Assembly: GCA_900318015.1 (NCBI GenBank)
Contig: ONJB01000020.1
Span: 1-51,514 of the forward strand
DNA from: an uncultured Bacteroidales bacterium
GTDB taxonomy: Bacteria > Bacteroidota > Bacteroidia > Bacteroidales > UBA932
Length of the DNA stretch: 51,514 bases
Direction of reading: 5' to 3'
The position numbers and the translations under genes were made by a program. This document shows, piece by piece, positions 1-51,514 of the stretch. Within the stretch, counting starts at the first letter, position 1. The number at the start of each line of letters is the position of its first letter. The notes under the pieces are model-generated. The model did no database searches, was not told where the DNA came from, and saw nothing but the letters and a program-made list of their open reading frames with translations.

Positions 1-474
1 CTTGACGAAGATGACGGAGAAGGCCACGGCGAGGGCGAGCATCCACAGGGGAACGTCCACCGGGACGATGAGCGGGATGAGGAAGCCGGTGACGAGGTAA
101 CCCTCGTTCACTTCCTCGCCGCGGATCTGGGAGGAGCCGAACTCGATGGCGAGACCCACGAGGTAGGAGACCACGAACAGCGGGAGCATCCGGAGGAGTC
201 CGTACCAGAACATGTGCCAGAAATTCCAGTCGAGGTGGTAGGTGAGGGAGGTCTGCAGGCCCACGTTGTACATGCCGAACAGGGCGGCGGGCACGAGGGC
301 GATGACGACCATGATCATGACACGCTTGAGGTCGATGCCGTCCCGGACGTGGGCGCCTTTCGCGGTCACGGTTCCCGGGACGCGGAGGAAGGTGTCGAAC
401 GCATCGATGGTAGAGTGAAGCCAGTACAGCTTGCCGCCTTTTTCGAAGAGGCCGGGTTTCTTTTCGTCTGCCAT
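1..474 (-). CDS. nqrB: Na+-translocating NADH:quinone reductase subunit B (5' part, cut by window edge)
   Basis: This is the first 158 codons of a membrane protein that begins MADEKKPGLFEKGGKLYWLH and runs off the left edge. NqrB is the integral-membrane, FMN- and riboflavin-binding subunit of the Na+-NQR complex, which couples NADH oxidation by quinone to sodium export. Hydrophobic segments are visible near residues 50-65 (VMIMVVIALVPAALFGMY) and near the edge. The order nqrA then nqrB with a 3-base gap is the usual start of the nqrABCDEF operon, and the rest should lie to the left of the window. The identification rests on the N-terminal sequence and on the adjacent nqrA. RnfD is the main homologous alternative, but it would not follow an nqrA gene. 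Confidence 0.9.
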   Translation of the reverse strand, partial: MADEKKPGLFEKGGKLYWLHSTIDAFDTFLRVPGTVTAKGAHVRDGIDLKRVMIMVVIALVPAALFGMYNVGLQTSLTYHLDWNFWHMFWYGLLRMLPLFVVSYLVGLAIEFGSSQIRGEEVNEGYLVTGFLIPLIVPVDVPLWMLALAVAFSVIFVK

Positions 475-477
475 AAC

Positions 478-1818
478 TTATGCCATTTCTTTAATCATCA
501 GGTCGATACCCTGCTGGATCATGGCCTGGATGTCGTTCTTGGAAGGGTCCACGTAGTCGCAGAGGGCCAGGTCTTCGGGCAGGACCTCGTAGATGCCGAA
601 CTTCTCCATCTTCTCGATGTCGCCCGCGAGGCAGGCCTTGATCAGGTAGATGGGGAAGATGTCCATCGGGGTCACGTCCTCGAAGCACTTGGTCTCGACG
701 AAGGCGCGCGGGCCACCGTGGAGGTTGGTGTCCATGTCGTACTTCTTGCCCGGGGTGAGCCAGGAGAAGTAGCACCAGGAGGAGCTGTGGACTTTCGGCC
801 GGAAGGGCTTCGCCCAACCGAACCACTCGCGCTCCGTGCCTTCGTGCAGGAGGGTGAGCTGGTCCTGGAAGTAGCCGAGGAAGCCGTCGGCGCCGAGGTT
901 CTCGCCGGTGAGGACGTCCCCGCCGATGACGCGGGCGTCCGCCGGGATGTCGACGAGTTCCTTCACGGGCGTGCCCGGGAGGGCGACGACGTAGGCGGGA
1001 TCGGCGACCACGGGGCCGGTGACCGCCACCTTGCGGGTGAGGTCCAGCCTGCCGGTGTTGATGACGCGGCCGAGGGCGGCCAGGAGCGTGACGGGCATGG
1101 TCCACACGGTCTCACCCTTGCGGATGGGGGCGATGTGGCTGATCTGGACACCCACGTTGCCGGCGGGATGCTTGCCGCCCACGGCGTGGACGATCGCATG
1201 CTCCACCTTGTGGAACGGGCTGCTGTTCCAGACGGCCTTGTTCACGGTGAGATGGACGCCTCCGTCCGTCAGCTTGCCGAGGGCGTTCACGCCGGCCTGG
1301 ATGTCGGCGAGGCGGTCGCCGAGGGTGAACTCGGTGTCGGCCGCGAGCGGGGCGGTGCTGAAAGTGGAGACGAAGATGGCCTTCGGACGCAGGTCGGGAT
1401 CCGCCTGGATGCCGTAGGGACGCTGGATGAGGGCGTTCCAGAGGCCGGTCTTGAGAAGGAGCTCCTTCACCGCTTCCGCATCGGCCGGGACTTTCGTCCC
1501 GAAATCGACGTACTCCTGGGAGGCGTCGGCTTCGACGAGGACGGCGAGCAGCTTGCGCTTGTCGCCCCGGACGACGCTCTTCACCGTGCCGCTGACGGGC
1601 GAGGTGACGAGGACCTGGGGCTTCTGCTTGTCGGCGAGGACGGGGGAACCGGCGAGGACGCGGTCGCCTTCCTTCACGAGAAGTCTCGGAAGAAAGCCCT
1701 TGAAATCAGTGGGTTTGACGGCGACAACGCCCGGTTTGACCGTCTTCGCGACCTTCTGGGCGGCGGCACCCTTCACGGGGATGTCGAGGCCCTTTTTCAA
1801 ATCGAGCTGGTTTGGCAT
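478..1818 (-). CDS. nqrA: Na+-translocating NADH:quinone reductase subunit A
   Basis: A 446-residue protein of the length usual for NqrA, the cytoplasmic subunit of the sodium-pumping NADH:quinone reductase. It has the expected N-terminus (LDLKKGLDIPVKG, then a KPTDFKGFLPRLLVKEGD stretch) and a barrel-sandwich-like segment around PVSGTVKSVVRGDKRKLLAV. The C-terminal half ends in a run rich in Asp, Cys and Ile (ALCDYVDPSKNDIQAMIQQG) also typical of the family. It is the first gene of an nqr operon read leftward, with nqrB 3 bases downstream. The start is the ATG before PNQLDLKKG. No strong TAnnTTTG box was found in the AT-rich 85 bases that separate it from the divergent helicase gene; a degenerate TATATTCA lies on this strand near 1845-1855. 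Confidence 0.95.
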   Translation of the reverse strand: MPNQLDLKKGLDIPVKGAAAQKVAKTVKPGVVAVKPTDFKGFLPRLLVKEGDRVLAGSPVLADKQKPQVLVTSPVSGTVKSVVRGDKRKLLAVLVEADASQEYVDFGTKVPADAEAVKELLLKTGLWNALIQRPYGIQADPDLRPKAIFVSTFSTAPLAADTEFTLGDRLADIQAGVNALGKLTDGGVHLTVNKAVWNSSPFHKVEHAIVHAVGGKHPAGNVGVQISHIAPIRKGETVWTMPVTLLAALGRVINTGRLDLTRKVAVTGPVVADPAYVVALPGTPVKELVDIPADARVIGGDVLTGENLGADGFLGYFQDQLTLLHEGTEREWFGWAKPFRPKVHSSSWCYFSWLTPGKKYDMDTNLHGGPRAFVETKCFEDVTPMDIFPIYLIKACLAGDIEKMEKFGIYEVLPEDLALCDYVDPSKNDIQAMIQQGIDLMIKEMA

Positions 1819-1876
1819 TATTGAAACAAATTTGTGTTTCTGAATATATAATGTGCGAATTTACACATTTTTTCGC

Positions 1877-1884
1877 TAATTTCG
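1877..1884 (+). promoter_or_regulatory. Possible -7 element of the uvrD promoter
   Basis: TAATTTCG differs by one base from the Bacteroidetes -7 consensus TAnnTTTG and lies 20 bases before the uvrD start. No clear -33 TTTG was found, so this is a weak call. Confidence 0.35.
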
Positions 1885-1903
1885 TGAAAAAGTAACGGAA
1901 GAT

Positions 1904-4327
1904 ATGAGTGCGATACTCGAGGATTTGAACAAGGAGCAGAGGCAAGCGGTTGAGTGTGTGGAAGGACCGGTGCTGATCGTGGCGGGGGCAGGCTCCGGGA
2001 AGACCCGCGTATTGACTTCCAGAATCGCCTATATGATCGAGAAAGGGACGGATCCCTCCCGGATCCTGGCCCTGACGTTCACCAAGAAGGCGGCCGGCGA
2101 AATGAAGGAGCGCATCGGACAGATGGTGGGGGAGCGCAACGCCCGCCGCATCTGGATGGGCACCTTCCATTCCGTCTTCATCCGGTTCCTGCGGGAGTTC
2201 GCCGACGCCATCGGGTTCCCCCCGACTTTCACCATCTACGACACGGCCGATTCCGTGAGCGCCGTCAAGGACTGCCTCAAGCGGCTGGGGCTGGACGACA
2301 AGATGTACAAGCCCAAGGATGTGCTCGCCCGCATCTCCAAGGCGAAGAACGACCTGGTCACGCCCACGCCGTACGCCAACGGCGCCGGCGGCTACCGGGA
2401 CGACGACCGCCTGCACAAGAAACCCGAGATCTACCGGGTGTACCAGGCGTATTGCCAGTTGTGCCGGCAGTCCGGGGTGATGGACTTCGACGACATCCTC
2501 CTGTACATGAACATCCTGCTGAAGCAGAGTCCCGATGCGCTGACGTCGATTTCCGAACGGTTCGACGCCATCATGGTGGACGAGTACCAGGACACCAACT
2601 ACGCGCAGTACCTGATTCTCAAGAAGCTCGCGGCGGTGCACCGGAACCTGTGCGTGGTGGGGGACGACTCCCAGTCCATCTACGCCTTCCGCGGCGCCAA
2701 GATCGAGAACATCCTGAACTTCAAGAAGGACTTCCCGGAGGCGAAGACCTTCCGCCTGGAGCGCAACTACCGCTCCACCCGGAACATCGTGAATGCGGCC
2801 AACACATTGATTGCCAATAATGAAGGACGTATTCCGAAACAGTGCGTGTCGATGGGCGAGGAAGGGGAGAAGATCCGCCTCGTGCGGGCCTACACGGAGC
2901 AGGAGGAAGCGGCCCTCATCGCTTCGGCCATCCTGCAGCGGATGCACGAGGTCCATGCGGAATACGAGGACTTCGCCATCCTGTACCGTACGAACGCCCA
3001 GTCCCGCGCCCTCGAGGAGCAGCTCCGCAAGCGGAACATTCCCTACGTGATCTACTCGGGGAATTCCTTCTTCGAGCGGGCGGAGGTCAAGGACATGATG
3101 GCGTATTTCAAATTGGCGGCGAACCCGAATGACGACGAGTCCTTCAAGCGGGCGGTGAACAAGCCGGCCCGCGGGATCGGCGACACGTCGCTGGCGGCGT
3201 TGGCCGCGGCGGCGCAGGCGAAGGGCACTTCGCTGTACGGCGCCGCCTGGGCGGAGGACCTGGAGACCTTCGGCCTCCGCGCCGCCGCCGTCGGCAAGAT
3301 CCGCGGTTTCTGTACGATGATCGCCAAGGTCGCGGAGACGCTGGAGCGGACGGACGCCTACGAGGCCGCGAAGACCCTCGCCAGCGACTCCGGCCTGTAC
3401 CTTTTCTACAAGAGTGACAACTCGATCGAGGGGCAGGCCCGCGCCGCGAACGTCCAGGAACTCCTGGACAGCGTGGCGGGTTATGTGGAGGAAGTGCAGG
3501 GAGAATACCGCAACGAGATGCTGGAGGACGGGCAGGGAGAAGTGCCGGATTCCGAACTTCCGCTCGTCACCCTGCCGGCTTTCCTGGAGAACATCTCCCT
3601 CCTGTCCAGTGTGGACGTGGCAGAGGACGAAACCTCCAACAAGGTGGCCCTGATGACGGCCCATTCCGCCAAGGGCCTGGAATTCCCCTACGTCTTCGTC
3701 TCCGGCATGGAGGAGAACCTGTTCCCCTCCGGCGGCTGGATGCTCACGGAACCGGAGCTGGAAGAGGAGCGCCGCCTGTTCTATGTGGCCCTGACGCGGG
3801 CAAAGACGGCCGTTGCGCTCACTTTCGCCCAGACTCGTATGCGCAACGGAAAGCATGAGAGCAACGCCCCCAGCCGCTTCCTCCGGGAAATTGCGCCGCA
3901 GTATCTGCAGAATCCTCTCCGGAAGGAGGATTTCCAGGTGGATAGGCCGGTCGATGATGACGACCATCCGGGATTCCGGTTCGGAAGGTTCGGCGGAGGA
4001 AGGGAGATTTCTCCACGCGCTCCGCTTGGTCGAAATGACAAAGGAGGAGTGTCCCGGGGAACGAATAGTCCTGTCGGAATACCCCGTCCGACAAGCCGGG
4101 AGGCCCTGCTGAACAGGCCGTTGCCGCCCAAGGTCCCGGATTCGGAATTCACGCCGGACCCGATGTCCAGCTTCCGGGTGGGCGACCGGATCGAACATAA
4201 TCGATTCGGGGTTGGAAAAGTCCTAAAAATATCTGGCGAAGTGCCAGATATTAAGGCTATTATCGCTTTTGAAAAGTTTGGCGAAAAAATATTATTATTG
4301 AAATATGCTAAAATTCGCCATATTTAA
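1904..4327 (+). CDS. UvrD/PcrA-type superfamily 1A DNA helicase
   Basis: An 807-residue ATP-dependent 3'-5' helicase of the UvrD/PcrA/Rep group, acting in repair, replication restart and clearance of protein from DNA. The Walker A motif GAGSGKT is at residues 28-34 and motif II DEYQD at 226-230. Motif III (GDDSQSIYAFRGA), motif IV (LERNYRST), motif V (TAHSAKGLEF) and motif VI (ALTRAK) follow in order. The C-terminus carries a small beta domain (SSFRVGDRIEHNRFGVGKVL), as in PcrA/UvrD, where it contacts RNA polymerase. At about 807 residues it is longer than the usual 720-770. The extra length falls in the linker before this last domain, where a repeat-like DNA segment is translated (see the repeat at 4003-4103). 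Whether to call it pcrA or uvrD cannot be settled from sequence alone. Confidence 0.93.
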   Translation: MSAILEDLNKEQRQAVECVEGPVLIVAGAGSGKTRVLTSRIAYMIEKGTDPSRILALTFTKKAAGEMKERIGQMVGERNARRIWMGTFHSVFIRFLREFADAIGFPPTFTIYDTADSVSAVKDCLKRLGLDDKMYKPKDVLARISKAKNDLVTPTPYANGAGGYRDDDRLHKKPEIYRVYQAYCQLCRQSGVMDFDDILLYMNILLKQSPDALTSISERFDAIMVDEYQDTNYAQYLILKKLAAVHRNLCVVGDDSQSIYAFRGAKIENILNFKKDFPEAKTFRLERNYRSTRNIVNAANTLIANNEGRIPKQCVSMGEEGEKIRLVRAYTEQEEAALIASAILQRMHEVHAEYEDFAILYRTNAQSRALEEQLRKRNIPYVIYSGNSFFERAEVKDMMAYFKLAANPNDDESFKRAVNKPARGIGDTSLAALAAAAQAKGTSLYGAAWAEDLETFGLRAAAVGKIRGFCTMIAKVAETLERTDAYEAAKTLASDSGLYLFYKSDNSIEGQARAANVQELLDSVAGYVEEVQGEYRNEMLEDGQGEVPDSELPLVTLPAFLENISLLSSVDVAEDETSNKVALMTAHSAKGLEFPYVFVSGMEENLFPSGGWMLTEPELEEERRLFYVALTRAKTAVALTFAQTRMRNGKHESNAPSRFLREIAPQYLQNPLRKEDFQVDRPVDDDDHPGFRFGRFGGGREISPRAPLGRNDKGGVSRGTNSPVGIPRPTSREALLNRPLPPKVPDSEFTPDPMSSFRVGDRIEHNRFGVGKVLKISGEVPDIKAIIAFEKFGEKILLLKYAKIRHI
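4003..4103. repeat. REP-like interspersed repeat sequence translated within the helicase linker
   Basis: The stretch carries the pattern gagatttctc...gctccgcttggtcgaaatgaca (4005-4040), which resembles widespread dispersed bacterial repeats whose shadow translations read like FDQAERVEKS. It is followed by a small hairpin, gtcgga at 4073-4078 against tccgac at 4087-4092. It remains in frame and encodes a low-complexity basic linker (REISPRAPLGRNDKGG). Identification as a repeat is from memory of similar sequences; only one copy is inside this window. Confidence 0.5.
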
Positions 4328-4358
4328 CTTGTGATATGGAAAATCTTTCGTATATTTG
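4328..4358 (+). promoter_or_regulatory. Promoter immediately after the helicase gene
   Basis: A -33-like CTTG (4328-4331), 19 bases, then a perfect -7 TATATTTG (4351-4358). No credible coding region follows before the terminator at 4454-4486, so the promoter probably drives a small RNA. Confidence 0.55.
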
Positions 4359-4364
4359 TCACGA

Positions 4365-4487
4365 AGTTTTTCATAGTTTAAGTTTAGGTTAAGTAGCGGG
4401 CCCGACGCAGTGATGCGTCGGGCTCGTGAAATTAGGACTGGTATAGAATTGAAAAATCCAACCCCGGCGGGGCTGGATTTCGTTTTT
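4365..4487 (+). ncRNA. Candidate small RNA of about 120 nt
   Basis: The interval has its own promoter (TATATTTG at 4351-4358) and ends at a terminator hairpin followed by cgttttt (4454-4486). In between is a perfect 10-bp GC-rich hairpin, gcccgacgca at 4400-4409 against tgcgtcgggc at 4414-4423 with a GTGA loop. No open frame with coding character fits inside. A 9-base direct repeat TTAGGACTG occurs at 4432-4440 and 4498-4506, flanking the terminator. The family was not recognised; 6S RNA or another conserved Bacteroidetes RNA is possible. The ends are inferred from promoter and terminator only. Confidence 0.45.
4454..4486. terminator. Bidirectional rho-independent terminator
   Basis: The stem aaatcca-a-cccc pairs with gggg-c-tggattt across a GGC loop. 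T-rich tails occur on both strands (cgttttt on plus, a run of T on minus), so it can end the candidate small RNA from the left and glnA from the right. Confidence 0.75.
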
Positions 4488-4522
4488 CATGGTTCAGTTA
4501 GGACTGACTGTTTTCGAGACTG

Positions 4523-6037
4523 CTAGCCGCAGTAGAAGTATTGGTCCACGAGTTTCCGCATGAGGGCCGGGTCCTTCTTGGCGTCGGCGTGCAGGTGCTT
4601 GTCGTGGTGGCTCTTGAGGGCGTTGATGATTCCGTCGATCATGCGGGGCTTGAAAACGCCTGCTTCCTCATAGGCGGCGCGGGCTTTCTCCAGGCAGGCG
4701 GCGGATTCGGCGCAGCAGGTCGGGAGAGAGTCGAGAGTCGCGAGCCGGGCGGCGTTCTCGCTCTTGTGGATGTCCATGTCCACATACTTGTCGTCCGCGA
4801 TCTTCAGGGCCTCGTCGACCGGCATCTCCAGGCCCTTGCGGGCGGCGACGCACAGGCCGGCCATCAGCTGGTAGATGTCGGCCGAGCAGTCGGGACTGCG
4901 CATTTCGAAGGTCTGCTTGTCGGTGGTGTCTGCAGGGACCGGCTGCTCGTGGGGATTGGCCCGGGTGCACATGTCCACCCCGGAAGACCAGCCCAGCGGC
5001 ACCCGGACCAGGGCGGAGCGGTTGCAATCGCCCCAGCACACATTGGTCGGCGCTTCCTGGTGCGGAACCAGGCGGAAGTAGGAAGTGGGGTTCTTGTTGC
5101 CGAAGGCGGTGATTGACGGGGCCATCAGCATCAGGCCGGCGATGGCGCGGCGGGCGACCTCGGACAGCTTGCCGTCCGGACCCAGGGTGGCGTTCTTGCC
5201 GTCCTTCATCAGGCGCATGTGGATGTGCATGCCGGAACCGGCCTTGCCCACGGTGATCTTCGGGGCGAAGGACACGTCCAGGCCCCACTGGTACGCGAGG
5301 TTCCGGATGACCCATTTCGCCAGCAGGAGCTGGTCGGCGGCCGTTTCCACCGGGTTCGGGAGGAACTCGATCTCATTCTGTTCGTAGATTTTCCCGTCCA
5401 GGGTGAAGTTGCCTACCTCGCTGTGCCCGTACTTGATCTGGCCACCGGTCTTGGCGACATGGACCATGCAGGCCCGGCGGAAGTCGTTCAGTTTCGCGAA
5501 GGGTTCGGACTCGTGGTAGCCCTTCTGGTCCGTGGCGGGGAACAGCGGATCCGCGTCGGTGATCACGTAATACTCCAGTTCGCCCATGGCCTCGAAGGTC
5601 AGGCCGGTGGACTGGTAGAAGGCGTCCTCGGCCCGCATCAGGGTCATGTACGGGGCGCAGTCGAACGGCTCGCCGTCCTTCGTGAAGAAACTGCACAGGA
5701 AGCACAGGGTCGGAATCTCATTGAACGGGTCCACGAACGCGGTCCGGTAGCGCGGAATGACGTACAGGTCGCTGTTTCCGGCCTCGATGAAAGAAGGGAA
5801 CAGGCTCGACCCGTCCACGCGTTCGCCTTCGGTGAGGATCGTCTCCACATAGGCGAGGTTGTTCACGGTGAAGTTCAGGGTCTTCACGCGGCCGTCTTCG
5901 GCCGGATACATGAAGTCCACCATCCGGATTCCTTTCTCCCGGATGAACTTGATCATGTCGGCGCGGGTGAATTCCTGCGGCAGCTTGCCCAGGAAGGAAA
6001 CCACCTCGTTGGGGTTCAGTTCGATGCGATGGTCCAT
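4523..6037 (-). CDS. glnA: Glutamine synthetase, type I-like
   Basis: A 504-residue glutamine synthetase forming glutamine from glutamate, ammonia and ATP in the cytoplasm. Recognisable segments are the beta-grasp start (IKFIREKGIRMVDFMYP), VDGSSLFPSF (the DGSS signature), the catalytic-domain GSGMHIHMRLMKDGKN, and the NPTSYFRLVPHQEAPTNVCW ATP/glutamate-site region ending in NRSALVRVP. The length fits type I enzymes (about 450-500), not the 700-residue type III enzyme common in Bacteroides. The NLYDLP-type adenylylation segment of enterobacterial enzymes is not visible, so control by adenylylation is unlikely. It is a single-gene unit with a strong promoter at 6063-6093 and a shared terminator at 4454-4486. 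The start chosen is ATG before DHRIELNPNE. Confidence 0.95.
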   Translation of the reverse strand: MDHRIELNPNEVVSFLGKLPQEFTRADMIKFIREKGIRMVDFMYPAEDGRVKTLNFTVNNLAYVETILTEGERVDGSSLFPSFIEAGNSDLYVIPRYRTAFVDPFNEIPTLCFLCSFFTKDGEPFDCAPYMTLMRAEDAFYQSTGLTFEAMGELEYYVITDADPLFPATDQKGYHESEPFAKLNDFRRACMVHVAKTGGQIKYGHSEVGNFTLDGKIYEQNEIEFLPNPVETAADQLLLAKWVIRNLAYQWGLDVSFAPKITVGKAGSGMHIHMRLMKDGKNATLGPDGKLSEVARRAIAGLMLMAPSITAFGNKNPTSYFRLVPHQEAPTNVCWGDCNRSALVRVPLGWSSGVDMCTRANPHEQPVPADTTDKQTFEMRSPDCSADIYQLMAGLCVAARKGLEMPVDEALKIADDKYVDMDIHKSENAARLATLDSLPTCCAESAACLEKARAAYEEAGVFKPRMIDGIINALKSHHDKHLHADAKKDPALMRKLVDQYFYCG

Positions 6038-6062
6038 TATTATTTATGCGGTTGTTCGTGCA

Positions 6063-6093
6063 CAAAGATAATGAATCATTATCGAAATGCAAA
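6063..6093 (-). promoter_or_regulatory. glnA promoter
   Basis: On the minus strand, TTTG (6090-6093), 19 bases, then TATCTTTG (6063-6070) matches the Bacteroidetes housekeeping promoter consensus exactly. It lies 25 bases upstream of the glnA ATG. Confidence 0.8.
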
Positions 6094-6129
6094 TACTTCC
6101 TTTCAATTCTTAACTTGCGGTTGGGCGCC

Positions 6130-6161
6130 CTTGATTTTTTCGGAAACTATCCTTACCTTTG
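6130..6161 (+). promoter_or_regulatory. tRNA-Gly promoter
   Basis: CTTG (6130-6133), 20 bases, TACCTTTG (6154-6161). The tRNA 5' end lies 9 bases further on. Confidence 0.7.
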
Positions 6162-6170
6162 TCATCCCAT

Positions 6171-6243
6171 GCGGAATTAGCTCAGTTGGTAGAGCGTTGG
6201 CTTCCCAAGCCGAAGGTCGCGAGTTCGAACCTCGTATTCCGCT
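6171..6243 (+). tRNA. tRNA-Gly(CCC)
   Basis: A 73-nt cloverleaf. The acceptor GCGGAAT pairs with ATTCCGC, discriminator T. The D arm is GCTC/GAGC with G18-G19 present. The anticodon arm is TTGGC/GCCGA with loop TTCCCAA, giving anticodon CCC. The T loop is TTCGAAC. CCA is not encoded (the gene is followed by CA). It has its own promoter and terminator. Confidence 0.95.
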
Positions 6244-6246
6244 CAC

Positions 6247-6280
6247 GGAAAAAGTCTGGCCCGACGGCCAGACTTTTTCC
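6247..6280 (+). terminator. Terminator of the tRNA-Gly gene
   Basis: A perfect 15-bp stem, ggaaaaagtctggcc (6247-6261) against ggccagactttttcc (6266-6280), with a 4-base loop. The A and T tracts lie inside the stem, so it can act on both strands. Confidence 0.8.
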
Positions 6281-6333
6281 TGTCTAATCTCCGGGGGACT
6301 GATTCCCCCAGACAGCGTCGCTTCGCTCCGTAT

Positions 6334-6741
6334 CTACAGGTGAATGGCAAGCAGTTCGTTCCCGAGGCGGTGCAGGGCCGATTCAATCTTCTCTTTCTGG
6401 GCTTTTCTGGGCTTCGTAAGTCCATTCGCATAGTGCCAGAGTTGTTTTTGGTTGATGCCCGTCAGACGCTCTAGCGCCGATTTCGTGAAAACCCCATAGT
6501 AGACCGAAAGGAGGCTCTTGACATCCATTTTGAATTCGATCGTGTATCCGCCCTTCAGCATTTCGGGGATTTCATGGCCCATTTCTTCACAGGTTTCGAT
6601 CAAGTCCTCGATGGCCTCGGTCAGCTTCTCCTTGATTTCCGTGATGGTCGCCCCGGTAGCCGCCACACCGTCCACCTCTTTTACGTAGGCGCAGTAGTTG
6701 TTTTCCGTGCATTCGATGATGCCAGTCAGTTGATGTCTCAT
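6334..6741 (-). CDS. hicB: HicB-type antitoxin with C-terminal helix-turn-helix
   Basis: A 135-residue HicB antitoxin. The N-terminal part (residues about 1-75) has the partial RNase H-like HicB fold signature: CTENNYCAYVKEVDGVAATG followed by a helical segment with many Glu residues. The C-terminal part contains a DNA-binding helix-turn-helix (ALERLTGINQKQLWHYANG), expected to repress the operon. It lies 12 bases downstream of the hicA toxin gene on the same strand, the classic hicAB order, and should neutralise HicA and control transcription. The 3' end approaches the tRNA-Gly terminator convergently. Confidence 0.88.
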   Translation of the reverse strand: MRHQLTGIIECTENNYCAYVKEVDGVAATGATITEIKEKLTEAIEDLIETCEEMGHEIPEMLKGGYTIEFKMDVKSLLSVYYGVFTKSALERLTGINQKQLWHYANGLTKPRKAQKEKIESALHRLGNELLAIHL

Positions 6742-6753
6742 ATCTTTTTGTCC

Positions 6754-6945
6754 TTATTTCAGCCCTGCTTGCCGCAAGATGGAATTCAACGCATTGGCCC
6801 AAATGTCATCACTGGCTTTCCCGACGATTGTGATCGGTCTTCGTGCTCCGGGCTTCGTGAAAATATGATGATCGCCCCTGGTTCTGTCATAGGTCCAACC
6901 GTTCTGCTCCAGAAGGTCGATCACCTCGTGCACCTTCTTTTTCAT
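6754..6945 (-). CDS. hicA: HicA-type mRNA interferase toxin
   Basis: A 63-residue HicA toxin with a double-stranded-RNA-binding-like fold. HicA cleaves mRNA and tmRNA independently of ribosomes until HicB binds it. The catalytic histidine region is visible as GDHHIFTKPG, followed by RPITIVGKASDDIWANALNSILRQAGL, typical of the family end. The start chosen is ATG of MKKKVHEVIDLL; an in-frame TTG four codons upstream is possible but less likely. It is the first gene of the hicAB pair, with a promoter at 6955-6986. Confidence 0.88.
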   Translation of the reverse strand: MKKKVHEVIDLLEQNGWTYDRTRGDHHIFTKPGARRPITIVGKASDDIWANALNSILRQAGLK

Positions 6946-6954
6946 ACCTTCGTA

Positions 6955-6986
6955 CAAAAGTAACTATAATTCTATAATTCTACAAG
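6955..6986 (-). promoter_or_regulatory. hicAB promoter with operator-like direct repeat
   Basis: On the minus strand, CTTG (6983-6986), 20 bases, TACTTTTG (6955-6962). The spacer contains two adjacent copies of an 8-base unit (tataattc on the plus strand, about 6965-6980). That position between the two promoter boxes suits a HicB operator; the operator role is inferred. Confidence 0.55.
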
Positions 6987-7005
6987 AAAAATAGAAATTT
7001 AGTTT

Positions 7006-8127
7006 CTATTTTAGGACATAGTCGGAGACGGATTTGAGGCCGGTGGTGCCGAAATAGGAGGCGACGAGGCTGCCTTTGAGATAGACGCGGGTGCCGACGA
7101 GGTCGGGATGGTCCACGAGATTGAGGGCGTCGCGGATGGGGCCTTTGGGAAGTTCGACGGCGATGCAGGAGGCCTTGGACGTCACCGAGGAGCGGGAGGC
7201 GATGGCAAGGTGCGTCGCTTTCGTGAATTTGGAGGTCTTCACAGTCGTCCCGGCCGAAGACAGATCCCCCCCGACGATATAGCCGAACACCCAGATGTCA
7301 TCCTCGCCGATATGGTTGGCGGCCTGGGAGACGGAGTAGGCATTGTCGATGTCGGTTCCAGGGTCATCGCCGCCGCTGGAACCCGAGCCACCGCTCCCGG
7401 AGCCGCTTCCCGAGCCTCCTCCGCCGATGGCATAGGATTCACTGTTCCAGATCTTGGCCGTGTCTACGGCCACAGTGATGGAACTGGTGGCTGCTGCGCC
7501 GCCATGCGGGGCGGAGATGTTCAGGGTAAGGATGGTCCGGGCATCGAGCGTCCGGGTGAGGAGGGTCTCATCCGCCCCCCGATTGTTCAGGACCAGGGAG
7601 ATGGGCCCGGGTTTGAAATAGGCGATCCGTTTCTCCGAATAGCCGTACATGAGACGGGTATCCCCGGATTTGAGGTAAAGTACTCCGTCGGGGTAGGAGG
7701 TTAGGAAGTCGGGCGCGACCTGGAGGCGCACGCCGGCGTTTTCCAGGACACAGTTCAGGCGGACCGTCACGGTGGCTCCGGCCTTCACGACGACGACCTG
7801 TTCGTCGCCGTACACCGGGCGGGAAAAGCCCGGCGTCGTGAATTCGATGGAATGGACCGCCACCGTATAGCTGCCCGCATCCACCAGGAGGGATTCCGGC
7901 GAGTCGCCATAGGCGCCTTCGTACAGGATTTTCCCCTTTGCATCGGTTACCTTCAGGATGAAATCGTTCGTGTCCGGGATTTCCGCGGAGGCGGCCCGGG
8001 TATCTGCCCCGTTTCCGGCGATGATCCACCGGAGTTCCCCTTGTCCTCCGGACCGGAGTCCGAAGTCGTCACACGCGCCCAGCGCCGCCACCAGCGGCAG
8101 GAGCGCCCACAGTCTTTTGAGTCGCAT
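7006..8127 (-). CDS. Secreted lipoprotein, DUF4493-like with C-terminal DUF6359-like domain
   Basis: A 373-residue predicted lipoprotein with signal MRLKRLWALLPLVAALGAC, in which Cys19 is the lipidation site. The N-terminal two thirds (residues about 25-250) resemble the DUF4493 family of Bacteroidetes surface proteins (ILKVTDAKGKILYEGAYGD and SYTVAVHSIEF strands). A Gly/Ser-rich linker (about 255-275, GGGGSGSGSGSGGSGSSGG) joins a C-terminal domain with the pattern AYSVSQAANHIGEDDIWVFG ... GLKSVSDYVL seen in DUF6359. No enzymatic function is known for either domain; binding or surface scaffolding is a guess. It is transcribed away from the GH54 gene, 201 bases apart. A longer in-frame start exists at 8205 but would place the signal peptide internally, so the shorter start was chosen. 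Confidence 0.75.
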   Translation of the reverse strand: MRLKRLWALLPLVAALGACDDFGLRSGGQGELRWIIAGNGADTRAASAEIPDTNDFILKVTDAKGKILYEGAYGDSPESLLVDAGSYTVAVHSIEFTTPGFSRPVYGDEQVVVVKAGATVTVRLNCVLENAGVRLQVAPDFLTSYPDGVLYLKSGDTRLMYGYSEKRIAYFKPGPISLVLNNRGADETLLTRTLDARTILTLNISAPHGGAAATSSITVAVDTAKIWNSESYAIGGGGSGSGSGSGGSGSSGGDDPGTDIDNAYSVSQAANHIGEDDIWVFGYIVGGDLSSAGTTVKTSKFTKATHLAIASRSSVTSKASCIAVELPKGPIRDALNLVDHPDLVGTRVYLKGSLVASYFGTTGLKSVSDYVLK

Positions 8128-8244
8128 AGCCTTGATTCTTTTACCGGCCGGACACCGCGCCCGGCCGGGTACGAAAATAGCCGGCCCGGCCGGGACCCGG
8201 GACAAGATTCGTTAAAATGTGGCGAAATCTTTCCGGTTGTTTCA

Positions 8245-8292
8245 AAGAAACATGTTTCTTGTCCGCTTTCCCCGGATTTTTCGCTATATTTG
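8245..8292 (+). promoter_or_regulatory. GH54 operon promoter with perfect 16-bp palindrome
   Basis: The -7 box TATATTTG is at 8285-8292, 36 bases before the GH54 ATG. Just upstream is the perfect palindrome AAGAAACATGTTTCTT (8245-8260). No good -33 TTTG occurs at the normal spacing (nearest CTTG at 8258-8261, 23 bases away), so activation through the palindrome is plausible. That role is inference. Confidence 0.55.
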
Positions 8293-8328
8293 CTTACCGG
8301 TAGGACGATAACCAAACCCTTTATAATC

Positions 8329-11300
8329 ATGAAGAAACTTTTGTTCGGAGCGGCCGTTTGCCTCGTGCTCGCCGGGGCGGCGGTGGCTTGCAAGAATCTG
8401 GCGGACAAACGGGCGGCCCTTCCGCGGCCCGAAGGCCCGTGCGACGTGTACGAACGGGGCGGCGCTCCCTGCGTGGCGGCCCACAGTACCACCCGCGCCC
8501 TATATGCGGCCTATGACGGCCCGTTGTATCAGGTCATGCGGGAATCGGACGGCAAGACCCTGGACATCGGCGTGGTCCAGGCTACCGCGGACGATCCTGG
8601 CGGCTATGCCGATGCCGATGCGCAGGACGCCTTCTGCAAGGATACCTACTGCTGGATTACGGTCCTCTATGACCAGTCCGGCAAGGGGAACCATCTGTAT
8701 CAGGCTCCGCGCGGCGGCTTCAGCGGCCCCGCGATGGGCGGTTACAACAATGTTCCCGTGGCCGACTGGGCGCCTGTGAACGTGATGGGCCACAAGGTGT
8801 ACGGCCTGTTCATCGCCCCGGGCATGGGCCTGCGCCTGAACGATCCCGTGGGCACGGCCGTGGACGACCAGGCCGAAGGCCAGTATTGGGTGATCAGCGG
8901 CCACCATTACAATTCCGGATGCTGCTTCGACTACGGCAATGCCGAGACCGACAGCCGCGACGACGGCGACGGTACGATGGAAACCACCTACTTCGGCAAC
9001 CAGCCGGCGTGGTACCATGGCGAGGAACCGGGTCCGTGGATCATGACCGACCAGGAGAACAACCTGGTAGGCTGTGTCAATGACGACCCGAACGACAAGT
9101 TCTGCGAGGGGCTCGAGTCCATCACCTGGCGGTTTGTCACGGCGACGGCCGACGGCGAGCCGCACCACTGGCGCTCCATGGGCGGAAACGCCCAGGAAGG
9201 TCCTCTGAAGGTGTATTACGACGGCGGCCGCATCCGCAACGACCGCAACAGTTACGATCCCATGCGCAAGCAGGGCGCCATCCTGCTGGGCAACGGCGGT
9301 GACAACAGCAACGGCTCCGCCGGTACCTTCTATGAGGCCGCGATGACCGCCGCGGGCACTTTCCCGACGGAGGAACTGAACCAGGCCGTCCAGGCCAATG
9401 TGGTCGCGGCCCGCTACCGGGTGGCGACCCTTGAGGTCTTCCCGTCCCTGAAGGACAACCGTCCGTCGAACGTGCAGACCTTCGTCCCCGGCGGTTCCGC
9501 CAAGACCGTGGTCCGCTTCGTCAATACGACCGATGCCCCCATCGAGGGCCTCACCCTGTCGATGAACCTGCCGAAGGGCTGGAAGGCTTCCGTCGATGGC
9601 AACAAGCAGATGGCGGTCAACTATGCAGTAGCACCCGGTCAGGCAGTCGTCGCCGAGTTCGACGTCCAGGCCGGTTCCGCGTCCTTCAACGGCGACCTGG
9701 AGGCCGTCGCCTCCTGGGACGGCGCCGCCGCCCGGGAGCGCGCCCGCCTCAAGGTCCGCTCCACGGACGCGGTGAAAATCAACGAGTTCAGCGTTACCGA
9801 CGGGTTCATCGAGCTGTACAATGCCGGGGACGAGGAAGTGAATCTCTCCGGTTGGACCGTCCGCCAGCATGCGGCGAACGTCCCGGCTTTCTCCGATATC
9901 AAGGTCCCGTCTGGCACCAAACTGGCCCCGAAGGCATTCTACGTCCTGGGCATGGCCGGTTCCGGCCTGGCAGTGGACGCCGCGAAGGGTGATGACGTCA
10001 TCTATGTCCGCAGCGTCGAAGGCATCAAGCCTGGCGATGAAATCGTCCTCGGCAAGGAAAAGTACACGGTCAAGGCGGTGAACGCTCCCGAGCCGGCCCC
10101 GGCCGCTCCGGGCCGCAATCCGTTCGGCCGCGGCTTCCAGCCCGCCGGCACGCCCACCACGGTGTGGCAGCCGCTCCCGGGCGGCCACGGTGTCGAGTTC
10201 CCGGCCGGATCGACCAACATCCCCGTTACGTCCACCGCGCATTTCCAGGTGGGTCAGAAGATGGCCATCGGCTACGGAACGGACCGTCCCGCCGTCTCCC
10301 GCGTCCTCGAGAAGTATGAGGTCGTGACGGTCACGGAGGTGGGCAAGCCCGGTACGCAGGGGTATCTGTCCATGGACGCGAAACCGGGGGGCACCAACAT
10401 CAAGGTCTCCTCGACGGCCAATATCTCCGTGGGGGACCGCATCCGCCTGGATATCAACAGTGAAGGTCATGGTATTGAAACGGTGACGGTGACGGCCGTG
10501 GGCACGCCTTCCGCACGCAACACGCTGAACGGCCCGCTGCACGAGGACGAAGATCCGGGCACGGGCCTGGACATCGCCGAACCGCTGCAGTTCGCCCACG
10601 CTTCCAACATGCCGTACAGCGTGAACGGAACGGGCATCACGTTCGAGCCCGCCACCAAATTCGCGCATTACAGCAACGAGCCGGTCCTCGCACTGTGCTT
10701 CTCCCTGGAACTGGAACAGCCGCTCAAGTCGGCCCATGCCATCAACGAGCCCGTCGTGGCCGGCTCCGCCGGCTTCTCCGGGAAGGCGGATCTCCTGTTC
10801 GGCGGTCCCGCCCTCTCCCAGAGCGCCGGCAACATCACGCTCCGTGACGCGAAGGGCAACGTCGCCGATGCGCTCAACTACGGTCTCGTCGTGGATCCGT
10901 ATCTGGCAGAAGGCTATCAGGCCGATTCCGGTCTGGAACAGGACGGAAACTTCGTCCGGGTCCCGTATCCGGCCCGCCGCGGCTTCGGTTTCGGCGCCGG
11001 TCCCGCTCCGGCCGTCGCTTCTCTCAGCGCGGGCCGTTTCCCGGATGGCAACGACCTGGATGATAACAAGTTCGATTTCAGCGTGCAGCAGGCTCAGAAC
11101 CTCGCCCTGGCGGCCGAGGCCGGCGCGACCAACCTCAAAGTGACCTCCGTGGAGGGCTTTGTGGAGGGCGGTCCGATCGTCGTGGGCAATACGGAGGTTC
11201 TGACGGTGGCGAAGGTGGGAACACCCGGCAGTACGACCCTGCAGTTCCCGGCAGGTGTGGGCACGAAGACGCTCGTGGTCGTCTCTGCGATGAATTTCAC

Positions 11301-11556
11301 GCCCGGGCAGGAAGTGCTGGTGGGCGGTGAGAACGCCGTCGTCTCCGAAGTGTTCTTCCCGCGTGGTTGGTGGGTCCCTCGTGAGCAGCAGGTCCACAAA
11401 CTGGTTCTCGCAGCGCCGCTTCGCAAGGCCCATAGCGTCGGCGAGGATGTCTCCGGCTCGGGCGTGACGCTTTCCGCGCCGCTGAAGGCCGCCTATCCGG
11501 CCGGTGCGGCCGTGGCTTCCGCCCAGCCCACGCCGGGCGCCGCGAACCGCTATTAG
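8329..11556 (+). CDS. GH54-type alpha-L-arabinofuranosidase lipoprotein with NEW3, lamin-tail and repeat modules
   Basis: A 1075-residue exported enzyme. A lipoprotein-type signal ends at Cys21. Residues about 30-370 closely follow the catalytic domain of fungal AbfB (GH54), which removes terminal arabinofuranose from arabinan and arabinoxylan. The likely nucleophile is Glu243 (in WIMTDQENN) and the acid/base Asp325 (in NGGDNSNG). All six fungal disulfide cysteines are kept: C38/C48, C103/C108 and the vicinal pair C198-C199. The fungal CBM42 is absent. Instead there is a NEW3-like beta domain (about 372-480) and a lamin-tail domain that starts at KINEF (about 483) and ends at PTPGAAN (last residues), interrupted by about five beta modules of the type GATNLKVTSVEGF...G. 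The downstream VKOR-DsbA gene starts one base after its stop. The start chosen is the ATG before KKLLFGAAV; upstream in-frame codons lack coding character. Confidence 0.9.
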   Translation: MKKLLFGAAVCLVLAGAAVACKNLADKRAALPRPEGPCDVYERGGAPCVAAHSTTRALYAAYDGPLYQVMRESDGKTLDIGVVQATADDPGGYADADAQDAFCKDTYCWITVLYDQSGKGNHLYQAPRGGFSGPAMGGYNNVPVADWAPVNVMGHKVYGLFIAPGMGLRLNDPVGTAVDDQAEGQYWVISGHHYNSGCCFDYGNAETDSRDDGDGTMETTYFGNQPAWYHGEEPGPWIMTDQENNLVGCVNDDPNDKFCEGLESITWRFVTATADGEPHHWRSMGGNAQEGPLKVYYDGGRIRNDRNSYDPMRKQGAILLGNGGDNSNGSAGTFYEAAMTAAGTFPTEELNQAVQANVVAARYRVATLEVFPSLKDNRPSNVQTFVPGGSAKTVVRFVNTTDAPIEGLTLSMNLPKGWKASVDGNKQMAVNYAVAPGQAVVAEFDVQAGSASFNGDLEAVASWDGAAARERARLKVRSTDAVKINEFSVTDGFIELYNAGDEEVNLSGWTVRQHAANVPAFSDIKVPSGTKLAPKAFYVLGMAGSGLAVDAAKGDDVIYVRSVEGIKPGDEIVLGKEKYTVKAVNAPEPAPAAPGRNPFGRGFQPAGTPTTVWQPLPGGHGVEFPAGSTNIPVTSTAHFQVGQKMAIGYGTDRPAVSRVLEKYEVVTVTEVGKPGTQGYLSMDAKPGGTNIKVSSTANISVGDRIRLDINSEGHGIETVTVTAVGTPSARNTLNGPLHEDEDPGTGLDIAEPLQFAHASNMPYSVNGTGITFEPATKFAHYSNEPVLALCFSLELEQPLKSAHAINEPVVAGSAGFSGKADLLFGGPALSQSAGNITLRDAKGNVADALNYGLVVDPYLAEGYQADSGLEQDGNFVRVPYPARRGFGFGAGPAPAVASLSAGRFPDGNDLDDNKFDFSVQQAQNLALAAEAGATNLKVTSVEGFVEGGPIVVGNTEVLTVAKVGTPGSTTLQFPAGVGTKTLVVVSAMNFTPGQEVLVGGENAVVSEVFFPRGWWVPREQQVHKLVLAAPLRKAHSVGEDVSGSGVTLSAPLKAAYPAGAAVASAQPTPGAANRY

Positions 11557-11557
11557 C

Positions 11558-12688
11558 ATGACGCTCCGCAGGTTCAAGACCACGGCGCTGCTCCTTTGCG
11601 CCGCCTGCCTCGCCCTCGCCGGATGGATGCTTTTCCATTCCTTGACGGGCGTACAGATGGTGGGCTGCGGCGTGGGTAGCGGGTGTGACAGCGTGATGGG
11701 GAGCCCCTGGGCCTATGTGCTCGGGGGCGTCCCTGTCAGCCTGCCCGCCGTCGTGTCCTACCTCCTGCTGGCGCTCTGCATCGTTTTCCTGGGCGGGGAG
11801 TCCCCGGAGGACCGCTCCCTGGACCGTATCCTTTGGCCGATGATGCTCACCCTCGCCGGCGCCATCGCCGGCGCTGCCCTCTGGTTCTGCTATCTGCAGC
11901 TTTCCGTCCTCCACGCTTTCTGCAAGTACTGCACACTCTTGCATCTGCTCGGGTGCGTGCTCGCCGGTTTGATCCTGGTTGCCGGCCGGACCTTGAGCCT
12001 GTCGAAGGGCCGCTACGGCTGGTTCGCCGTCGGCCTCGTATCGGCGGCCGTATTCGCCTTCGTCCAATCCCGTACGCTGCCGGCGGCAGCCTATGACACC
12101 GGTCGGACAGAGGCGGCGCTTCCGACATTCTCCGAGGGGGAAGTCCCCGTTTTGGGACCGTCGGATGCCCCTGAAGAACTCACCTTGCTGTTCGACTTCC
12201 AGTGCATCCATTGCCGTCGGCTGCATCCGGACCTGCCGGAGCTGTTGGAGAAGGCCGGCGGACAGTACCGCATCCACCTGTGTCCGGTCCCGTTGAGCAG
12301 CGCTTGCAACCCGTACATTCCTTCCACGGGTGTGGACCGCTTCGCCGGATCCTGCCCGCTCACACGCTATGCGCTCGCGGTCTGGTATGCCTGCCCGGAT
12401 GCGTACGGGGCGTATTGGGACTATTTGCTGGGCGGCGGCGACGCGCGTGCGGCCGTTGCTCCGGCCGAGGCGGAAGCCCGTGCCCGGGCGCTTCTGGGCG
12501 AGGATTTCCAAACTGCCGTGAAGGATCCGCGCATCGACGCCTACCTCCGCAAGGTGGAGGAGCTCTTCGGCCGTACGTCCAACGCGGAGAAGAGCGGCGT
12601 GCCGCGCCTCATCCACGGGCAGAAGTGGCTGGTCCCCGAAACGGACCAGGCGGACGAGCTGCTGGAGCTCATCCGCCTGTCCCTGTAA
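11558..12688 (+). CDS. VKOR-DsbA fusion, disulfide-bond-forming membrane enzyme
   Basis: A 376-residue fusion. Residues 1-170 are a vitamin K epoxide reductase-type membrane domain with about five hydrophobic helices, loop cysteines C37 and C43 (CGVGSGC), and the active site C122-KY-C125. Residues about 190-376 form a periplasmic thioredoxin/DsbA-like domain with active site C216-IH-C219 in FDFQCIHC, a second Cys pair (C242, C250) and a cis-Pro candidate in GVPRLIHG. In bacteria such proteins pass electrons from substrate cysteines through the thioredoxin domain to the VKOR domain and then quinone, replacing DsbA plus DsbB. The gene begins one base after the GH54 stop, so the two are almost surely co-transcribed and GH54 is a likely client. 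Residues 145-151 (TLSLSKG) are encoded by a repeat-like DNA segment. Confidence 0.9.
   Translation: MTLRRFKTTALLLCAACLALAGWMLFHSLTGVQMVGCGVGSGCDSVMGSPWAYVLGGVPVSLPAVVSYLLLALCIVFLGGESPEDRSLDRILWPMMLTLAGAIAGAALWFCYLQLSVLHAFCKYCTLLHLLGCVLAGLILVAGRTLSLSKGRYGWFAVGLVSAAVFAFVQSRTLPAAAYDTGRTEAALPTFSEGEVPVLGPSDAPEELTLLFDFQCIHCRRLHPDLPELLEKAGGQYRIHLCPVPLSSACNPYIPSTGVDRFAGSCPLTRYALAVWYACPDAYGAYWDYLLGGGDARAAVAPAEAEARARALLGEDFQTAVKDPRIDAYLRKVEELFGRTSNAEKSGVPRLIHGQKWLVPETDQADELLELIRLSL
11988..12009. repeat. Dispersed-repeat-like segment inside the VKOR-DsbA gene
   Basis: The motif CTTGAGCCTGTCGAAGG is a familiar core of dispersed repeats in many bacterial genomes. Here it stays in frame and encodes SLSKG in a loop between two predicted helices. 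The repeat identity is from recall; a single copy lies in this window. Confidence 0.4.
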
Positions 12689-12702
12689 GAAATCCGTAAA
12701 AA

Positions 12703-13521
12703 CTACCGGAGTACCTGCGTGAAGACCGGCTCCTTGCCGTCTTCCGCCAGGACGTACACCTTGATGAAATGGTCCGGCGCGTCTTCGGCGGCGGGGCCCA
12801 TAGGCAGGTCCTTTGCGGTGAAGAGATACTCTGTTCCGCAAGGCACGGTACGGCTGGCCACCTCGGTCGCCTGGGCGTGGATCATCGGGTAGCTGCCCAC
12901 GGCGGCGTCGAAGATCGCCGCGGCGGCCTCGTCGGCCGGCTTCGGCTCGGAGAACGCCGGCAGGGGAGCGACCTCACCCGCGAGGAATCCATTGGCTTTC
13001 AGGAAGTAATCGACCTCGGCCTTGGCCGCGTCGATGCGGGCGGCGCGCACGCCGTAGCCCGGCAGGATTTCCGCATTCGGGAGCTTCGCCTGCAGGTCCT
13101 TCGTGCTGCTGTCCAGTCCGCCGCTGCCGAAGGTGCAGAACGGGACGACCTTCTTGCCGTCCAGGTTCACGGCTTCCAGCGCGGCGGCCACCGGCGGGGC
13201 GTAGGTGCCCATCCAGATCGGATAGCCGAGGAAAATGATGTCGTAGGCATTGACATCGACGGTAAAGGGCTTGAGCTCAGGAAGTTTGCCTTCCGCGGCA
13301 TCCTTCGCGCAGCGGGCAGCCACGGCCGGGATGTCCCCCTCGTAAGGAACGACGGGGAGGATGGCTTCGAGGTCCGCGCCGAGGGCGTTGGCAATCTCTT
13401 CGGCCACGACCTTCGTCGTGTTCGTCTGGGAATAGTAGAGCACCAGGACCTTCGGTGCCTTCTTCTGGGAGCAGGAGACCGCCAGCACGAGGGCGGCCGC
13501 CAGGATGAGTAACTGTTTCAT
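12703..13521 (-). CDS. Flavodoxin-like lipoprotein
   Basis: A 272-residue predicted lipoprotein, MKQLLILAAALVLAVSC with Cys17 as the lipidation site. It is followed by a flavodoxin-fold domain: the FMN phosphate-binding loop is YYSQTNTTK (about residues 30-38) and the flavin-side loops are FLGYPIWMGTYAPP and CTFGSGGLDSS. It resembles flavodoxin_4-type proteins of Bacteroidetes, but being exported it should act in the periplasm or at the surface. A C-terminal extension of about 90 residues (from PLPAFSEPK on) has no recognised domain. It converges on the VKOR-DsbA gene with 14 bases between stops, so a redox link to that enzyme is possible but unproven. The start was chosen at the signal peptide; an in-frame extension to 13605 passes through the promoter. 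Confidence 0.85.
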   Translation of the reverse strand: MKQLLILAAALVLAVSCSQKKAPKVLVLYYSQTNTTKVVAEEIANALGADLEAILPVVPYEGDIPAVAARCAKDAAEGKLPELKPFTVDVNAYDIIFLGYPIWMGTYAPPVAAALEAVNLDGKKVVPFCTFGSGGLDSSTKDLQAKLPNAEILPGYGVRAARIDAAKAEVDYFLKANGFLAGEVAPLPAFSEPKPADEAAAAIFDAAVGSYPMIHAQATEVASRTVPCGTEYLFTAKDLPMGPAAEDAPDHFIKVYVLAEDGKEPVFTQVLR

Positions 13522-13560
13522 ACGTATGTTATTTGTTTGGCTTCCGTATTTTGAATCATG

Positions 13561-13568
13561 CAAATATA
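13561..13568 (-). promoter_or_regulatory. -7 element for the flavodoxin-like lipoprotein gene
   Basis: TATATTTG on the minus strand, about 40 bases upstream of the ATG at 13521. No clear -33 partner was seen. Confidence 0.5.
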
Positions 13569-13626
13569 GCAACAGATTTCGGTTTCCGTCGTTTTTTTCG
13601 TACATTAGGGGCCGTTAAACCCTGAA

Positions 13627-15348
13627 ATGATGACTCTCCGCCCCGCTTTCGTCCGGTTTTTCCTCTTCCTGGCCGTGGTGATCCTCTCCGCGCCGGCCCT
13701 GCCGGCCCGGGAACAGAAGGTGCGGGACGTGGACATCAACATCACCCTCATCAAGAACGGGAACATTGTCGTCCACGAGCGCTGGGACGTCGATACCGGC
13801 GACGGAATCACGGAATGGTACCTGGTCCGGGGGAACCTCGGGGACATCGAAATCGAGCGTTTCTCCGTCTATGACGGGGACAACGACAAGCTGCAGGATG
13901 TCGGAGAGTGGGACGTGAACCGCTCCCGGGCCGAAAAGGCGGGCAAATACGGCATCGTCCACAAGGCGGACGGCGTGGAATTGTGCTGGGGAGTAGGGGA
14001 GTACGGCGACCATGTGTACCACGCCATCTACGTGATGACCCGGGCCGTCAAGTCGCTCCAGGACTATGACATGATGCACCTCCAGGTGCTCTCGCCCGGG
14101 CTTTCCTCGCCGCCGGAGCATGTGAAGGTCCGCGTCAACCGGGACGAGATCCAGCTGGATACGACGAACACGCGGATCTGGGGATTCGGCTTTGCCGGCC
14201 GCTCCGCCTTCGAAGAGGACGGCACCATCGTCTTCGAATCGGAAGGTCCGCTGGACACGGAGGATTCCGTGATCCTCCTCCTGCGCTTCGACAAGGGCCA
14301 TTTCAGTTCCCCAAGCGTGCAGGACCGTCCTTTCCAGGAAGTGCTGGACCAGGCGATGGAAGGGGCCGATTTCGGGTCGGACGAAGAGAAGGACCCGATT
14401 GCGACAGGGATCGCCTTCTTCTTCACCAGCCTCTTCGTGTGGTTCGCGTTCTTGCGGCCCATCTTCCGCATTTTCCGCGGGATCGGCGGCTCGGACAACA
14501 AGCTCAAACTCGCTTTCAAGCCCTCCTCCGTGGACTGGTACCGGGACATTCCCTTGGACGGGGACCTGCGGATGGCGAATTATATCCTCACCCGGAGCGG
14601 GAATGCCCCGCCTGCCGGCGGGCTTCCGCTCGCGGCCGTCCTCCGGCTCATCCACAACGGCTGCCTCCGTGTGAACCGGGAGGCGGAAGGGGAGGCCGTC
14701 CTTTCCTTCACGGACAACAACCTGGACCGGGTCGATGCGGCTTCGCGCAGCCTCTATTCCGTGCTGAAGCAATCCTCCGGCAAGGACAACCTCCTGCAGG
14801 ACAAGGAGTTCTCCAATTGGGCGAAGGATCATTCCCGGCAGGTCTACGACTGGTCCAAGCGTGCGAAGGAAGAGGGTGTTTCCGCCTTGAACCAGGCGGG
14901 ACTGTACACCCCGGCGAAGAAGACGCTCACGGAAGCCGGCCAGTTCGAGGCCCGCAGGCTCTTCGGCCTCAAGTCGTTCCTCTCCAAGTTCACGCTGGTG
15001 GACCAGCGTGAGGCCATCGAGGCGAACCTCTGGAAAGAATATATGGTTTATGGCGCCCTGTTCGGCCTGACCGACCGGGTATGCAAGCAACTCAAGGATA
15101 TCGACCCGTCCCTCTTCAAGGAGGCCTTCCGCTACGACCTCGGCGATCTCGATTCCGTCCTGTCGGTGGGCCGGTCCCTTTCCTCGACCGTCACCCGGGC
15201 CGCCCTCCGCGGCGCTCCTTCCTATTCCTCCGGCTCCGGCGGTTCCAGCAGCCGCTCCAGTTCCAGCAGCCGCGGATACGGGGGCTCCACTTCCCGCAGC
15301 GGCGGTCGCGGCTACAGCGGCGGCGGACGTGGAGGCGGTGGGAGATAG
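13627..15348 (+). CDS. DUF2207 membrane protein with Ser/Gly-rich tail
   Basis: A 573-residue protein of the DUF2207 (YciQ-like) family. A signal peptide (residues 1-27, ending ALPA) precedes an extracytoplasmic beta domain (about 28-240) with the family pattern DINITLIKNGNIVVHERWD. A hydrophobic segment spans about 257-280 (IATGIAFFFTSLFVWFAFL). The C-terminal cytoplasmic domain contains WKEYMVYGALFGL, the most conserved stretch of the family. The last 45 residues are almost only Ser, Gly, Arg and Tyr, also usual in this family. The molecular function is unknown. The DAACS symporter gene follows 25 bases later and may be co-transcribed. Confidence 0.85.
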   Translation: MMTLRPAFVRFFLFLAVVILSAPALPAREQKVRDVDINITLIKNGNIVVHERWDVDTGDGITEWYLVRGNLGDIEIERFSVYDGDNDKLQDVGEWDVNRSRAEKAGKYGIVHKADGVELCWGVGEYGDHVYHAIYVMTRAVKSLQDYDMMHLQVLSPGLSSPPEHVKVRVNRDEIQLDTTNTRIWGFGFAGRSAFEEDGTIVFESEGPLDTEDSVILLLRFDKGHFSSPSVQDRPFQEVLDQAMEGADFGSDEEKDPIATGIAFFFTSLFVWFAFLRPIFRIFRGIGGSDNKLKLAFKPSSVDWYRDIPLDGDLRMANYILTRSGNAPPAGGLPLAAVLRLIHNGCLRVNREAEGEAVLSFTDNNLDRVDAASRSLYSVLKQSSGKDNLLQDKEFSNWAKDHSRQVYDWSKRAKEEGVSALNQAGLYTPAKKTLTEAGQFEARRLFGLKSFLSKFTLVDQREAIEANLWKEYMVYGALFGLTDRVCKQLKDIDPSLFKEAFRYDLGDLDSVLSVGRSLSSTVTRAALRGAPSYSSGSGGSSSRSSSSSRGYGGSTSRSGGRGYSGGGRGGGGR

Positions 15349-15373
15349 TGTTCACCCCGGCAATTGACAGAAG

Positions 15374-16594
15374 ATGATGAAACCCCGGAACAAACAACTC
15401 TTTTGGTGGCTCGGCGCGCTCGTGCTGGGCACAGCGCTCGGCCTCCTGCACAACGGAGCCGTGGATGCCGTATGCAAGTTCATTGCGACCGTATACACAC
15501 GGTTATTCCAGTTTCTGGCCGTTCCTACGGTGGCGCTCGCCATCATGACGACGCTCATCTCCTTCGGTAAGCAGCGGAGCACCCGGAAAATCTTCGCCCA
15601 TACGATTACCTACACGTTGCTGACCACGTTCGTGGCCGCGCTCGTGGGCCTGGGCCTGTATCTCCTGATCGCTCCGGAGAACCTGCCGCCGGACATGCTC
15701 TCGTCGGCCTCGGAAGTGACGTCCGGAGGAACCTCATTCTACGACCATATCATATCGGTCATCCCGAACAACGTCGTGCAGCCTTTCCTGTCCGGGAATG
15801 TGCTTTCCATCCTGCTGATCGCGATCGCCGTCGGCCTGGCCCTGGCCTGGATGCCGGACAGTGCGGGGAAAGGTGTCGTCGTCAAGGGGATACAGGGATT
15901 GCAGGATCTGTTCTTCACGCTGATCAAAGCGCTCATCTGGAACCTTCCGCTGGGTATTGCGGCCTTTGCCGCGCAGCTTGCCGGACAGCTCAGCGGCGGC
16001 GTCATCCTGGGTTCGCTCGGGAAATATGCGGCGGTAATCCTCGCCGGGAACGCCGTCCAGTTCTTCGTCGTCCTGCCGCTGTTCCTCCTGGCCCGGGGCA
16101 TCAACCCGTTGAAGGTCTTCCGGGCGATGAGCCCCGCCGTGGTGATGGCCCTGTTCACGAAGAGTTCCGCCGCCACCCTGCCCGTGACCCTCTCCTCCGC
16201 GGAGAACCGGCTTGGGGTGAACCCGAAGGTGTCCCGCTTTGTCCTCCCGATCTGCACCACCATCAATATGAACGGCTGCGCCGCCTTCATCCTCGTGAGT
16301 TCCCTCTTCGTGATGCAGAACGGCGGTCTCTCGCTGGGCATCGGGTCCATGCTCCTGTGGGCCCTCATCGCCGTGATTTCCGCTGTCGGCAACGCCGGCG
16401 TGCCCATGGGCTGCTTCTTCCTGACCGTGTCCCTGATGACCGGTATCGGCGCACCCGTCGAGGTGATGGGCCTGATTCTCCCGATCTACACCGTCATCGA
16501 CATGGTCGAGACGGCGGAGAATGTCTGGTCCGACTCCTGCGTCTGCGCCATGACGGACAAGGATCTCGCCGGGGAACTGGAACAGGTCGGTTAA
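15374..16594 (+). CDS. DAACS-family cation:amino acid/dicarboxylate symporter with altered binding site
   Basis: A 406-residue inner-membrane transporter of the GltPh/SstT fold. The hairpin 1 motif SSAATLP is at residues 264-270. The TM7 motif, NMDGT in characterised members, is here N298-M-N-G-C302. In TM8 (IDMVETAENVWSDSC) the sodium-site residues corresponding to GltPh N401 and D405 are kept as N383 and D387. The position of R397, which binds the acidic side chain of aspartate, is Glu379. By alignment, then, glutamate or aspartate is an unlikely substrate, and ion coupling may differ because D312 is Asn. The true substrate is not predictable. The 3' end overlaps the convergent phosphatase gene by 4 bases. 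Confidence 0.88.
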   Translation: MMKPRNKQLFWWLGALVLGTALGLLHNGAVDAVCKFIATVYTRLFQFLAVPTVALAIMTTLISFGKQRSTRKIFAHTITYTLLTTFVAALVGLGLYLLIAPENLPPDMLSSASEVTSGGTSFYDHIISVIPNNVVQPFLSGNVLSILLIAIAVGLALAWMPDSAGKGVVVKGIQGLQDLFFTLIKALIWNLPLGIAAFAAQLAGQLSGGVILGSLGKYAAVILAGNAVQFFVVLPLFLLARGINPLKVFRAMSPAVVMALFTKSSAATLPVTLSSAENRLGVNPKVSRFVLPICTTINMNGCAAFILVSSLFVMQNGGLSLGIGSMLLWALIAVISAVGNAGVPMGCFFLTVSLMTGIGAPVEVMGLILPIYTVIDMVETAENVWSDSCVCAMTDKDLAGELEQVG

Positions 16595-18564
16595 TCCCGG
16601 CTTTTCCGCAGCATCTTCAGTACCAGCATCGTCAGGTCATCGCTCTGCTCGGCGTCTCCGATGAACCGGTTGACGGCCGCTGTCATGTCGGCGACGAGGC
16701 GCTCGGCCGAGGTGTTCTCGTCATGACCGGAGAGCTGTGCCTGGACCCTCTCCTCCTGGAACAGTTCCCCGTCGCTCCGGGTGGCTTCCGTCAGTCCGTC
16801 CGTGTACAGGAAAAGGATCGTACCCGGAGACAGCGTCGTTTCCTGCAGGGAATAAGACCAGTCTGCCATGATTCCGACCGGGATGTTCGCATCGACAGGC
16901 ATCATGCGGGGCTCCCCGTCCGTGATGACAAATGGCGCGTTGTGACCGGCGTTGGTATACTGCAGCACACCGGTGGACAGATCCAGGGAGCCCACGAACA
17001 GGGTGACGAACATCAAGTTCTCATTCCGGGCCGAAATGGTGTCGTTGATGGCGGTCATGATCCGATGCGGGCTGTCTTCGGAAGCGGACAGGGTCCGGAA
17101 CATGGAACTGATCACGGTCATGACCAGGGCGGCGGGGATTCCCTTGCCGGATACGTCGCCGATGCAGAAGTAGAGTCTCTCGTCCCGGATCCGGAAATCG
17201 AACAGGTCGCCGCCGACCGCCTTGGCCGGAGCGACGCTTCCGAAGATGTCCAAGTCATCCCGTTCGGGGAAAGGGGGCCAGGTGATGGGCAGCATGGACA
17301 TCTGGATGCTGCGGGCGACGCTCAGCTCATGCTCGATGGACGCATTCCGGGCGGTCGTTTCCTTCAATTCATCGACATACCGGGCCAGCGAGGACTGCAT
17401 ATAGTCGAAGGAATCCCTGAGCAGGCGGAGTTCGTCCTTGTTCTTGATGGTCGGCAGCGAAGTGTCGAACTTGCCGGTCGCGATTTCCTGGGCCGATTCA
17501 GCAAGCTGGATGAGCGGCGTGGAGGCTTTCTTGATGGTGCGGCGGCAGGTGAGGAAGACGAGGAGGACGCCCAGCAGGATCAGGAAGATGATGATGGCGC
17601 CGTAGGCGATGGCGGGTGTCAGCAGGCGTTCGGTCGGGACGACGATTCCCATGGACCATCCGGAATGGAGCAGCGGCGCGTAATAGACATCGGACCTGAT
17701 TCCATCCACGACGACAGACAGGTCCCCGGATTCTCCGGCTCTCATCACATCGCCCAGCTTCCGGTACCTGTCGGCATCCTGGCCGGCGGCATAGTCATAG
17801 AAGTTGGCCTTGAGGATCCGGTTCGGGTCCGGATGCGCGATATAGTCGCCGTCCGGTCCGATGATGAAACAGTAGATCCGTTGTTCCGGGTCGTCCTGCG
17901 CCGGAACGTAAAAGATGGATTCCTCATTCTCCTTCCGGATACTCTCCTGGATGAGGGAGGCCAGCCCGTTGATGGAGAGGTCCGCCCCGAAGACGCCGGC
18001 GATTTCCTTTTCGGGCTCCATCACCACGGGGCGGGAGAACGTGCAGAGGACCGTTTCGCCCCCGTCCTCGTCCAGATACGGGTTGGACCAGGACCCTTTG
18101 GGAGAGGCCATTCCCTTGATATACCACTCGGCCTGGAAGTAGTCGTGGGTTTCTGAACCGATGATCTTCAGGGTGATCCGGCCTTCGTCGTTGAGGGCGT
18201 AGGGTTCGTACCAGCGGCCGACCGAGGGATAAAAATCCTCGACGAACCCGAGACCGCAGCCATAGATGTGGCGGTTCACATTCAGTTCGTATTCCATCGT
18301 CGACAGCACCAGTTCCGGCGTCGCCAGATGCCAGCACAGCTCATCGATGATGTTGTCCGCCGATATTTCCACCTTGCTCATGGCCAGCGCCAGGTCCCGG
18401 TTGGCTTTCTCCAGGATGTCGGAATAATGCGCCCTGGAAAACACCAGGATGCCCGATGCCGCCACCAGGAAAACGAACACCGAAATGATGGTCATGGTGA
18501 CCAGCACGGTGATGACGACGGACCGGGTCAGCCGTCCGGAGAAAGAGTGCAATCGCTTTTTCAT
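16591..18564 (-). CDS. Membrane sensor phosphatase: Cache, HAMP and PP2C/SpoIIE domains
   Basis: A 657-residue sensor. TM1 (about 14-38) and TM2 (about 326-350, IIIFLILLGVLLVFL) flank a large extracellular Cache-type domain with a YYAPLLHSGWSMGIVVP end typical of dCache. A HAMP segment (about 350-405) and a short coiled region (ARNASIEHELSVARSIQMSMLP) lead to a PP2C-like serine/threonine phosphatase domain (about 430-655). Its metal-binding motifs are GGDLFDF, IGDVSGKGIPAAL, LYTDGLTEA and SDDLTMLVL. Such proteins usually dephosphorylate an anti-sigma-factor antagonist in partner-switching cascades; no RsbW/RsbV-type partner is encoded in this window. A -7 box TATGTTTG at 18590-18597 suggests its own promoter, although the upstream regulator gene ends only 43 bases away. 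Confidence 0.9.
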   Translation of the reverse strand: MKKRLHSFSGRLTRSVVITVLVTMTIISVFVFLVAASGILVFSRAHYSDILEKANRDLALAMSKVEISADNIIDELCWHLATPELVLSTMEYELNVNRHIYGCGLGFVEDFYPSVGRWYEPYALNDEGRITLKIIGSETHDYFQAEWYIKGMASPKGSWSNPYLDEDGGETVLCTFSRPVVMEPEKEIAGVFGADLSINGLASLIQESIRKENEESIFYVPAQDDPEQRIYCFIIGPDGDYIAHPDPNRILKANFYDYAAGQDADRYRKLGDVMRAGESGDLSVVVDGIRSDVYYAPLLHSGWSMGIVVPTERLLTPAIAYGAIIIFLILLGVLLVFLTCRRTIKKASTPLIQLAESAQEIATGKFDTSLPTIKNKDELRLLRDSFDYMQSSLARYVDELKETTARNASIEHELSVARSIQMSMLPITWPPFPERDDLDIFGSVAPAKAVGGDLFDFRIRDERLYFCIGDVSGKGIPAALVMTVISSMFRTLSASEDSPHRIMTAINDTISARNENLMFVTLFVGSLDLSTGVLQYTNAGHNAPFVITDGEPRMMPVDANIPVGIMADWSYSLQETTLSPGTILFLYTDGLTEATRSDGELFQEERVQAQLSGHDENTSAERLVADMTAAVNRFIGDAEQSDDLTMLVLKMLRKSRD

Positions 18565-18607
18565 AGATGAGCAGATGGATCAGCCACTGCAAACATACGA
18601 AAAAAGT

Positions 18608-21541
18608 TCAAGACTTGTTCTGCCGATGCATCTCGGAAGGGGTGATATTGAACTCTTTAGTGAAACAACGGGTGAAATATTTCGGATCGTTGAAGCCGAC
18701 TTCGTAGGCGATTTCGGAGATGTTCATGTCCGTGTTCGTCCCGTTGCTGATCATTTCCTTCGCGACGTTCAGCCGGTAGGTCCGGATGAACTGCGCAATG
18801 GACAGGCCGAAACCTTCCTGGATCTTCTCGTTCAGGAGAGTGCGGCTCATGCCCAGGGCGTCGGCGAGCTTGTAGACATCCAGTTCCGGATCCTTGTACA
18901 TCTTCTGGATCGCTTCCAGGAGCTGCGTGTTGAAGTCGGAATCGCGGCTGGAGGCGGTGCTGGACATGAGGGTATGGTTGCTCGCGATCATCTCGTTCTG
19001 CTTCTGCAGCAGCGCATTCTGCTCCGCGAGGGCCTCGGCCTTGCGCTCCAGCTCTTCTTTCTGCTTCTTCAGCTCTTTCATCTGCCGGTCCACTTCCTGC
19101 TGCAGGAGGTCCTTTTTCCGGGAGATGGACCGCGTGTACCAGCGCACGAAGAGGTAGACAAGGACGGCGAGGACCAGCAGCGCAAGCAGCCGGAACCACC
19201 AGCGGTTGTACAGGACCGGAATCACGACCAGCGTCTTCGCGTCCTGCGAGAGGACATTGCCTTTCTTGTCCACGGCCCTGATCTGGATCTGGTACTTGCC
19301 GCCGGGGATATGTCCGAATTTCACGTGGGTGTCCTTGCCGAAAATCGGCGCCCAGTCCTTGTCCATGGGCCAGATCCGGCTCTCGTAGACGATATCCTGC
19401 CGCTTGCCGTAGGACAGGTCCGCGAACTTCAGCGTGAAGTCGTTGTCCTTCTCGCCCTTGCTGACCGTATGGGCATAGGCGAGGCTGTGGAATTCATCTT
19501 TCGAATAATACCCCGAAATCACGACACTCGGCAGGTTCCCCCATTCGTTGGATACGTAACCGGACCGAAGGATGCTGAATCCACCTTCTTTCTGGCCGAT
19601 GTAGAGAGTCCCGTCACGGCCTTTGGCGACGCTGTTCTCGCAGAAGGACATGGACTTGAGCCCATCGTACCGGTCATAGCTGGTCAGTTCGCCCGTCTGG
19701 GTGTCCAGGCGGGAAAGGCCGTTCTCGGTCGTAATCCACAGGTACATCCCGTCCAGCAGGAGGCCGTTGATCTGGTTGTCCGCCAGGCCGTCCTCCTCGG
19801 AATAGACGGTAATGTCCGGTTTTTCGGCCTCGCAATGGTCCAGCCGATAGAGGCCGTTTCCATACGTCCCAGCCCAGATGGTGTCCCCGTCCGGTACAAG
19901 CGACATGCACATGGGGAACCCTTCGATCACGCGGGAATCCAGGGTTTTCAAGTCGATGATGCGCATTCCTTCCATGCTGCTCACCCACAGTTTGCCGTCC
20001 GCCAGGCAGGCGCCCAGGCAGCCGGGGAGTTTGGGGGAGTATTCCGAGAACGCGGAACGCTTGAGATCGTAGAAATACAGCCCGCTGCGGGCGGCCAGCC
20101 AGATGTAATCGTTGACCGGATCGTACACCATCCCGAGGATGACGTTGATGTTCCGGGCGATTTCCGACTTGGAGCCTTCCGGGATGCGGACGACGTCCGG
20201 GCTGGACAGGCTCATATAGCTCAGATGTCCGTCCACGGTGCCCATCCAGAGCCTTCCCTGGCCGTCTTCGCAGAAGGCCGTGATGGAATTGCTCACGAGC
20301 GCGGAATTATCCGTATTATAGTTCCGGAACAGGAGGTCGCCGACTTGCCGGCACACGCCGAATCCGGTCGCGGCCAGCCACAGGCGGCCCTGACTGTCGA
20401 TGTGAAGGGCCCGGACCGGCGTGGTCGGGATTGGGGAGGAGGTGGTTTCGATGCGGGAGATGTTGGTGAGCTTGAGGCTCTTTTTCTGGAGGATGACCAG
20501 CCCTTCCGCTTCCAGGCCCACCCAGATCTGCCGTCCCCGGGTGGCGAGGCTCCGCACGATCTCGCCCGGGAGAATCTGGTTTCCGTAATCATTGGCGCGG
20601 GAGCCGTACGTGTCGAATGCATGGCGGGCGGGATTGTAGATGCTCACGCCACCCAGGGTGCCGATCACGATTTCGTTGTCCTCCGTCAGGCAAAGGCCGG
20701 TGATTTCGTTGTTGGGAATAGAGTGCGGGTCGGCGTCGGAATGCAGATAGCAGGTTTTCTGGCCGGAGGTGAGGTCCACGCGGTACAGCCCGTTCATGGT
20801 CCCGATCCATACTTCATTCCCCGCGCGCAGGAACGCGGTGGCCCGGTTGTCTTCGCCGATGAACAGGTCGGGCAGGATCTCAGACTTGGTGATTCCTTTT
20901 CCTTCGATGGGGCGGACCTTGTAGAAGCGGCCGCCCAGGGTGATCCAGACGGATCCGTCCTGCTCCACATCGCCGGCCTTGGGCATCAGGTTGTCGTTGG
21001 GGACGTCGCATAGCAGGGAATCCACGAGGATGCGGCTGCCGTCGTCAGAGAAAGCGACGCGGAAAAGCTTGTCGGCGGAGGTGAACCAGATGCAGCCTTT
21101 TTCATCCCTCCGGAGCGCTGCCGGCGGATGTGCGCGGCGCCAGGCCCTGGACATGCCGGGGAAGTCGCCCAGCGGGGTGAGGGTTTCCAGGTCCATCACT
21201 TCCAACGTCGCGCCGGGAATCCAGATCCGGCCGTAGTTGTCCTCGCGGCACTGGCGGACGATGTCGCCGATGGATCTCGCGCCTGTCTTGCTGGAGAAGG
21301 TCAGGAAGGAATCCCCGTCATACCGGACGAGTCCGCCGCCGAAGGTGCTGATCCACGCGTACCCCCGGTTGTCGAAGTAGATTCCGTTGATGTCCTGGTC
21401 CGGCAGCCCGTCCTCGCGCGTGAGCCGGTTTACGACCATGTAATCCTCGGCCTCTGTCTGGGCGTTGAGCCTGCCTGGCAGGGACAGTGCGATAAGCACT
21501 GCCAGAATAAAATCCACCCACCTTGAAATTTTTTCCACCAT
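18608..21541 (-). CDS. Reg_prop/Y_Y_Y sensor fused directly to an AraC DNA-binding domain
   Basis: A 977-residue membrane regulator. A signal peptide (1-27, ending LNAQ) precedes Reg_prop beta-propeller repeats (about 40-680, recurring GLPD.DING.., G.IW..T..GL patterns). A Y_Y_Y domain follows (about 690-775), then one TM helix (about 780-803, WWFRLLALLVLAVLVYLFV). A cytoplasmic coiled coil (about 808-860, LLQQEVDRQMKELKKQKEEL) leads to an AraC-type helix-turn-helix (about 870-977, ISEIAYEVGFNDPKYFTRCF). It has the sensor and output of a hybrid two-component system but no HisKA, HATPase or receiver domain, so signalling must be direct. It is divergent from susC/susD, its probable target. The two promoters share the 88-base gap. 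Confidence 0.92.
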   Translation of the reverse strand: MVEKISRWVDFILAVLIALSLPGRLNAQTEAEDYMVVNRLTREDGLPDQDINGIYFDNRGYAWISTFGGGLVRYDGDSFLTFSSKTGARSIGDIVRQCREDNYGRIWIPGATLEVMDLETLTPLGDFPGMSRAWRRAHPPAALRRDEKGCIWFTSADKLFRVAFSDDGSRILVDSLLCDVPNDNLMPKAGDVEQDGSVWITLGGRFYKVRPIEGKGITKSEILPDLFIGEDNRATAFLRAGNEVWIGTMNGLYRVDLTSGQKTCYLHSDADPHSIPNNEITGLCLTEDNEIVIGTLGGVSIYNPARHAFDTYGSRANDYGNQILPGEIVRSLATRGRQIWVGLEAEGLVILQKKSLKLTNISRIETTSSPIPTTPVRALHIDSQGRLWLAATGFGVCRQVGDLLFRNYNTDNSALVSNSITAFCEDGQGRLWMGTVDGHLSYMSLSSPDVVRIPEGSKSEIARNINVILGMVYDPVNDYIWLAARSGLYFYDLKRSAFSEYSPKLPGCLGACLADGKLWVSSMEGMRIIDLKTLDSRVIEGFPMCMSLVPDGDTIWAGTYGNGLYRLDHCEAEKPDITVYSEEDGLADNQINGLLLDGMYLWITTENGLSRLDTQTGELTSYDRYDGLKSMSFCENSVAKGRDGTLYIGQKEGGFSILRSGYVSNEWGNLPSVVISGYYSKDEFHSLAYAHTVSKGEKDNDFTLKFADLSYGKRQDIVYESRIWPMDKDWAPIFGKDTHVKFGHIPGGKYQIQIRAVDKKGNVLSQDAKTLVVIPVLYNRWWFRLLALLVLAVLVYLFVRWYTRSISRKKDLLQQEVDRQMKELKKQKEELERKAEALAEQNALLQKQNEMIASNHTLMSSTASSRDSDFNTQLLEAIQKMYKDPELDVYKLADALGMSRTLLNEKIQEGFGLSIAQFIRTYRLNVAKEMISNGTNTDMNISEIAYEVGFNDPKYFTRCFTKEFNITPSEMHRQNKS

Positions 21542-21571
21542 TTAATATATTTTTTCCACCACGTCTACGGG

Positions 21572-21603
21572 CAAAGATATGTATTTTTGTGAAAACGACC
21601 AAA
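21572..21603. promoter_or_regulatory. Face-to-face overlapping promoters of the regulator and susC
   Basis: Minus strand: TTTG (21600-21603), 20 bases, TATCTTTG (21572-21579), a full consensus driving the regulator. Plus strand: -7 TATTTTTG (21582-21589) for susC with no -33 TTTG at the right distance. The susC -7 box lies inside the spacer of the regulator promoter, so the two should compete, and susC probably needs an activator. Confidence 0.65.
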
Positions 21604-21629
21604 ACAATCAATCAACTAAACACTGATTT

Positions 21630-24600
21630 ATGAAATTATTCAACGCTTTCCGCTGCCTTTTCCTTACAGGAATGGTGATGTTTTTCGGGGTGGAAACTTT
21701 CGCCCAGAATGTCACCGTCAAGGGAAAAGTGTCAGACTCGAGTGGCGAACCGATCATCGGTGTCACTGTCATGCTCAGCAGTAACAACACTGTGGGCACC
21801 CTCACGGACGGGAATGGTAACTACGCGATTACCATTCCGGCGAACTCCTCCCTCACGTTCTCCTGCGTCGGTTTCGCTACCCAGGAAGAGCAGCTGAATG
21901 GACGCACGGTCATCAATGTCGTGCTCCAGGAAGACACCGAGTTCCTGGATGAAACGGTCGTCGTCGGTTATGGTACCCAGAAGAAGCGCCTGCTTACGGG
22001 TGCCACGATCAACATCACGGGTGAGGATATCCAGAAGCAGAGCACGACGAATGCGCTGGGCGCCTTGTACAGCTCCGTTCCTGGTGTGAACATCGTCCAG
22101 TCCAGTGGTGGTCCGGGCGCCGGTTACAACATCACGGTCCGTGGTATCGGCACCACCGGCTCCGCGAGCCCCCTCGTTGTCATCGACGGTGTGGCCGGCG
22201 GTCACCTCGAGGACCTGAACCCTGCCGACATCGAATCCATCGACATCCTGAAGGATGCGGCGTCTGCGGCCATCTACGGTGCCCGCGCGGCGAACGGTGT
22301 CGTCCTCGTGACCACGCGTCAGGGCAAGATCGGTGAGAAGAAAGCGACCGTTACTTTCGATGCGTACACGGGTATCCAGCAGCCGAACACCAATGGCGTC
22401 CACGGGGTTACCGCCTCGGAATACCTGGATTTGATCAGCAAGGCGGGCCTGCATGAATTCGACAATATCGAATCGACCATGCCTGTCCAGATGCAGTGGA
22501 TCCGGGAAGGAAAGTGGAACGGTACGGACTGGTTCACCGAGTCCATCAACAAGAATGCTCCCAACAACAATATGGTTGTGGGCGTGACCGGCGGCAGCGA
22601 CTCCGTCCGTTACTCCTTCAGCTTCTCCAAGTCCTATCAGGAAGGTACCCTGGGTGTGCCGAAGGTGACCTATTATGATAGAACGACCGTACGCGCGAAC
22701 ACGGATTTCACCGTCTTGAAGAAGAACAACCGCGATGTCATCAAACTCGGCGAGAACGTGACCGTTTCCATTACGGGCTCCCGGGGCATGAGCACCGGCG
22801 GCCGTGGCAGCGACGTGTCCAACCTGCTGACCAAGACCCCGCTCCTCCCGGCCTACGACCTGGATGGCTCCATCTATACCTATGACAAGCAGGTGCGGGA
22901 TCATTGGGATGCCCGGGACAACGAAGTGAACCTGCTGCAGGAACGCGAGATGAAAGAAAGCGAAGGCAAGGGCGTGCGTGTCCAGGGTAATGTCTACCTG
23001 GAGGTTTCCCCCATCCGGGACCTGAGGTTCCGCACGGCGTTCGGTTTCCGCGCCAACACCAATTTCTCCCGTTCCTATACGCCGATCTATCAGCTGACGG
23101 CCTCTGACTTCAAGGAATACGACAGCGTGAGCCAGAGCTCCAGCGTCTCCACCAACTGGACCTGGGAGCTGACCGCCAACTATCGGAAGACCTTTGCCAA
23201 GGCCCATACCATCGAGGCGCTGGCAGGTACTTCCATCGAGGCGACGGGCTGGGGCATGAGTGTCAACGGTACCCGTTCCACGACCAAGTTCGGAACCTGG
23301 GAATCGGCCAACCTCGGTTCGGTCGAAGGCGCCCTGACGAGCGATGAGCACGCCAGCATGGGCGGTGGCAACACGATCCCCTACAACAGCCTGCTCTCCT
23401 TCTTCGGCCGTCTGAACTACAGCTACAAGGACAAGTATCTGCTGACGGCCATCGTCCGTTCCGACGGTTCCTGCAACTTTGCCAAGGGCCACCGCTGGGG
23501 CATCTTCCCGTCCATCTCCGCCGGTTGGGTGATCTCCTCCGAGCCTTGGATGGCGTCCACGAAGGACTGGCTCAGCTTCTTCAAGATCCGCGGCAGCTGG
23601 GGACAGAACGGTAACTGCCGGATCGACAATTTCCAGTACACCGGTACGATCTCGCTGAGCGGCCAGTATGACTTCTCCTACGACCAGACGAACCCGGTCT
23701 CGGCCGCCTATCCCGACAAGATTCCGAACTCCAAGCTCTCCTGGGAGACCTCCCAGCAGCTGGCCATCGGTTTCGACTCCCGCTATTTCCGGAGCCGCCT
23801 GGGTGTCATCTTCGACTGGTATCAGAAAGATACCAAGGACTGGCTGGTGACTCCTCCGTCCATGGGTATCCTGGGCGCCAGCGCCGCCTCCATCAACGGC
23901 GGCGCCGTGCGGAACTCCGGTGTGGAGCTCAGCTTCACCTGGAACGACAAGGTGGGCGACCTCCGCTACAGCGTGGGCCTCAACGGTTCCTACAACAAGA
24001 ACAAGGTCCTCTACATCAACAATGCCGACGGTATGATCCACGGTGAGAAGAAGATCATTTCCGAGAACGTGGCCAAGGAAGACGGCTTCCGCGCCGAACC
24101 GGGCAAGCCGATCGGCTACTTCCTGGGTATGGCCAGCGAGGGTATCTTCCAGAACCAGGCCCAGATCGACGAGTACAACGCGAAGGGCTACCTCTTTATG
24201 AACGGTTATGAGAACGCCCAGCCTGGTGACGTCATCTGGATCAACCAGAACGGGGATGACAAGTACGACGAGAAGGACTGCGTCGAGATCGGTAACCCGC
24301 ATCCGGACTTCACCATGGGCTTCAGCATCAGCCTGCAGTGGAAGGGCATCGATTTCAGCATCAACGGCAGCGGCGCCTTCGGCCAGCAGGTCATGCAGAG
24401 CTACCGCCAGTTCGCCCTCCAGGACCTCCAGAGCTTCACCAACAACCTGGTCGCCCGCTACTGGACCGGCGAGGGTTCCACCAACAAGTTCCCGCGCTAC
24501 TCCTCCGGCTCGCACAACAACTTCAAGTGCAACAGCTACAACAGTGATATCTTCATCCAGGACGCCGACTATGTCAAGATCCGCAACATCACCCTGGGTT

Positions 24601-24809
24601 ACGACTTCAAGCAGGTGTTCAAGCGGCTTCCTTTCCAGATGCTCCGCATCTTCGTGACCGGCCAGAACCTCTTCACGTTCACCGGCTATGACGGCATGGA
24701 TCCGGAAGTCGGTACCGGCGCCCCCGGTTACAGCTGGTCTTCCGGTATCGACACCGGTTTCTATCCTTCTCCTAAGGTTTACATGGCTGGTGTCAGCATC
24801 AAATTCTAA
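21630..24809 (+). CDS. SusC-type TonB-dependent outer-membrane transporter
   Basis: A 1059-residue SusC homolog. The signal peptide ends near FAQ26. A carboxypeptidase-D-like beta domain follows (VTVKGKVSDSSGEPIIGVTV, about 28-105), then a TonB box (DETVVVGYG, about 107-115). The plug has the SusC pattern GVNIVQSSG...YNITVRGIGT...SPLVVIDG and ILKDAASAAIYGARAANGVVLV. The 22-strand barrel fills the rest and ends in KVYMAGVSIKF with a C-terminal Phe. It forms the channel under the SusD lid and imports oligosaccharides. susD follows 12 bases later. No glycosidase gene is attached, so the substrate cannot be read from context. Confidence 0.95.
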   Translation: MKLFNAFRCLFLTGMVMFFGVETFAQNVTVKGKVSDSSGEPIIGVTVMLSSNNTVGTLTDGNGNYAITIPANSSLTFSCVGFATQEEQLNGRTVINVVLQEDTEFLDETVVVGYGTQKKRLLTGATINITGEDIQKQSTTNALGALYSSVPGVNIVQSSGGPGAGYNITVRGIGTTGSASPLVVIDGVAGGHLEDLNPADIESIDILKDAASAAIYGARAANGVVLVTTRQGKIGEKKATVTFDAYTGIQQPNTNGVHGVTASEYLDLISKAGLHEFDNIESTMPVQMQWIREGKWNGTDWFTESINKNAPNNNMVVGVTGGSDSVRYSFSFSKSYQEGTLGVPKVTYYDRTTVRANTDFTVLKKNNRDVIKLGENVTVSITGSRGMSTGGRGSDVSNLLTKTPLLPAYDLDGSIYTYDKQVRDHWDARDNEVNLLQEREMKESEGKGVRVQGNVYLEVSPIRDLRFRTAFGFRANTNFSRSYTPIYQLTASDFKEYDSVSQSSSVSTNWTWELTANYRKTFAKAHTIEALAGTSIEATGWGMSVNGTRSTTKFGTWESANLGSVEGALTSDEHASMGGGNTIPYNSLLSFFGRLNYSYKDKYLLTAIVRSDGSCNFAKGHRWGIFPSISAGWVISSEPWMASTKDWLSFFKIRGSWGQNGNCRIDNFQYTGTISLSGQYDFSYDQTNPVSAAYPDKIPNSKLSWETSQQLAIGFDSRYFRSRLGVIFDWYQKDTKDWLVTPPSMGILGASAASINGGAVRNSGVELSFTWNDKVGDLRYSVGLNGSYNKNKVLYINNADGMIHGEKKIISENVAKEDGFRAEPGKPIGYFLGMASEGIFQNQAQIDEYNAKGYLFMNGYENAQPGDVIWINQNGDDKYDEKDCVEIGNPHPDFTMGFSISLQWKGIDFSINGSGAFGQQVMQSYRQFALQDLQSFTNNLVARYWTGEGSTNKFPRYSSGSHNNFKCNSYNSDIFIQDADYVKIRNITLGYDFKQVFKRLPFQMLRIFVTGQNLFTFTGYDGMDPEVGTGAPGYSWSSGIDTGFYPSPKVYMAGVSIKF

Positions 24810-24821
24810 TTCCGAAAGCAT

Positions 24822-26630
24822 ATGAAAAAGATTATATTCATCCTGACCGCTTGCATCCTGGCCGTTGTCAGCTGCGACAAGATCGACAGCCTGCTGGATA
24901 CGAAGAACTATCAGAAGGCGGACACCTCTTCCTTCCCCCAGACCGAGAAGGACGCAGAACAGCTGGTCAACTCGGCCTACTCCACCATGCACTCCCTGTA
25001 TACGGGCAGTATCTTCCGGATCAACCTGTTCCGGCGCATGATCGCCAGTGACGACTATTACGGCGGCGGCTCCACGAGTTCCAAGGAGACCACGGCCGCG
25101 GACCGTCTGCTCGCCCCGTCCATGGATGAGGACAACTCCCCGTGGAAGAGCTACTACAACGGACTGTTCCGCTGCAACTTCGCCCTCGAGGCCATCACCG
25201 CCATGGAGGACGACAAGTTCACCGGAGACAACAAGAACTGGTTCCTGGGACAGGTGCACTTCATGCGTGCTTTCTGGCTCTGGGAGCTGGCCGAGCGGTA
25301 TGAGACCTTCCCGCTGACGCTTTCCACCGAAGTGGAGAACATGCCCAAGGCCGAAGTCGACGAGATCTACAAGGCGATCGGCGACGACCTCGTCGAGGCC
25401 ATCAAGCTGATTCCGGGGAAATACGGTTATTCCCGGGACAACAATCTCGCCGGCCGCGCCACGAAGTATGCCGCCGAGGCGCTCCTGGGCCGTGTATGGC
25501 TTTTCTACACGGGCTTCTACAAGAAGAGTGAGATGGCAGGCATCTCCAAGGCGCAGGTGATCAGCTACCTGGAGGAATGCGCCAATACCAGCGTCTCCAA
25601 GTTCGACCTGGAGGACGACCCGCGCGAAATCTGGCCTTACACCAATACGTATTCCAGCGGTATCGAGTATGGCGCCGACTTCGACACCTACGCCAACCAC
25701 GAGAATCTCCGCTGGGTGGGCAACCACAGCAAGGAGACCGTCTGGGGCGTGCATTTCTCGCTCACCGGCAACGGTTACAACCGTCTCCCGGAATGGATCG
25801 GCATGCGTAATTCCGCCCAGCGTCCCAACAAGGACAGCTATCCTTATGCGGCCGGTTCCAACGGCAACGCTCCCGTCAACCCCCTCGCGGTCAAGGAGTG
25901 GTATGAGGATCCGGATTACGGCCCGCAGGACAAGCGTTTCTACGGTTCCTTCCTCGCCGCCAACGAAAAGAAGGTCAAGGCTGGAAATCCTTGGTTCGCG
26001 GACGGTTATGTCGAGCTTCCGAACTTCCCGGGCCACGACAGCAAGGAAATCGAAAGAACCTGGTTCTATCCCAAGAAGTATCAGGCGGTCGCCTGCTATT
26101 CCGATGGTGCCAAGTCCAGCCTGCTCAACAACTTCTTCAATGCCGTGAACGGCGCTGTCTCCAACAACCCGAAGAGCGGCAACAAGAACGACGCGATCTA
26201 CATCCGCTTCGCCGACGTGCTGCTGATGCTGGATGAGCTGAAGGAGACCACGACCGGTATGAACCGGCTCCGCGCCCGCGCCGGCCTCGCGCCGTACAGC
26301 GGCTACACCTTCGAGCGGCTCCAGAAAGAGCGTCGCTGGGAACTCTTCACCGAGGGCATGCGTTTCAACGACCTTCGCCGCTGGTATCCCGAAAGAGCCG
26401 GTGAGATCATCCAGCAGAACCAGGACGGCGGCTACATCGAGTTCAAGGGAAAGCCGACGACCTATCAGGAGCTTCCGGGACGTTCCTTCTCCCAGCGGTA
26501 TGCGCTCACCCGCGGTTTCTGGATGATCCCGCAGGAGCAGATCGGCCTCCAGGAAGGAATGCTCACCCAGAACAAGGGATTCGAAGACCAGGATAACTAC
26601 CTCTTCGTCGACGGAGACCTTCCGTACTAG
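24822..26630 (+). CDS. SusD/RagB-type outer-membrane lipoprotein
   Basis: A 602-residue SusD homolog. Its lipoprotein signal MKKIIFILTACILAVVSC puts the lipidated Cys at residue 18. The body has the TPR-like helical fold of the family: TEKDAEQLVNSAYSTMHS near the N-terminus, and a C-terminal RagB/SusD segment with NRLRARAGL, LQKERRWELFTEGMRFNDLR and the end FWMIPQEQIGLQ. It binds glycans at the surface and closes the SusC barrel. It is the last gene of the pair, with a strong hairpin at 26696-26723 after it. Confidence 0.95.
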   Translation: MKKIIFILTACILAVVSCDKIDSLLDTKNYQKADTSSFPQTEKDAEQLVNSAYSTMHSLYTGSIFRINLFRRMIASDDYYGGGSTSSKETTAADRLLAPSMDEDNSPWKSYYNGLFRCNFALEAITAMEDDKFTGDNKNWFLGQVHFMRAFWLWELAERYETFPLTLSTEVENMPKAEVDEIYKAIGDDLVEAIKLIPGKYGYSRDNNLAGRATKYAAEALLGRVWLFYTGFYKKSEMAGISKAQVISYLEECANTSVSKFDLEDDPREIWPYTNTYSSGIEYGADFDTYANHENLRWVGNHSKETVWGVHFSLTGNGYNRLPEWIGMRNSAQRPNKDSYPYAAGSNGNAPVNPLAVKEWYEDPDYGPQDKRFYGSFLAANEKKVKAGNPWFADGYVELPNFPGHDSKEIERTWFYPKKYQAVACYSDGAKSSLLNNFFNAVNGAVSNNPKSGNKNDAIYIRFADVLLMLDELKETTTGMNRLRARAGLAPYSGYTFERLQKERRWELFTEGMRFNDLRRWYPERAGEIIQQNQDGGYIEFKGKPTTYQELPGRSFSQRYALTRGFWMIPQEQIGLQEGMLTQNKGFEDQDNYLFVDGDLPY

Positions 26631-26695
26631 GAATGATGGAAAGTTAGAATAGCAAGCCTTTACAGGCGAACTTAATTTTTGGATTGGTTGGTGTC

Positions 26696-26723
26696 GGCGC
26701 CCGCATGCACATGCGGGCGCCGA
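26696..26723 (+). terminator. Terminator after susD
   Basis: A 13-bp perfect stem, cggcgcccgcatg (26696-26708) against catgcgggcgccg (26711-26723), followed by attgttt. Confidence 0.75.
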
Positions 26724-26753
26724 TTGTTTATTAAAAAATTTTTCTATCTTTGT
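26724..26753 (+). promoter_or_regulatory. proCBA promoter
   Basis: ATTG (26724-26727), 18 bases, TATCTTTG (26746-26753), 24 bases before the proC ATG. Confidence 0.65.
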
Positions 26754-26777
26754 AGACAGAGTTAGTTAGTAGCAGTT

Positions 26778-27569
26778 ATGAAAATTGCGGTTGTGGGCGC
26801 CGGCAATATGGGCGGCGCCATCGCCCGGGGGCTCGTCAAGGCGGGTACGGTCCGGGCGGCTGACGTCACCGTCAGCGACATTTCGGAGGCCGTGCTCCAG
26901 GGTTTTTCCGAGCGGGGATGTTCTACTACGCACGATAATGTGGACGCCGTGAAGGGCGCCGACGTCGTGTTCGTGGTCGTCAAGCCGTGGCTGGTGGAAG
27001 AGGTCGTCAAAGGCCTCAGGGCCGGGTTGGAGTACGCGTCCCAGATCTTTGTCTGCATCGCCGCCGGCATCACGCCGGAGCAGCTTTCGGATTGGCTCGG
27101 CCAGGATGCGGACGGGAGGACGATCCAGTCCTTCCTCGTCATCCCGAATACGGCCATCGATGTCCTTCAGAGCATGACTTTCATCACGCCTGTCCACGCG
27201 GACCAGGCCTCGGTCGACCTCGTCAAGGGCCTTTTCGACACGATGGGCTCGTCGATGGTGATCGAGTACGGCATGATGGCCGCCGCCACGGCCGTGGCGT
27301 CCTGCGGCATCGCCTATGCCATGCGCTACATCCTCGATGCGGCGCGCGGCGGCGTCGAGATGGGGTTCGACCCGTCCGAGGCGGTCCCGGTCGTCTGCCA
27401 GACCATGATCGGCGCCATCGGCCTGATGACCAGGGAGGGGGCCGATCCCGAAGCGGAGATCGTCAAGGTCTGCACGCCCGGCGGTCTCACCCTCAAAGGC
27501 CTCAAGGAAATGGAGGAGGCCGGTTTCACGTCGGCCGTCATCCGCGGCCTCAAAGCTTCCGTCAAATGA
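26778..27569 (+). CDS. proC: Pyrroline-5-carboxylate reductase
   Basis: A 263-residue enzyme catalysing the last step of proline synthesis, reducing pyrroline-5-carboxylate with NAD(P)H. The Rossmann motif GAGNMGGA is at residues 7-14. The dimerisation/active-site region reads AATAVASCGIAYAMRYILDA, where typical enzymes have TALSGSGPAY, and CTPGGLTLKGL matches the family signature T.PGGTT..G. The length is usual. It is the first gene of proCBA, and its stop overlaps the proB start as ATGA, implying translational coupling. Confidence 0.93.
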   Translation: MKIAVVGAGNMGGAIARGLVKAGTVRAADVTVSDISEAVLQGFSERGCSTTHDNVDAVKGADVVFVVVKPWLVEEVVKGLRAGLEYASQIFVCIAAGITPEQLSDWLGQDADGRTIQSFLVIPNTAIDVLQSMTFITPVHADQASVDLVKGLFDTMGSSMVIEYGMMAAATAVASCGIAYAMRYILDAARGGVEMGFDPSEAVPVVCQTMIGAIGLMTREGADPEAEIVKVCTPGGLTLKGLKEMEEAGFTSAVIRGLKASVK

Positions 27570-28645
27570 AAAGGATCGTCATCAAGATCGGGTCCAATGT
27601 CCTGACGCGTCCGGACGGTACCCTGGACGTGACCCGGATCTCGTCCCTGGTGGACCAGGTCCAGGCCGTCCGCGCAGACGGCGCCCAGGTCCTGCTGGTT
27701 TCCAGCGGCGCCGTGGCCTGCGGCCGCAGCCTGCTGGGGCGCGGGGGAGCGGCCCACAAGCTGGACCCCGTCGAACAGCGCCAGCTGTTCTCCGCGGTGG
27801 GCCAGGTGCGGCTCATCGGCCTGTACAGCCGGCTGTTCCAGGACTGGAACACGACCGTTGGGCAGGTGCTCACGATGAAGGAGAGCTTCTCCACCCGCCG
27901 GGAATACCTGAATCAGCGGGCCTGCATGGAGGTGATGCTTGCCAACGACGTGGTCCCCATCATCAACGAGAACGACACCGTGAGCGTCACGGAGCTAATG
28001 TTCACCGACAACGATGAACTGTCCGGCCTGGTCGCTTCGATGATGGATGCCGACACCCTGATGATCCTTTCCAACGTGGACGGCATTTACGACGGGCCGC
28101 CGTCCGATCCGGCCTCGAAGGTCATCGCGAAAGTCCATCCCGGTGAGGACATCAGTGGCGGCATCGGCGCGCAGAAGAGCGGTTTCGGCCGTGGCGGGAT
28201 GCGGTCGAAGTATGCGATCGCCACCCACGCGGCCGAGGAGGGCATCCGCGTCCTCATCGCCAATGGAAAGCGCGAAGGAATCGTCAAGGACCTCTATTTC
28301 GGCGTTCCCGGAACGGTCTGTACCGAGTTCGTCCCGGTCCAGGGCGGCGTCTCCAGCGTGAAGAAATGGATCGCGCACAGCAGCGGCTTCGCCAAAGGCA
28401 CGGTCACGGTCAATGCGGCCGCGTGCGAGGCCCTGTGCGGCGAGCAGGCGGTCAGCCTGCTTCCGGTGGGCGTCGTGTCGGTGCAGGGGGATTTCGAGGA
28501 AGGGGACATCATCGGCATCCTCGATCCTGCAGGCATCCAGTTCGCCGTGGGGCGCAGCGCTTACAGCGCCGCCCAGGCACGGGAAGTCATCGGCCGTCAC
28601 GACTGCCGGCCGCTGGTCCATTACGATTATCTATGTTTGCTGTAG
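27566..28645 (+). CDS. proB: Glutamate 5-kinase with PUA domain
   Basis: A 359-residue kinase that phosphorylates glutamate to glutamyl-5-phosphate, the first and feedback-regulated step of proline synthesis. The amino acid kinase domain shows KRIVIKIGSNVLTRPDGTL, VSSGAVACGR, VVPIINENDTV and the substrate loop TDNDELSGLVASMMDADTL. GGMRSKYAIATHAAEEGIRV closes the domain. The C-terminal PUA domain (about 275-345, GTVTVNAAACEAL ... GRSAYSAAQAREVIG) is present as in E. coli ProB. It overlaps proC by 3 bases (ATGA) and is followed by proA 3 bases after its stop. Confidence 0.95.
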   Translation: MKRIVIKIGSNVLTRPDGTLDVTRISSLVDQVQAVRADGAQVLLVSSGAVACGRSLLGRGGAAHKLDPVEQRQLFSAVGQVRLIGLYSRLFQDWNTTVGQVLTMKESFSTRREYLNQRACMEVMLANDVVPIINENDTVSVTELMFTDNDELSGLVASMMDADTLMILSNVDGIYDGPPSDPASKVIAKVHPGEDISGGIGAQKSGFGRGGMRSKYAIATHAAEEGIRVLIANGKREGIVKDLYFGVPGTVCTEFVPVQGGVSSVKKWIAHSSGFAKGTVTVNAAACEALCGEQAVSLLPVGVVSVQGDFEEGDIIGILDPAGIQFAVGRSAYSAAQAREVIGRHDCRPLVHYDYLCLL

Positions 28646-28648
28646 CAT

Positions 28649-29884
28649 ATGGAAGCGTCATTCATACAGGCAAAACAGGCCGGCAAAAGCATCGCCGGCC
28701 TTTCGGACGAATTGCGGAACGAGGTCTTGCGCGCCGTGGCCGACGAGCTGGTATCCTCCAAAGAGGAACTGCTCCGCGCGAATGCGGAGGATTTGGCCCG
28801 GATGGACCCGTCCTCGCCGCTTTATGACCGACTCATGCTGACGGACGCCCGCATCGAGGCCATCGCCGCGGATATGCGGAACGTCGCGTCGCTGCCTTCG
28901 CCGCTGGGGCGTGTCCTGTTGGACAGGATTCTCCCGAACGGGCTGCATCTGCGGAAGGTCGCCGTGCCTTTCGGGGTGATTGGCGTCATCTATGAAGCCC
29001 GTCCGAACGTGACGCTGGACGTTTTCTCGCTGTGTTTCAAAAGCGGGAATGCCTGCGTGCTGAAGGGCGGGAAGGATGCGGATGCGTCGAACCGCGCCGC
29101 CGTGGCGATCGTGCAGCGGGTGCTGGCGGGCCGGGGCATCGCCCCGGCGGCCGCGACCCTGCTGCCCGCCACGCACGAGGCGGCGAACGCGCTGCTGAAC
29201 GCCGTCGGCTACGTCGACGTCGTCATCCCGCGCGGCGGCCGCCGGCTCATCGACTTTGTCCGCGACAACGCCCGCATCCCCTGCATTGAAACGGGCGCCG
29301 GCGTGGTGAACACGTATTTCGACGCATCGGGGGACCTGGAAATGGGCAAGGCCATCGTGTTCAATGCGAAGACGCGGCGCGTGAGCGTCTGCAACGCGTT
29401 GGACTGCCTCATCGTCCACAGTGCGCGCCTACAGGACCTCCCGGCCCTCTGCGCGCCGCTGGCGGCCAAGAACGTGACCATCTATGCCGACGAGCGTTCG
29501 TTCGGCGTACTGAAGGACGTGTATCCTATGGTGTATCCTGCCGGCCCGGACAGCTTCGGAACCGAGTTCATGGACTATAAGATCGCCGTCCGCACGGTGG
29601 ACAGCCTGCAGGAAGCGATGGACCATATCGCCCGGTACGGCTCCGGCCACAGCGAGAGCATCGTGACGGACGACCCGGCGGCGGCCGCGGCCTTCCAGGC
29701 CGGTGTGGACGCCGCCTGCGTCTACGTCAACGCCCCCACCAGCTTCACCGACGGCGCCCAGTTCGGCCTGGGCGCGGAAATCGGCATCAGCACCCAGAAA
29801 CTGGGCGCCCGCGGCCCGATGGGCCTCGAGGAACTGACCACCTACAAGTGGCTTATCGAAGGGAACGGACAGACTCGCCCGTAG
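28649..29884 (+). CDS. proA: Glutamate-5-semialdehyde dehydrogenase (gamma-glutamyl phosphate reductase)
   Basis: A 411-residue NADPH-dependent enzyme that reduces glutamyl-5-phosphate, the product of ProB, to glutamate semialdehyde. The catalytic cysteine is C248 in RVSVCNALDCL. Other family stretches are VIYEARPNVTLDVFSLCFKS, VIPRGGRRLIDFV and FGLGAEIGIST. The length is usual. It is the third gene of proCBA, 3 bases after proB. It converges on the GH43 gene with 9 bases between stops, and no terminator was found in that gap. Confidence 0.95.
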   Translation: MEASFIQAKQAGKSIAGLSDELRNEVLRAVADELVSSKEELLRANAEDLARMDPSSPLYDRLMLTDARIEAIAADMRNVASLPSPLGRVLLDRILPNGLHLRKVAVPFGVIGVIYEARPNVTLDVFSLCFKSGNACVLKGGKDADASNRAAVAIVQRVLAGRGIAPAAATLLPATHEAANALLNAVGYVDVVIPRGGRRLIDFVRDNARIPCIETGAGVVNTYFDASGDLEMGKAIVFNAKTRRVSVCNALDCLIVHSARLQDLPALCAPLAAKNVTIYADERSFGVLKDVYPMVYPAGPDSFGTEFMDYKIAVRTVDSLQEAMDHIARYGSGHSESIVTDDPAAAAAFQAGVDAACVYVNAPTSFTDGAQFGLGAEIGISTQKLGARGPMGLEELTTYKWLIEGNGQTRP

Positions 29885-29893
29885 TCCCCGCCG

Positions 29894-31414
29894 CTACTTC
29901 ATGACTTTCGGCGTCGGAACCGGCACCTGGGAAGGGGAGTAGCCGGTGGCCTTGCCGAAGACGGAGAAATCCAGGATGCTCAGCGGGCTGGTCCTCGGCC
30001 AGTCGAGCATCGTCAGGCGGACATAGCGGCACTCGACGGGGGCGATTTCATCAAACAGCACATTCCTGGGTACCTGGTTCCCGGACTGGTCCAGCGCGGT
30101 GCGCCAGGCTTTCCCGTCCATCGATACTTCAATCTTATACTTATAGACCGGCGCGGAGCCGGCCGCCCCCGAGAATCCTCTCCGGGCGCCGCCGCCGAAC
30201 AGCAGCCGGGCGCCGTCGACCTGGAAGGTCTGCACGCGGTCGCGGTCCACAGCCGGGGACAGGCTGATGGTGAGGACCGGGTTCGCATCGTCCTCGGCCG
30301 GTTCCCACCAGGTAGCCGTGGAGTTGTCAAGGGCGTATTCCGGGCCTCTGCCGGGCTTGGCGCTCGAGGCGACCTTGGCTTCGCCGGGGAATCCCTGGCC
30401 GGTGCTCATGGTGGTCTTGCCGATGGACACGATGATGGAACCGGAATCTCCCTTCGCGGGATCCTTCACCACGCCCGGCGCCCACTGCGGCGTGTCGGTC
30501 ACGTTGCAGGTGAGGTTTCCGTCCTTGTCCACCAGGACGCGGTCCATGCCGATCCGGCGGCCGCCGCTGCGGAGGACGACCGTATAGAACTGCCAGATGT
30601 TGCCGTCGGGGCCCGTGACCATGCTTCCGTGGGCCGGACCGGTCACGATGCCGTCCGTGCGGCGGAGGAGGGGATTGTTCGGCGCGTACTCGTACGGTCC
30701 CTGCACGTTCTTGGACTTATAATAACCCTCGGCATAGGTCCTCCACTGCGTTCCCGAGGCGGAATACTGCAGATAATAGGTTCCATTGTGCTTGTAGATC
30801 CACGGGCCTTCGATCCAGGCGACGTCCGTGAACTCGTTCTGCTCGCCCTGGCGCTCCCACACATGATCGGGATTGAAGCTGAAATGGTGGGTGACGGGGC
30901 CCACGAACTGCGTGATGTCCTTCGGGTCCAGCTTGACGGAATAGATGCCGCTGATGGCCATGCCCGGCCAGAACAGGTAGGGCTGGTTGTTCTCGTCCAC
31001 ATAGATATGCGGGTCGAAGCCCTGGCTCCAGCCGTGCTCGCGGTCCGGCGTACCCTTCCATTGGCCCAGCACCTCATACGGTCCGAGCGGGTTGTCGGCC
31101 ACCCACACGTTGGAACTGTTGCCGGTCATGTAGAACTTGCCGTTGTAGGGACACACGTCCGGCGCGACCGGCACCCCGGCCACATAGTGGTAATCCCAGT
31201 TGAGTATGTCGGAAGACACCCAGGCGCCGCCTCCGGTGCAGAACATGTAATACTTGCCCTCCCATTGGAAGACACTGACGTCTCCCGAGGCGCTTCCCTG
31301 GCCGATCTCCATCGGAAGCGGGTTGCAGTAGCGTGCATCCTGGCCCAGCGTCTGGGCCTGCAGCAGTCCGGCGGAAAACAGCGCGGCGACTGCCCAAATG
31401 ATCCGTTTGTTCAT
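29894..31414 (-). CDS. GH43-family glycosidase with C-terminal F5/8-type C domain
   Basis: A 506-residue secreted enzyme. The signal peptide (about 1-22, MNKRIIWAVAALFSAGLLQA) precedes a five-bladed beta-propeller GH43 domain. Candidate catalytic acids are the Asp in GSASGDVSVF (base), the Asp in GFDPHIYVDENNQPYLFWPG (pKa modulator) and the Glu in AWIEGPWIY (acid). Residues about 370-495 form an F5/8 type C (CBM32-like) domain (EYALDNSTATWWEP ... CRYVRLTMLDWP). GH43 enzymes remove arabinofuranose, xylose or galactose; the specificity is not readable here. It is a single-gene unit not linked to a SusCD pair, although the GH54 gene 18 kb away could share substrates. The start was chosen at the signal peptide; the in-frame upstream stretch runs through the tRNA-Arg terminator. 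Confidence 0.88.
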   Translation of the reverse strand: MNKRIIWAVAALFSAGLLQAQTLGQDARYCNPLPMEIGQGSASGDVSVFQWEGKYYMFCTGGGAWVSSDILNWDYHYVAGVPVAPDVCPYNGKFYMTGNSSNVWVADNPLGPYEVLGQWKGTPDREHGWSQGFDPHIYVDENNQPYLFWPGMAISGIYSVKLDPKDITQFVGPVTHHFSFNPDHVWERQGEQNEFTDVAWIEGPWIYKHNGTYYLQYSASGTQWRTYAEGYYKSKNVQGPYEYAPNNPLLRRTDGIVTGPAHGSMVTGPDGNIWQFYTVVLRSGGRRIGMDRVLVDKDGNLTCNVTDTPQWAPGVVKDPAKGDSGSIIVSIGKTTMSTGQGFPGEAKVASSAKPGRGPEYALDNSTATWWEPAEDDANPVLTISLSPAVDRDRVQTFQVDGARLLFGGGARRGFSGAAGSAPVYKYKIEVSMDGKAWRTALDQSGNQVPRNVLFDEIAPVECRYVRLTMLDWPRTSPLSILDFSVFGKATGYSPSQVPVPTPKVMK

Positions 31415-31437
31415 GATTATCAATGCTGTGGTCGATA

Positions 31438-31445
31438 CAAAGATA
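31438..31445 (-). promoter_or_regulatory. -7 element of the GH43 gene
   Basis: TATCTTTG on the minus strand, 23 bases upstream of the GH43 ATG. A TTTG at 31468-31471 sits 22 bases further up, overlapping the end of the tRNA-Arg terminator. Confidence 0.6.
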
Positions 31446-31470
31446 ATCAATAATACGGATATGCATACAA

Positions 31471-31500
31471 AAAGCCCCGTTGGAATTCCAACGGGGCTTT
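31471..31500. terminator. Perfect 30-bp palindromic terminator after tRNA-Arg
   Basis: A perfectly palindromic 30-base sequence, aaagccccgttgg then aatt then its complement. It begins 4 bases beyond the tRNA-Arg 3' end and ends the rplS-tRNA transcript on the minus strand. Confidence 0.8.
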
Positions 31501-31950
31501 TCAGTGACTCCAACAGGACTCAAACCTGTAACCTTTTGATCCGTAGTCAAATGCTCTATTCAATTGAGCTATGGAGCCAGGTGCCTTGCGGCTTATGTAG
31601 ACTCTTTCCTTGATGCGGGCCTTCTTACCGGTCAGGTCGCGGAGGTAGAAGATACGTGCGCGACGCACTTTACCGTACTTGTTGACCTCGATCTTGTCGA
31701 TGAACGGGGACTGGAACGGGAAGATTCTCTCGACACCGATACCGCCGGAAACCTTACGGACGGTAAAAGTCTTGGTGAAAGGATCCATGCCCTTCATCTG
31801 GATAACGACACCGCGGAACTTCTGGTCGCGCTCCTTGTCTCCTTCTTTGATCCGGTAGGTCACGGTGATCGTGTCACCTGCCTTGAACTCCGGGAATTCA
31901 GCGGCCTTGCCACCGGCAAAAGCCTGCTCTGCTACTTTAATCAAATCCAT
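31501..31950 (-). CDS. rplS: Ribosomal protein L19 with an in-frame extension through tRNA-Arg
   Basis: L19 of the large ribosomal subunit, at the 30S-50S interface. Residues 1 to about 117 match the family throughout ([58 protein letters not shown]). Bacteroidales L19 is usually about 115-120 residues, yet no in-frame stop occurs before the tRNA. The frame continues through the whole tRNA-Arg gene and stops at TGA (31501-31503), adding about 32 residues (to 149) with tRNA-derived sequence such as [20 protein letters not shown] stop (TAA) exists just upstream of the tRNA in the +1 frame, so loss of the normal stop, a recent frameshift or a sequencing error could explain it. The start is ATG of MDLIKVAEQ; the promoter is at 32022-32053. 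Confidence 0.9.
31505..31578 (-). tRNA. tRNA-Arg(ACG)
   Basis: A 74-nt cloverleaf. The acceptor GGCTCCA pairs with TGGAGTC (one G-T), discriminator A. The D arm is GCTC/GAGC with loop AATTGAATA. The anticodon arm is TTTGA/TCAAA with loop CTACGGA, giving anticodon ACG. The T arm is ACAGG/CCTGT with loop TTTGAGT. The usual G19-C56 pair appears as A19-U56, and position 15 is A with U48. CCA is not encoded. The gene lies in frame inside the rplS reading frame. Confidence 0.93.
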
Positions 31951-32021
31951 TTTTTCAATTCTCCTTGCTTGCAACGTTGCCGTTCAACTCCTGGGCAAGA
32001 GGTTGCTCCGTTTTGGGACTG

Positions 32022-32053
32022 CAAATGTAGAAAGTTTTTTTGGATTCAGCAAA
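32022..32053 (-). promoter_or_regulatory. rplS promoter
   Basis: On the minus strand, TTTG (32050-32053), 20 bases, TACATTTG (32022-32029). The leader of about 65 nt contains a gcaacgttgc palindrome and could carry L19 autoregulation; that is speculative. Confidence 0.75.
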
Positions 32054-32059
32054 TATTTT

Positions 32060-33244
32060 TTAGAAAATATTCTTTTCCTTGTCAAAAATCGCCTTGTCAT
32101 CCCGGCTGAGGTCCGGTGTGAAGGTGGAATTGTTCCGGATGGACTCCATCATGTCCTTCTCCGAACGGGAGAGCTTGCGCGGTATCCAGACCAGGATCTT
32201 CACGTACAGGTCGCCGGTGCCGCGGCCGTAGCCCTGGACGGAAGGAAGGCCCTTGCCCCGGAGTTTGATGACCGTACCGGACTGGGTGCCCGGATCCAGT
32301 TTTACCTTATAACTGCCGTCCAGGCAGGGGACGGAGATCTCGCATCCCAGCATCGCGTCCATCACGGAGATGATCCGCGTGTAGAACAGGTTGTTCCCGT
32401 CGCGGCGCAGGTTGGAATGCGCTTCCTCCTTGATGACGACGAGCAGGTCGCCGTTCGTGCCGCCGCGCATGGCGGAGTGCCCTTCGCCGCGCACGGTCAC
32501 CTGCATGCCTTCCTCCACGCCGGCGGGGATCTTCACCCGTACCGTCTCGCGGCGGCGCTCCAGGCCCGTTCCGTTACAACGCCGGCAGGGATTGGTGATC
32601 ACCTTGCCTTCGCCGCCGCACTGCGGGCAGGTTTCGTAGGAGACGGCCCGGCCGAAGAGGCTGTTCACCACGCGCTGGGTCTGTCCCCGGCCGTTGCAGT
32701 TCGGACAGGTCTTGACATCGGATGCGTTCTTGGTTCCCTTGCCGCCGCAGTCGGGGCAGGGACGGTTCCGCTCGATGGTCACTTCCTTCTCACAGCCGGT
32801 GGCGATTTCCTCCAGGGTGAGCTTGACGCTCGTGCGGATGTCCCGGCCACGGTAGGTGCGCGTCTGGGTATGGCTGCTCTGGGAGCCGTTGAAACTGAAG
32901 TCGAAGCCGCCGCCCCCAAAGTTGAAGCCTCCGCCGAACACGTTCCGGAGGATGTCGTTCAGGTCGAAGCCGCCGAAGTCGAAGCCACCGCCGCCGCCCA
33001 TCTGGTCGCCGGCGAAGCCGAACTGGTCGTACCGGGCCTTCTTGTCGGGGTCGCTCAGCACCGAGTAGGCCTCGGCCGCCTCCTTGAAGTTCTCCTCGGC
33101 GGTCTTCTTCTCCGCGTCGGAGGCGTTCACCCAGCGGTCCGGGTGCCATTTCAGCGCCAGCTTGCGGTATGCGGCCTTGATCTCGTCGGCCGATGCCGAC
33201 TTGGTCACGCCCAATACCTCGTAGTAGTCTCTTTTCTGTGCCAT
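32060..33244 (-). CDS. dnaJ: Chaperone DnaJ
   Basis: A 394-residue type I Hsp40 co-chaperone that stimulates the DnaK ATPase and delivers substrates. The J domain (1-75) has the HPD motif in LKWHPDRW. A Gly/Phe-rich region follows (about 80-120). The zinc-binding domain has four repeats: [24 protein letters not shown] and CRRCNGTG. The C-terminal substrate-binding domains complete the usual length. It lies 4 bases downstream of grpE in the same operon. Its end lies next to the rplS promoter. Confidence 0.97.
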
Positions 33245-33248
33245 ATCG

Positions 33249-33836
33249 TTATGCTCCTACGATCACTTTCGCGAAGCGGAGAACCTTGCCGCCCAGGGTG
33301 TAGCCCGTCTGGGCCACTTCGATGACCTTGCCTTTGAGGTCTTCGGTCGGGGCGGGGAAGAGGGTCACGGCCTCGTGGAGTTCAGTGTCGAACACCTCGC
33401 CCTTGGCCTCGATCCGCTCCAGGCCCTTCGTCTTCAGGTAGCCCATGAGCTTGTTGAAGATGAGCTGGACGCCCTCGACGGCCGCTTCGTTGCCTTCGGT
33501 CTTCTCCAGCTGGGAGAGGGCGATCTCGCAGTCGTCCAGGACGGGGAGGAGGCCCTTGATGGTGTCGGCCGAGGCAGATTTCACCAGTTCCAGCTTCTCC
33601 TCGGCGGTGCGGCGGCGGAACGTATCGAACTCCGCCATGAGACGGAGATACTCGTTCTTGCGCTCGGCCTCCTTGGCGTCGGTTTCGGCCATCTTGGCTT
33701 CGGCGCCGGCCGCCTTGGCCTCCGCTTCCGCGGCCTTCTTTTCGGCTTCTTCCACCTGTTTCTTCAGTTCTTCCACTTCTTTGAGGACCTTCGACAGGTC
33801 CTTGCTTTCGTTATCTTTTTTCTTTTTTTCTGCCAT
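33249..33836 (-). CDS. grpE: Nucleotide exchange factor GrpE
   Basis: A 195-residue GrpE, which releases ADP from DnaK. The N-terminal half is a long Lys/Glu/Ala coiled coil ([22 protein letters not shown]). The conserved core follows: [20 protein letters not shown], then [12 protein letters not shown]. The C-terminal beta domain ends [21 protein letters not shown], the family signature. It forms a two-gene operon with dnaJ; dnaK is not in this window. The promoter is at 33892-33923, with a hairpin at the start of the leader. Confidence 0.96.
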
Positions 33837-33857
33837 GGTGCTGTCAATTCATGTCAA

Positions 33858-33923
33858 ACGCGGCCTCGCCGTAAACCCGGTAAAGCCGCGTCAAAGGTAA
33901 TCAAATTATCTGCCAGAGGCAAG
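33858..33923 (-). promoter_or_regulatory. grpE-dnaJ promoter and leader hairpin
   Basis: On the minus strand, CTTG (33920-33923), 20 bases, TACCTTTG (33892-33899). The leader begins with a 7-bp stem, acgcggc (33858-33864) against gccgcgt (33885-33891) on the plus strand. It is not a CIRCE element. Whether the hairpin affects heat induction is unknown. Confidence 0.6.
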
Positions 33924-33938
33924 TCCTCTGCCAAAGTG

Positions 33939-35333
33939 TCAGTCTTTCTTCTCCTTCTTCACCAGGTACTGTTCCTCCTTGTAGGTCATGCCCATGAAGA
34001 AGATCGCGAGGAAGCAGGCCGCCAGCAGCAGGGTGAAGGTCGCGCCCCAGCCCACGTTCTGGGCGACCAGGCCGATGATCCAGTTCGCGAGGATGAAGGT
34101 GCCGAAGAAATAGCCGAAGAAGCCCGTCAGGCCCGCCGCGGTGCCGGCCGCGTTCTTCGGGGCCAGGTCCAGCGCCTGCACGCCGATGAGCATCACCGGC
34201 CCGTAGATGAAGAACCCGATGCCGATGAGGGCGATGATGACGACGGTGAGGTTGTCGATGAAAGCCCAGTACAGGCCGATGAACACCGCGACGAGGGCCA
34301 TGAAGATCATCGTCGGCAGCGCGCGCCGGCCCTGGAAGAGCTTGTCCGACAGCCAGCCGCAGAGGAGGGTGCCGGGGATGGCGGCGAACTCATAGGCGAA
34401 GTAGGCCCAGCCGGCGCTCTTGAGGTCGATGCCCTTCTCCGTGAGGATGGTGGGCGCCCAGTCCAGGCAGCCGTAGCGGACCATGTACACGAAGGCGTTC
34501 GCCAGGGCGATGAACCACAGGAACTTGTTGTTGAGCACGTGGTTGAAGAAGATCTCCTTGGTGGAGATGGCCTTTTCCTGCTTCTCGGAGTAGTTCTTGG
34601 GATAGTCGTTGCGCCACTTCTCCACGGACGGGAGGCCGCAGGACTGCGGCGTGTCGCGCAGCAGGACATAGGCCAGGAGGGCGATGAACAGGGCGACGGC
34701 GGCCGGGAAGGCGAAGGTGCCGATGAGGAAGTACAGTTCCTCGTGGGTCCCGTAGAACCAGCTGCCGAACCACGCCGCGCCGTAGGTGGCCATCGGGCCC
34801 ACCAGGGCGCCGCCCACGTTATGGGCGCAGTTCCAGATACTCATCATCGTACCCCGTTCGCTCACGGAGAACCAGTGCGTCATCACGCGGCCGCAAGGGG
34901 GCCAGCCCATGCCGTTGAACCAGCCCACGAGGGCGTTCAGGATGCCCATCACCAGGATGGCGAGGGTCTTGTGCTCCGCGCCGATGAACTGGATCGGGAC
35001 GATCATGAAGCACATCGAGATGGCCGTGAGGACCAGGCCCAGGGGCAGGAACACGCGGGCGTTGGAGCGGTCGGACACGCTGCCCATCAGGAACTTCGAG
35101 AGGGCGTAGGCCGCCGCGTTCAGGCCCAGCACGAAACCGAGTTCGGTCTTGTCGAAGCCCAGCGGAGCCATGGCCGGGATTGCCATGGACAGGTTCTTCC
35201 GCACGAGGTAGAAGCCGGCGTAGCCGATGAAGGCGCCCAGGAAGACCTGGAGCCGCAGTTTCTTGTACTTGGCATCGGCCTCGGGGCCGGTCTCCGCCGG
35301 CTTGTGGGCCGGCTGCTGCAGGAATTTCAGCAT
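33939..35333 (-). CDS. OPA-family organophosphate:phosphate antiporter (GlpT/UhpT-like)
   Basis: A 464-residue 12-helix major facilitator protein. The family stretch GYAGFYLVRKNLSMAIPAM carries the Arg expected for phosphate binding. SVSDRSNARVFLPLGL is the loop 2-3 MFS motif, and NGMGWPPCGRVMTHWFS and CLDWAPTILTEKG are typical of GlpT and UhpC/UhpT. Members exchange glycerol-3-phosphate or sugar phosphates for inorganic phosphate. Which substrate is used cannot be told. It is a single-gene unit with a -7 box at 35365-35372. It is tempting to link it to the phosphoesterase-containing locus next door, but no direct evidence shows this. Confidence 0.88.
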   Translation of the reverse strand: MLKFLQQPAHKPAETGPEADAKYKKLRLQVFLGAFIGYAGFYLVRKNLSMAIPAMAPLGFDKTELGFVLGLNAAAYALSKFLMGSVSDRSNARVFLPLGLVLTAISMCFMIVPIQFIGAEHKTLAILVMGILNALVGWFNGMGWPPCGRVMTHWFSVSERGTMMSIWNCAHNVGGALVGPMATYGAAWFGSWFYGTHEELYFLIGTFAFPAAVALFIALLAYVLLRDTPQSCGLPSVEKWRNDYPKNYSEKQEKAISTKEIFFNHVLNNKFLWFIALANAFVYMVRYGCLDWAPTILTEKGIDLKSAGWAYFAYEFAAIPGTLLCGWLSDKLFQGRRALPTMIFMALVAVFIGLYWAFIDNLTVVIIALIGIGFFIYGPVMLIGVQALDLAPKNAAGTAAGLTGFFGYFFGTFILANWIIGLVAQNVGWGATFTLLLAACFLAIFFMGMTYKEEQYLVKKEKKD

Positions 35334-35364
35334 ATCAAATCTAGTTCAGGTTCCAATGTGTCCT

Positions 35365-35372
35365 CAAAGATA
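35365..35372 (-). promoter_or_regulatory. -7 element of the organophosphate transporter gene
   Basis: TATCTTTG on the minus strand, 32 bases upstream of the ATG. No clear -33 partner was seen. Confidence 0.5.
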
Positions 35373-35395
35373 CGAATAAAATGGACGCGTTATCC

Positions 35396-38300
35396 TCAAT
35401 ACACCCCAAATTCGTAGATGCGGGAGATGTTGGTGTCCACCTGGTCTCCCTGGGTAATGTTCAGGCGGACGAAGCGGGCCTGGACGGGACCGGACAGCTT
35501 GCGGTCCGTCTCATTGTCGCGGTTCCCGGTGACCTCGTCGACGGTGCGCCACGGCTCGTCCTCCGAATTCCGAACCTGCAGCGCAAAGGCCTTGGTGACG
35601 TAGGACTGGGATTCGGAAGCGGCATGCAGGACGGTCCAGCGGGTCAGGGTCTTGACGCGGCCCAGGTCGAACGCGATGAACTTCTCGGGCCTGGCGGAGT
35701 TGTCACACCACTTGGTCTCGGGATTGTCGTCCACGGCGAATCTCGGCGCTTCGTTGCTGTTCGTCTGGCCACTGGCCGCCGAAAGCGTCGCGGAAGCGAG
35801 TTGGCTGGCCTGCCCGATCTCCAGTTCGGGTTCGGGGCTTGCCGGCAGGTCGAACCGGAGGAGGTCAGAAACGGGCGTAACAGTATTGACGTCATCCTGG
35901 ACGGCCGTGGCCGCGAACACCATGACTTTGCGGTTGACCGGCAGGGTGATGCTGCGTGCGCCGGCCGGGACGTCCAGCACGATGTCGAACAGATAGGTGA
36001 ACTCGTAGGGGAGGTCCTTGTTCTCCCGGGCGCCATGCCGGTGCGTCCCCACATACGCGTATTCAGCCTCTTTTACGAATCCCTCGGTGTGGCCCGTGTG
36101 GCCCCACTGGGCCACGAATCCGCTGTAGTCGGGAATGGTCACGTCGACAGGATTCCCGCCGGCGAGGAAGCGCGTGCGGGTGTCGCCCCGGGCCGAGGCG
36201 GCGAGCACATAAACTTTGTTCCAATTCCCTTCGGGGAGTTCGATTTCCTGGCCGCCGGCCCGGACCGCGACCGGCCCGGACGGGTCTGGCAGGTCGAAGC
36301 GGACGCCTTTCTGCACCAGGCTGGCGGGCAGCAGCTCGGCCGCATAGGAGTGGCCGGTTCCGTCGATGTTTCCGTCGGCGCGGAAGGCATTGAAGGTGGC
36401 GGCGTACAGGCCGTAGGGAAGCGCGAGCGGCGCCTGCTTCACGGCATCATCGGCTTGGGGCGCCAGGCGCACCAGGAAGGTCTTGATGCCCCAGGGACCT
36501 ACGTCGAAATGCAGTTCGTTTCCGGCGGCCGTTGCGGGGCCGATCGGCGCTTCATTGCCGTTCAGTTCGGTCGCCGCGATGACGCCTGCCGGGAAGCGGA
36601 CGGATACGTTCCGGGCCTCCTGGCCCTGGAGCTCGTAGAAGCGGACGACATAGCCGCTGCCGTCCTCGGCTTTCTTCAGGGCGCGGAGCGCCACGCCTTC
36701 GCCGCGCACTTCGGCAAAACTGAAGGTCTTGCCCAAGCTGCCGGGGTGCTTCTGGGCGGTGAAGGCTTTGACGGGCTGGTTCAGGGCTTCGGCCCGGGCG
36801 GCGACGCCGCCCTGCCGCCAGTCGCCCGCGTGGGCGACGATCGAATAGGTGAACCGGTGCTGTCCGTGGTCCTGGCGATTCTGGTAGGCATAGCTTCGGC
36901 GCGTCTTGGGCGTATGCAGGAGGGTCAGGCGCAGGACGTTGTCGGCGGGCTTGTCCCAGCCGTATTTGCAGTCGTTGAGGATGGCGACGCCGTAGGAACC
37001 GTCGGGCTCGGCAAGGTCCGCCCACTGCTGGGCGTACACCTCATACTGTTCGCGGGTGTTGTTCGGACGCTCGATGGAGCCGGTGCCGATGTCGTAACGG
37101 GCCACCGGGTTAGAAACAGTGAGCGGGAACTCGGCCTTGAGGAGGGCGTTGGTCCCGTGCCAGTCGACCTCGTTGACGATGTCGATGCGCTCTTCGTCGG
37201 CACCGTCATACAGGCGGATGTACTGCGTGAAATGCGAGTCTCCGAAACTTCTTTCCACCTTCAGCGCGGCCACGACCGGGCCGTGCTCGGCCACGGAGAT
37301 CCGCACGTCGCCGTCCACGGCCACCGGGGTCCCGTCGATGGTCTTTTTCAGGATTTCCCAGGCCGGCCATTGGAAGGACTCGTTCTCCGTGAACATGGCA
37401 AGCCGGATGGCTTTTCCTTCGGCGACGAGCTGCCGGCCGTTGCGCTTGTCCACCAGGGAGCAGATGTCGCCGTTGGCGTCCAGGCGCAGGCTGTACACGG
37501 CGTTCTCAAGGGTGGAAGCGCCCGCTTTCAGGCTCGTCCTGGCGGTGGAAGAATTGCCTTTTCGTAGGTCGTACACCGCGTATCCGACGGACGGGACTTC
37601 GGCCACGAAGGCCAGCTTGCCGTCCGACAGACGCTGCGCGCGGACCATGCGACCGGCGGCGTCGAAGATCCGCCCATCGACGGCATCGACAGTCACCACC
37701 TCCCGGCGCGGGGTGCCGGAGGGATTATAGAGCACGAGCGGCGTGCCCGGGACCTTGGTGTACAGGCGGGAGGCCACGGCACCTACGGAGGTTTCCACGA
37801 CGTCCGCGAACTGGCGCAGCGAGATCATCTCGTCGTTCCAGGAGAACTCGTAGGCCCGCGGGATGCTCGTGCCGGTGAGGTCGTCGTGGAACTGATGCCA
37901 GAGGAAACGGCGCCAGGCCTCGTTCAGGCGGGCCTGCGGGTAGGGAACCCGGCCCAGCCAGTCGGCGGCCGCGGCGCTGCGTTCGGCGGCATCCGCAAGC
38001 TGTTCGTTCAGCCGGTTGAAGCGTTTCATGGCAGCCTGCGAGGTGTAGCATCCGGTGCCATGGACATCCATCGTCAGTTCACGGTCCCATACCGGGAGTT
38101 CCGGGTGGCTGCTGTACGGCAGGAAGTCCTTGAACAACTGGTCGGAAGTGGCGCTGACGACGTGGACTTTGCCTTCCTTCCCGGCCCGCTGCCGGTCGAT
38201 GGCGGCCTGGACCGTGGCGACCGATTCGATGGTGGGGGAGCCACCCGTGTCCCCGGTGCCGTAATAGTGGTAGGAGATGTTGTACGGATTGAGGGCGGCG

Positions 38301-38992
38301 TGCTCCGCGAGTTCACGGTAGTTCGTCAGATCCTCGGAATGGAAGCGGGTCCCGTAGCTCAGGGCATTGGCGGCCACCATGATCTGGTTGCCGTCCAGCG
38401 CGCGCCAGAGGCCGAACTGGAAGGGAACCTTGCTGTCCGTGCCCGGGAGGTTGCTGCCCCGCCACTGCAGTTTCTGGGTGGAAAAGCCGATCAGGCCGCA
38501 ATGGGCGGCGATGGCGGGCAGATGGAGGCCGAACCCGAAGCAGTCGGGGAGGAAGATGTCCGTGCCGACGGTTCCGAACTCCTCCTGGTAGAAATGCTGC
38601 CCGAGCAGGATGTTGCGCGTGAGCGATTCCGGGGAGGGGACGTTCGCATCGGACGCTTCCCAGCTGCTGCCGGAGATGTGCCAGCGGCCCGCCGCGACGG
38701 CTTCGCGCAGGCGCTCGAAATCTTCCGGATAGTACTCCTTCATCCAGGAGTATTTGATGCCTGCTTCACAGTTGAACACGTAGTCGGGGTACTTGTCGAT
38801 CAGCGTGAGGTTGCGGAAGAGGGTCTTGGGGATGTACTGCGAGATGGTGGTCTGCACGTCCCAGTTCCACTGGGAATCCAGGTGCGCGTTGGAGACGAGA
38901 TAGGCCTTGGACGCGTGGTCCTGGGCCCAGATGCCGGGGGCCAGCACCAGCAGGAACAGCGGGAGGAGTCCGGTTCGAAGCAGTTTGGACAT
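35396..38992 (-). CDS. GH38 alpha-mannosidase with C-terminal F5/8-type C domain
   Basis: A 1198-residue secreted glycosidase. The signal peptide (about 1-24) ends PGIWAQ. The catalytic GH38 domain has zinc ligands H37 and D39 (NAHLDSQWNW), the nucleophile and zinc ligand D150 (FLPDCFGFG), and H369 (WHQFHDDLTGTS). The GH38 C-terminal beta domains follow, with WHGTNALLKAEFPLTV and SYGVAILNDCKYGWD. The last 150 residues (from about 1045) form an F5/8 type C domain (FAVDDNPETKWCDNSARPEKFIAFDLG). GH38 enzymes cleave alpha-mannosidic bonds of N-glycans or mannans. The gene is divergent from the phosphoesterase-susCD operon, and both sides share the 129-base promoter region. The same frame stays open far upstream, antisense to that operon, but only the part from ATG-SKLLRTGLL is coding. 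Confidence 0.93.
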   Translation of the reverse strand: MSKLLRTGLLPLFLLVLAPGIWAQDHASKAYLVSNAHLDSQWNWDVQTTISQYIPKTLFRNLTLIDKYPDYVFNCEAGIKYSWMKEYYPEDFERLREAVAAGRWHISGSSWEASDANVPSPESLTRNILLGQHFYQEEFGTVGTDIFLPDCFGFGLHLPAIAAHCGLIGFSTQKLQWRGSNLPGTDSKVPFQFGLWRALDGNQIMVAANALSYGTRFHSEDLTNYRELAEHAALNPYNISYHYYGTGDTGGSPTIESVATVQAAIDRQRAGKEGKVHVVSATSDQLFKDFLPYSSHPELPVWDRELTMDVHGTGCYTSQAAMKRFNRLNEQLADAAERSAAAADWLGRVPYPQARLNEAWRRFLWHQFHDDLTGTSIPRAYEFSWNDEMISLRQFADVVETSVGAVASRLYTKVPGTPLVLYNPSGTPRREVVTVDAVDGRIFDAAGRMVRAQRLSDGKLAFVAEVPSVGYAVYDLRKGNSSTARTSLKAGASTLENAVYSLRLDANGDICSLVDKRNGRQLVAEGKAIRLAMFTENESFQWPAWEILKKTIDGTPVAVDGDVRISVAEHGPVVAALKVERSFGDSHFTQYIRLYDGADEERIDIVNEVDWHGTNALLKAEFPLTVSNPVARYDIGTGSIERPNNTREQYEVYAQQWADLAEPDGSYGVAILNDCKYGWDKPADNVLRLTLLHTPKTRRSYAYQNRQDHGQHRFTYSIVAHAGDWRQGGVAARAEALNQPVKAFTAQKHPGSLGKTFSFAEVRGEGVALRALKKAEDGSGYVVRFYELQGQEARNVSVRFPAGVIAATELNGNEAPIGPATAAGNELHFDVGPWGIKTFLVRLAPQADDAVKQAPLALPYGLYAATFNAFRADGNIDGTGHSYAAELLPASLVQKGVRFDLPDPSGPVAVRAGGQEIELPEGNWNKVYVLAASARGDTRTRFLAGGNPVDVTIPDYSGFVAQWGHTGHTEGFVKEAEYAYVGTHRHGARENKDLPYEFTYLFDIVLDVPAGARSITLPVNRKVMVFAATAVQDDVNTVTPVSDLLRFDLPASPEPELEIGQASQLASATLSAASGQTNSNEAPRFAVDDNPETKWCDNSARPEKFIAFDLGRVKTLTRWTVLHAASESQSYVTKAFALQVRNSEDEPWRTVDEVTGNRDNETDRKLSGPVQARFVRLNITQGDQVDTNISRIYEFGVY

Positions 38993-39014
38993 GGCTAATT
39001 CTTTTATTGATAAC

Positions 39015-39071
39015 CAAATATAATCAATCTTGTGAAAAAGTATGAGATTCCGATTAAAAAAGTTAACTTTG
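39015..39071. promoter_or_regulatory. Divergent promoter region between the GH38 gene and the phosphoesterase-susCD operon
   Basis: Minus strand -7 TATATTTG at 39015-39022, 22 bases before the GH38 ATG. Plus strand -7 TAACTTTG at 39064-39071, 50 bases before the phosphoesterase ATG. Neither has a -33 TTTG at 19-21 bases, which suits activator-dependent, joint control. Confidence 0.55.
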
Positions 39072-39121
39072 AGAAGTTTTTGACACCTTCCCGTTAAGAA
39101 TAAACGGACTAGACTAAAATA

Positions 39122-41053
39122 ATGAAAAAAGTATTTTCCGTCCTGGGCCTCCTGGCCGTCCTGCTTCTGCTTCCTACCTGTAAGAAACAGAACCCGGAAC
39201 AGGAAAAGGTCGACGTTCAGTTCGAGGTTCCCGCCACGATGACCATCGAGGACGGCGCCTCCGAGATCAGTTTCCGCGTCCAGTTCGCGAAGCCGCCGGT
39301 GTCCGGCGACCAGATCGTCCTGGGCAGCGGAACCGCGGAGTACGTCTGTCCGGTCACATCCGTTTCCGACACACGCTTCTCCGCGTCCATTTCCGGCGTC
39401 TGGTCCAAGGGCTTCGGCCCCGGCACTTACACGGTTTCTCATCAGCGCGGCGCCACGAAGACGCGGAAAGGGACGATGGAAGTCCTCATCAAGGGTGCGG
39501 GGGACATCGAACCCGCTGCGGGCGTCACCGTGTACGGCATGGTCACCTGCGACGGTACCGGCCTCGCGAATGTCGTGGTCTCCGACGGCGTGGAAGTCGT
39601 GAAGACGGATTCCAAGGGCGTTTACCAGATGAAGTCCAAGAAATTCAACGGCTACGTGTTCGTCTCCACCCCGAGCGGCTACGAACCCTTCGTCAGCGGT
39701 CTCCTGCCCGTCTTCCATACGAAACTCAAGGCCAATGCCGCGACCGCGGAGCGCGTCGACTTCCAGCTGAAGAAAGTCGAGGGACAGGAAAACCACCGGA
39801 TGCTGATGCTGGGCGATATCCACCTGGCGGCCCGCAACGACGACCGGAAACAGTTCGCCGAGTTTGTCAAGGATCTCAATGCCACCGTTTCCGCCACCCC
39901 GGGCAAGGTGTACGCCCTCACCCTCGGCGACATGACCTGGGACCTGTACTGGCTTGACAACAAGTATTCTTTCAAGGAGTACCTGTCCGACGCCGCCGGC
40001 ATCAAGGGCGTGATGCTGTACCACACCATCGGCAACCACGACCACAGCATGTACTACATGGGCGACTTCGACACGGTCAAGGACTACAAGGAGAACATCG
40101 GCCCCACCTATTATTCTTTCAACATCGGCAAGGTCCATTATGTGGTCCTGGACGACGTGGAATGCACGAACAGCACGAAGAATTCCGACCGGACGGATGG
40201 CGCTTATGTGCGCGCTTACGACGGCCGCGTGGTCGCGGACGAACTGGCCTGGCTCCGGAAGGACCTCGCCTCCGTCCCGAACGGAACGCCGCTCGTCGTA
40301 ACGATGCATATCCCGTTGTATAACAACAAGGGCCAGTACGGACTGAAGGAGGCATCGACCCTGGCGAACGTGCTCAAGCCCTATCCCGAGGTCCATCTGT
40401 ACACGGCCCACACCCATACGGTGTACAACAAGGACGAGCTCGCGACGGACCACCTCTTCGAGCACAATGCCGGCGCGATCTGCGCGACCTGGTGGTGGAC
40501 TGGAAAGCTGACGCCGGGAGTGCACATCGGCCAGGACGGCTCCCCGGGCGGGTACACCATCCTGGACATCGCGGGCACGGACTTCAAGTGGCAGTACAAG
40601 GCCACGGGAAAGGGGACGGACTACCAGTTCCTCACCTATGACCGGAACCAGATCCACCTCACCAAGGACAAGTATGCCCCGAATTATACCGGAAGCGATT
40701 TCAAACCCTCCATCTGGGGGACGGCCAGCTCTGCCAACGAGGTCTATGTCAATGTCTGGAACTGGGATCCGTCCTGGAAGGTCGAGGTGACCGAGGACGG
40801 GAAGCCGCTGACGGTGTCGCAGCTGGTCTCCGGCGAGCTGGATCCCCTCCATTACATCGCCTACACGGCCAAGCGGTATGCTTCCAACTCGGCGGTCACC
40901 TTCCCGACCGGCAAGAACTACCATATGTTCAAGGTCACGGCCTCCAGTGCGAATTCCACCCTGGACATCAAGGTCACGGACCGCTTCGGCAACGTCTATA
41001 CGGAGACGATGACCCGACCGAAGGCCTTCACCACCGACCAATACAAATTCTAA
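39122..41053 (+). CDS. Calcineurin-like metallophosphoesterase lipoprotein
   Basis: A 643-residue lipoprotein with the lipidated Cys at residue 20 (LLLLPTC). The N-terminal beta domains (about 30-220) include a carboxypeptidase-regulatory-like fold (GVTVYGMVTCDGTGLANVVV). The metallophosphatase core (about 225-460) has all dimetal motifs: D232/H234 (GDIHL), D270 (LGDM), N305-H306-D307 (GNHD), H396 (MHIP) and H430/H432 (HTHT). A C-terminal MetallophosC-like beta domain follows (about 480-643). It should hydrolyse a phosphate mono- or diester outside the cytoplasm. As first gene of the operon with susC, susD and a BACON lipoprotein, and opposite an alpha-mannosidase, removal of phosphate from a mannose glycan is a reasonable guess. 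Confidence 0.9.
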   Translation: MKKVFSVLGLLAVLLLLPTCKKQNPEQEKVDVQFEVPATMTIEDGASEISFRVQFAKPPVSGDQIVLGSGTAEYVCPVTSVSDTRFSASISGVWSKGFGPGTYTVSHQRGATKTRKGTMEVLIKGAGDIEPAAGVTVYGMVTCDGTGLANVVVSDGVEVVKTDSKGVYQMKSKKFNGYVFVSTPSGYEPFVSGLLPVFHTKLKANAATAERVDFQLKKVEGQENHRMLMLGDIHLAARNDDRKQFAEFVKDLNATVSATPGKVYALTLGDMTWDLYWLDNKYSFKEYLSDAAGIKGVMLYHTIGNHDHSMYYMGDFDTVKDYKENIGPTYYSFNIGKVHYVVLDDVECTNSTKNSDRTDGAYVRAYDGRVVADELAWLRKDLASVPNGTPLVVTMHIPLYNNKGQYGLKEASTLANVLKPYPEVHLYTAHTHTVYNKDELATDHLFEHNAGAICATWWWTGKLTPGVHIGQDGSPGGYTILDIAGTDFKWQYKATGKGTDYQFLTYDRNQIHLTKDKYAPNYTGSDFKPSIWGTASSANEVYVNVWNWDPSWKVEVTEDGKPLTVSQLVSGELDPLHYIAYTAKRYASNSAVTFPTGKNYHMFKVTASSANSTLDIKVTDRFGNVYTETMTRPKAFTTDQYKF

Positions 41054-41077
41054 ATACCAACCAACAACAAAACATCT

Positions 41078-44000
41078 ATGAGACGGATTCGACACATTGC
41101 CGCCACCCTGCTGCTCGCGCTCGGGGCCTTTACGGCCGCCTGGGCGCAGACGCGGGTCGTGTCCGGAACAGTCCTGGACACGGGGCAGCAGCCCCTGGTC
41201 GGAGCGGCCGTGCTCGTCGCCGGTACGACGACCGGTGACGTGACCGCCCCCGACGGAACCTTCTCCCTCCGCATCCCCTCGGACGAGGTGACGCTGGAAG
41301 TCTCCTGTCTGGGTTATGTCACCCAGACCGTCCGTGTCCCCTCCGGGCAGCGGACGGTGAATGTCACCCTGGAGGAAGACACCATGCTTCTGGATGAGAC
41401 CGTGGTCGTGGGCTACGGCGTCCAGAAGAAGGTGAACCTCACCGGCGCCGTCACCGCCGTGGACACCAAGGACCTGGAAGACCGTACCACGCACAACCTG
41501 ACGGACATGCTCCAGGGCGCGGTACCGGGCCTGAACATCTCCACGTCTTCCGGTAACCCGGGATCCTCGGGTTCCCTGAACATCCGTGGTGTCACCTCCA
41601 TCAATGCGTCGGACCCGCTGGTCCTCGTGGACGGTGTGGAGGCCGACATGAGCCGCGTGAACGCCAATGACGTGGCCAGCATTTCCGTGATCAAGGACGC
41701 TTCGGCCGCCGCCATCTACGGCGCCCGCGCCGCCTACGGTGTCATCCTCATCACCACCAAGACCGGCTCGGACAAGGGCGGCAAGGCCACCGTACGCTAC
41801 AGCGGCCGGCTGGGCTGGGAGGAGCCGACGGTCTCCACCGACTTCGAGACCCGCGGCTACTGGTCGGTGTACACCGTGGACAAGTTCTGGGCGACCGACG
41901 CCGGCAAGAACTATACGACCTACACCGAGCACGACATGGCCGAACTCCTGGCCCGCGTGAACGACGTGACGGAGAATCCGGAGCGTCCTTGGGTCGTGGA
42001 GGAAATCCGCAACGGCCGCAAGCAGTGGGTGTACTACTGCAACACGGACTGGTACCACGAGCTGTACAACGACCGGCATCCGGTCCAGCAGCACAGCGTG
42101 TCCATCACGGGCGGCAACAAGGACGTCAAGTACTTCCTGTCCGGCGCGTATGACCGCCAGAGCGGTATCATCAAGCTCAATCCGGACATGTTCCAGAAGT
42201 ACAACCTCCGCGCGAAGATCGACGCCCGCCTGAACAAGGTGATGCGTCTTTCCAACAACACGTCCTTCTTCAGCTCGTCCTATGACTATCCGGGCGGCAG
42301 CAGCGTGCAGGATTCCTTCGCGTATGCTTCCCGCCACGCCCTGGCCTCCTTCCCGCTCAAGAACCCGGACGGCAGCTGGCTCTACGCGAACCCGCTCATC
42401 AGCGGCAACTACAACGTCGCGAACGGCCGTCACCTGGTGTTCGGCGAGAACAAGCACCGCAACCAGCAGCTCCGTACCGACTTCTCGAACACGACGGAGC
42501 TGAAGATCACCCCCACCCGCCATTTCACCCTGACGGCGAACTACACCTACCGCATCTACCAGAACCGCAACCAGTACCGCTCGGCGCACTTCCAGTTCCG
42601 CCGCTATCCGGACGCGGACTATGAGTATTACACCACCGGCGCGGGCGAGGACGCCCTGCAGGAAACCATTTCCACCAGCCAGCGCCACTCCGCCAACGTG
42701 TTCGGCACCTATGACAACACCTTCGCCGAAAAGCATCACCTGACGGTCACCGGCGGTTTGAACATGGAGGACTGGTCCAACAAGTCGGTGGGCGCGCTGG
42801 GCAAGAACCTCCTGTCCGAGACGCTGAACGACCTGAACCTCGTGGGCCCGGACGAGACCGGGAACGTCATCACCGAGGTCTCCGGCGGCCAGAACACCTA
42901 TGCGATCATGGGCTTCTTCGGCCGGATCAACTACGACTTCAAGGAGCGCTACCTGTTCGAGGTGTCCGGCCGCTACGACGGCACTTCCCGCTTCAAGAAA
43001 GGCCATCAATGGGGCTTCTTCCCGTCCGCTTCCGTGGGCTGGAGAATCTCCGAGGAACCGTTCGTCAAGGACAACGCCCGCTGGCTGGACAACCTGAAGC
43101 TGCGCTTCTCCTACGGTAACCTGGGCAACCAGAACCTGGGCGGCAACTACTACGCGTATCTCCGCCAGATTTCCGTCAACGACTTCGCCGGCTATTCCTT
43201 CGGCGAAGGCACCACGATGGGTAAGTACTCCACCCTGGGCGGCCCGGTCGATGCGAACCTCACCTGGGAGACGGCCGAGCAGTACAACCTGGGCCTGGAC
43301 TTCGCGGCCTTCAAGAACCGCCTGACCTTCACGGCCGAGGTCTATCGCCGCAATACTCTGAACATGCTCACGGCCGGTCCGGACCTTCCCGCCGTCTTCG
43401 GCGCGGGGACTCCGCGCACCAACGCGGCGGACCTGAAGACCGAAGGCTACGAGCTCTCGCTGGGCTGGCGGAACCAGGTCAGCTTCCTCGGACATCCGCT
43501 GGGCTATTCCATCCGGGGCTCGCTGAGCGACTTCCGCTCCATCATCACCCGCTTCAACAACCCGACCAAGTCCCTGGCGATGAGCTACTATGAAGGCATG
43601 CGCATCGGCGAGATCTGGGGATTCGAGGTGGACGGCCTGTTCAAGACCGACGAGGAAGCGAAGCAGTACACCTCCGAGGTGCTGGACTGCGGCTACATCA
43701 ACGGCCGTATGACCGGCGGCTTCCTCGCGGGCGACCTGCGGTTCGTGGACCTGGACGGGGACAAGGTGCTGGGCATCGGCTCCAACACCGTCGCCGAACC
43801 GGGCGACCGCAAGATCCTGGGCAACTCCCTGCCCAGCCTGCAGTACGGATTCACCCTCTCGGCCGACTGGATGGGCTTCGACTTCTCCGCCTTCTTCCAG
43901 GGCACCGGCAACCACTACTGGTATCCGGCCGGCATGAACTACATGTTCTGGGGCCCGTACAGCTACCCGTACGTCTCCTTCCTGCAGCGCGACTTCATCG

Positions 44001-44365
44001 ACCGGGTGTGGTCCTACGAGAATCCGGACACCTATTTCCCGCGTCCGCGCGCCTACTCGTCCACGGGCGGCGAGCTTTCCAAGGTGAACAGCCGCTACCT
44101 GCAGAACATCCGCTACCTGCGCTTCAAGAACCTCACCGTGGGCTACACCCTGCCCACGAAGCTTACCCGCAAGATCGCCCTGGAGAAGGTGCGCGTCTAC
44201 TTCTCCGGCGAGAACCTCTGCTACTGGTCCCCGCTCGCGAAGTACACCAAGTACCTCGATCCGGAATCCGCTTTCCGCCGCGACTCGGGCAGTTCCGCCG
44301 CCCAGGACCACATGAGCTATCCTTGGCAGCGAACCCTCATGTTCGGTCTCGACATCACTTTCTAA
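41078..44365 (+). CDS. SusC-type TonB-dependent outer-membrane transporter (second locus)
   Basis: A 1095-residue SusC homolog. The signal peptide ends near AAWAQ24. A carboxypeptidase-D-like domain (RVVSGTVLDTGQQPLVGAAV) is followed by the TonB box DETVVVGYGVQKK near residue 108. Plug motifs include GLNISTSSGNPGSSGSLNIRG and ISVIKDASAAAIYGARAAYG. The barrel ends with QRTLMFGLDITF, a terminal Phe. It is distinct in sequence from the SusC at 21.6 kb. It starts 24 bases after the phosphoesterase gene and is followed at once by susD. Confidence 0.95.
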   Translation: MRRIRHIAATLLLALGAFTAAWAQTRVVSGTVLDTGQQPLVGAAVLVAGTTTGDVTAPDGTFSLRIPSDEVTLEVSCLGYVTQTVRVPSGQRTVNVTLEEDTMLLDETVVVGYGVQKKVNLTGAVTAVDTKDLEDRTTHNLTDMLQGAVPGLNISTSSGNPGSSGSLNIRGVTSINASDPLVLVDGVEADMSRVNANDVASISVIKDASAAAIYGARAAYGVILITTKTGSDKGGKATVRYSGRLGWEEPTVSTDFETRGYWSVYTVDKFWATDAGKNYTTYTEHDMAELLARVNDVTENPERPWVVEEIRNGRKQWVYYCNTDWYHELYNDRHPVQQHSVSITGGNKDVKYFLSGAYDRQSGIIKLNPDMFQKYNLRAKIDARLNKVMRLSNNTSFFSSSYDYPGGSSVQDSFAYASRHALASFPLKNPDGSWLYANPLISGNYNVANGRHLVFGENKHRNQQLRTDFSNTTELKITPTRHFTLTANYTYRIYQNRNQYRSAHFQFRRYPDADYEYYTTGAGEDALQETISTSQRHSANVFGTYDNTFAEKHHLTVTGGLNMEDWSNKSVGALGKNLLSETLNDLNLVGPDETGNVITEVSGGQNTYAIMGFFGRINYDFKERYLFEVSGRYDGTSRFKKGHQWGFFPSASVGWRISEEPFVKDNARWLDNLKLRFSYGNLGNQNLGGNYYAYLRQISVNDFAGYSFGEGTTMGKYSTLGGPVDANLTWETAEQYNLGLDFAAFKNRLTFTAEVYRRNTLNMLTAGPDLPAVFGAGTPRTNAADLKTEGYELSLGWRNQVSFLGHPLGYSIRGSLSDFRSIITRFNNPTKSLAMSYYEGMRIGEIWGFEVDGLFKTDEEAKQYTSEVLDCGYINGRMTGGFLAGDLRFVDLDGDKVLGIGSNTVAEPGDRKILGNSLPSLQYGFTLSADWMGFDFSAFFQGTGNHYWYPAGMNYMFWGPYSYPYVSFLQRDFIDRVWSYENPDTYFPRPRAYSSTGGELSKVNSRYLQNIRYLRFKNLTVGYTLPTKLTRKIALEKVRVYFSGENLCYWSPLAKYTKYLDPESAFRRDSGSSAAQDHMSYPWQRTLMFGLDITF

Positions 44366-44383
44366 CGTATGGAGGATAAGACC

Positions 44384-46192
44384 ATGAAACGCATCATCAT
44401 ACCTGCCCTCGCCCTCCTTCTCGGCCTGACTTCCTGCAACTGGCTGGAACGCAATCCCAAGGCGACCCTCGCCCCCGAGAACTATTTCCGCGACGAGACG
44501 GACCTGCAGCTGTTCTCCAATAGCTTCTACAACAACCTCCTGCCCAAGGAGCCGTTCGACGAGCAGAGCGACCACTACGTATACCTGAATCTTTCCGCGG
44601 TCCTGCGCGGCGGCACCAACCGCACCGTGCCGAACACGGGTGGCGGCTGGGGCTCCGGCACCGGCGCCTGGGGAGACCTCCGGAAGATGAACACCCTGCT
44701 CGAATACATCGACAAGTGCGAAGACAAGGACGCGGTCGTGAAATACACGGCCCTGACCCGCTTCTTCCGCGCATACTTCTATTTCAACATGGTCAAGCGC
44801 TTCGGCGATGTGCCGTGGATCGAGGCCCAGCTGGAAACCGACAGCGAAGAGCTCTACAAGCCGCGCGACAGCCGTGAGGTCATCATGGGACACATGATCG
44901 AGGATGTCGATTACGCTATCCAGAACCTTCCGGAAGCCGTGAGCCCGTACCGGGTGAACCGCTGGAGCGCCCTTGCGCTGAAGGCCCGTTTCTGCCTGTT
45001 CGAGGGAACCTTCCGGAAGTACCACGATCCGGCGAAGCACGCCTACATGTATGTGGAGCCGCTTCCTACCGGCGCGCATGACGCGAACTACTACCTGGAT
45101 CTCGCCGCCCAGGCTGCGCGGGAAATCATCGACAACGGCCCGTACAAGCTGGCGTCGGACTACCGCCTCCTGTTCGCCGAACCCGATGCGGACCGGGGCG
45201 AGTACATCCTTGCCATCCGGAACGACCAGAGTCTCACCATCTTCAACAACAGCACCGCCTTCGCGACCATGCCCACCCAGGGCTGCCCGGGCCTGACCCG
45301 GAAGTTCGTCGCCTCCTTCCTGATGGCCGACGGCTCCCGCTTTACCGACCAGCCGGGCTGGGAGACGATGCAGTTCAAGGACGAGATGGTGGGCAGGGAC
45401 CCGCGTCTGGCCGCCATCACCGTCACTCCGGGTTACATCCGGCTGGGTGATACGGAAGTCTCCGCGCCCGACCTGGGTTCCAGCGTCACCGGCTACCAGC
45501 TCGTGAAGTTCGTCATGGACAGCACGCTGCCGGGCGTCGGCCGTGTGGACATGTCCTTCAACGACATGCCGGTCTTCCGGCTGGGCGAAGTCTACCTGAA
45601 CTACGCCGAAGCGAAGGCTGAACTCGGCACCCTCACGCAGGACGACCTGGATATCACCGTGAACAAACTCCGCGACCGCGTGGGCATGCAGGCCCATCTG
45701 GACCTTGCCGCCGCGAATGCCGATCCGGATCCCTTCCTCCTCTCCGAGGAATACGGTTATCGCAACGTCACCGGTCCCAACCAGGGCGTGATCCTGGAGA
45801 TCCGCCGCGAGCGCGGGGTGGAGCTGGCCGACGAAGGATTCCGCCTGGCCGACCTCATCCGCTGGCGTGAAGGCAAGTGCCTGGAGCAGCCGCTCGTGGG
45901 CATGTACTTCCCGGGCGCGGGCCAGTATGACCTGACCGGCGACGGAAAACCGGACCTGTGCCTGTGGTCCGGCATCGATCCCAAGCACAAGGACATGGTG
46001 GACAAGGAGATCGGCACCGATACGGGCGTCATCCTCTCCGGCGGCGACAAGGGCTGCCTGGACCACCACCAGAACGTCGCCCACGTGTTCGACGAGAACC
46101 GCGACTACTACTATCCGATTCCGACCAAGGAGCGCCAGCTGAATCCCCAGCTCAAGCAGAACCCGGGTTGGAACGACGGTCTGTCCTTTTAA
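44384..46192 (+). CDS. SusD/RagB-type outer-membrane lipoprotein (second locus)
   Basis: A 602-residue SusD homolog from the chosen start, with lipoprotein signal MKRIIIPALALLLGLTSC (lipidated Cys18). Family features are NYFRDETDLQLFSNSFY near the N-terminus, ALTRFFRAYFYFNMVKRFGD, NRWSALALKARFCLFEGTFR, and the C-terminal ILEIRRERGVELADEGFRLADLIRW. An upstream in-frame ATG at 44369 would add MEDKT before the signal. The downstream start is preferred because the signal begins there and a GGAGG lies 8 bases before it. It should pair with the SusC encoded 18 bases upstream to take up the glycan of this locus. Confidence 0.93.
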   Translation: MKRIIIPALALLLGLTSCNWLERNPKATLAPENYFRDETDLQLFSNSFYNNLLPKEPFDEQSDHYVYLNLSAVLRGGTNRTVPNTGGGWGSGTGAWGDLRKMNTLLEYIDKCEDKDAVVKYTALTRFFRAYFYFNMVKRFGDVPWIEAQLETDSEELYKPRDSREVIMGHMIEDVDYAIQNLPEAVSPYRVNRWSALALKARFCLFEGTFRKYHDPAKHAYMYVEPLPTGAHDANYYLDLAAQAAREIIDNGPYKLASDYRLLFAEPDADRGEYILAIRNDQSLTIFNNSTAFATMPTQGCPGLTRKFVASFLMADGSRFTDQPGWETMQFKDEMVGRDPRLAAITVTPGYIRLGDTEVSAPDLGSSVTGYQLVKFVMDSTLPGVGRVDMSFNDMPVFRLGEVYLNYAEAKAELGTLTQDDLDITVNKLRDRVGMQAHLDLAAANADPDPFLLSEEYGYRNVTGPNQGVILEIRRERGVELADEGFRLADLIRWREGKCLEQPLVGMYFPGAGQYDLTGDGKPDLCLWSGIDPKHKDMVDKEIGTDTGVILSGGDKGCLDHHQNVAHVFDENRDYYYPIPTKERQLNPQLKQNPGWNDGLSF

Positions 46193-46211
46193 CCGCTAAA
46201 TGAGTATGACT

Positions 46212-49200
46212 ATGAAACAGTTACGATATCTGATAGCGGCCTTCGCGGCCCTCGCGACCTTCGCCGGCTGCCGGCCGGAGGAGAAGGACGTGGAAGCCCG
46301 GGCCGTCGCGACCAGCGAGAACCTGCTCGTCTTCGAGGCGCAGGGCGCCGCGGCGCAGACCGTCAAGGTCTATGCGGACGGCACCTGGGCCGTGGACACG
46401 CCCAACGAGTGGATCCACGTGACCCCGATGACGGGCAAGGGGATGGGCGAGGTTTCCATCACCGTGTCCGACAACGTGGCCGGCGGCGTCGTGGATACGC
46501 CCCGGGCCGGTTCCATCCTGATCCAGGGCGGTAACGTGGAACGTCGCGGCAGCATCACCATCCAGCAGAAAGGCGATACCTACAAGGGGGTCCAGGAACT
46601 GACCGTCAAGGAAGTCACCGTCCTGGACGACGATGCCGTGGCGAAGATTCCGGCCGCGCAGGTGGCCGCCGTCACCAAGGGCGGCTTCGTCCTCACGCAG
46701 GACGGCGAGAACCTGTACGTCCAGGGCGCCCGCGAAGTGAAAGTGGGGGACAACGTCTCCCTGAACGGCTCCAAGACCACCTTCAACAAGTGCCCGTCCT
46801 TCATCGTGGACGAACTCACCGTCACCTCCTCCGGGACCATGACCTATCCCGAGGCGCCCGACATCACGGAACAGATCGCTTCCTTCAAGGGCGGCACCAT
46901 CCCGTATGTCACGCTCCGGGGGTCGATGGTGAACGGTGCCCTGAAGGTGGGCCCCGCCTCCGTCGTGGTGGTGGATCCGGTCGATGACCTGGGCCTGGCC
47001 GCCGTCGACCTGCACAAGGTCGTCCTCACCGGCTATGCCGTGGGCATCAACGGCGGTACGGGCTACCTCGTAGCCACTACCGTCAAGGATGAAGGCGAGG
47101 ACGAGACGCTCGTGCCGTACCCGCTGAAGTGGGCCATCGGCAAGGACCTGAACTACTCCAACGCCACCTTCAACAACGACCACCCGCGCATCGACCCGGT
47201 CCAGGGCATCGGCTACATCGAGTATGTCCCGTACGACCTGGCGACGACCGATCCCAGCGGCAACTACAAGCTGGACGTGAGCGGCAACAATCCGCGTGTC
47301 ACCGGCCCTTGGGTGAACGACTACTGGCTGTTCTACGGAAACGGCGCCATCCTGGCCGGTACGGAGGTGCAGATCGCCTTCGAGATGCGTTCCTCCGCCT
47401 GGGGCATGAAGTTCTGGCTCCTGGAGTACCTGGACGGTGACGAATGGTATGCGGCGGGTACGCCGCAGACTTCCACCGAGCCCGGTTACGAGGTGCAGTA
47501 CACGGCCGCGACCAATCCCGACGGCGCCACCAACGTGCCCGTCATGGAAACCATCCGCTTCCGCCGCAACAACGAGCACCTGCAGATCCGCCTGCGTTGT
47601 TCCGCCCTCTGGCGTGGCGGCGGCGGCACGACGGCCTCCCGTTCCACGGCCTCTTCCCGTCTGTCCATCACGAACGTGGACGACGACACCTACCGCCCGT
47701 CCGTCATCATCCTGAAGGAGGGCAACGGCGTGGAGAAGGATCCGGTCTATGCCGACATCCAGGTGGATCCCGACCTGCTGACCTTCAACGGCACGCCCGG
47801 CGCTCCGAAGGAGCTGAAGGTCACGTCCGACTATGACTGGACCATCTCCACGGCCTACGACTGGCTCCACCTCGACGTGGAAAGCGGCGTTGCCGGCGAG
47901 GAGACGACAGTCACCGTCACTTGTGACGAGAGCGAGCTCGCCGAACTCCGCGAGGGCACCATCCGCATTGTCTCCGAGGACAGCGAGAAGGTCGTCCACG
48001 TGGTCCAGAGCGCGGCCGGCCAGATGCTGGATCCGTTCATCAGCGTGACCACGGGCAACCTCCTGGAGGTGGATGCTGAGGAAGGTACCTCCGCCATCCG
48101 GGTCCAGTACAATACGGAGTACGAGTATGCCGTCGATGCCGACTGGCTTACCCTGGCCCCGGCCGGGACCCGCGCCCTGGTCGAGTGGGATGAATACGTT
48201 CTCACACGTACGGCCAATGAGAGCGAAGCTCCGCGCACGGGCACCATCCGCTTCTACAACGAGGCGAAGAAGCTCGAAGCTGTCGTCACCGTGGTACAGG
48301 AAGGCAAGGAGGTCATCTTCGACAACAACCTGATCCAGTGGGGCTTCGACGCCTCCCTGATGGATGCCTACAAGGATTCCTTCGAGAAGGAGAACAACTT
48401 CAAGGCGAACATCGCCGGCGTGGGCTCCCTGTCCTGGCACGACCTGCCGGAGAATGTCGCGCTGGATGCGGGCGGCAAGAAGAGCCATGTGATCGGTGGC
48501 ACCGGCCAGCCTTACATCACGGGCGCCTGGCCGGGCGACTATTGGGAGTTCACCGTGCCGCTGAAGAACGTCGCGGCGGGGAATGTCGTGACCTTCACGG
48601 CCCTCCACCGGATCTCGGGTACCGGCCAGAAGTACTGGCGGATGGACTGGTCCATCGACGGGACCACCTGGACGCCGGTGAAGCCGCTGGAGACCGAGAC
48701 GGAAACCGGAACGAACGCCCAGTACACGCACATCGCCCCGAGCAGTGACGTCGAGATTTCCGAATCCTTCAAACTGCCGGTGGCTGTCGCTGACGGCACG
48801 CTCCAAATCCGTTTCACTTGCGTGGCCAACTGGCAGGGCAACGGCAAGGGCGCCCTCGCGGCCCCGAACGGCGGTACCCACCGCTGGTCCGGCGCCGCCG
48901 ACAATGGTCCGAAGATCACCATCTCCGAACCGCAGGTGACGCAGTACTTCGCCGACGACTTCGAGTGGCTGGAACCCTGGGCGGCCTACACCATCGACGA
49001 TGTGGCCAACAACAGCGTGGGCACGTCCCCGAACCTGTTTACGAAGGCCGAGGTGGCCGATGCCCTGGTCGAATTCCAGAAGCGGGGGTACGGCTATGTC
49101 TGGGGCTGGAAGGATCAGGACTGGTCCGACGGCCTGCCGGACAACGGAAACAAGCAGACGCTGTACCTGATGCACAATTACCTCAAGTTCGGCAAGACGT

Positions 49201-49571
49201 CCTACAATTCGGGCATCATCCTGCCCGCGCTTTCCGGCATCGCCGGGACGGCCGATGTGGACCTCACCTTCGACTGGTGCTGGTGCATGACGGGCGCATC
49301 CAAGCCCGATGTCATGACGCTGACAGTTACCGTGACGGGTGGCGGCCGCCTGGCCGATACCGGCACGGAAGTGAGCGGCAACATCGAATCGGCCCAGCCG
49401 ACGGAAGGGGACCTGACCAAGCTCGAGTGGCAGCACGCTACGGTGCGCATCCTGGGAGCGACGCCCTCCACCCGCATCACGATCCGTCCGACGAACGCTG
49501 ACCCGTCCGTCACTTCCACCCGCAAGCAGAACCGCTGGTACCTGGACAACATCCGCGTCGTCGGGGAGTAG
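46212..49571 (+). CDS. Large surface lipoprotein with three BACON domains and repeated jelly-roll domains
   Basis: A 1119-residue lipoprotein in the SusE/F position. The signal MKQLRYLIAAFAALATFAGC puts the lipidated Cys at residue 20. BACON domains lie at about 32-125 (ENLLVFEAQGAAAQTVKVYA), 512-600 (WTISTAYDWLHLD) and 605-695. Residues about 126-300 look OB-fold-like, of the DUF5689 kind. Two related beta-sandwich segments follow the first and third BACON domains: GPWVNDYWLFYGNG near 370 and GAWPGDYWEFTVPLKN near 775. A third, C-terminal segment (from YFADDFEWLEPW) completes the protein. BACON proteins mostly hold binding modules away from the membrane, so glycan capture is the likely role, but no catalytic residues are recognised. 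Earlier in-frame ATGs at 46200 and 46206 are possible starts. Confidence 0.8.
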   Translation: MKQLRYLIAAFAALATFAGCRPEEKDVEARAVATSENLLVFEAQGAAAQTVKVYADGTWAVDTPNEWIHVTPMTGKGMGEVSITVSDNVAGGVVDTPRAGSILIQGGNVERRGSITIQQKGDTYKGVQELTVKEVTVLDDDAVAKIPAAQVAAVTKGGFVLTQDGENLYVQGAREVKVGDNVSLNGSKTTFNKCPSFIVDELTVTSSGTMTYPEAPDITEQIASFKGGTIPYVTLRGSMVNGALKVGPASVVVVDPVDDLGLAAVDLHKVVLTGYAVGINGGTGYLVATTVKDEGEDETLVPYPLKWAIGKDLNYSNATFNNDHPRIDPVQGIGYIEYVPYDLATTDPSGNYKLDVSGNNPRVTGPWVNDYWLFYGNGAILAGTEVQIAFEMRSSAWGMKFWLLEYLDGDEWYAAGTPQTSTEPGYEVQYTAATNPDGATNVPVMETIRFRRNNEHLQIRLRCSALWRGGGGTTASRSTASSRLSITNVDDDTYRPSVIILKEGNGVEKDPVYADIQVDPDLLTFNGTPGAPKELKVTSDYDWTISTAYDWLHLDVESGVAGEETTVTVTCDESELAELREGTIRIVSEDSEKVVHVVQSAAGQMLDPFISVTTGNLLEVDAEEGTSAIRVQYNTEYEYAVDADWLTLAPAGTRALVEWDEYVLTRTANESEAPRTGTIRFYNEAKKLEAVVTVVQEGKEVIFDNNLIQWGFDASLMDAYKDSFEKENNFKANIAGVGSLSWHDLPENVALDAGGKKSHVIGGTGQPYITGAWPGDYWEFTVPLKNVAAGNVVTFTALHRISGTGQKYWRMDWSIDGTTWTPVKPLETETETGTNAQYTHIAPSSDVEISESFKLPVAVADGTLQIRFTCVANWQGNGKGALAAPNGGTHRWSGAADNGPKITISEPQVTQYFADDFEWLEPWAAYTIDDVANNSVGTSPNLFTKAEVADALVEFQKRGYGYVWGWKDQDWSDGLPDNGNKQTLYLMHNYLKFGKTSYNSGIILPALSGIAGTADVDLTFDWCWCMTGASKPDVMTLTVTVTGGGRLADTGTEVSGNIESAQPTEGDLTKLEWQHATVRILGATPSTRITIRPTNADPSVTSTRKQNRWYLDNIRVVGE

Positions 49572-49578
49572 CATCCGC

Positions 49579-49605
49579 GTCATTCCCGGCTTGACCGGGA
49601 ATCTG
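49579..49605. repeat. Dispersed-repeat-like palindrome
   Basis: ATTCCCGG (49582-49589), CTTGA, CCGGGAAT (49595-49602) within the familiar cgtcattcccggcttgaccg type of bacterial interspersed repeat. It begins about 10 bases after the BACON gene stop and may double as a weak terminator, but no T-run follows immediately. Confidence 0.5.
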
Positions 49606-49614
49606 CACTGACTT

Positions 49615-49654
49615 TTTGTCCCTTCGCCCGATTTTTGCAGGACGAAGGGACAAA
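49615..49654. repeat. Inverted repeat with 12-bp perfect arms before the DUF1232 gene
   Basis: tttgtcccttcg (49615-49626) and cgaagggacaaa (49643-49654), separated by 16 bases. It ends 12 bases before the ATG of the next gene, so it would form in the mRNA leader or act as an operator. Function unknown. Confidence 0.6.
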
Positions 49655-49666
49655 TGGTTTTTGGGT

Positions 49667-50086
49667 ATGGACGAAAAGGAATTCAACAAGGAGTGGAAAG
49701 ACGGGGAGATCGTCAAGTACGCGAAGAATTATGACGAGAACGCTTTCTGGGAGAAACTGAAGAAGTTCGGCCGGAAGGCGGGAATCAAGGTGTGCTATGC
49801 CGCCTTATTGCTCTACTATGTCCTGAAGAGTCCGCTTACTTCCGGGAAGGACCGGGCGAAGATCATCGGCGCCCTGGGCTATTTCCTCCTGCCCATCGAC
49901 ATCATTCCGGACTTCATCCCGATCGCCGGCTACACGGACGACCTGGCCGCCCTCACCTGGGGTGTCTATTGCGTCATCAAGAGCATCACCCCCGAAGTGA
50001 AGGCCAACGCCGCCGCGAAGCTCCACGAGTGGTTCGGCGACTTCGACGAGCATCTGCTCGACCTTTTCTTCGAGAAGCACGACTAG
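49667..50086 (+). CDS. DUF1232 (YkvA-like) small membrane protein
   Basis: A 139-residue protein with a charged N-terminus. A hydrophobic segment lies at about 44-56 (VCYAALLLYYVLK). The DUF1232 hallmark GYFLLPIDIIPDFIPIAGYTDDLAAL is recognisable at about 70-95. A second possible membrane segment lies within that motif. The function of the family is unknown. The gene follows a repeat-like palindrome and an inverted repeat, and its stop overlaps the convergent radical SAM gene by 4 bases. The start ATG before DEKEFNKEW was chosen over an upstream in-frame ATG that would fall inside the inverted repeat. Confidence 0.85.
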   Translation: MDEKEFNKEWKDGEIVKYAKNYDENAFWEKLKKFGRKAGIKVCYAALLLYYVLKSPLTSGKDRAKIIGALGYFLLPIDIIPDFIPIAGYTDDLAALTWGVYCVIKSITPEVKANAAAKLHEWFGDFDEHLLDLFFEKHD

Positions 50087-51321
50087 CGCAAGCGCGCCCA
50101 GGGCATGACATACGCCGGAGGGAGTTCCTGCTGCAGGAGCTCCCTCATTTTTTCCATGTAGGGAGCCGTGTGCTCATAGAACCGGAAATAGCCCTCGCAG
50201 AGTGCGCTGAGCCCGGTTTCACCGGCCTCTGTGCGGTTGAAGCGGTGCTTCGGACATTCGCCGTTGCACAGGTGCAGGTACTTGCAGCGGAAGCATTTCG
50301 CCGGCAGGGAATTGCGCTTGTCAATGCCGAACTTCACCTGCCGGGGCGATTCCATCATCGACCGGATGGGCGTTTCGGCGATGTTCCCGAGCCGGTACTG
50401 CGGATAGACGAAATGGTCGCAGGGGTAGAGGTCCCCATTGTGTTCGATGACGGCGTTCCCGCCGCAGGTGCGGTCGTAGGCGCAGGTGCCGGGCATCACG
50501 CCGCACCAGTTAGCCAGGGTAGCGTCGAACAGGCCTACGAAGGTCCGTCCCACGTCGTTCCGCACCCAGTAGTCGAAGATGTCGCACATGAACTGGCCGA
50601 AGCCCAGGGAGGAAACCGACCAGGGGGCGAGGCGCGCGCCTTCGGTAGCAGGGGAGACGATCCGGCGCTGCTTCACATGCTCCACCACCGGCATGAACTG
50701 CATATATCGGCTGCCGAGCGACTGCAGGAAGCGGTACACTTCCAGCCCGCGGCCTTCGGAAACCTTGTTGACCGTGGACATGGTATTGAATTCGACCCCA
50801 TAGGCCCGCAGGAGCTGGATGCCATGAAGGACCTTGTCGAAAGTGCCCGTGCCCCCCTTGTCCTTCCGGTACTTGTCGTGGATGTCGCGGGGACCGTCGA
50901 TGGAAATGCCCACGAGGAAATGGTTTTCCCGGAGGAAATCGGCCCATTCGGGGCTGAGGAGGGTGCCGTTCGTCTGCAGGGTGTTGAAGACCGTCTTCCC
51001 GTCGGCATACTTCCTTTCCAGGTCCATGGCCTTGCGGTAGAAATCCAGTCCCAGCACCAGCGGTTCGCCGCCATGCCAGTTGAACGTGACTTCCGGGACG
51101 TCATTGGCCGCAATATACTCGCGGATCACGGTCTCCAGCATCTCCTCGCTCATCCGGGGCTCCTTGCCGCCGTAGATGTCGGCCTTGTCCAGATAGTAGC
51201 AGTACGCGCACCCCAGGTTGCACAGCGACCCCGCCGGCTTGAGCATGATATTGAACGCCGCCGGCCCGGTAATCCGGACCGCGTCCTCCAGCAGCAGCTG
51301 GTTCTGGAAAGGATGCGCCAT
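50083..51321 (-). CDS. anSME-like radical SAM enzyme with SPASM domain
   Basis: A 412-residue radical SAM protein. The 4Fe-4S motif is CNLGCAYCYYL (C-x3-C-x2-C, near residues 34-41). GGEPL follows, then SIDGPRDIHDKYR as in sulfatase-maturing enzymes. A cysteine-rich SPASM end has CGGNAVIEHNGDLYPCDHFV and CFRCKYLHLCNGECPKHRF, giving auxiliary cluster ligands. Anaerobic sulfatase maturases oxidise a Cys or Ser of a sulfatase to formylglycine. No sulfatase is encoded in this window, so clients would be elsewhere. The start ATG-AHPFQNQLL was chosen because the -7 box lies only 4 bases upstream of it. A related peptide-modifying radical SAM enzyme is the alternative. Confidence 0.87.
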   Translation of the reverse strand: MAHPFQNQLLLEDAVRITGPAAFNIMLKPAGSLCNLGCAYCYYLDKADIYGGKEPRMSEEMLETVIREYIAANDVPEVTFNWHGGEPLVLGLDFYRKAMDLERKYADGKTVFNTLQTNGTLLSPEWADFLRENHFLVGISIDGPRDIHDKYRKDKGGTGTFDKVLHGIQLLRAYGVEFNTMSTVNKVSEGRGLEVYRFLQSLGSRYMQFMPVVEHVKQRRIVSPATEGARLAPWSVSSLGFGQFMCDIFDYWVRNDVGRTFVGLFDATLANWCGVMPGTCAYDRTCGGNAVIEHNGDLYPCDHFVYPQYRLGNIAETPIRSMMESPRQVKFGIDKRNSLPAKCFRCKYLHLCNGECPKHRFNRTEAGETGLSALCEGYFRFYEHTAPYMEKMRELLQQELPPAYVMPWARLR

Positions 51322-51325
51322 GGGA

Positions 51326-51333
51326 CAAAGATA
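51326..51333 (-). promoter_or_regulatory. -7 element of the radical SAM gene, almost touching the ATG
   Basis: TATCTTTG on the minus strand ends 4 bases before the ATG, so transcription should begin at or within the start codon and give a leaderless mRNA. Confidence 0.55.
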
Positions 51334-51356
51334 CGAAAAGATTCGCCGATACAACG

Positions 51357-51388
51357 AAGAAGTCCCGTTCTCTCGAGCGGGACTTCTT
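51357..51388 (-). terminator. rpmE terminator
   Basis: An 11-bp perfect stem, aagaagtcccg (51357-51367) against cgggacttctt (51378-51388), with a 10-base loop. It lies 23 bases beyond the rpmE stop. Confidence 0.7.
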
Positions 51389-51411
51389 GTAACCTGTTGA
51401 TCCGGAAGAAC

Positions 51412-51514
51412 TTATTTCTTGCGGTTCTTGTATCTCTGGTAGAACATATCGACGCGACCGGCGGTGTCAACGAGCTTCACCTTGCCCGTGTAGAACGGGT
51501 GGGAAGTGTTGGAA
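51412..51514 (-). CDS. rpmE: Ribosomal protein L31, C-terminal part (cut by window edge)
   Basis: The last 34 codons of L31 on the minus strand. The visible sequence contains [20 protein letters not shown] and ends with Lys-rich NRKK. This matches the C-terminal end of L31, probably the zinc-free type B as is common in Bacteroidetes; the N-terminal zinc-ligand region is outside the window, so the type cannot be confirmed. A terminator follows. Confidence 0.88.

Follow-up and report, generated by a model that had tools for sequence, protein, structure and literature searches.

Among the closest described counterparts of the locus discussed here is the DsbL-DsbI-ASST operon of uropathogenic Escherichia coli and Salmonella, where a client enzyme and its specific DsbA/DsbB-type oxidase pair are encoded in one operon (PMC3526765, PMC12453122). 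The DsbA-like and DsbB-like proteins of this system are separate, the host also possesses a general DsbA/DsbB pair, and DsbL can complement the motility of a dsbA mutant (PMC12453122). A VKOR-DsbA fusion from Clostridium sp. shows oxidase activity in E. coli, where it complements a double mutant of dsbA and dsbB; the accessible text mentions no client linkage for it (PMC12453122). In the fusion protein of Synechococcus (PDB 3kp9, 4nv2, 4nv5, 4nv6), a VKOR core is joined to a C-terminal thioredoxin-fold domain.

The window—i.e., the whole analysed stretch of 51,514 nucleotides from a gut bacterium—contains a gene for a GH54 α-L-arabinofuranosidase-like protein (ATG at 8329, stop codon at 11554-11556) followed by a gene for a VKOR-DsbA fusion (ATG at 11558, stop codon ending at 12688), both on the plus strand (Table 1). 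The spacer of a single base reported in a preliminary description of this DNA is borne out by the coordinates 11556/11558. We consider it likely that this gene pair is a unit of client and oxidase. Such a unit would differ from DsbL-DsbI-ASST in having a single VKOR-DsbA fusion, a glycoside hydrolase as putative client, and hosts most of which possess neither DsbB nor another VKOR. The fusion has the same architecture as the clostridial protein and, judged by sequence and fold matches, shares the VKOR core and the C-terminal thioredoxin-fold domain with the Synechococcus enzyme; unlike in the latter, its C-terminal domain matches DsbA-like chains best. To our knowledge, the cyanobacterial enzyme has not been described with a linked client. 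In the literature searched, which was covered partially and included few subscription papers, no report of a GH54-VKOR pairing was found.

Table 1. Coordinates of the GH54 and VKOR-DsbA genes and of their domains and key residues in the window
Feature	Position	Strand	Details
GH54 α-L-arabinofuranosidase-like secreted protein (predicted), type A	8329..11556	+	1075 aa; PF09206 E 2.1e-116; AkAbfB 1wd3 E 1.6e-106
GH54 catalytic domain, residues 37-363	8437..9417	+	PF09206 match
Vicinal pair C198-C199, codons	8920..8925	+	100/100 type A and 23/23 type B rows (for row retrieval, see text)
E243 codon, aligns with AkAbfB E221	9055..9057	+	123/123 rows
Fourth cysteine pair C249/C259	9073..9105	+	Absent from AkAbfB and from type B paralogues
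NPCBM-associated domain (residues 387-456) and lamin-tail domain (478-558) of the GH54 protein	9487..10002	+	PF10633 E 4.1e-7; PF00932 E 3.3e-13
VKOR-DsbA fusion, predicted quinone-coupled thiol oxidase	11558..12688	+	376 aa; PF07884 and Thioredoxin_4
VKOR domain with C37, C43, C122, C125	11588..11968	+	61.6 bits; sole VKOR match over cut-off in the genome
CxHC active site C216-C219, DsbA domain	12203..12214	+	C216, H218 and C219 invariant in 26 rows

The GH54 protein is a predicted exported arabinofuranosidase. Its match to PF09206 (388.9 bits, curated cut-off 25) covers profile positions 1-314 of 315 and, hence, a full-length domain, for which the predicted structure has a mean pLDDT of 78.9 with weak loops and is not relied on here. 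By eye, its N-terminus is lipoprotein-like and ends in AVAC. The catalytic domain shares six cysteines and the aligned catalytic residues with the fungal GH54 enzyme AkAbfB (PDB 1wd3, 6sxt and others); in contrast to AkAbfB, the Pfam domains that follow it (Table 1) include no arabinose-binding module. E243 corresponds to the residue of AkAbfB which we take to be the nucleophile, and D325, which also aligns with AkAbfB and is kept in 122 of 123 rows, is presumably the acid/base. The cysteines named in the preliminary description, C38/C48, C103/C108 and C198-C199, are all present and align with those of 1wd3, and the vicinal pair indeed lies 45 residues upstream of E243. That description overlooked C249/C259, which adjoins E243 and distinguishes this GH54 from AkAbfB.

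Conservation was assessed on 123 distinct GH54 sequences, comprising 100 of type A, the class with four cysteine pairs, and 23 of type B, a paralogous class without the fourth pair. Among the 100 type A rows, both C249 and C259 are present in 99, neither in one and a single one in none; no row has lost one of the pairs 38/48 and 249/259 without the other. The vicinal disulfide had been put forward as the special reason for a dedicated oxidase, a view which is not supported: all 23 type B rows retain the equivalent of C198-C199—the GTDB rows having been retrieved with patterns, one of which contains the vicinal-cysteine motif itself—including those of G455 (95% complete) and G531 (87%), two drafts with type B GH54 in which neither a VKOR-DsbA nor a DsbB was found. 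We therefore reject it as the main driver. One locus, L194, points the other way; there, the fusion lies directly behind a type B gene which, among the eight positions, has cysteine only at C38, C48 and the vicinal pair.

Co-occurrence within the genus speaks for a connection between the two genes. Across 200 of its genomes, by a tally compiled by hand, the fusion is present in 20 of the 21 with type A GH54 and in none of the 179 others (0/2 with type B only, 0/177 without GH54), the genomes being drafts and absences, thus, soft. The fusion is directly downstream of 15 of the 25 type A genes of the genus, while four of these genes are cut off by a contig end and six are unlinked; in the genomes of all six, it is present elsewhere. 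Likewise, in a sample of 393 genomes of the order, the fusion subfamily is confined to exactly three, which are those with a full-length GH54. Sixteen other genomes of this sample exceed the VKOR cut-off, but their VKORs reach at most 21 bits on the VKOR profile of the fusion subfamily; counting every VKOR was rejected for this reason. In the phylum sample, GH54 matches occur in 6 of 395 genomes, one being the genome of the window itself.

The most serious alternative, although rather improbable in our judgement, is that of a general oxidase. It would have arrived together with GH54 and would, as the only disulfide catalyst of the cell, serve many exported proteins, including both GH54 classes, carboxylesterases and others, so that the linkage reflects acquisition history rather than client choice. 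It is favoured by the genome of the window, in which no VKOR besides that of the fusion exceeds the cut-off and a search for DsbB found none (as in all 31 genomes of genus and order). The same direction is indicated by three unlinked oxidase genes (L071, L072, L077) that lie beside COesterases (carboxylesterases) sharing extra cysteine positions, by type B GH54 genes downstream of the GH54/fusion pair in several loci, and by the position of the fusion in L194. However, a generally useful oxidase would be expected among the 179 genus genomes without type A GH54; the fusion is restricted in the genus to genomes with type A GH54, but its gene sometimes stands beside COesterases or type B GH54. 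Furthermore, the linkage persists as the flanking genes change. We retain GH54 as the probable, though perhaps not the exclusive, client of the linked oxidase.

The matches listed from GTDB contain 80 type A loci, out of 573 confirmed GH54 candidates. In 32 of these 80 listed loci, from four phyla, the fusion is directly downstream of GH54; 31 show no link and 17, cut by contig ends, are undecidable. The same gene order and strand across four phyla is more than chance, and this recurrence suggests that the oxidase folds GH54. Pairwise distances of the two proteins correlate (r 0.60; none of 5000 permutations reached this value, whether or not the shuffling was confined to phyla), a value that still includes shared host descent. 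Taken with the genus contrast and the adjacency in four phyla, this supports the earlier proposal that oxidase and GH54 belong together. It had also been stated that GH54 homologues without an adjacent oxidase would speak against the pairing; such homologues make up the 31 listed loci, yet many of the sampled hosts with no visible link have another VKOR or DsbB. Sampling 50 hosts, for which completeness figures were not available so that absences are soft, another VKOR or DsbB was found in 2 of 24 linked hosts versus 17 of the 26 for which a link was not seen (these 26 include three contig-end loci); the contrast is not significant when relatedness is allowed for, since 3 to 5 independent contrasts are too few. 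Removing the three contig-end loci and L171 leaves 14 of 22. L171 had appeared to be an exception within the Bacteroidota, but the oxidase is present in that genome as well, following a different GH54 copy that belongs to type B. Nine of the 26 no-link hosts, among them four Bryobacterales with 5.9-11.5 Mb, have neither VKOR nor DsbB, so that a GH54 carrying the full set of cysteines can exist in the absence of these oxidases.

Operon hitchhiking, by which the genes were joined once and co-inherited without functional coupling, could explain the strong clustering of linkage on the GH54 tree, where the state switches 8 times once contig-end rows are excluded. We find it very unlikely, considering that the pair spans four phyla at median between-phylum identities of about 75% for GH54 and about 37% for the fusion while its neighbours turn over (15 gene-called pairs have 10 families upstream and 10 downstream), and that the oxidase is still in the genome where it is unlinked in the genus.

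Returning to the client-plus-oxidase reading, the fusion itself has oxidase-type sequence features, i.e., a CxHC site, which is an oxidase motif, and a conserved proline (P349, invariant in 26 rows), which we take to be the cis-Pro position. A Pfam scan of the protein gives 59.8 bits for the VKOR domain (cut-off 27.5; E 4e-16, residues 11-137) and E 3.5e-5 for Thioredoxin_4. Both the VKOR site (C37, C43, C122-C125) and the thioredoxin site (C216-C219) read from the letters alone are present, and each of these cysteines is shared by 22 or 23 of the 23 fusion proteins (a single row is truncated before C37); a second pair in the DsbA domain, C250/C266, was omitted at that stage and is found in 23 of 23. 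The modelled fold matches DsbA-like proteins and Synechococcus VKOR, with ScsC proteins as best matches. Some ScsC proteins are isomerases, and the window carries, downstream and on the opposite strand, a flavodoxin-like gene. Based on these two observations, the fusion might not be an oxidase but an isomerase or a reductase, either repairing incorrect disulfides or opening that of the vicinal pair. We regard this as scarcely credible given that the VKOR part would drive the fusion oxidised, that CxHC points to an oxidase, that no reducing partner was recognised by eye among the listed neighbours, not all of which were scanned, and that none of the other 14 gene-called pairs has the flavodoxin-like neighbour.

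Under the favoured reading, GH54 would be exported and would need the disulfides C38-C48, C103-C108, C249-C259 (beside the nucleophile) and the vicinal C198-C199. Located on the periplasmic side, the DsbA domain would donate its C216-C219 disulfide to this client, whereupon the VKOR domain would re-oxidise it and pass the electrons to menaquinone; a menA gene was found in the genome. Membrane topology, electron flow, each disulfide and the client relation are inferred. The unit may move between bacteria because neither DsbB nor a further VKOR exists in most of its hosts, and may split in lineages that in many cases possess a VKOR or DsbB already. On the broader proposal we are evenly divided: in bacteria that have no Dsb pathway, anaerobes and others, GH54 as a disulfide-dependent glycosidase might spread only together with a quinone-coupled oxidase of its own, as a portable oxidative-folding cassette, and the oxidase would be dropped in hosts that already have one. 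If true, the demand for disulfides can influence which enzymes pass from one phylum to another, and gut anaerobes without DsbB can still make disulfides for chosen proteins; in the anoxic gut, one exported enzyme would obtain disulfides in a cell otherwise without such a catalyst. Beside DsbL/DsbI-ASST, this would be an independent case of a dedicated oxidase that is encoded in an operon, and a practical rule would follow, namely, to supply the linked VKOR-DsbA when expressing bacterial GH54 enzymes.

Several borderline matches were kept out of these counts. The other five GH54 matches of the phylum sample (28 to 39 bits) and that of G244 (28.2 bits) are partial, and G558 (18.4 bits) contains stops; none was counted as GH54. 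Two VKORs of the genus, in G407 (25.6 bits, below the cut-off) and in G550 (27.8 bits, just over it), were set apart, as neither has a BLAST match to either half of the fusion. Downstream of the G550 VKOR lies a gene that, by eye, resembles a peptidase exporter.

In its draft genome (3.2 Mb, 106 contigs, 92.5% complete), the window holds a GH54 gene directly followed by a gene for a VKOR-DsbA fusion, and their description as same-strand neighbours separated by a single base was borne out. The GH54 protein additionally carries an NPCBM-associated domain and a lamin-tail domain (Pfam), and the solved structures closest to it are entries of the type of the fungal enzyme AkAbfB (1wd3, 6sxt; E about 1e-106). 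The predicted model of the fusion (mean pLDDT 90.3) matched, in fold comparison, the DsbA-like chains ScsC, alpha-DsbA2, BdbD, and MdbA as well as the Synechococcus VKOR. The pair lies outside both SusC/SusD-type loci, and its minus-strand neighbours on either side were not found again beside the other 14 gene-called pairs.

Coordinates of the gene pair and of surrounding features in the window
Feature	Position	Strand	Remarks
DUF4493-DUF6359 protein gene	7006-8127	-	lipoprotein-like start (by eye)
GH54 gene	8329-11556	+	PF09206, whole catalytic domain, E 2.1e-116
C-terminal ~500 residues of GH54	10003-11553		no Pfam match; about 5 repeats by eye, T-N-I-K-V-S-S ... G-D type motif
VKOR-DsbA fusion gene	11558-12688	+	376 aa; VKOR domain and thioredoxin-fold domain (Pfam)
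Flavodoxin-like protein gene	12703-13521	-	lipoprotein-like start (by eye)
SusC/SusD-type locus	18608-26630		by eye; contains a large sensor-regulator-like gene (by eye)
SusC/SusD-type locus	39122-49571		by eye

GH54 genes fall into type A, with four cysteine pairs, and the paralogous type B, which lacks the fourth; in the genus sample of 200 genomes, this split, made by hand from profile-search and locus results, gave 25 type A and 17 type B genes. GH54 exceeded the cut-off in 23 of the 200 genomes, VKOR in 21, and both in 20 (Fisher p 2.3e-23, without correction for relatedness). The fusion was present in 20 of the 21 genomes with type A GH54; the remaining one (G406) is 77% complete, with a GH54 gene that runs off the contig end. 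No match to the fusion was obtained in G455 (95% complete) or G531 (87%), the two whose GH54 is of type B alone, or in the 177 genus genomes without GH54 over the cut-off; a VKOR that passes the cut-off in one of these 177 (G550) is of another kind. The fusion directly follows 15 of the 25 type A genes, while four are at contig ends and six are unlinked, all six with a fusion elsewhere in the same genome; in G561, where type A is at a contig end, the fusion stands on another contig behind a remnant of a GH54 C-terminus. Directly behind type B (G000:C43:30783-31739, loci L003 and L012, and 16 more genus genes), it was found in 0 of 17 cases, but two genus loci have type A, the fusion, and type B as consecutive genes. 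Among the 15 gene-called pairs, of which 14 belong to the genus and one to another family of the order, the gap is 1-32 bases in 12, and the surrounding genes represent 10 different families upstream and 10 downstream.

Across the order, full-length GH54 was found in 3 of 393 genomes, with a partial match in a fourth; the fusion subfamily occurs in exactly those three, adjoining GH54 each time, and VKOR of any kind exceeded the cut-off in 19. Most of the remaining VKORs in the order (16 of 22 matches over the cut-off; L205-L228, with L088 on G550:C34 and L089 on G407:C1) belong to longer frames of 510-558 aa with a different architecture in genomes without full-length GH54; downstream of the G550 VKOR, a peptidase-exporter-like gene was seen by eye.

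A GTDB scan, overlapping with some contigs already counted in genus and order, yielded at least 573 confirmed candidates, of which 80 loci were listed. Among these 80, type A is linked to a directly downstream fusion in 32, unlinked in 31, and at a contig end in 17; homologues without an adjacent oxidase, such as these 31, are what the preliminary description had named as refuting its client reading. Among the loci listed, linked type A belongs to Bacteroidota (22), Planctomycetota (6), Verrucomicrobiota (3), and Ignavibacteriota (1, its GH54 without the fourth pair), and unlinked type A to Acidobacteriota (14), Bacteroidota (8), Pseudomonadota (5), Gemmatimonadota (1), Verrucomicrobiota (1), and 2 hosts without phylum name; type B in the same loci is linked in none, unlinked in 5, and at contig ends in 2. 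On the GH54 tree, contig-end rows left out, the linked state changes 8 times. GH54 and fusion distances over the 32 linked pairs listed correlate (r 0.60; matched in 0 of 5000 permutations, both overall and within phyla), which could partly stem from shared host descent. Locus L202, in the genome of L176, encodes a GH54 protein with 15 cysteines and, after it, a VKOR fusion that has diverged strongly (104 and 36 bits); the two may be a rapidly evolving form of the pair.

The six GH54 cysteines singled out earlier (C38/C48, C103/C108, C198-C199) are all present, each aligned with an AkAbfB cysteine; in AkAbfB, we take these six to form three disulfides. A fourth pair, C249/C259, begins six residues past the nucleophile and is lacking in AkAbfB according to the alignment. 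In 100 distinct type A rows, both cysteines of 38/48 are present in 95 and neither in 4, with a gap in 1 and no row that has a single one; 249/259 is whole in 99 rows and missing from 1; for 103/108, 99 rows have both cysteines and 1 has one. Loss of both paired cysteines at once is the pattern predicted for disulfides. The vicinal pair 198/199 is complete in 100/100, a count biased by one of the two patterns used to retrieve GTDB rows, which contains this pair, and in 44/44 profile-found rows free of that bias. In type B (23 rows), 249/259 is missing throughout, every row keeps 198/199 and 21 keep 38/48, and 103/108 has both cysteines in 12, one in 4, and none in 7; type B is losing the second pair while nucleophile position and vicinal pair stay. 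In the fusion, C37, C43, C122, C125, C216, C219, C250, and C266 are kept in 22 or 23 of 23 proteins. Its active site is CxHC, the DsbA oxidase motif, and both the His and P349, presumably the cis-Pro position, are invariant in 26 rows.

What the data show is adjacency, co-occurrence, motifs, and predicted folds. In the membrane topology and client relation that we infer, the most likely electron path would run from the GH54 thiols to C216-C219 and via the VKOR cysteines to menaquinone, GH54 being oxidised ahead of its arrival at the cell surface. Menaquinone is a plausible acceptor, since menA is over the cut-off in the genome and the window contains nqrA and part of nqrB. According to PMC12453122, an E. 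coli mutant lacking dsbA and dsbB is complemented by a VKOR-DsbA fusion from a clostridium, so that such a fusion can work alone. By analogy, the pair may act like the DsbL-DsbI-ASST operon (PMC3526765), the fusion standing in for DsbL and DsbI and a glycosidase for the client ASST. Both protein families are already known; new, as far as seen, are that they are paired, that the pair spans several phyla, and that the two co-occur almost without exception. Among the papers listed in the literature searches, none was seen to report the pairing, and the one naming both VKOR and arabinofuranosidase is unrelated to it.

The host genomes of 50 of the 80 listed loci, chosen by the authors, were searched for VKOR and DsbB; 24 of these loci are linked, and in 26 no link was seen. 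Among linked hosts, 2/24 have another VKOR and 0/24 have DsbB, versus VKOR in 12/26, DsbB in 7/26, and either in 17/26 hosts with no link seen (Pseudomonadota 5/5, Gemmatimonadota 2/2, Acidobacteriota 9/15, Bacteroidota 1/1, Verrucomicrobiota 0/1, without phylum name 0/2). This contrast (Fisher p 3.3e-5; 14/22 and p 1.2e-4 without three contig-end loci and L171) comprises 3 to 5 independent contrasts once relatedness is allowed for, with which a sign test cannot reach significance. The 9/26 no-link hosts with neither family count against a strict need. Four Bryobacterales with type A GH54 (L158, L163, L172, L192; genomes of 5.9-11.5 Mb) gave no VKOR or DsbB match and may use an oxidase outside these families. 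DsbB was not found in 31 genomes of genus and order.

Four genus fusion genes lie away from GH54, three of them beside carboxylesterases (L071, L072, L077; PF00135, E <=1.1e-86, five genes scanned) and one (L017) beside a protein without Pfam match. PF00135 matches number 18-21 in G460, G540, G479, and the window's genome and 2-10 in six others searched; with carboxylesterases so common in these genomes, the adjacency may partly be due to chance. Esterases beside the fusion and those behind some GH54 genes have common cysteine positions that are missing in many others (35 compared), and, on such sequence grounds, carboxylesterases are possible second clients. At L194 (4898-9803), an esterase-like gene (by eye) is followed by a type B GH54 and then by the fusion, the single case seen of a fusion directly behind type B; of the eight cysteine positions, this GH54 retains C38, C48, and the vicinal pair alone. 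Together with the esterase neighbours, this arrangement suggests that the oxidase may act on a limited group of secreted enzymes that contain cysteines. Carboxylesterases behind GH54 or beside an unlinked fusion were seen at L071, L072, L077, L091, L097, and L130 (PF00135 in those scanned), the shared cysteines lying at about positions 86, 125, 162, and 514 of the L077 protein.
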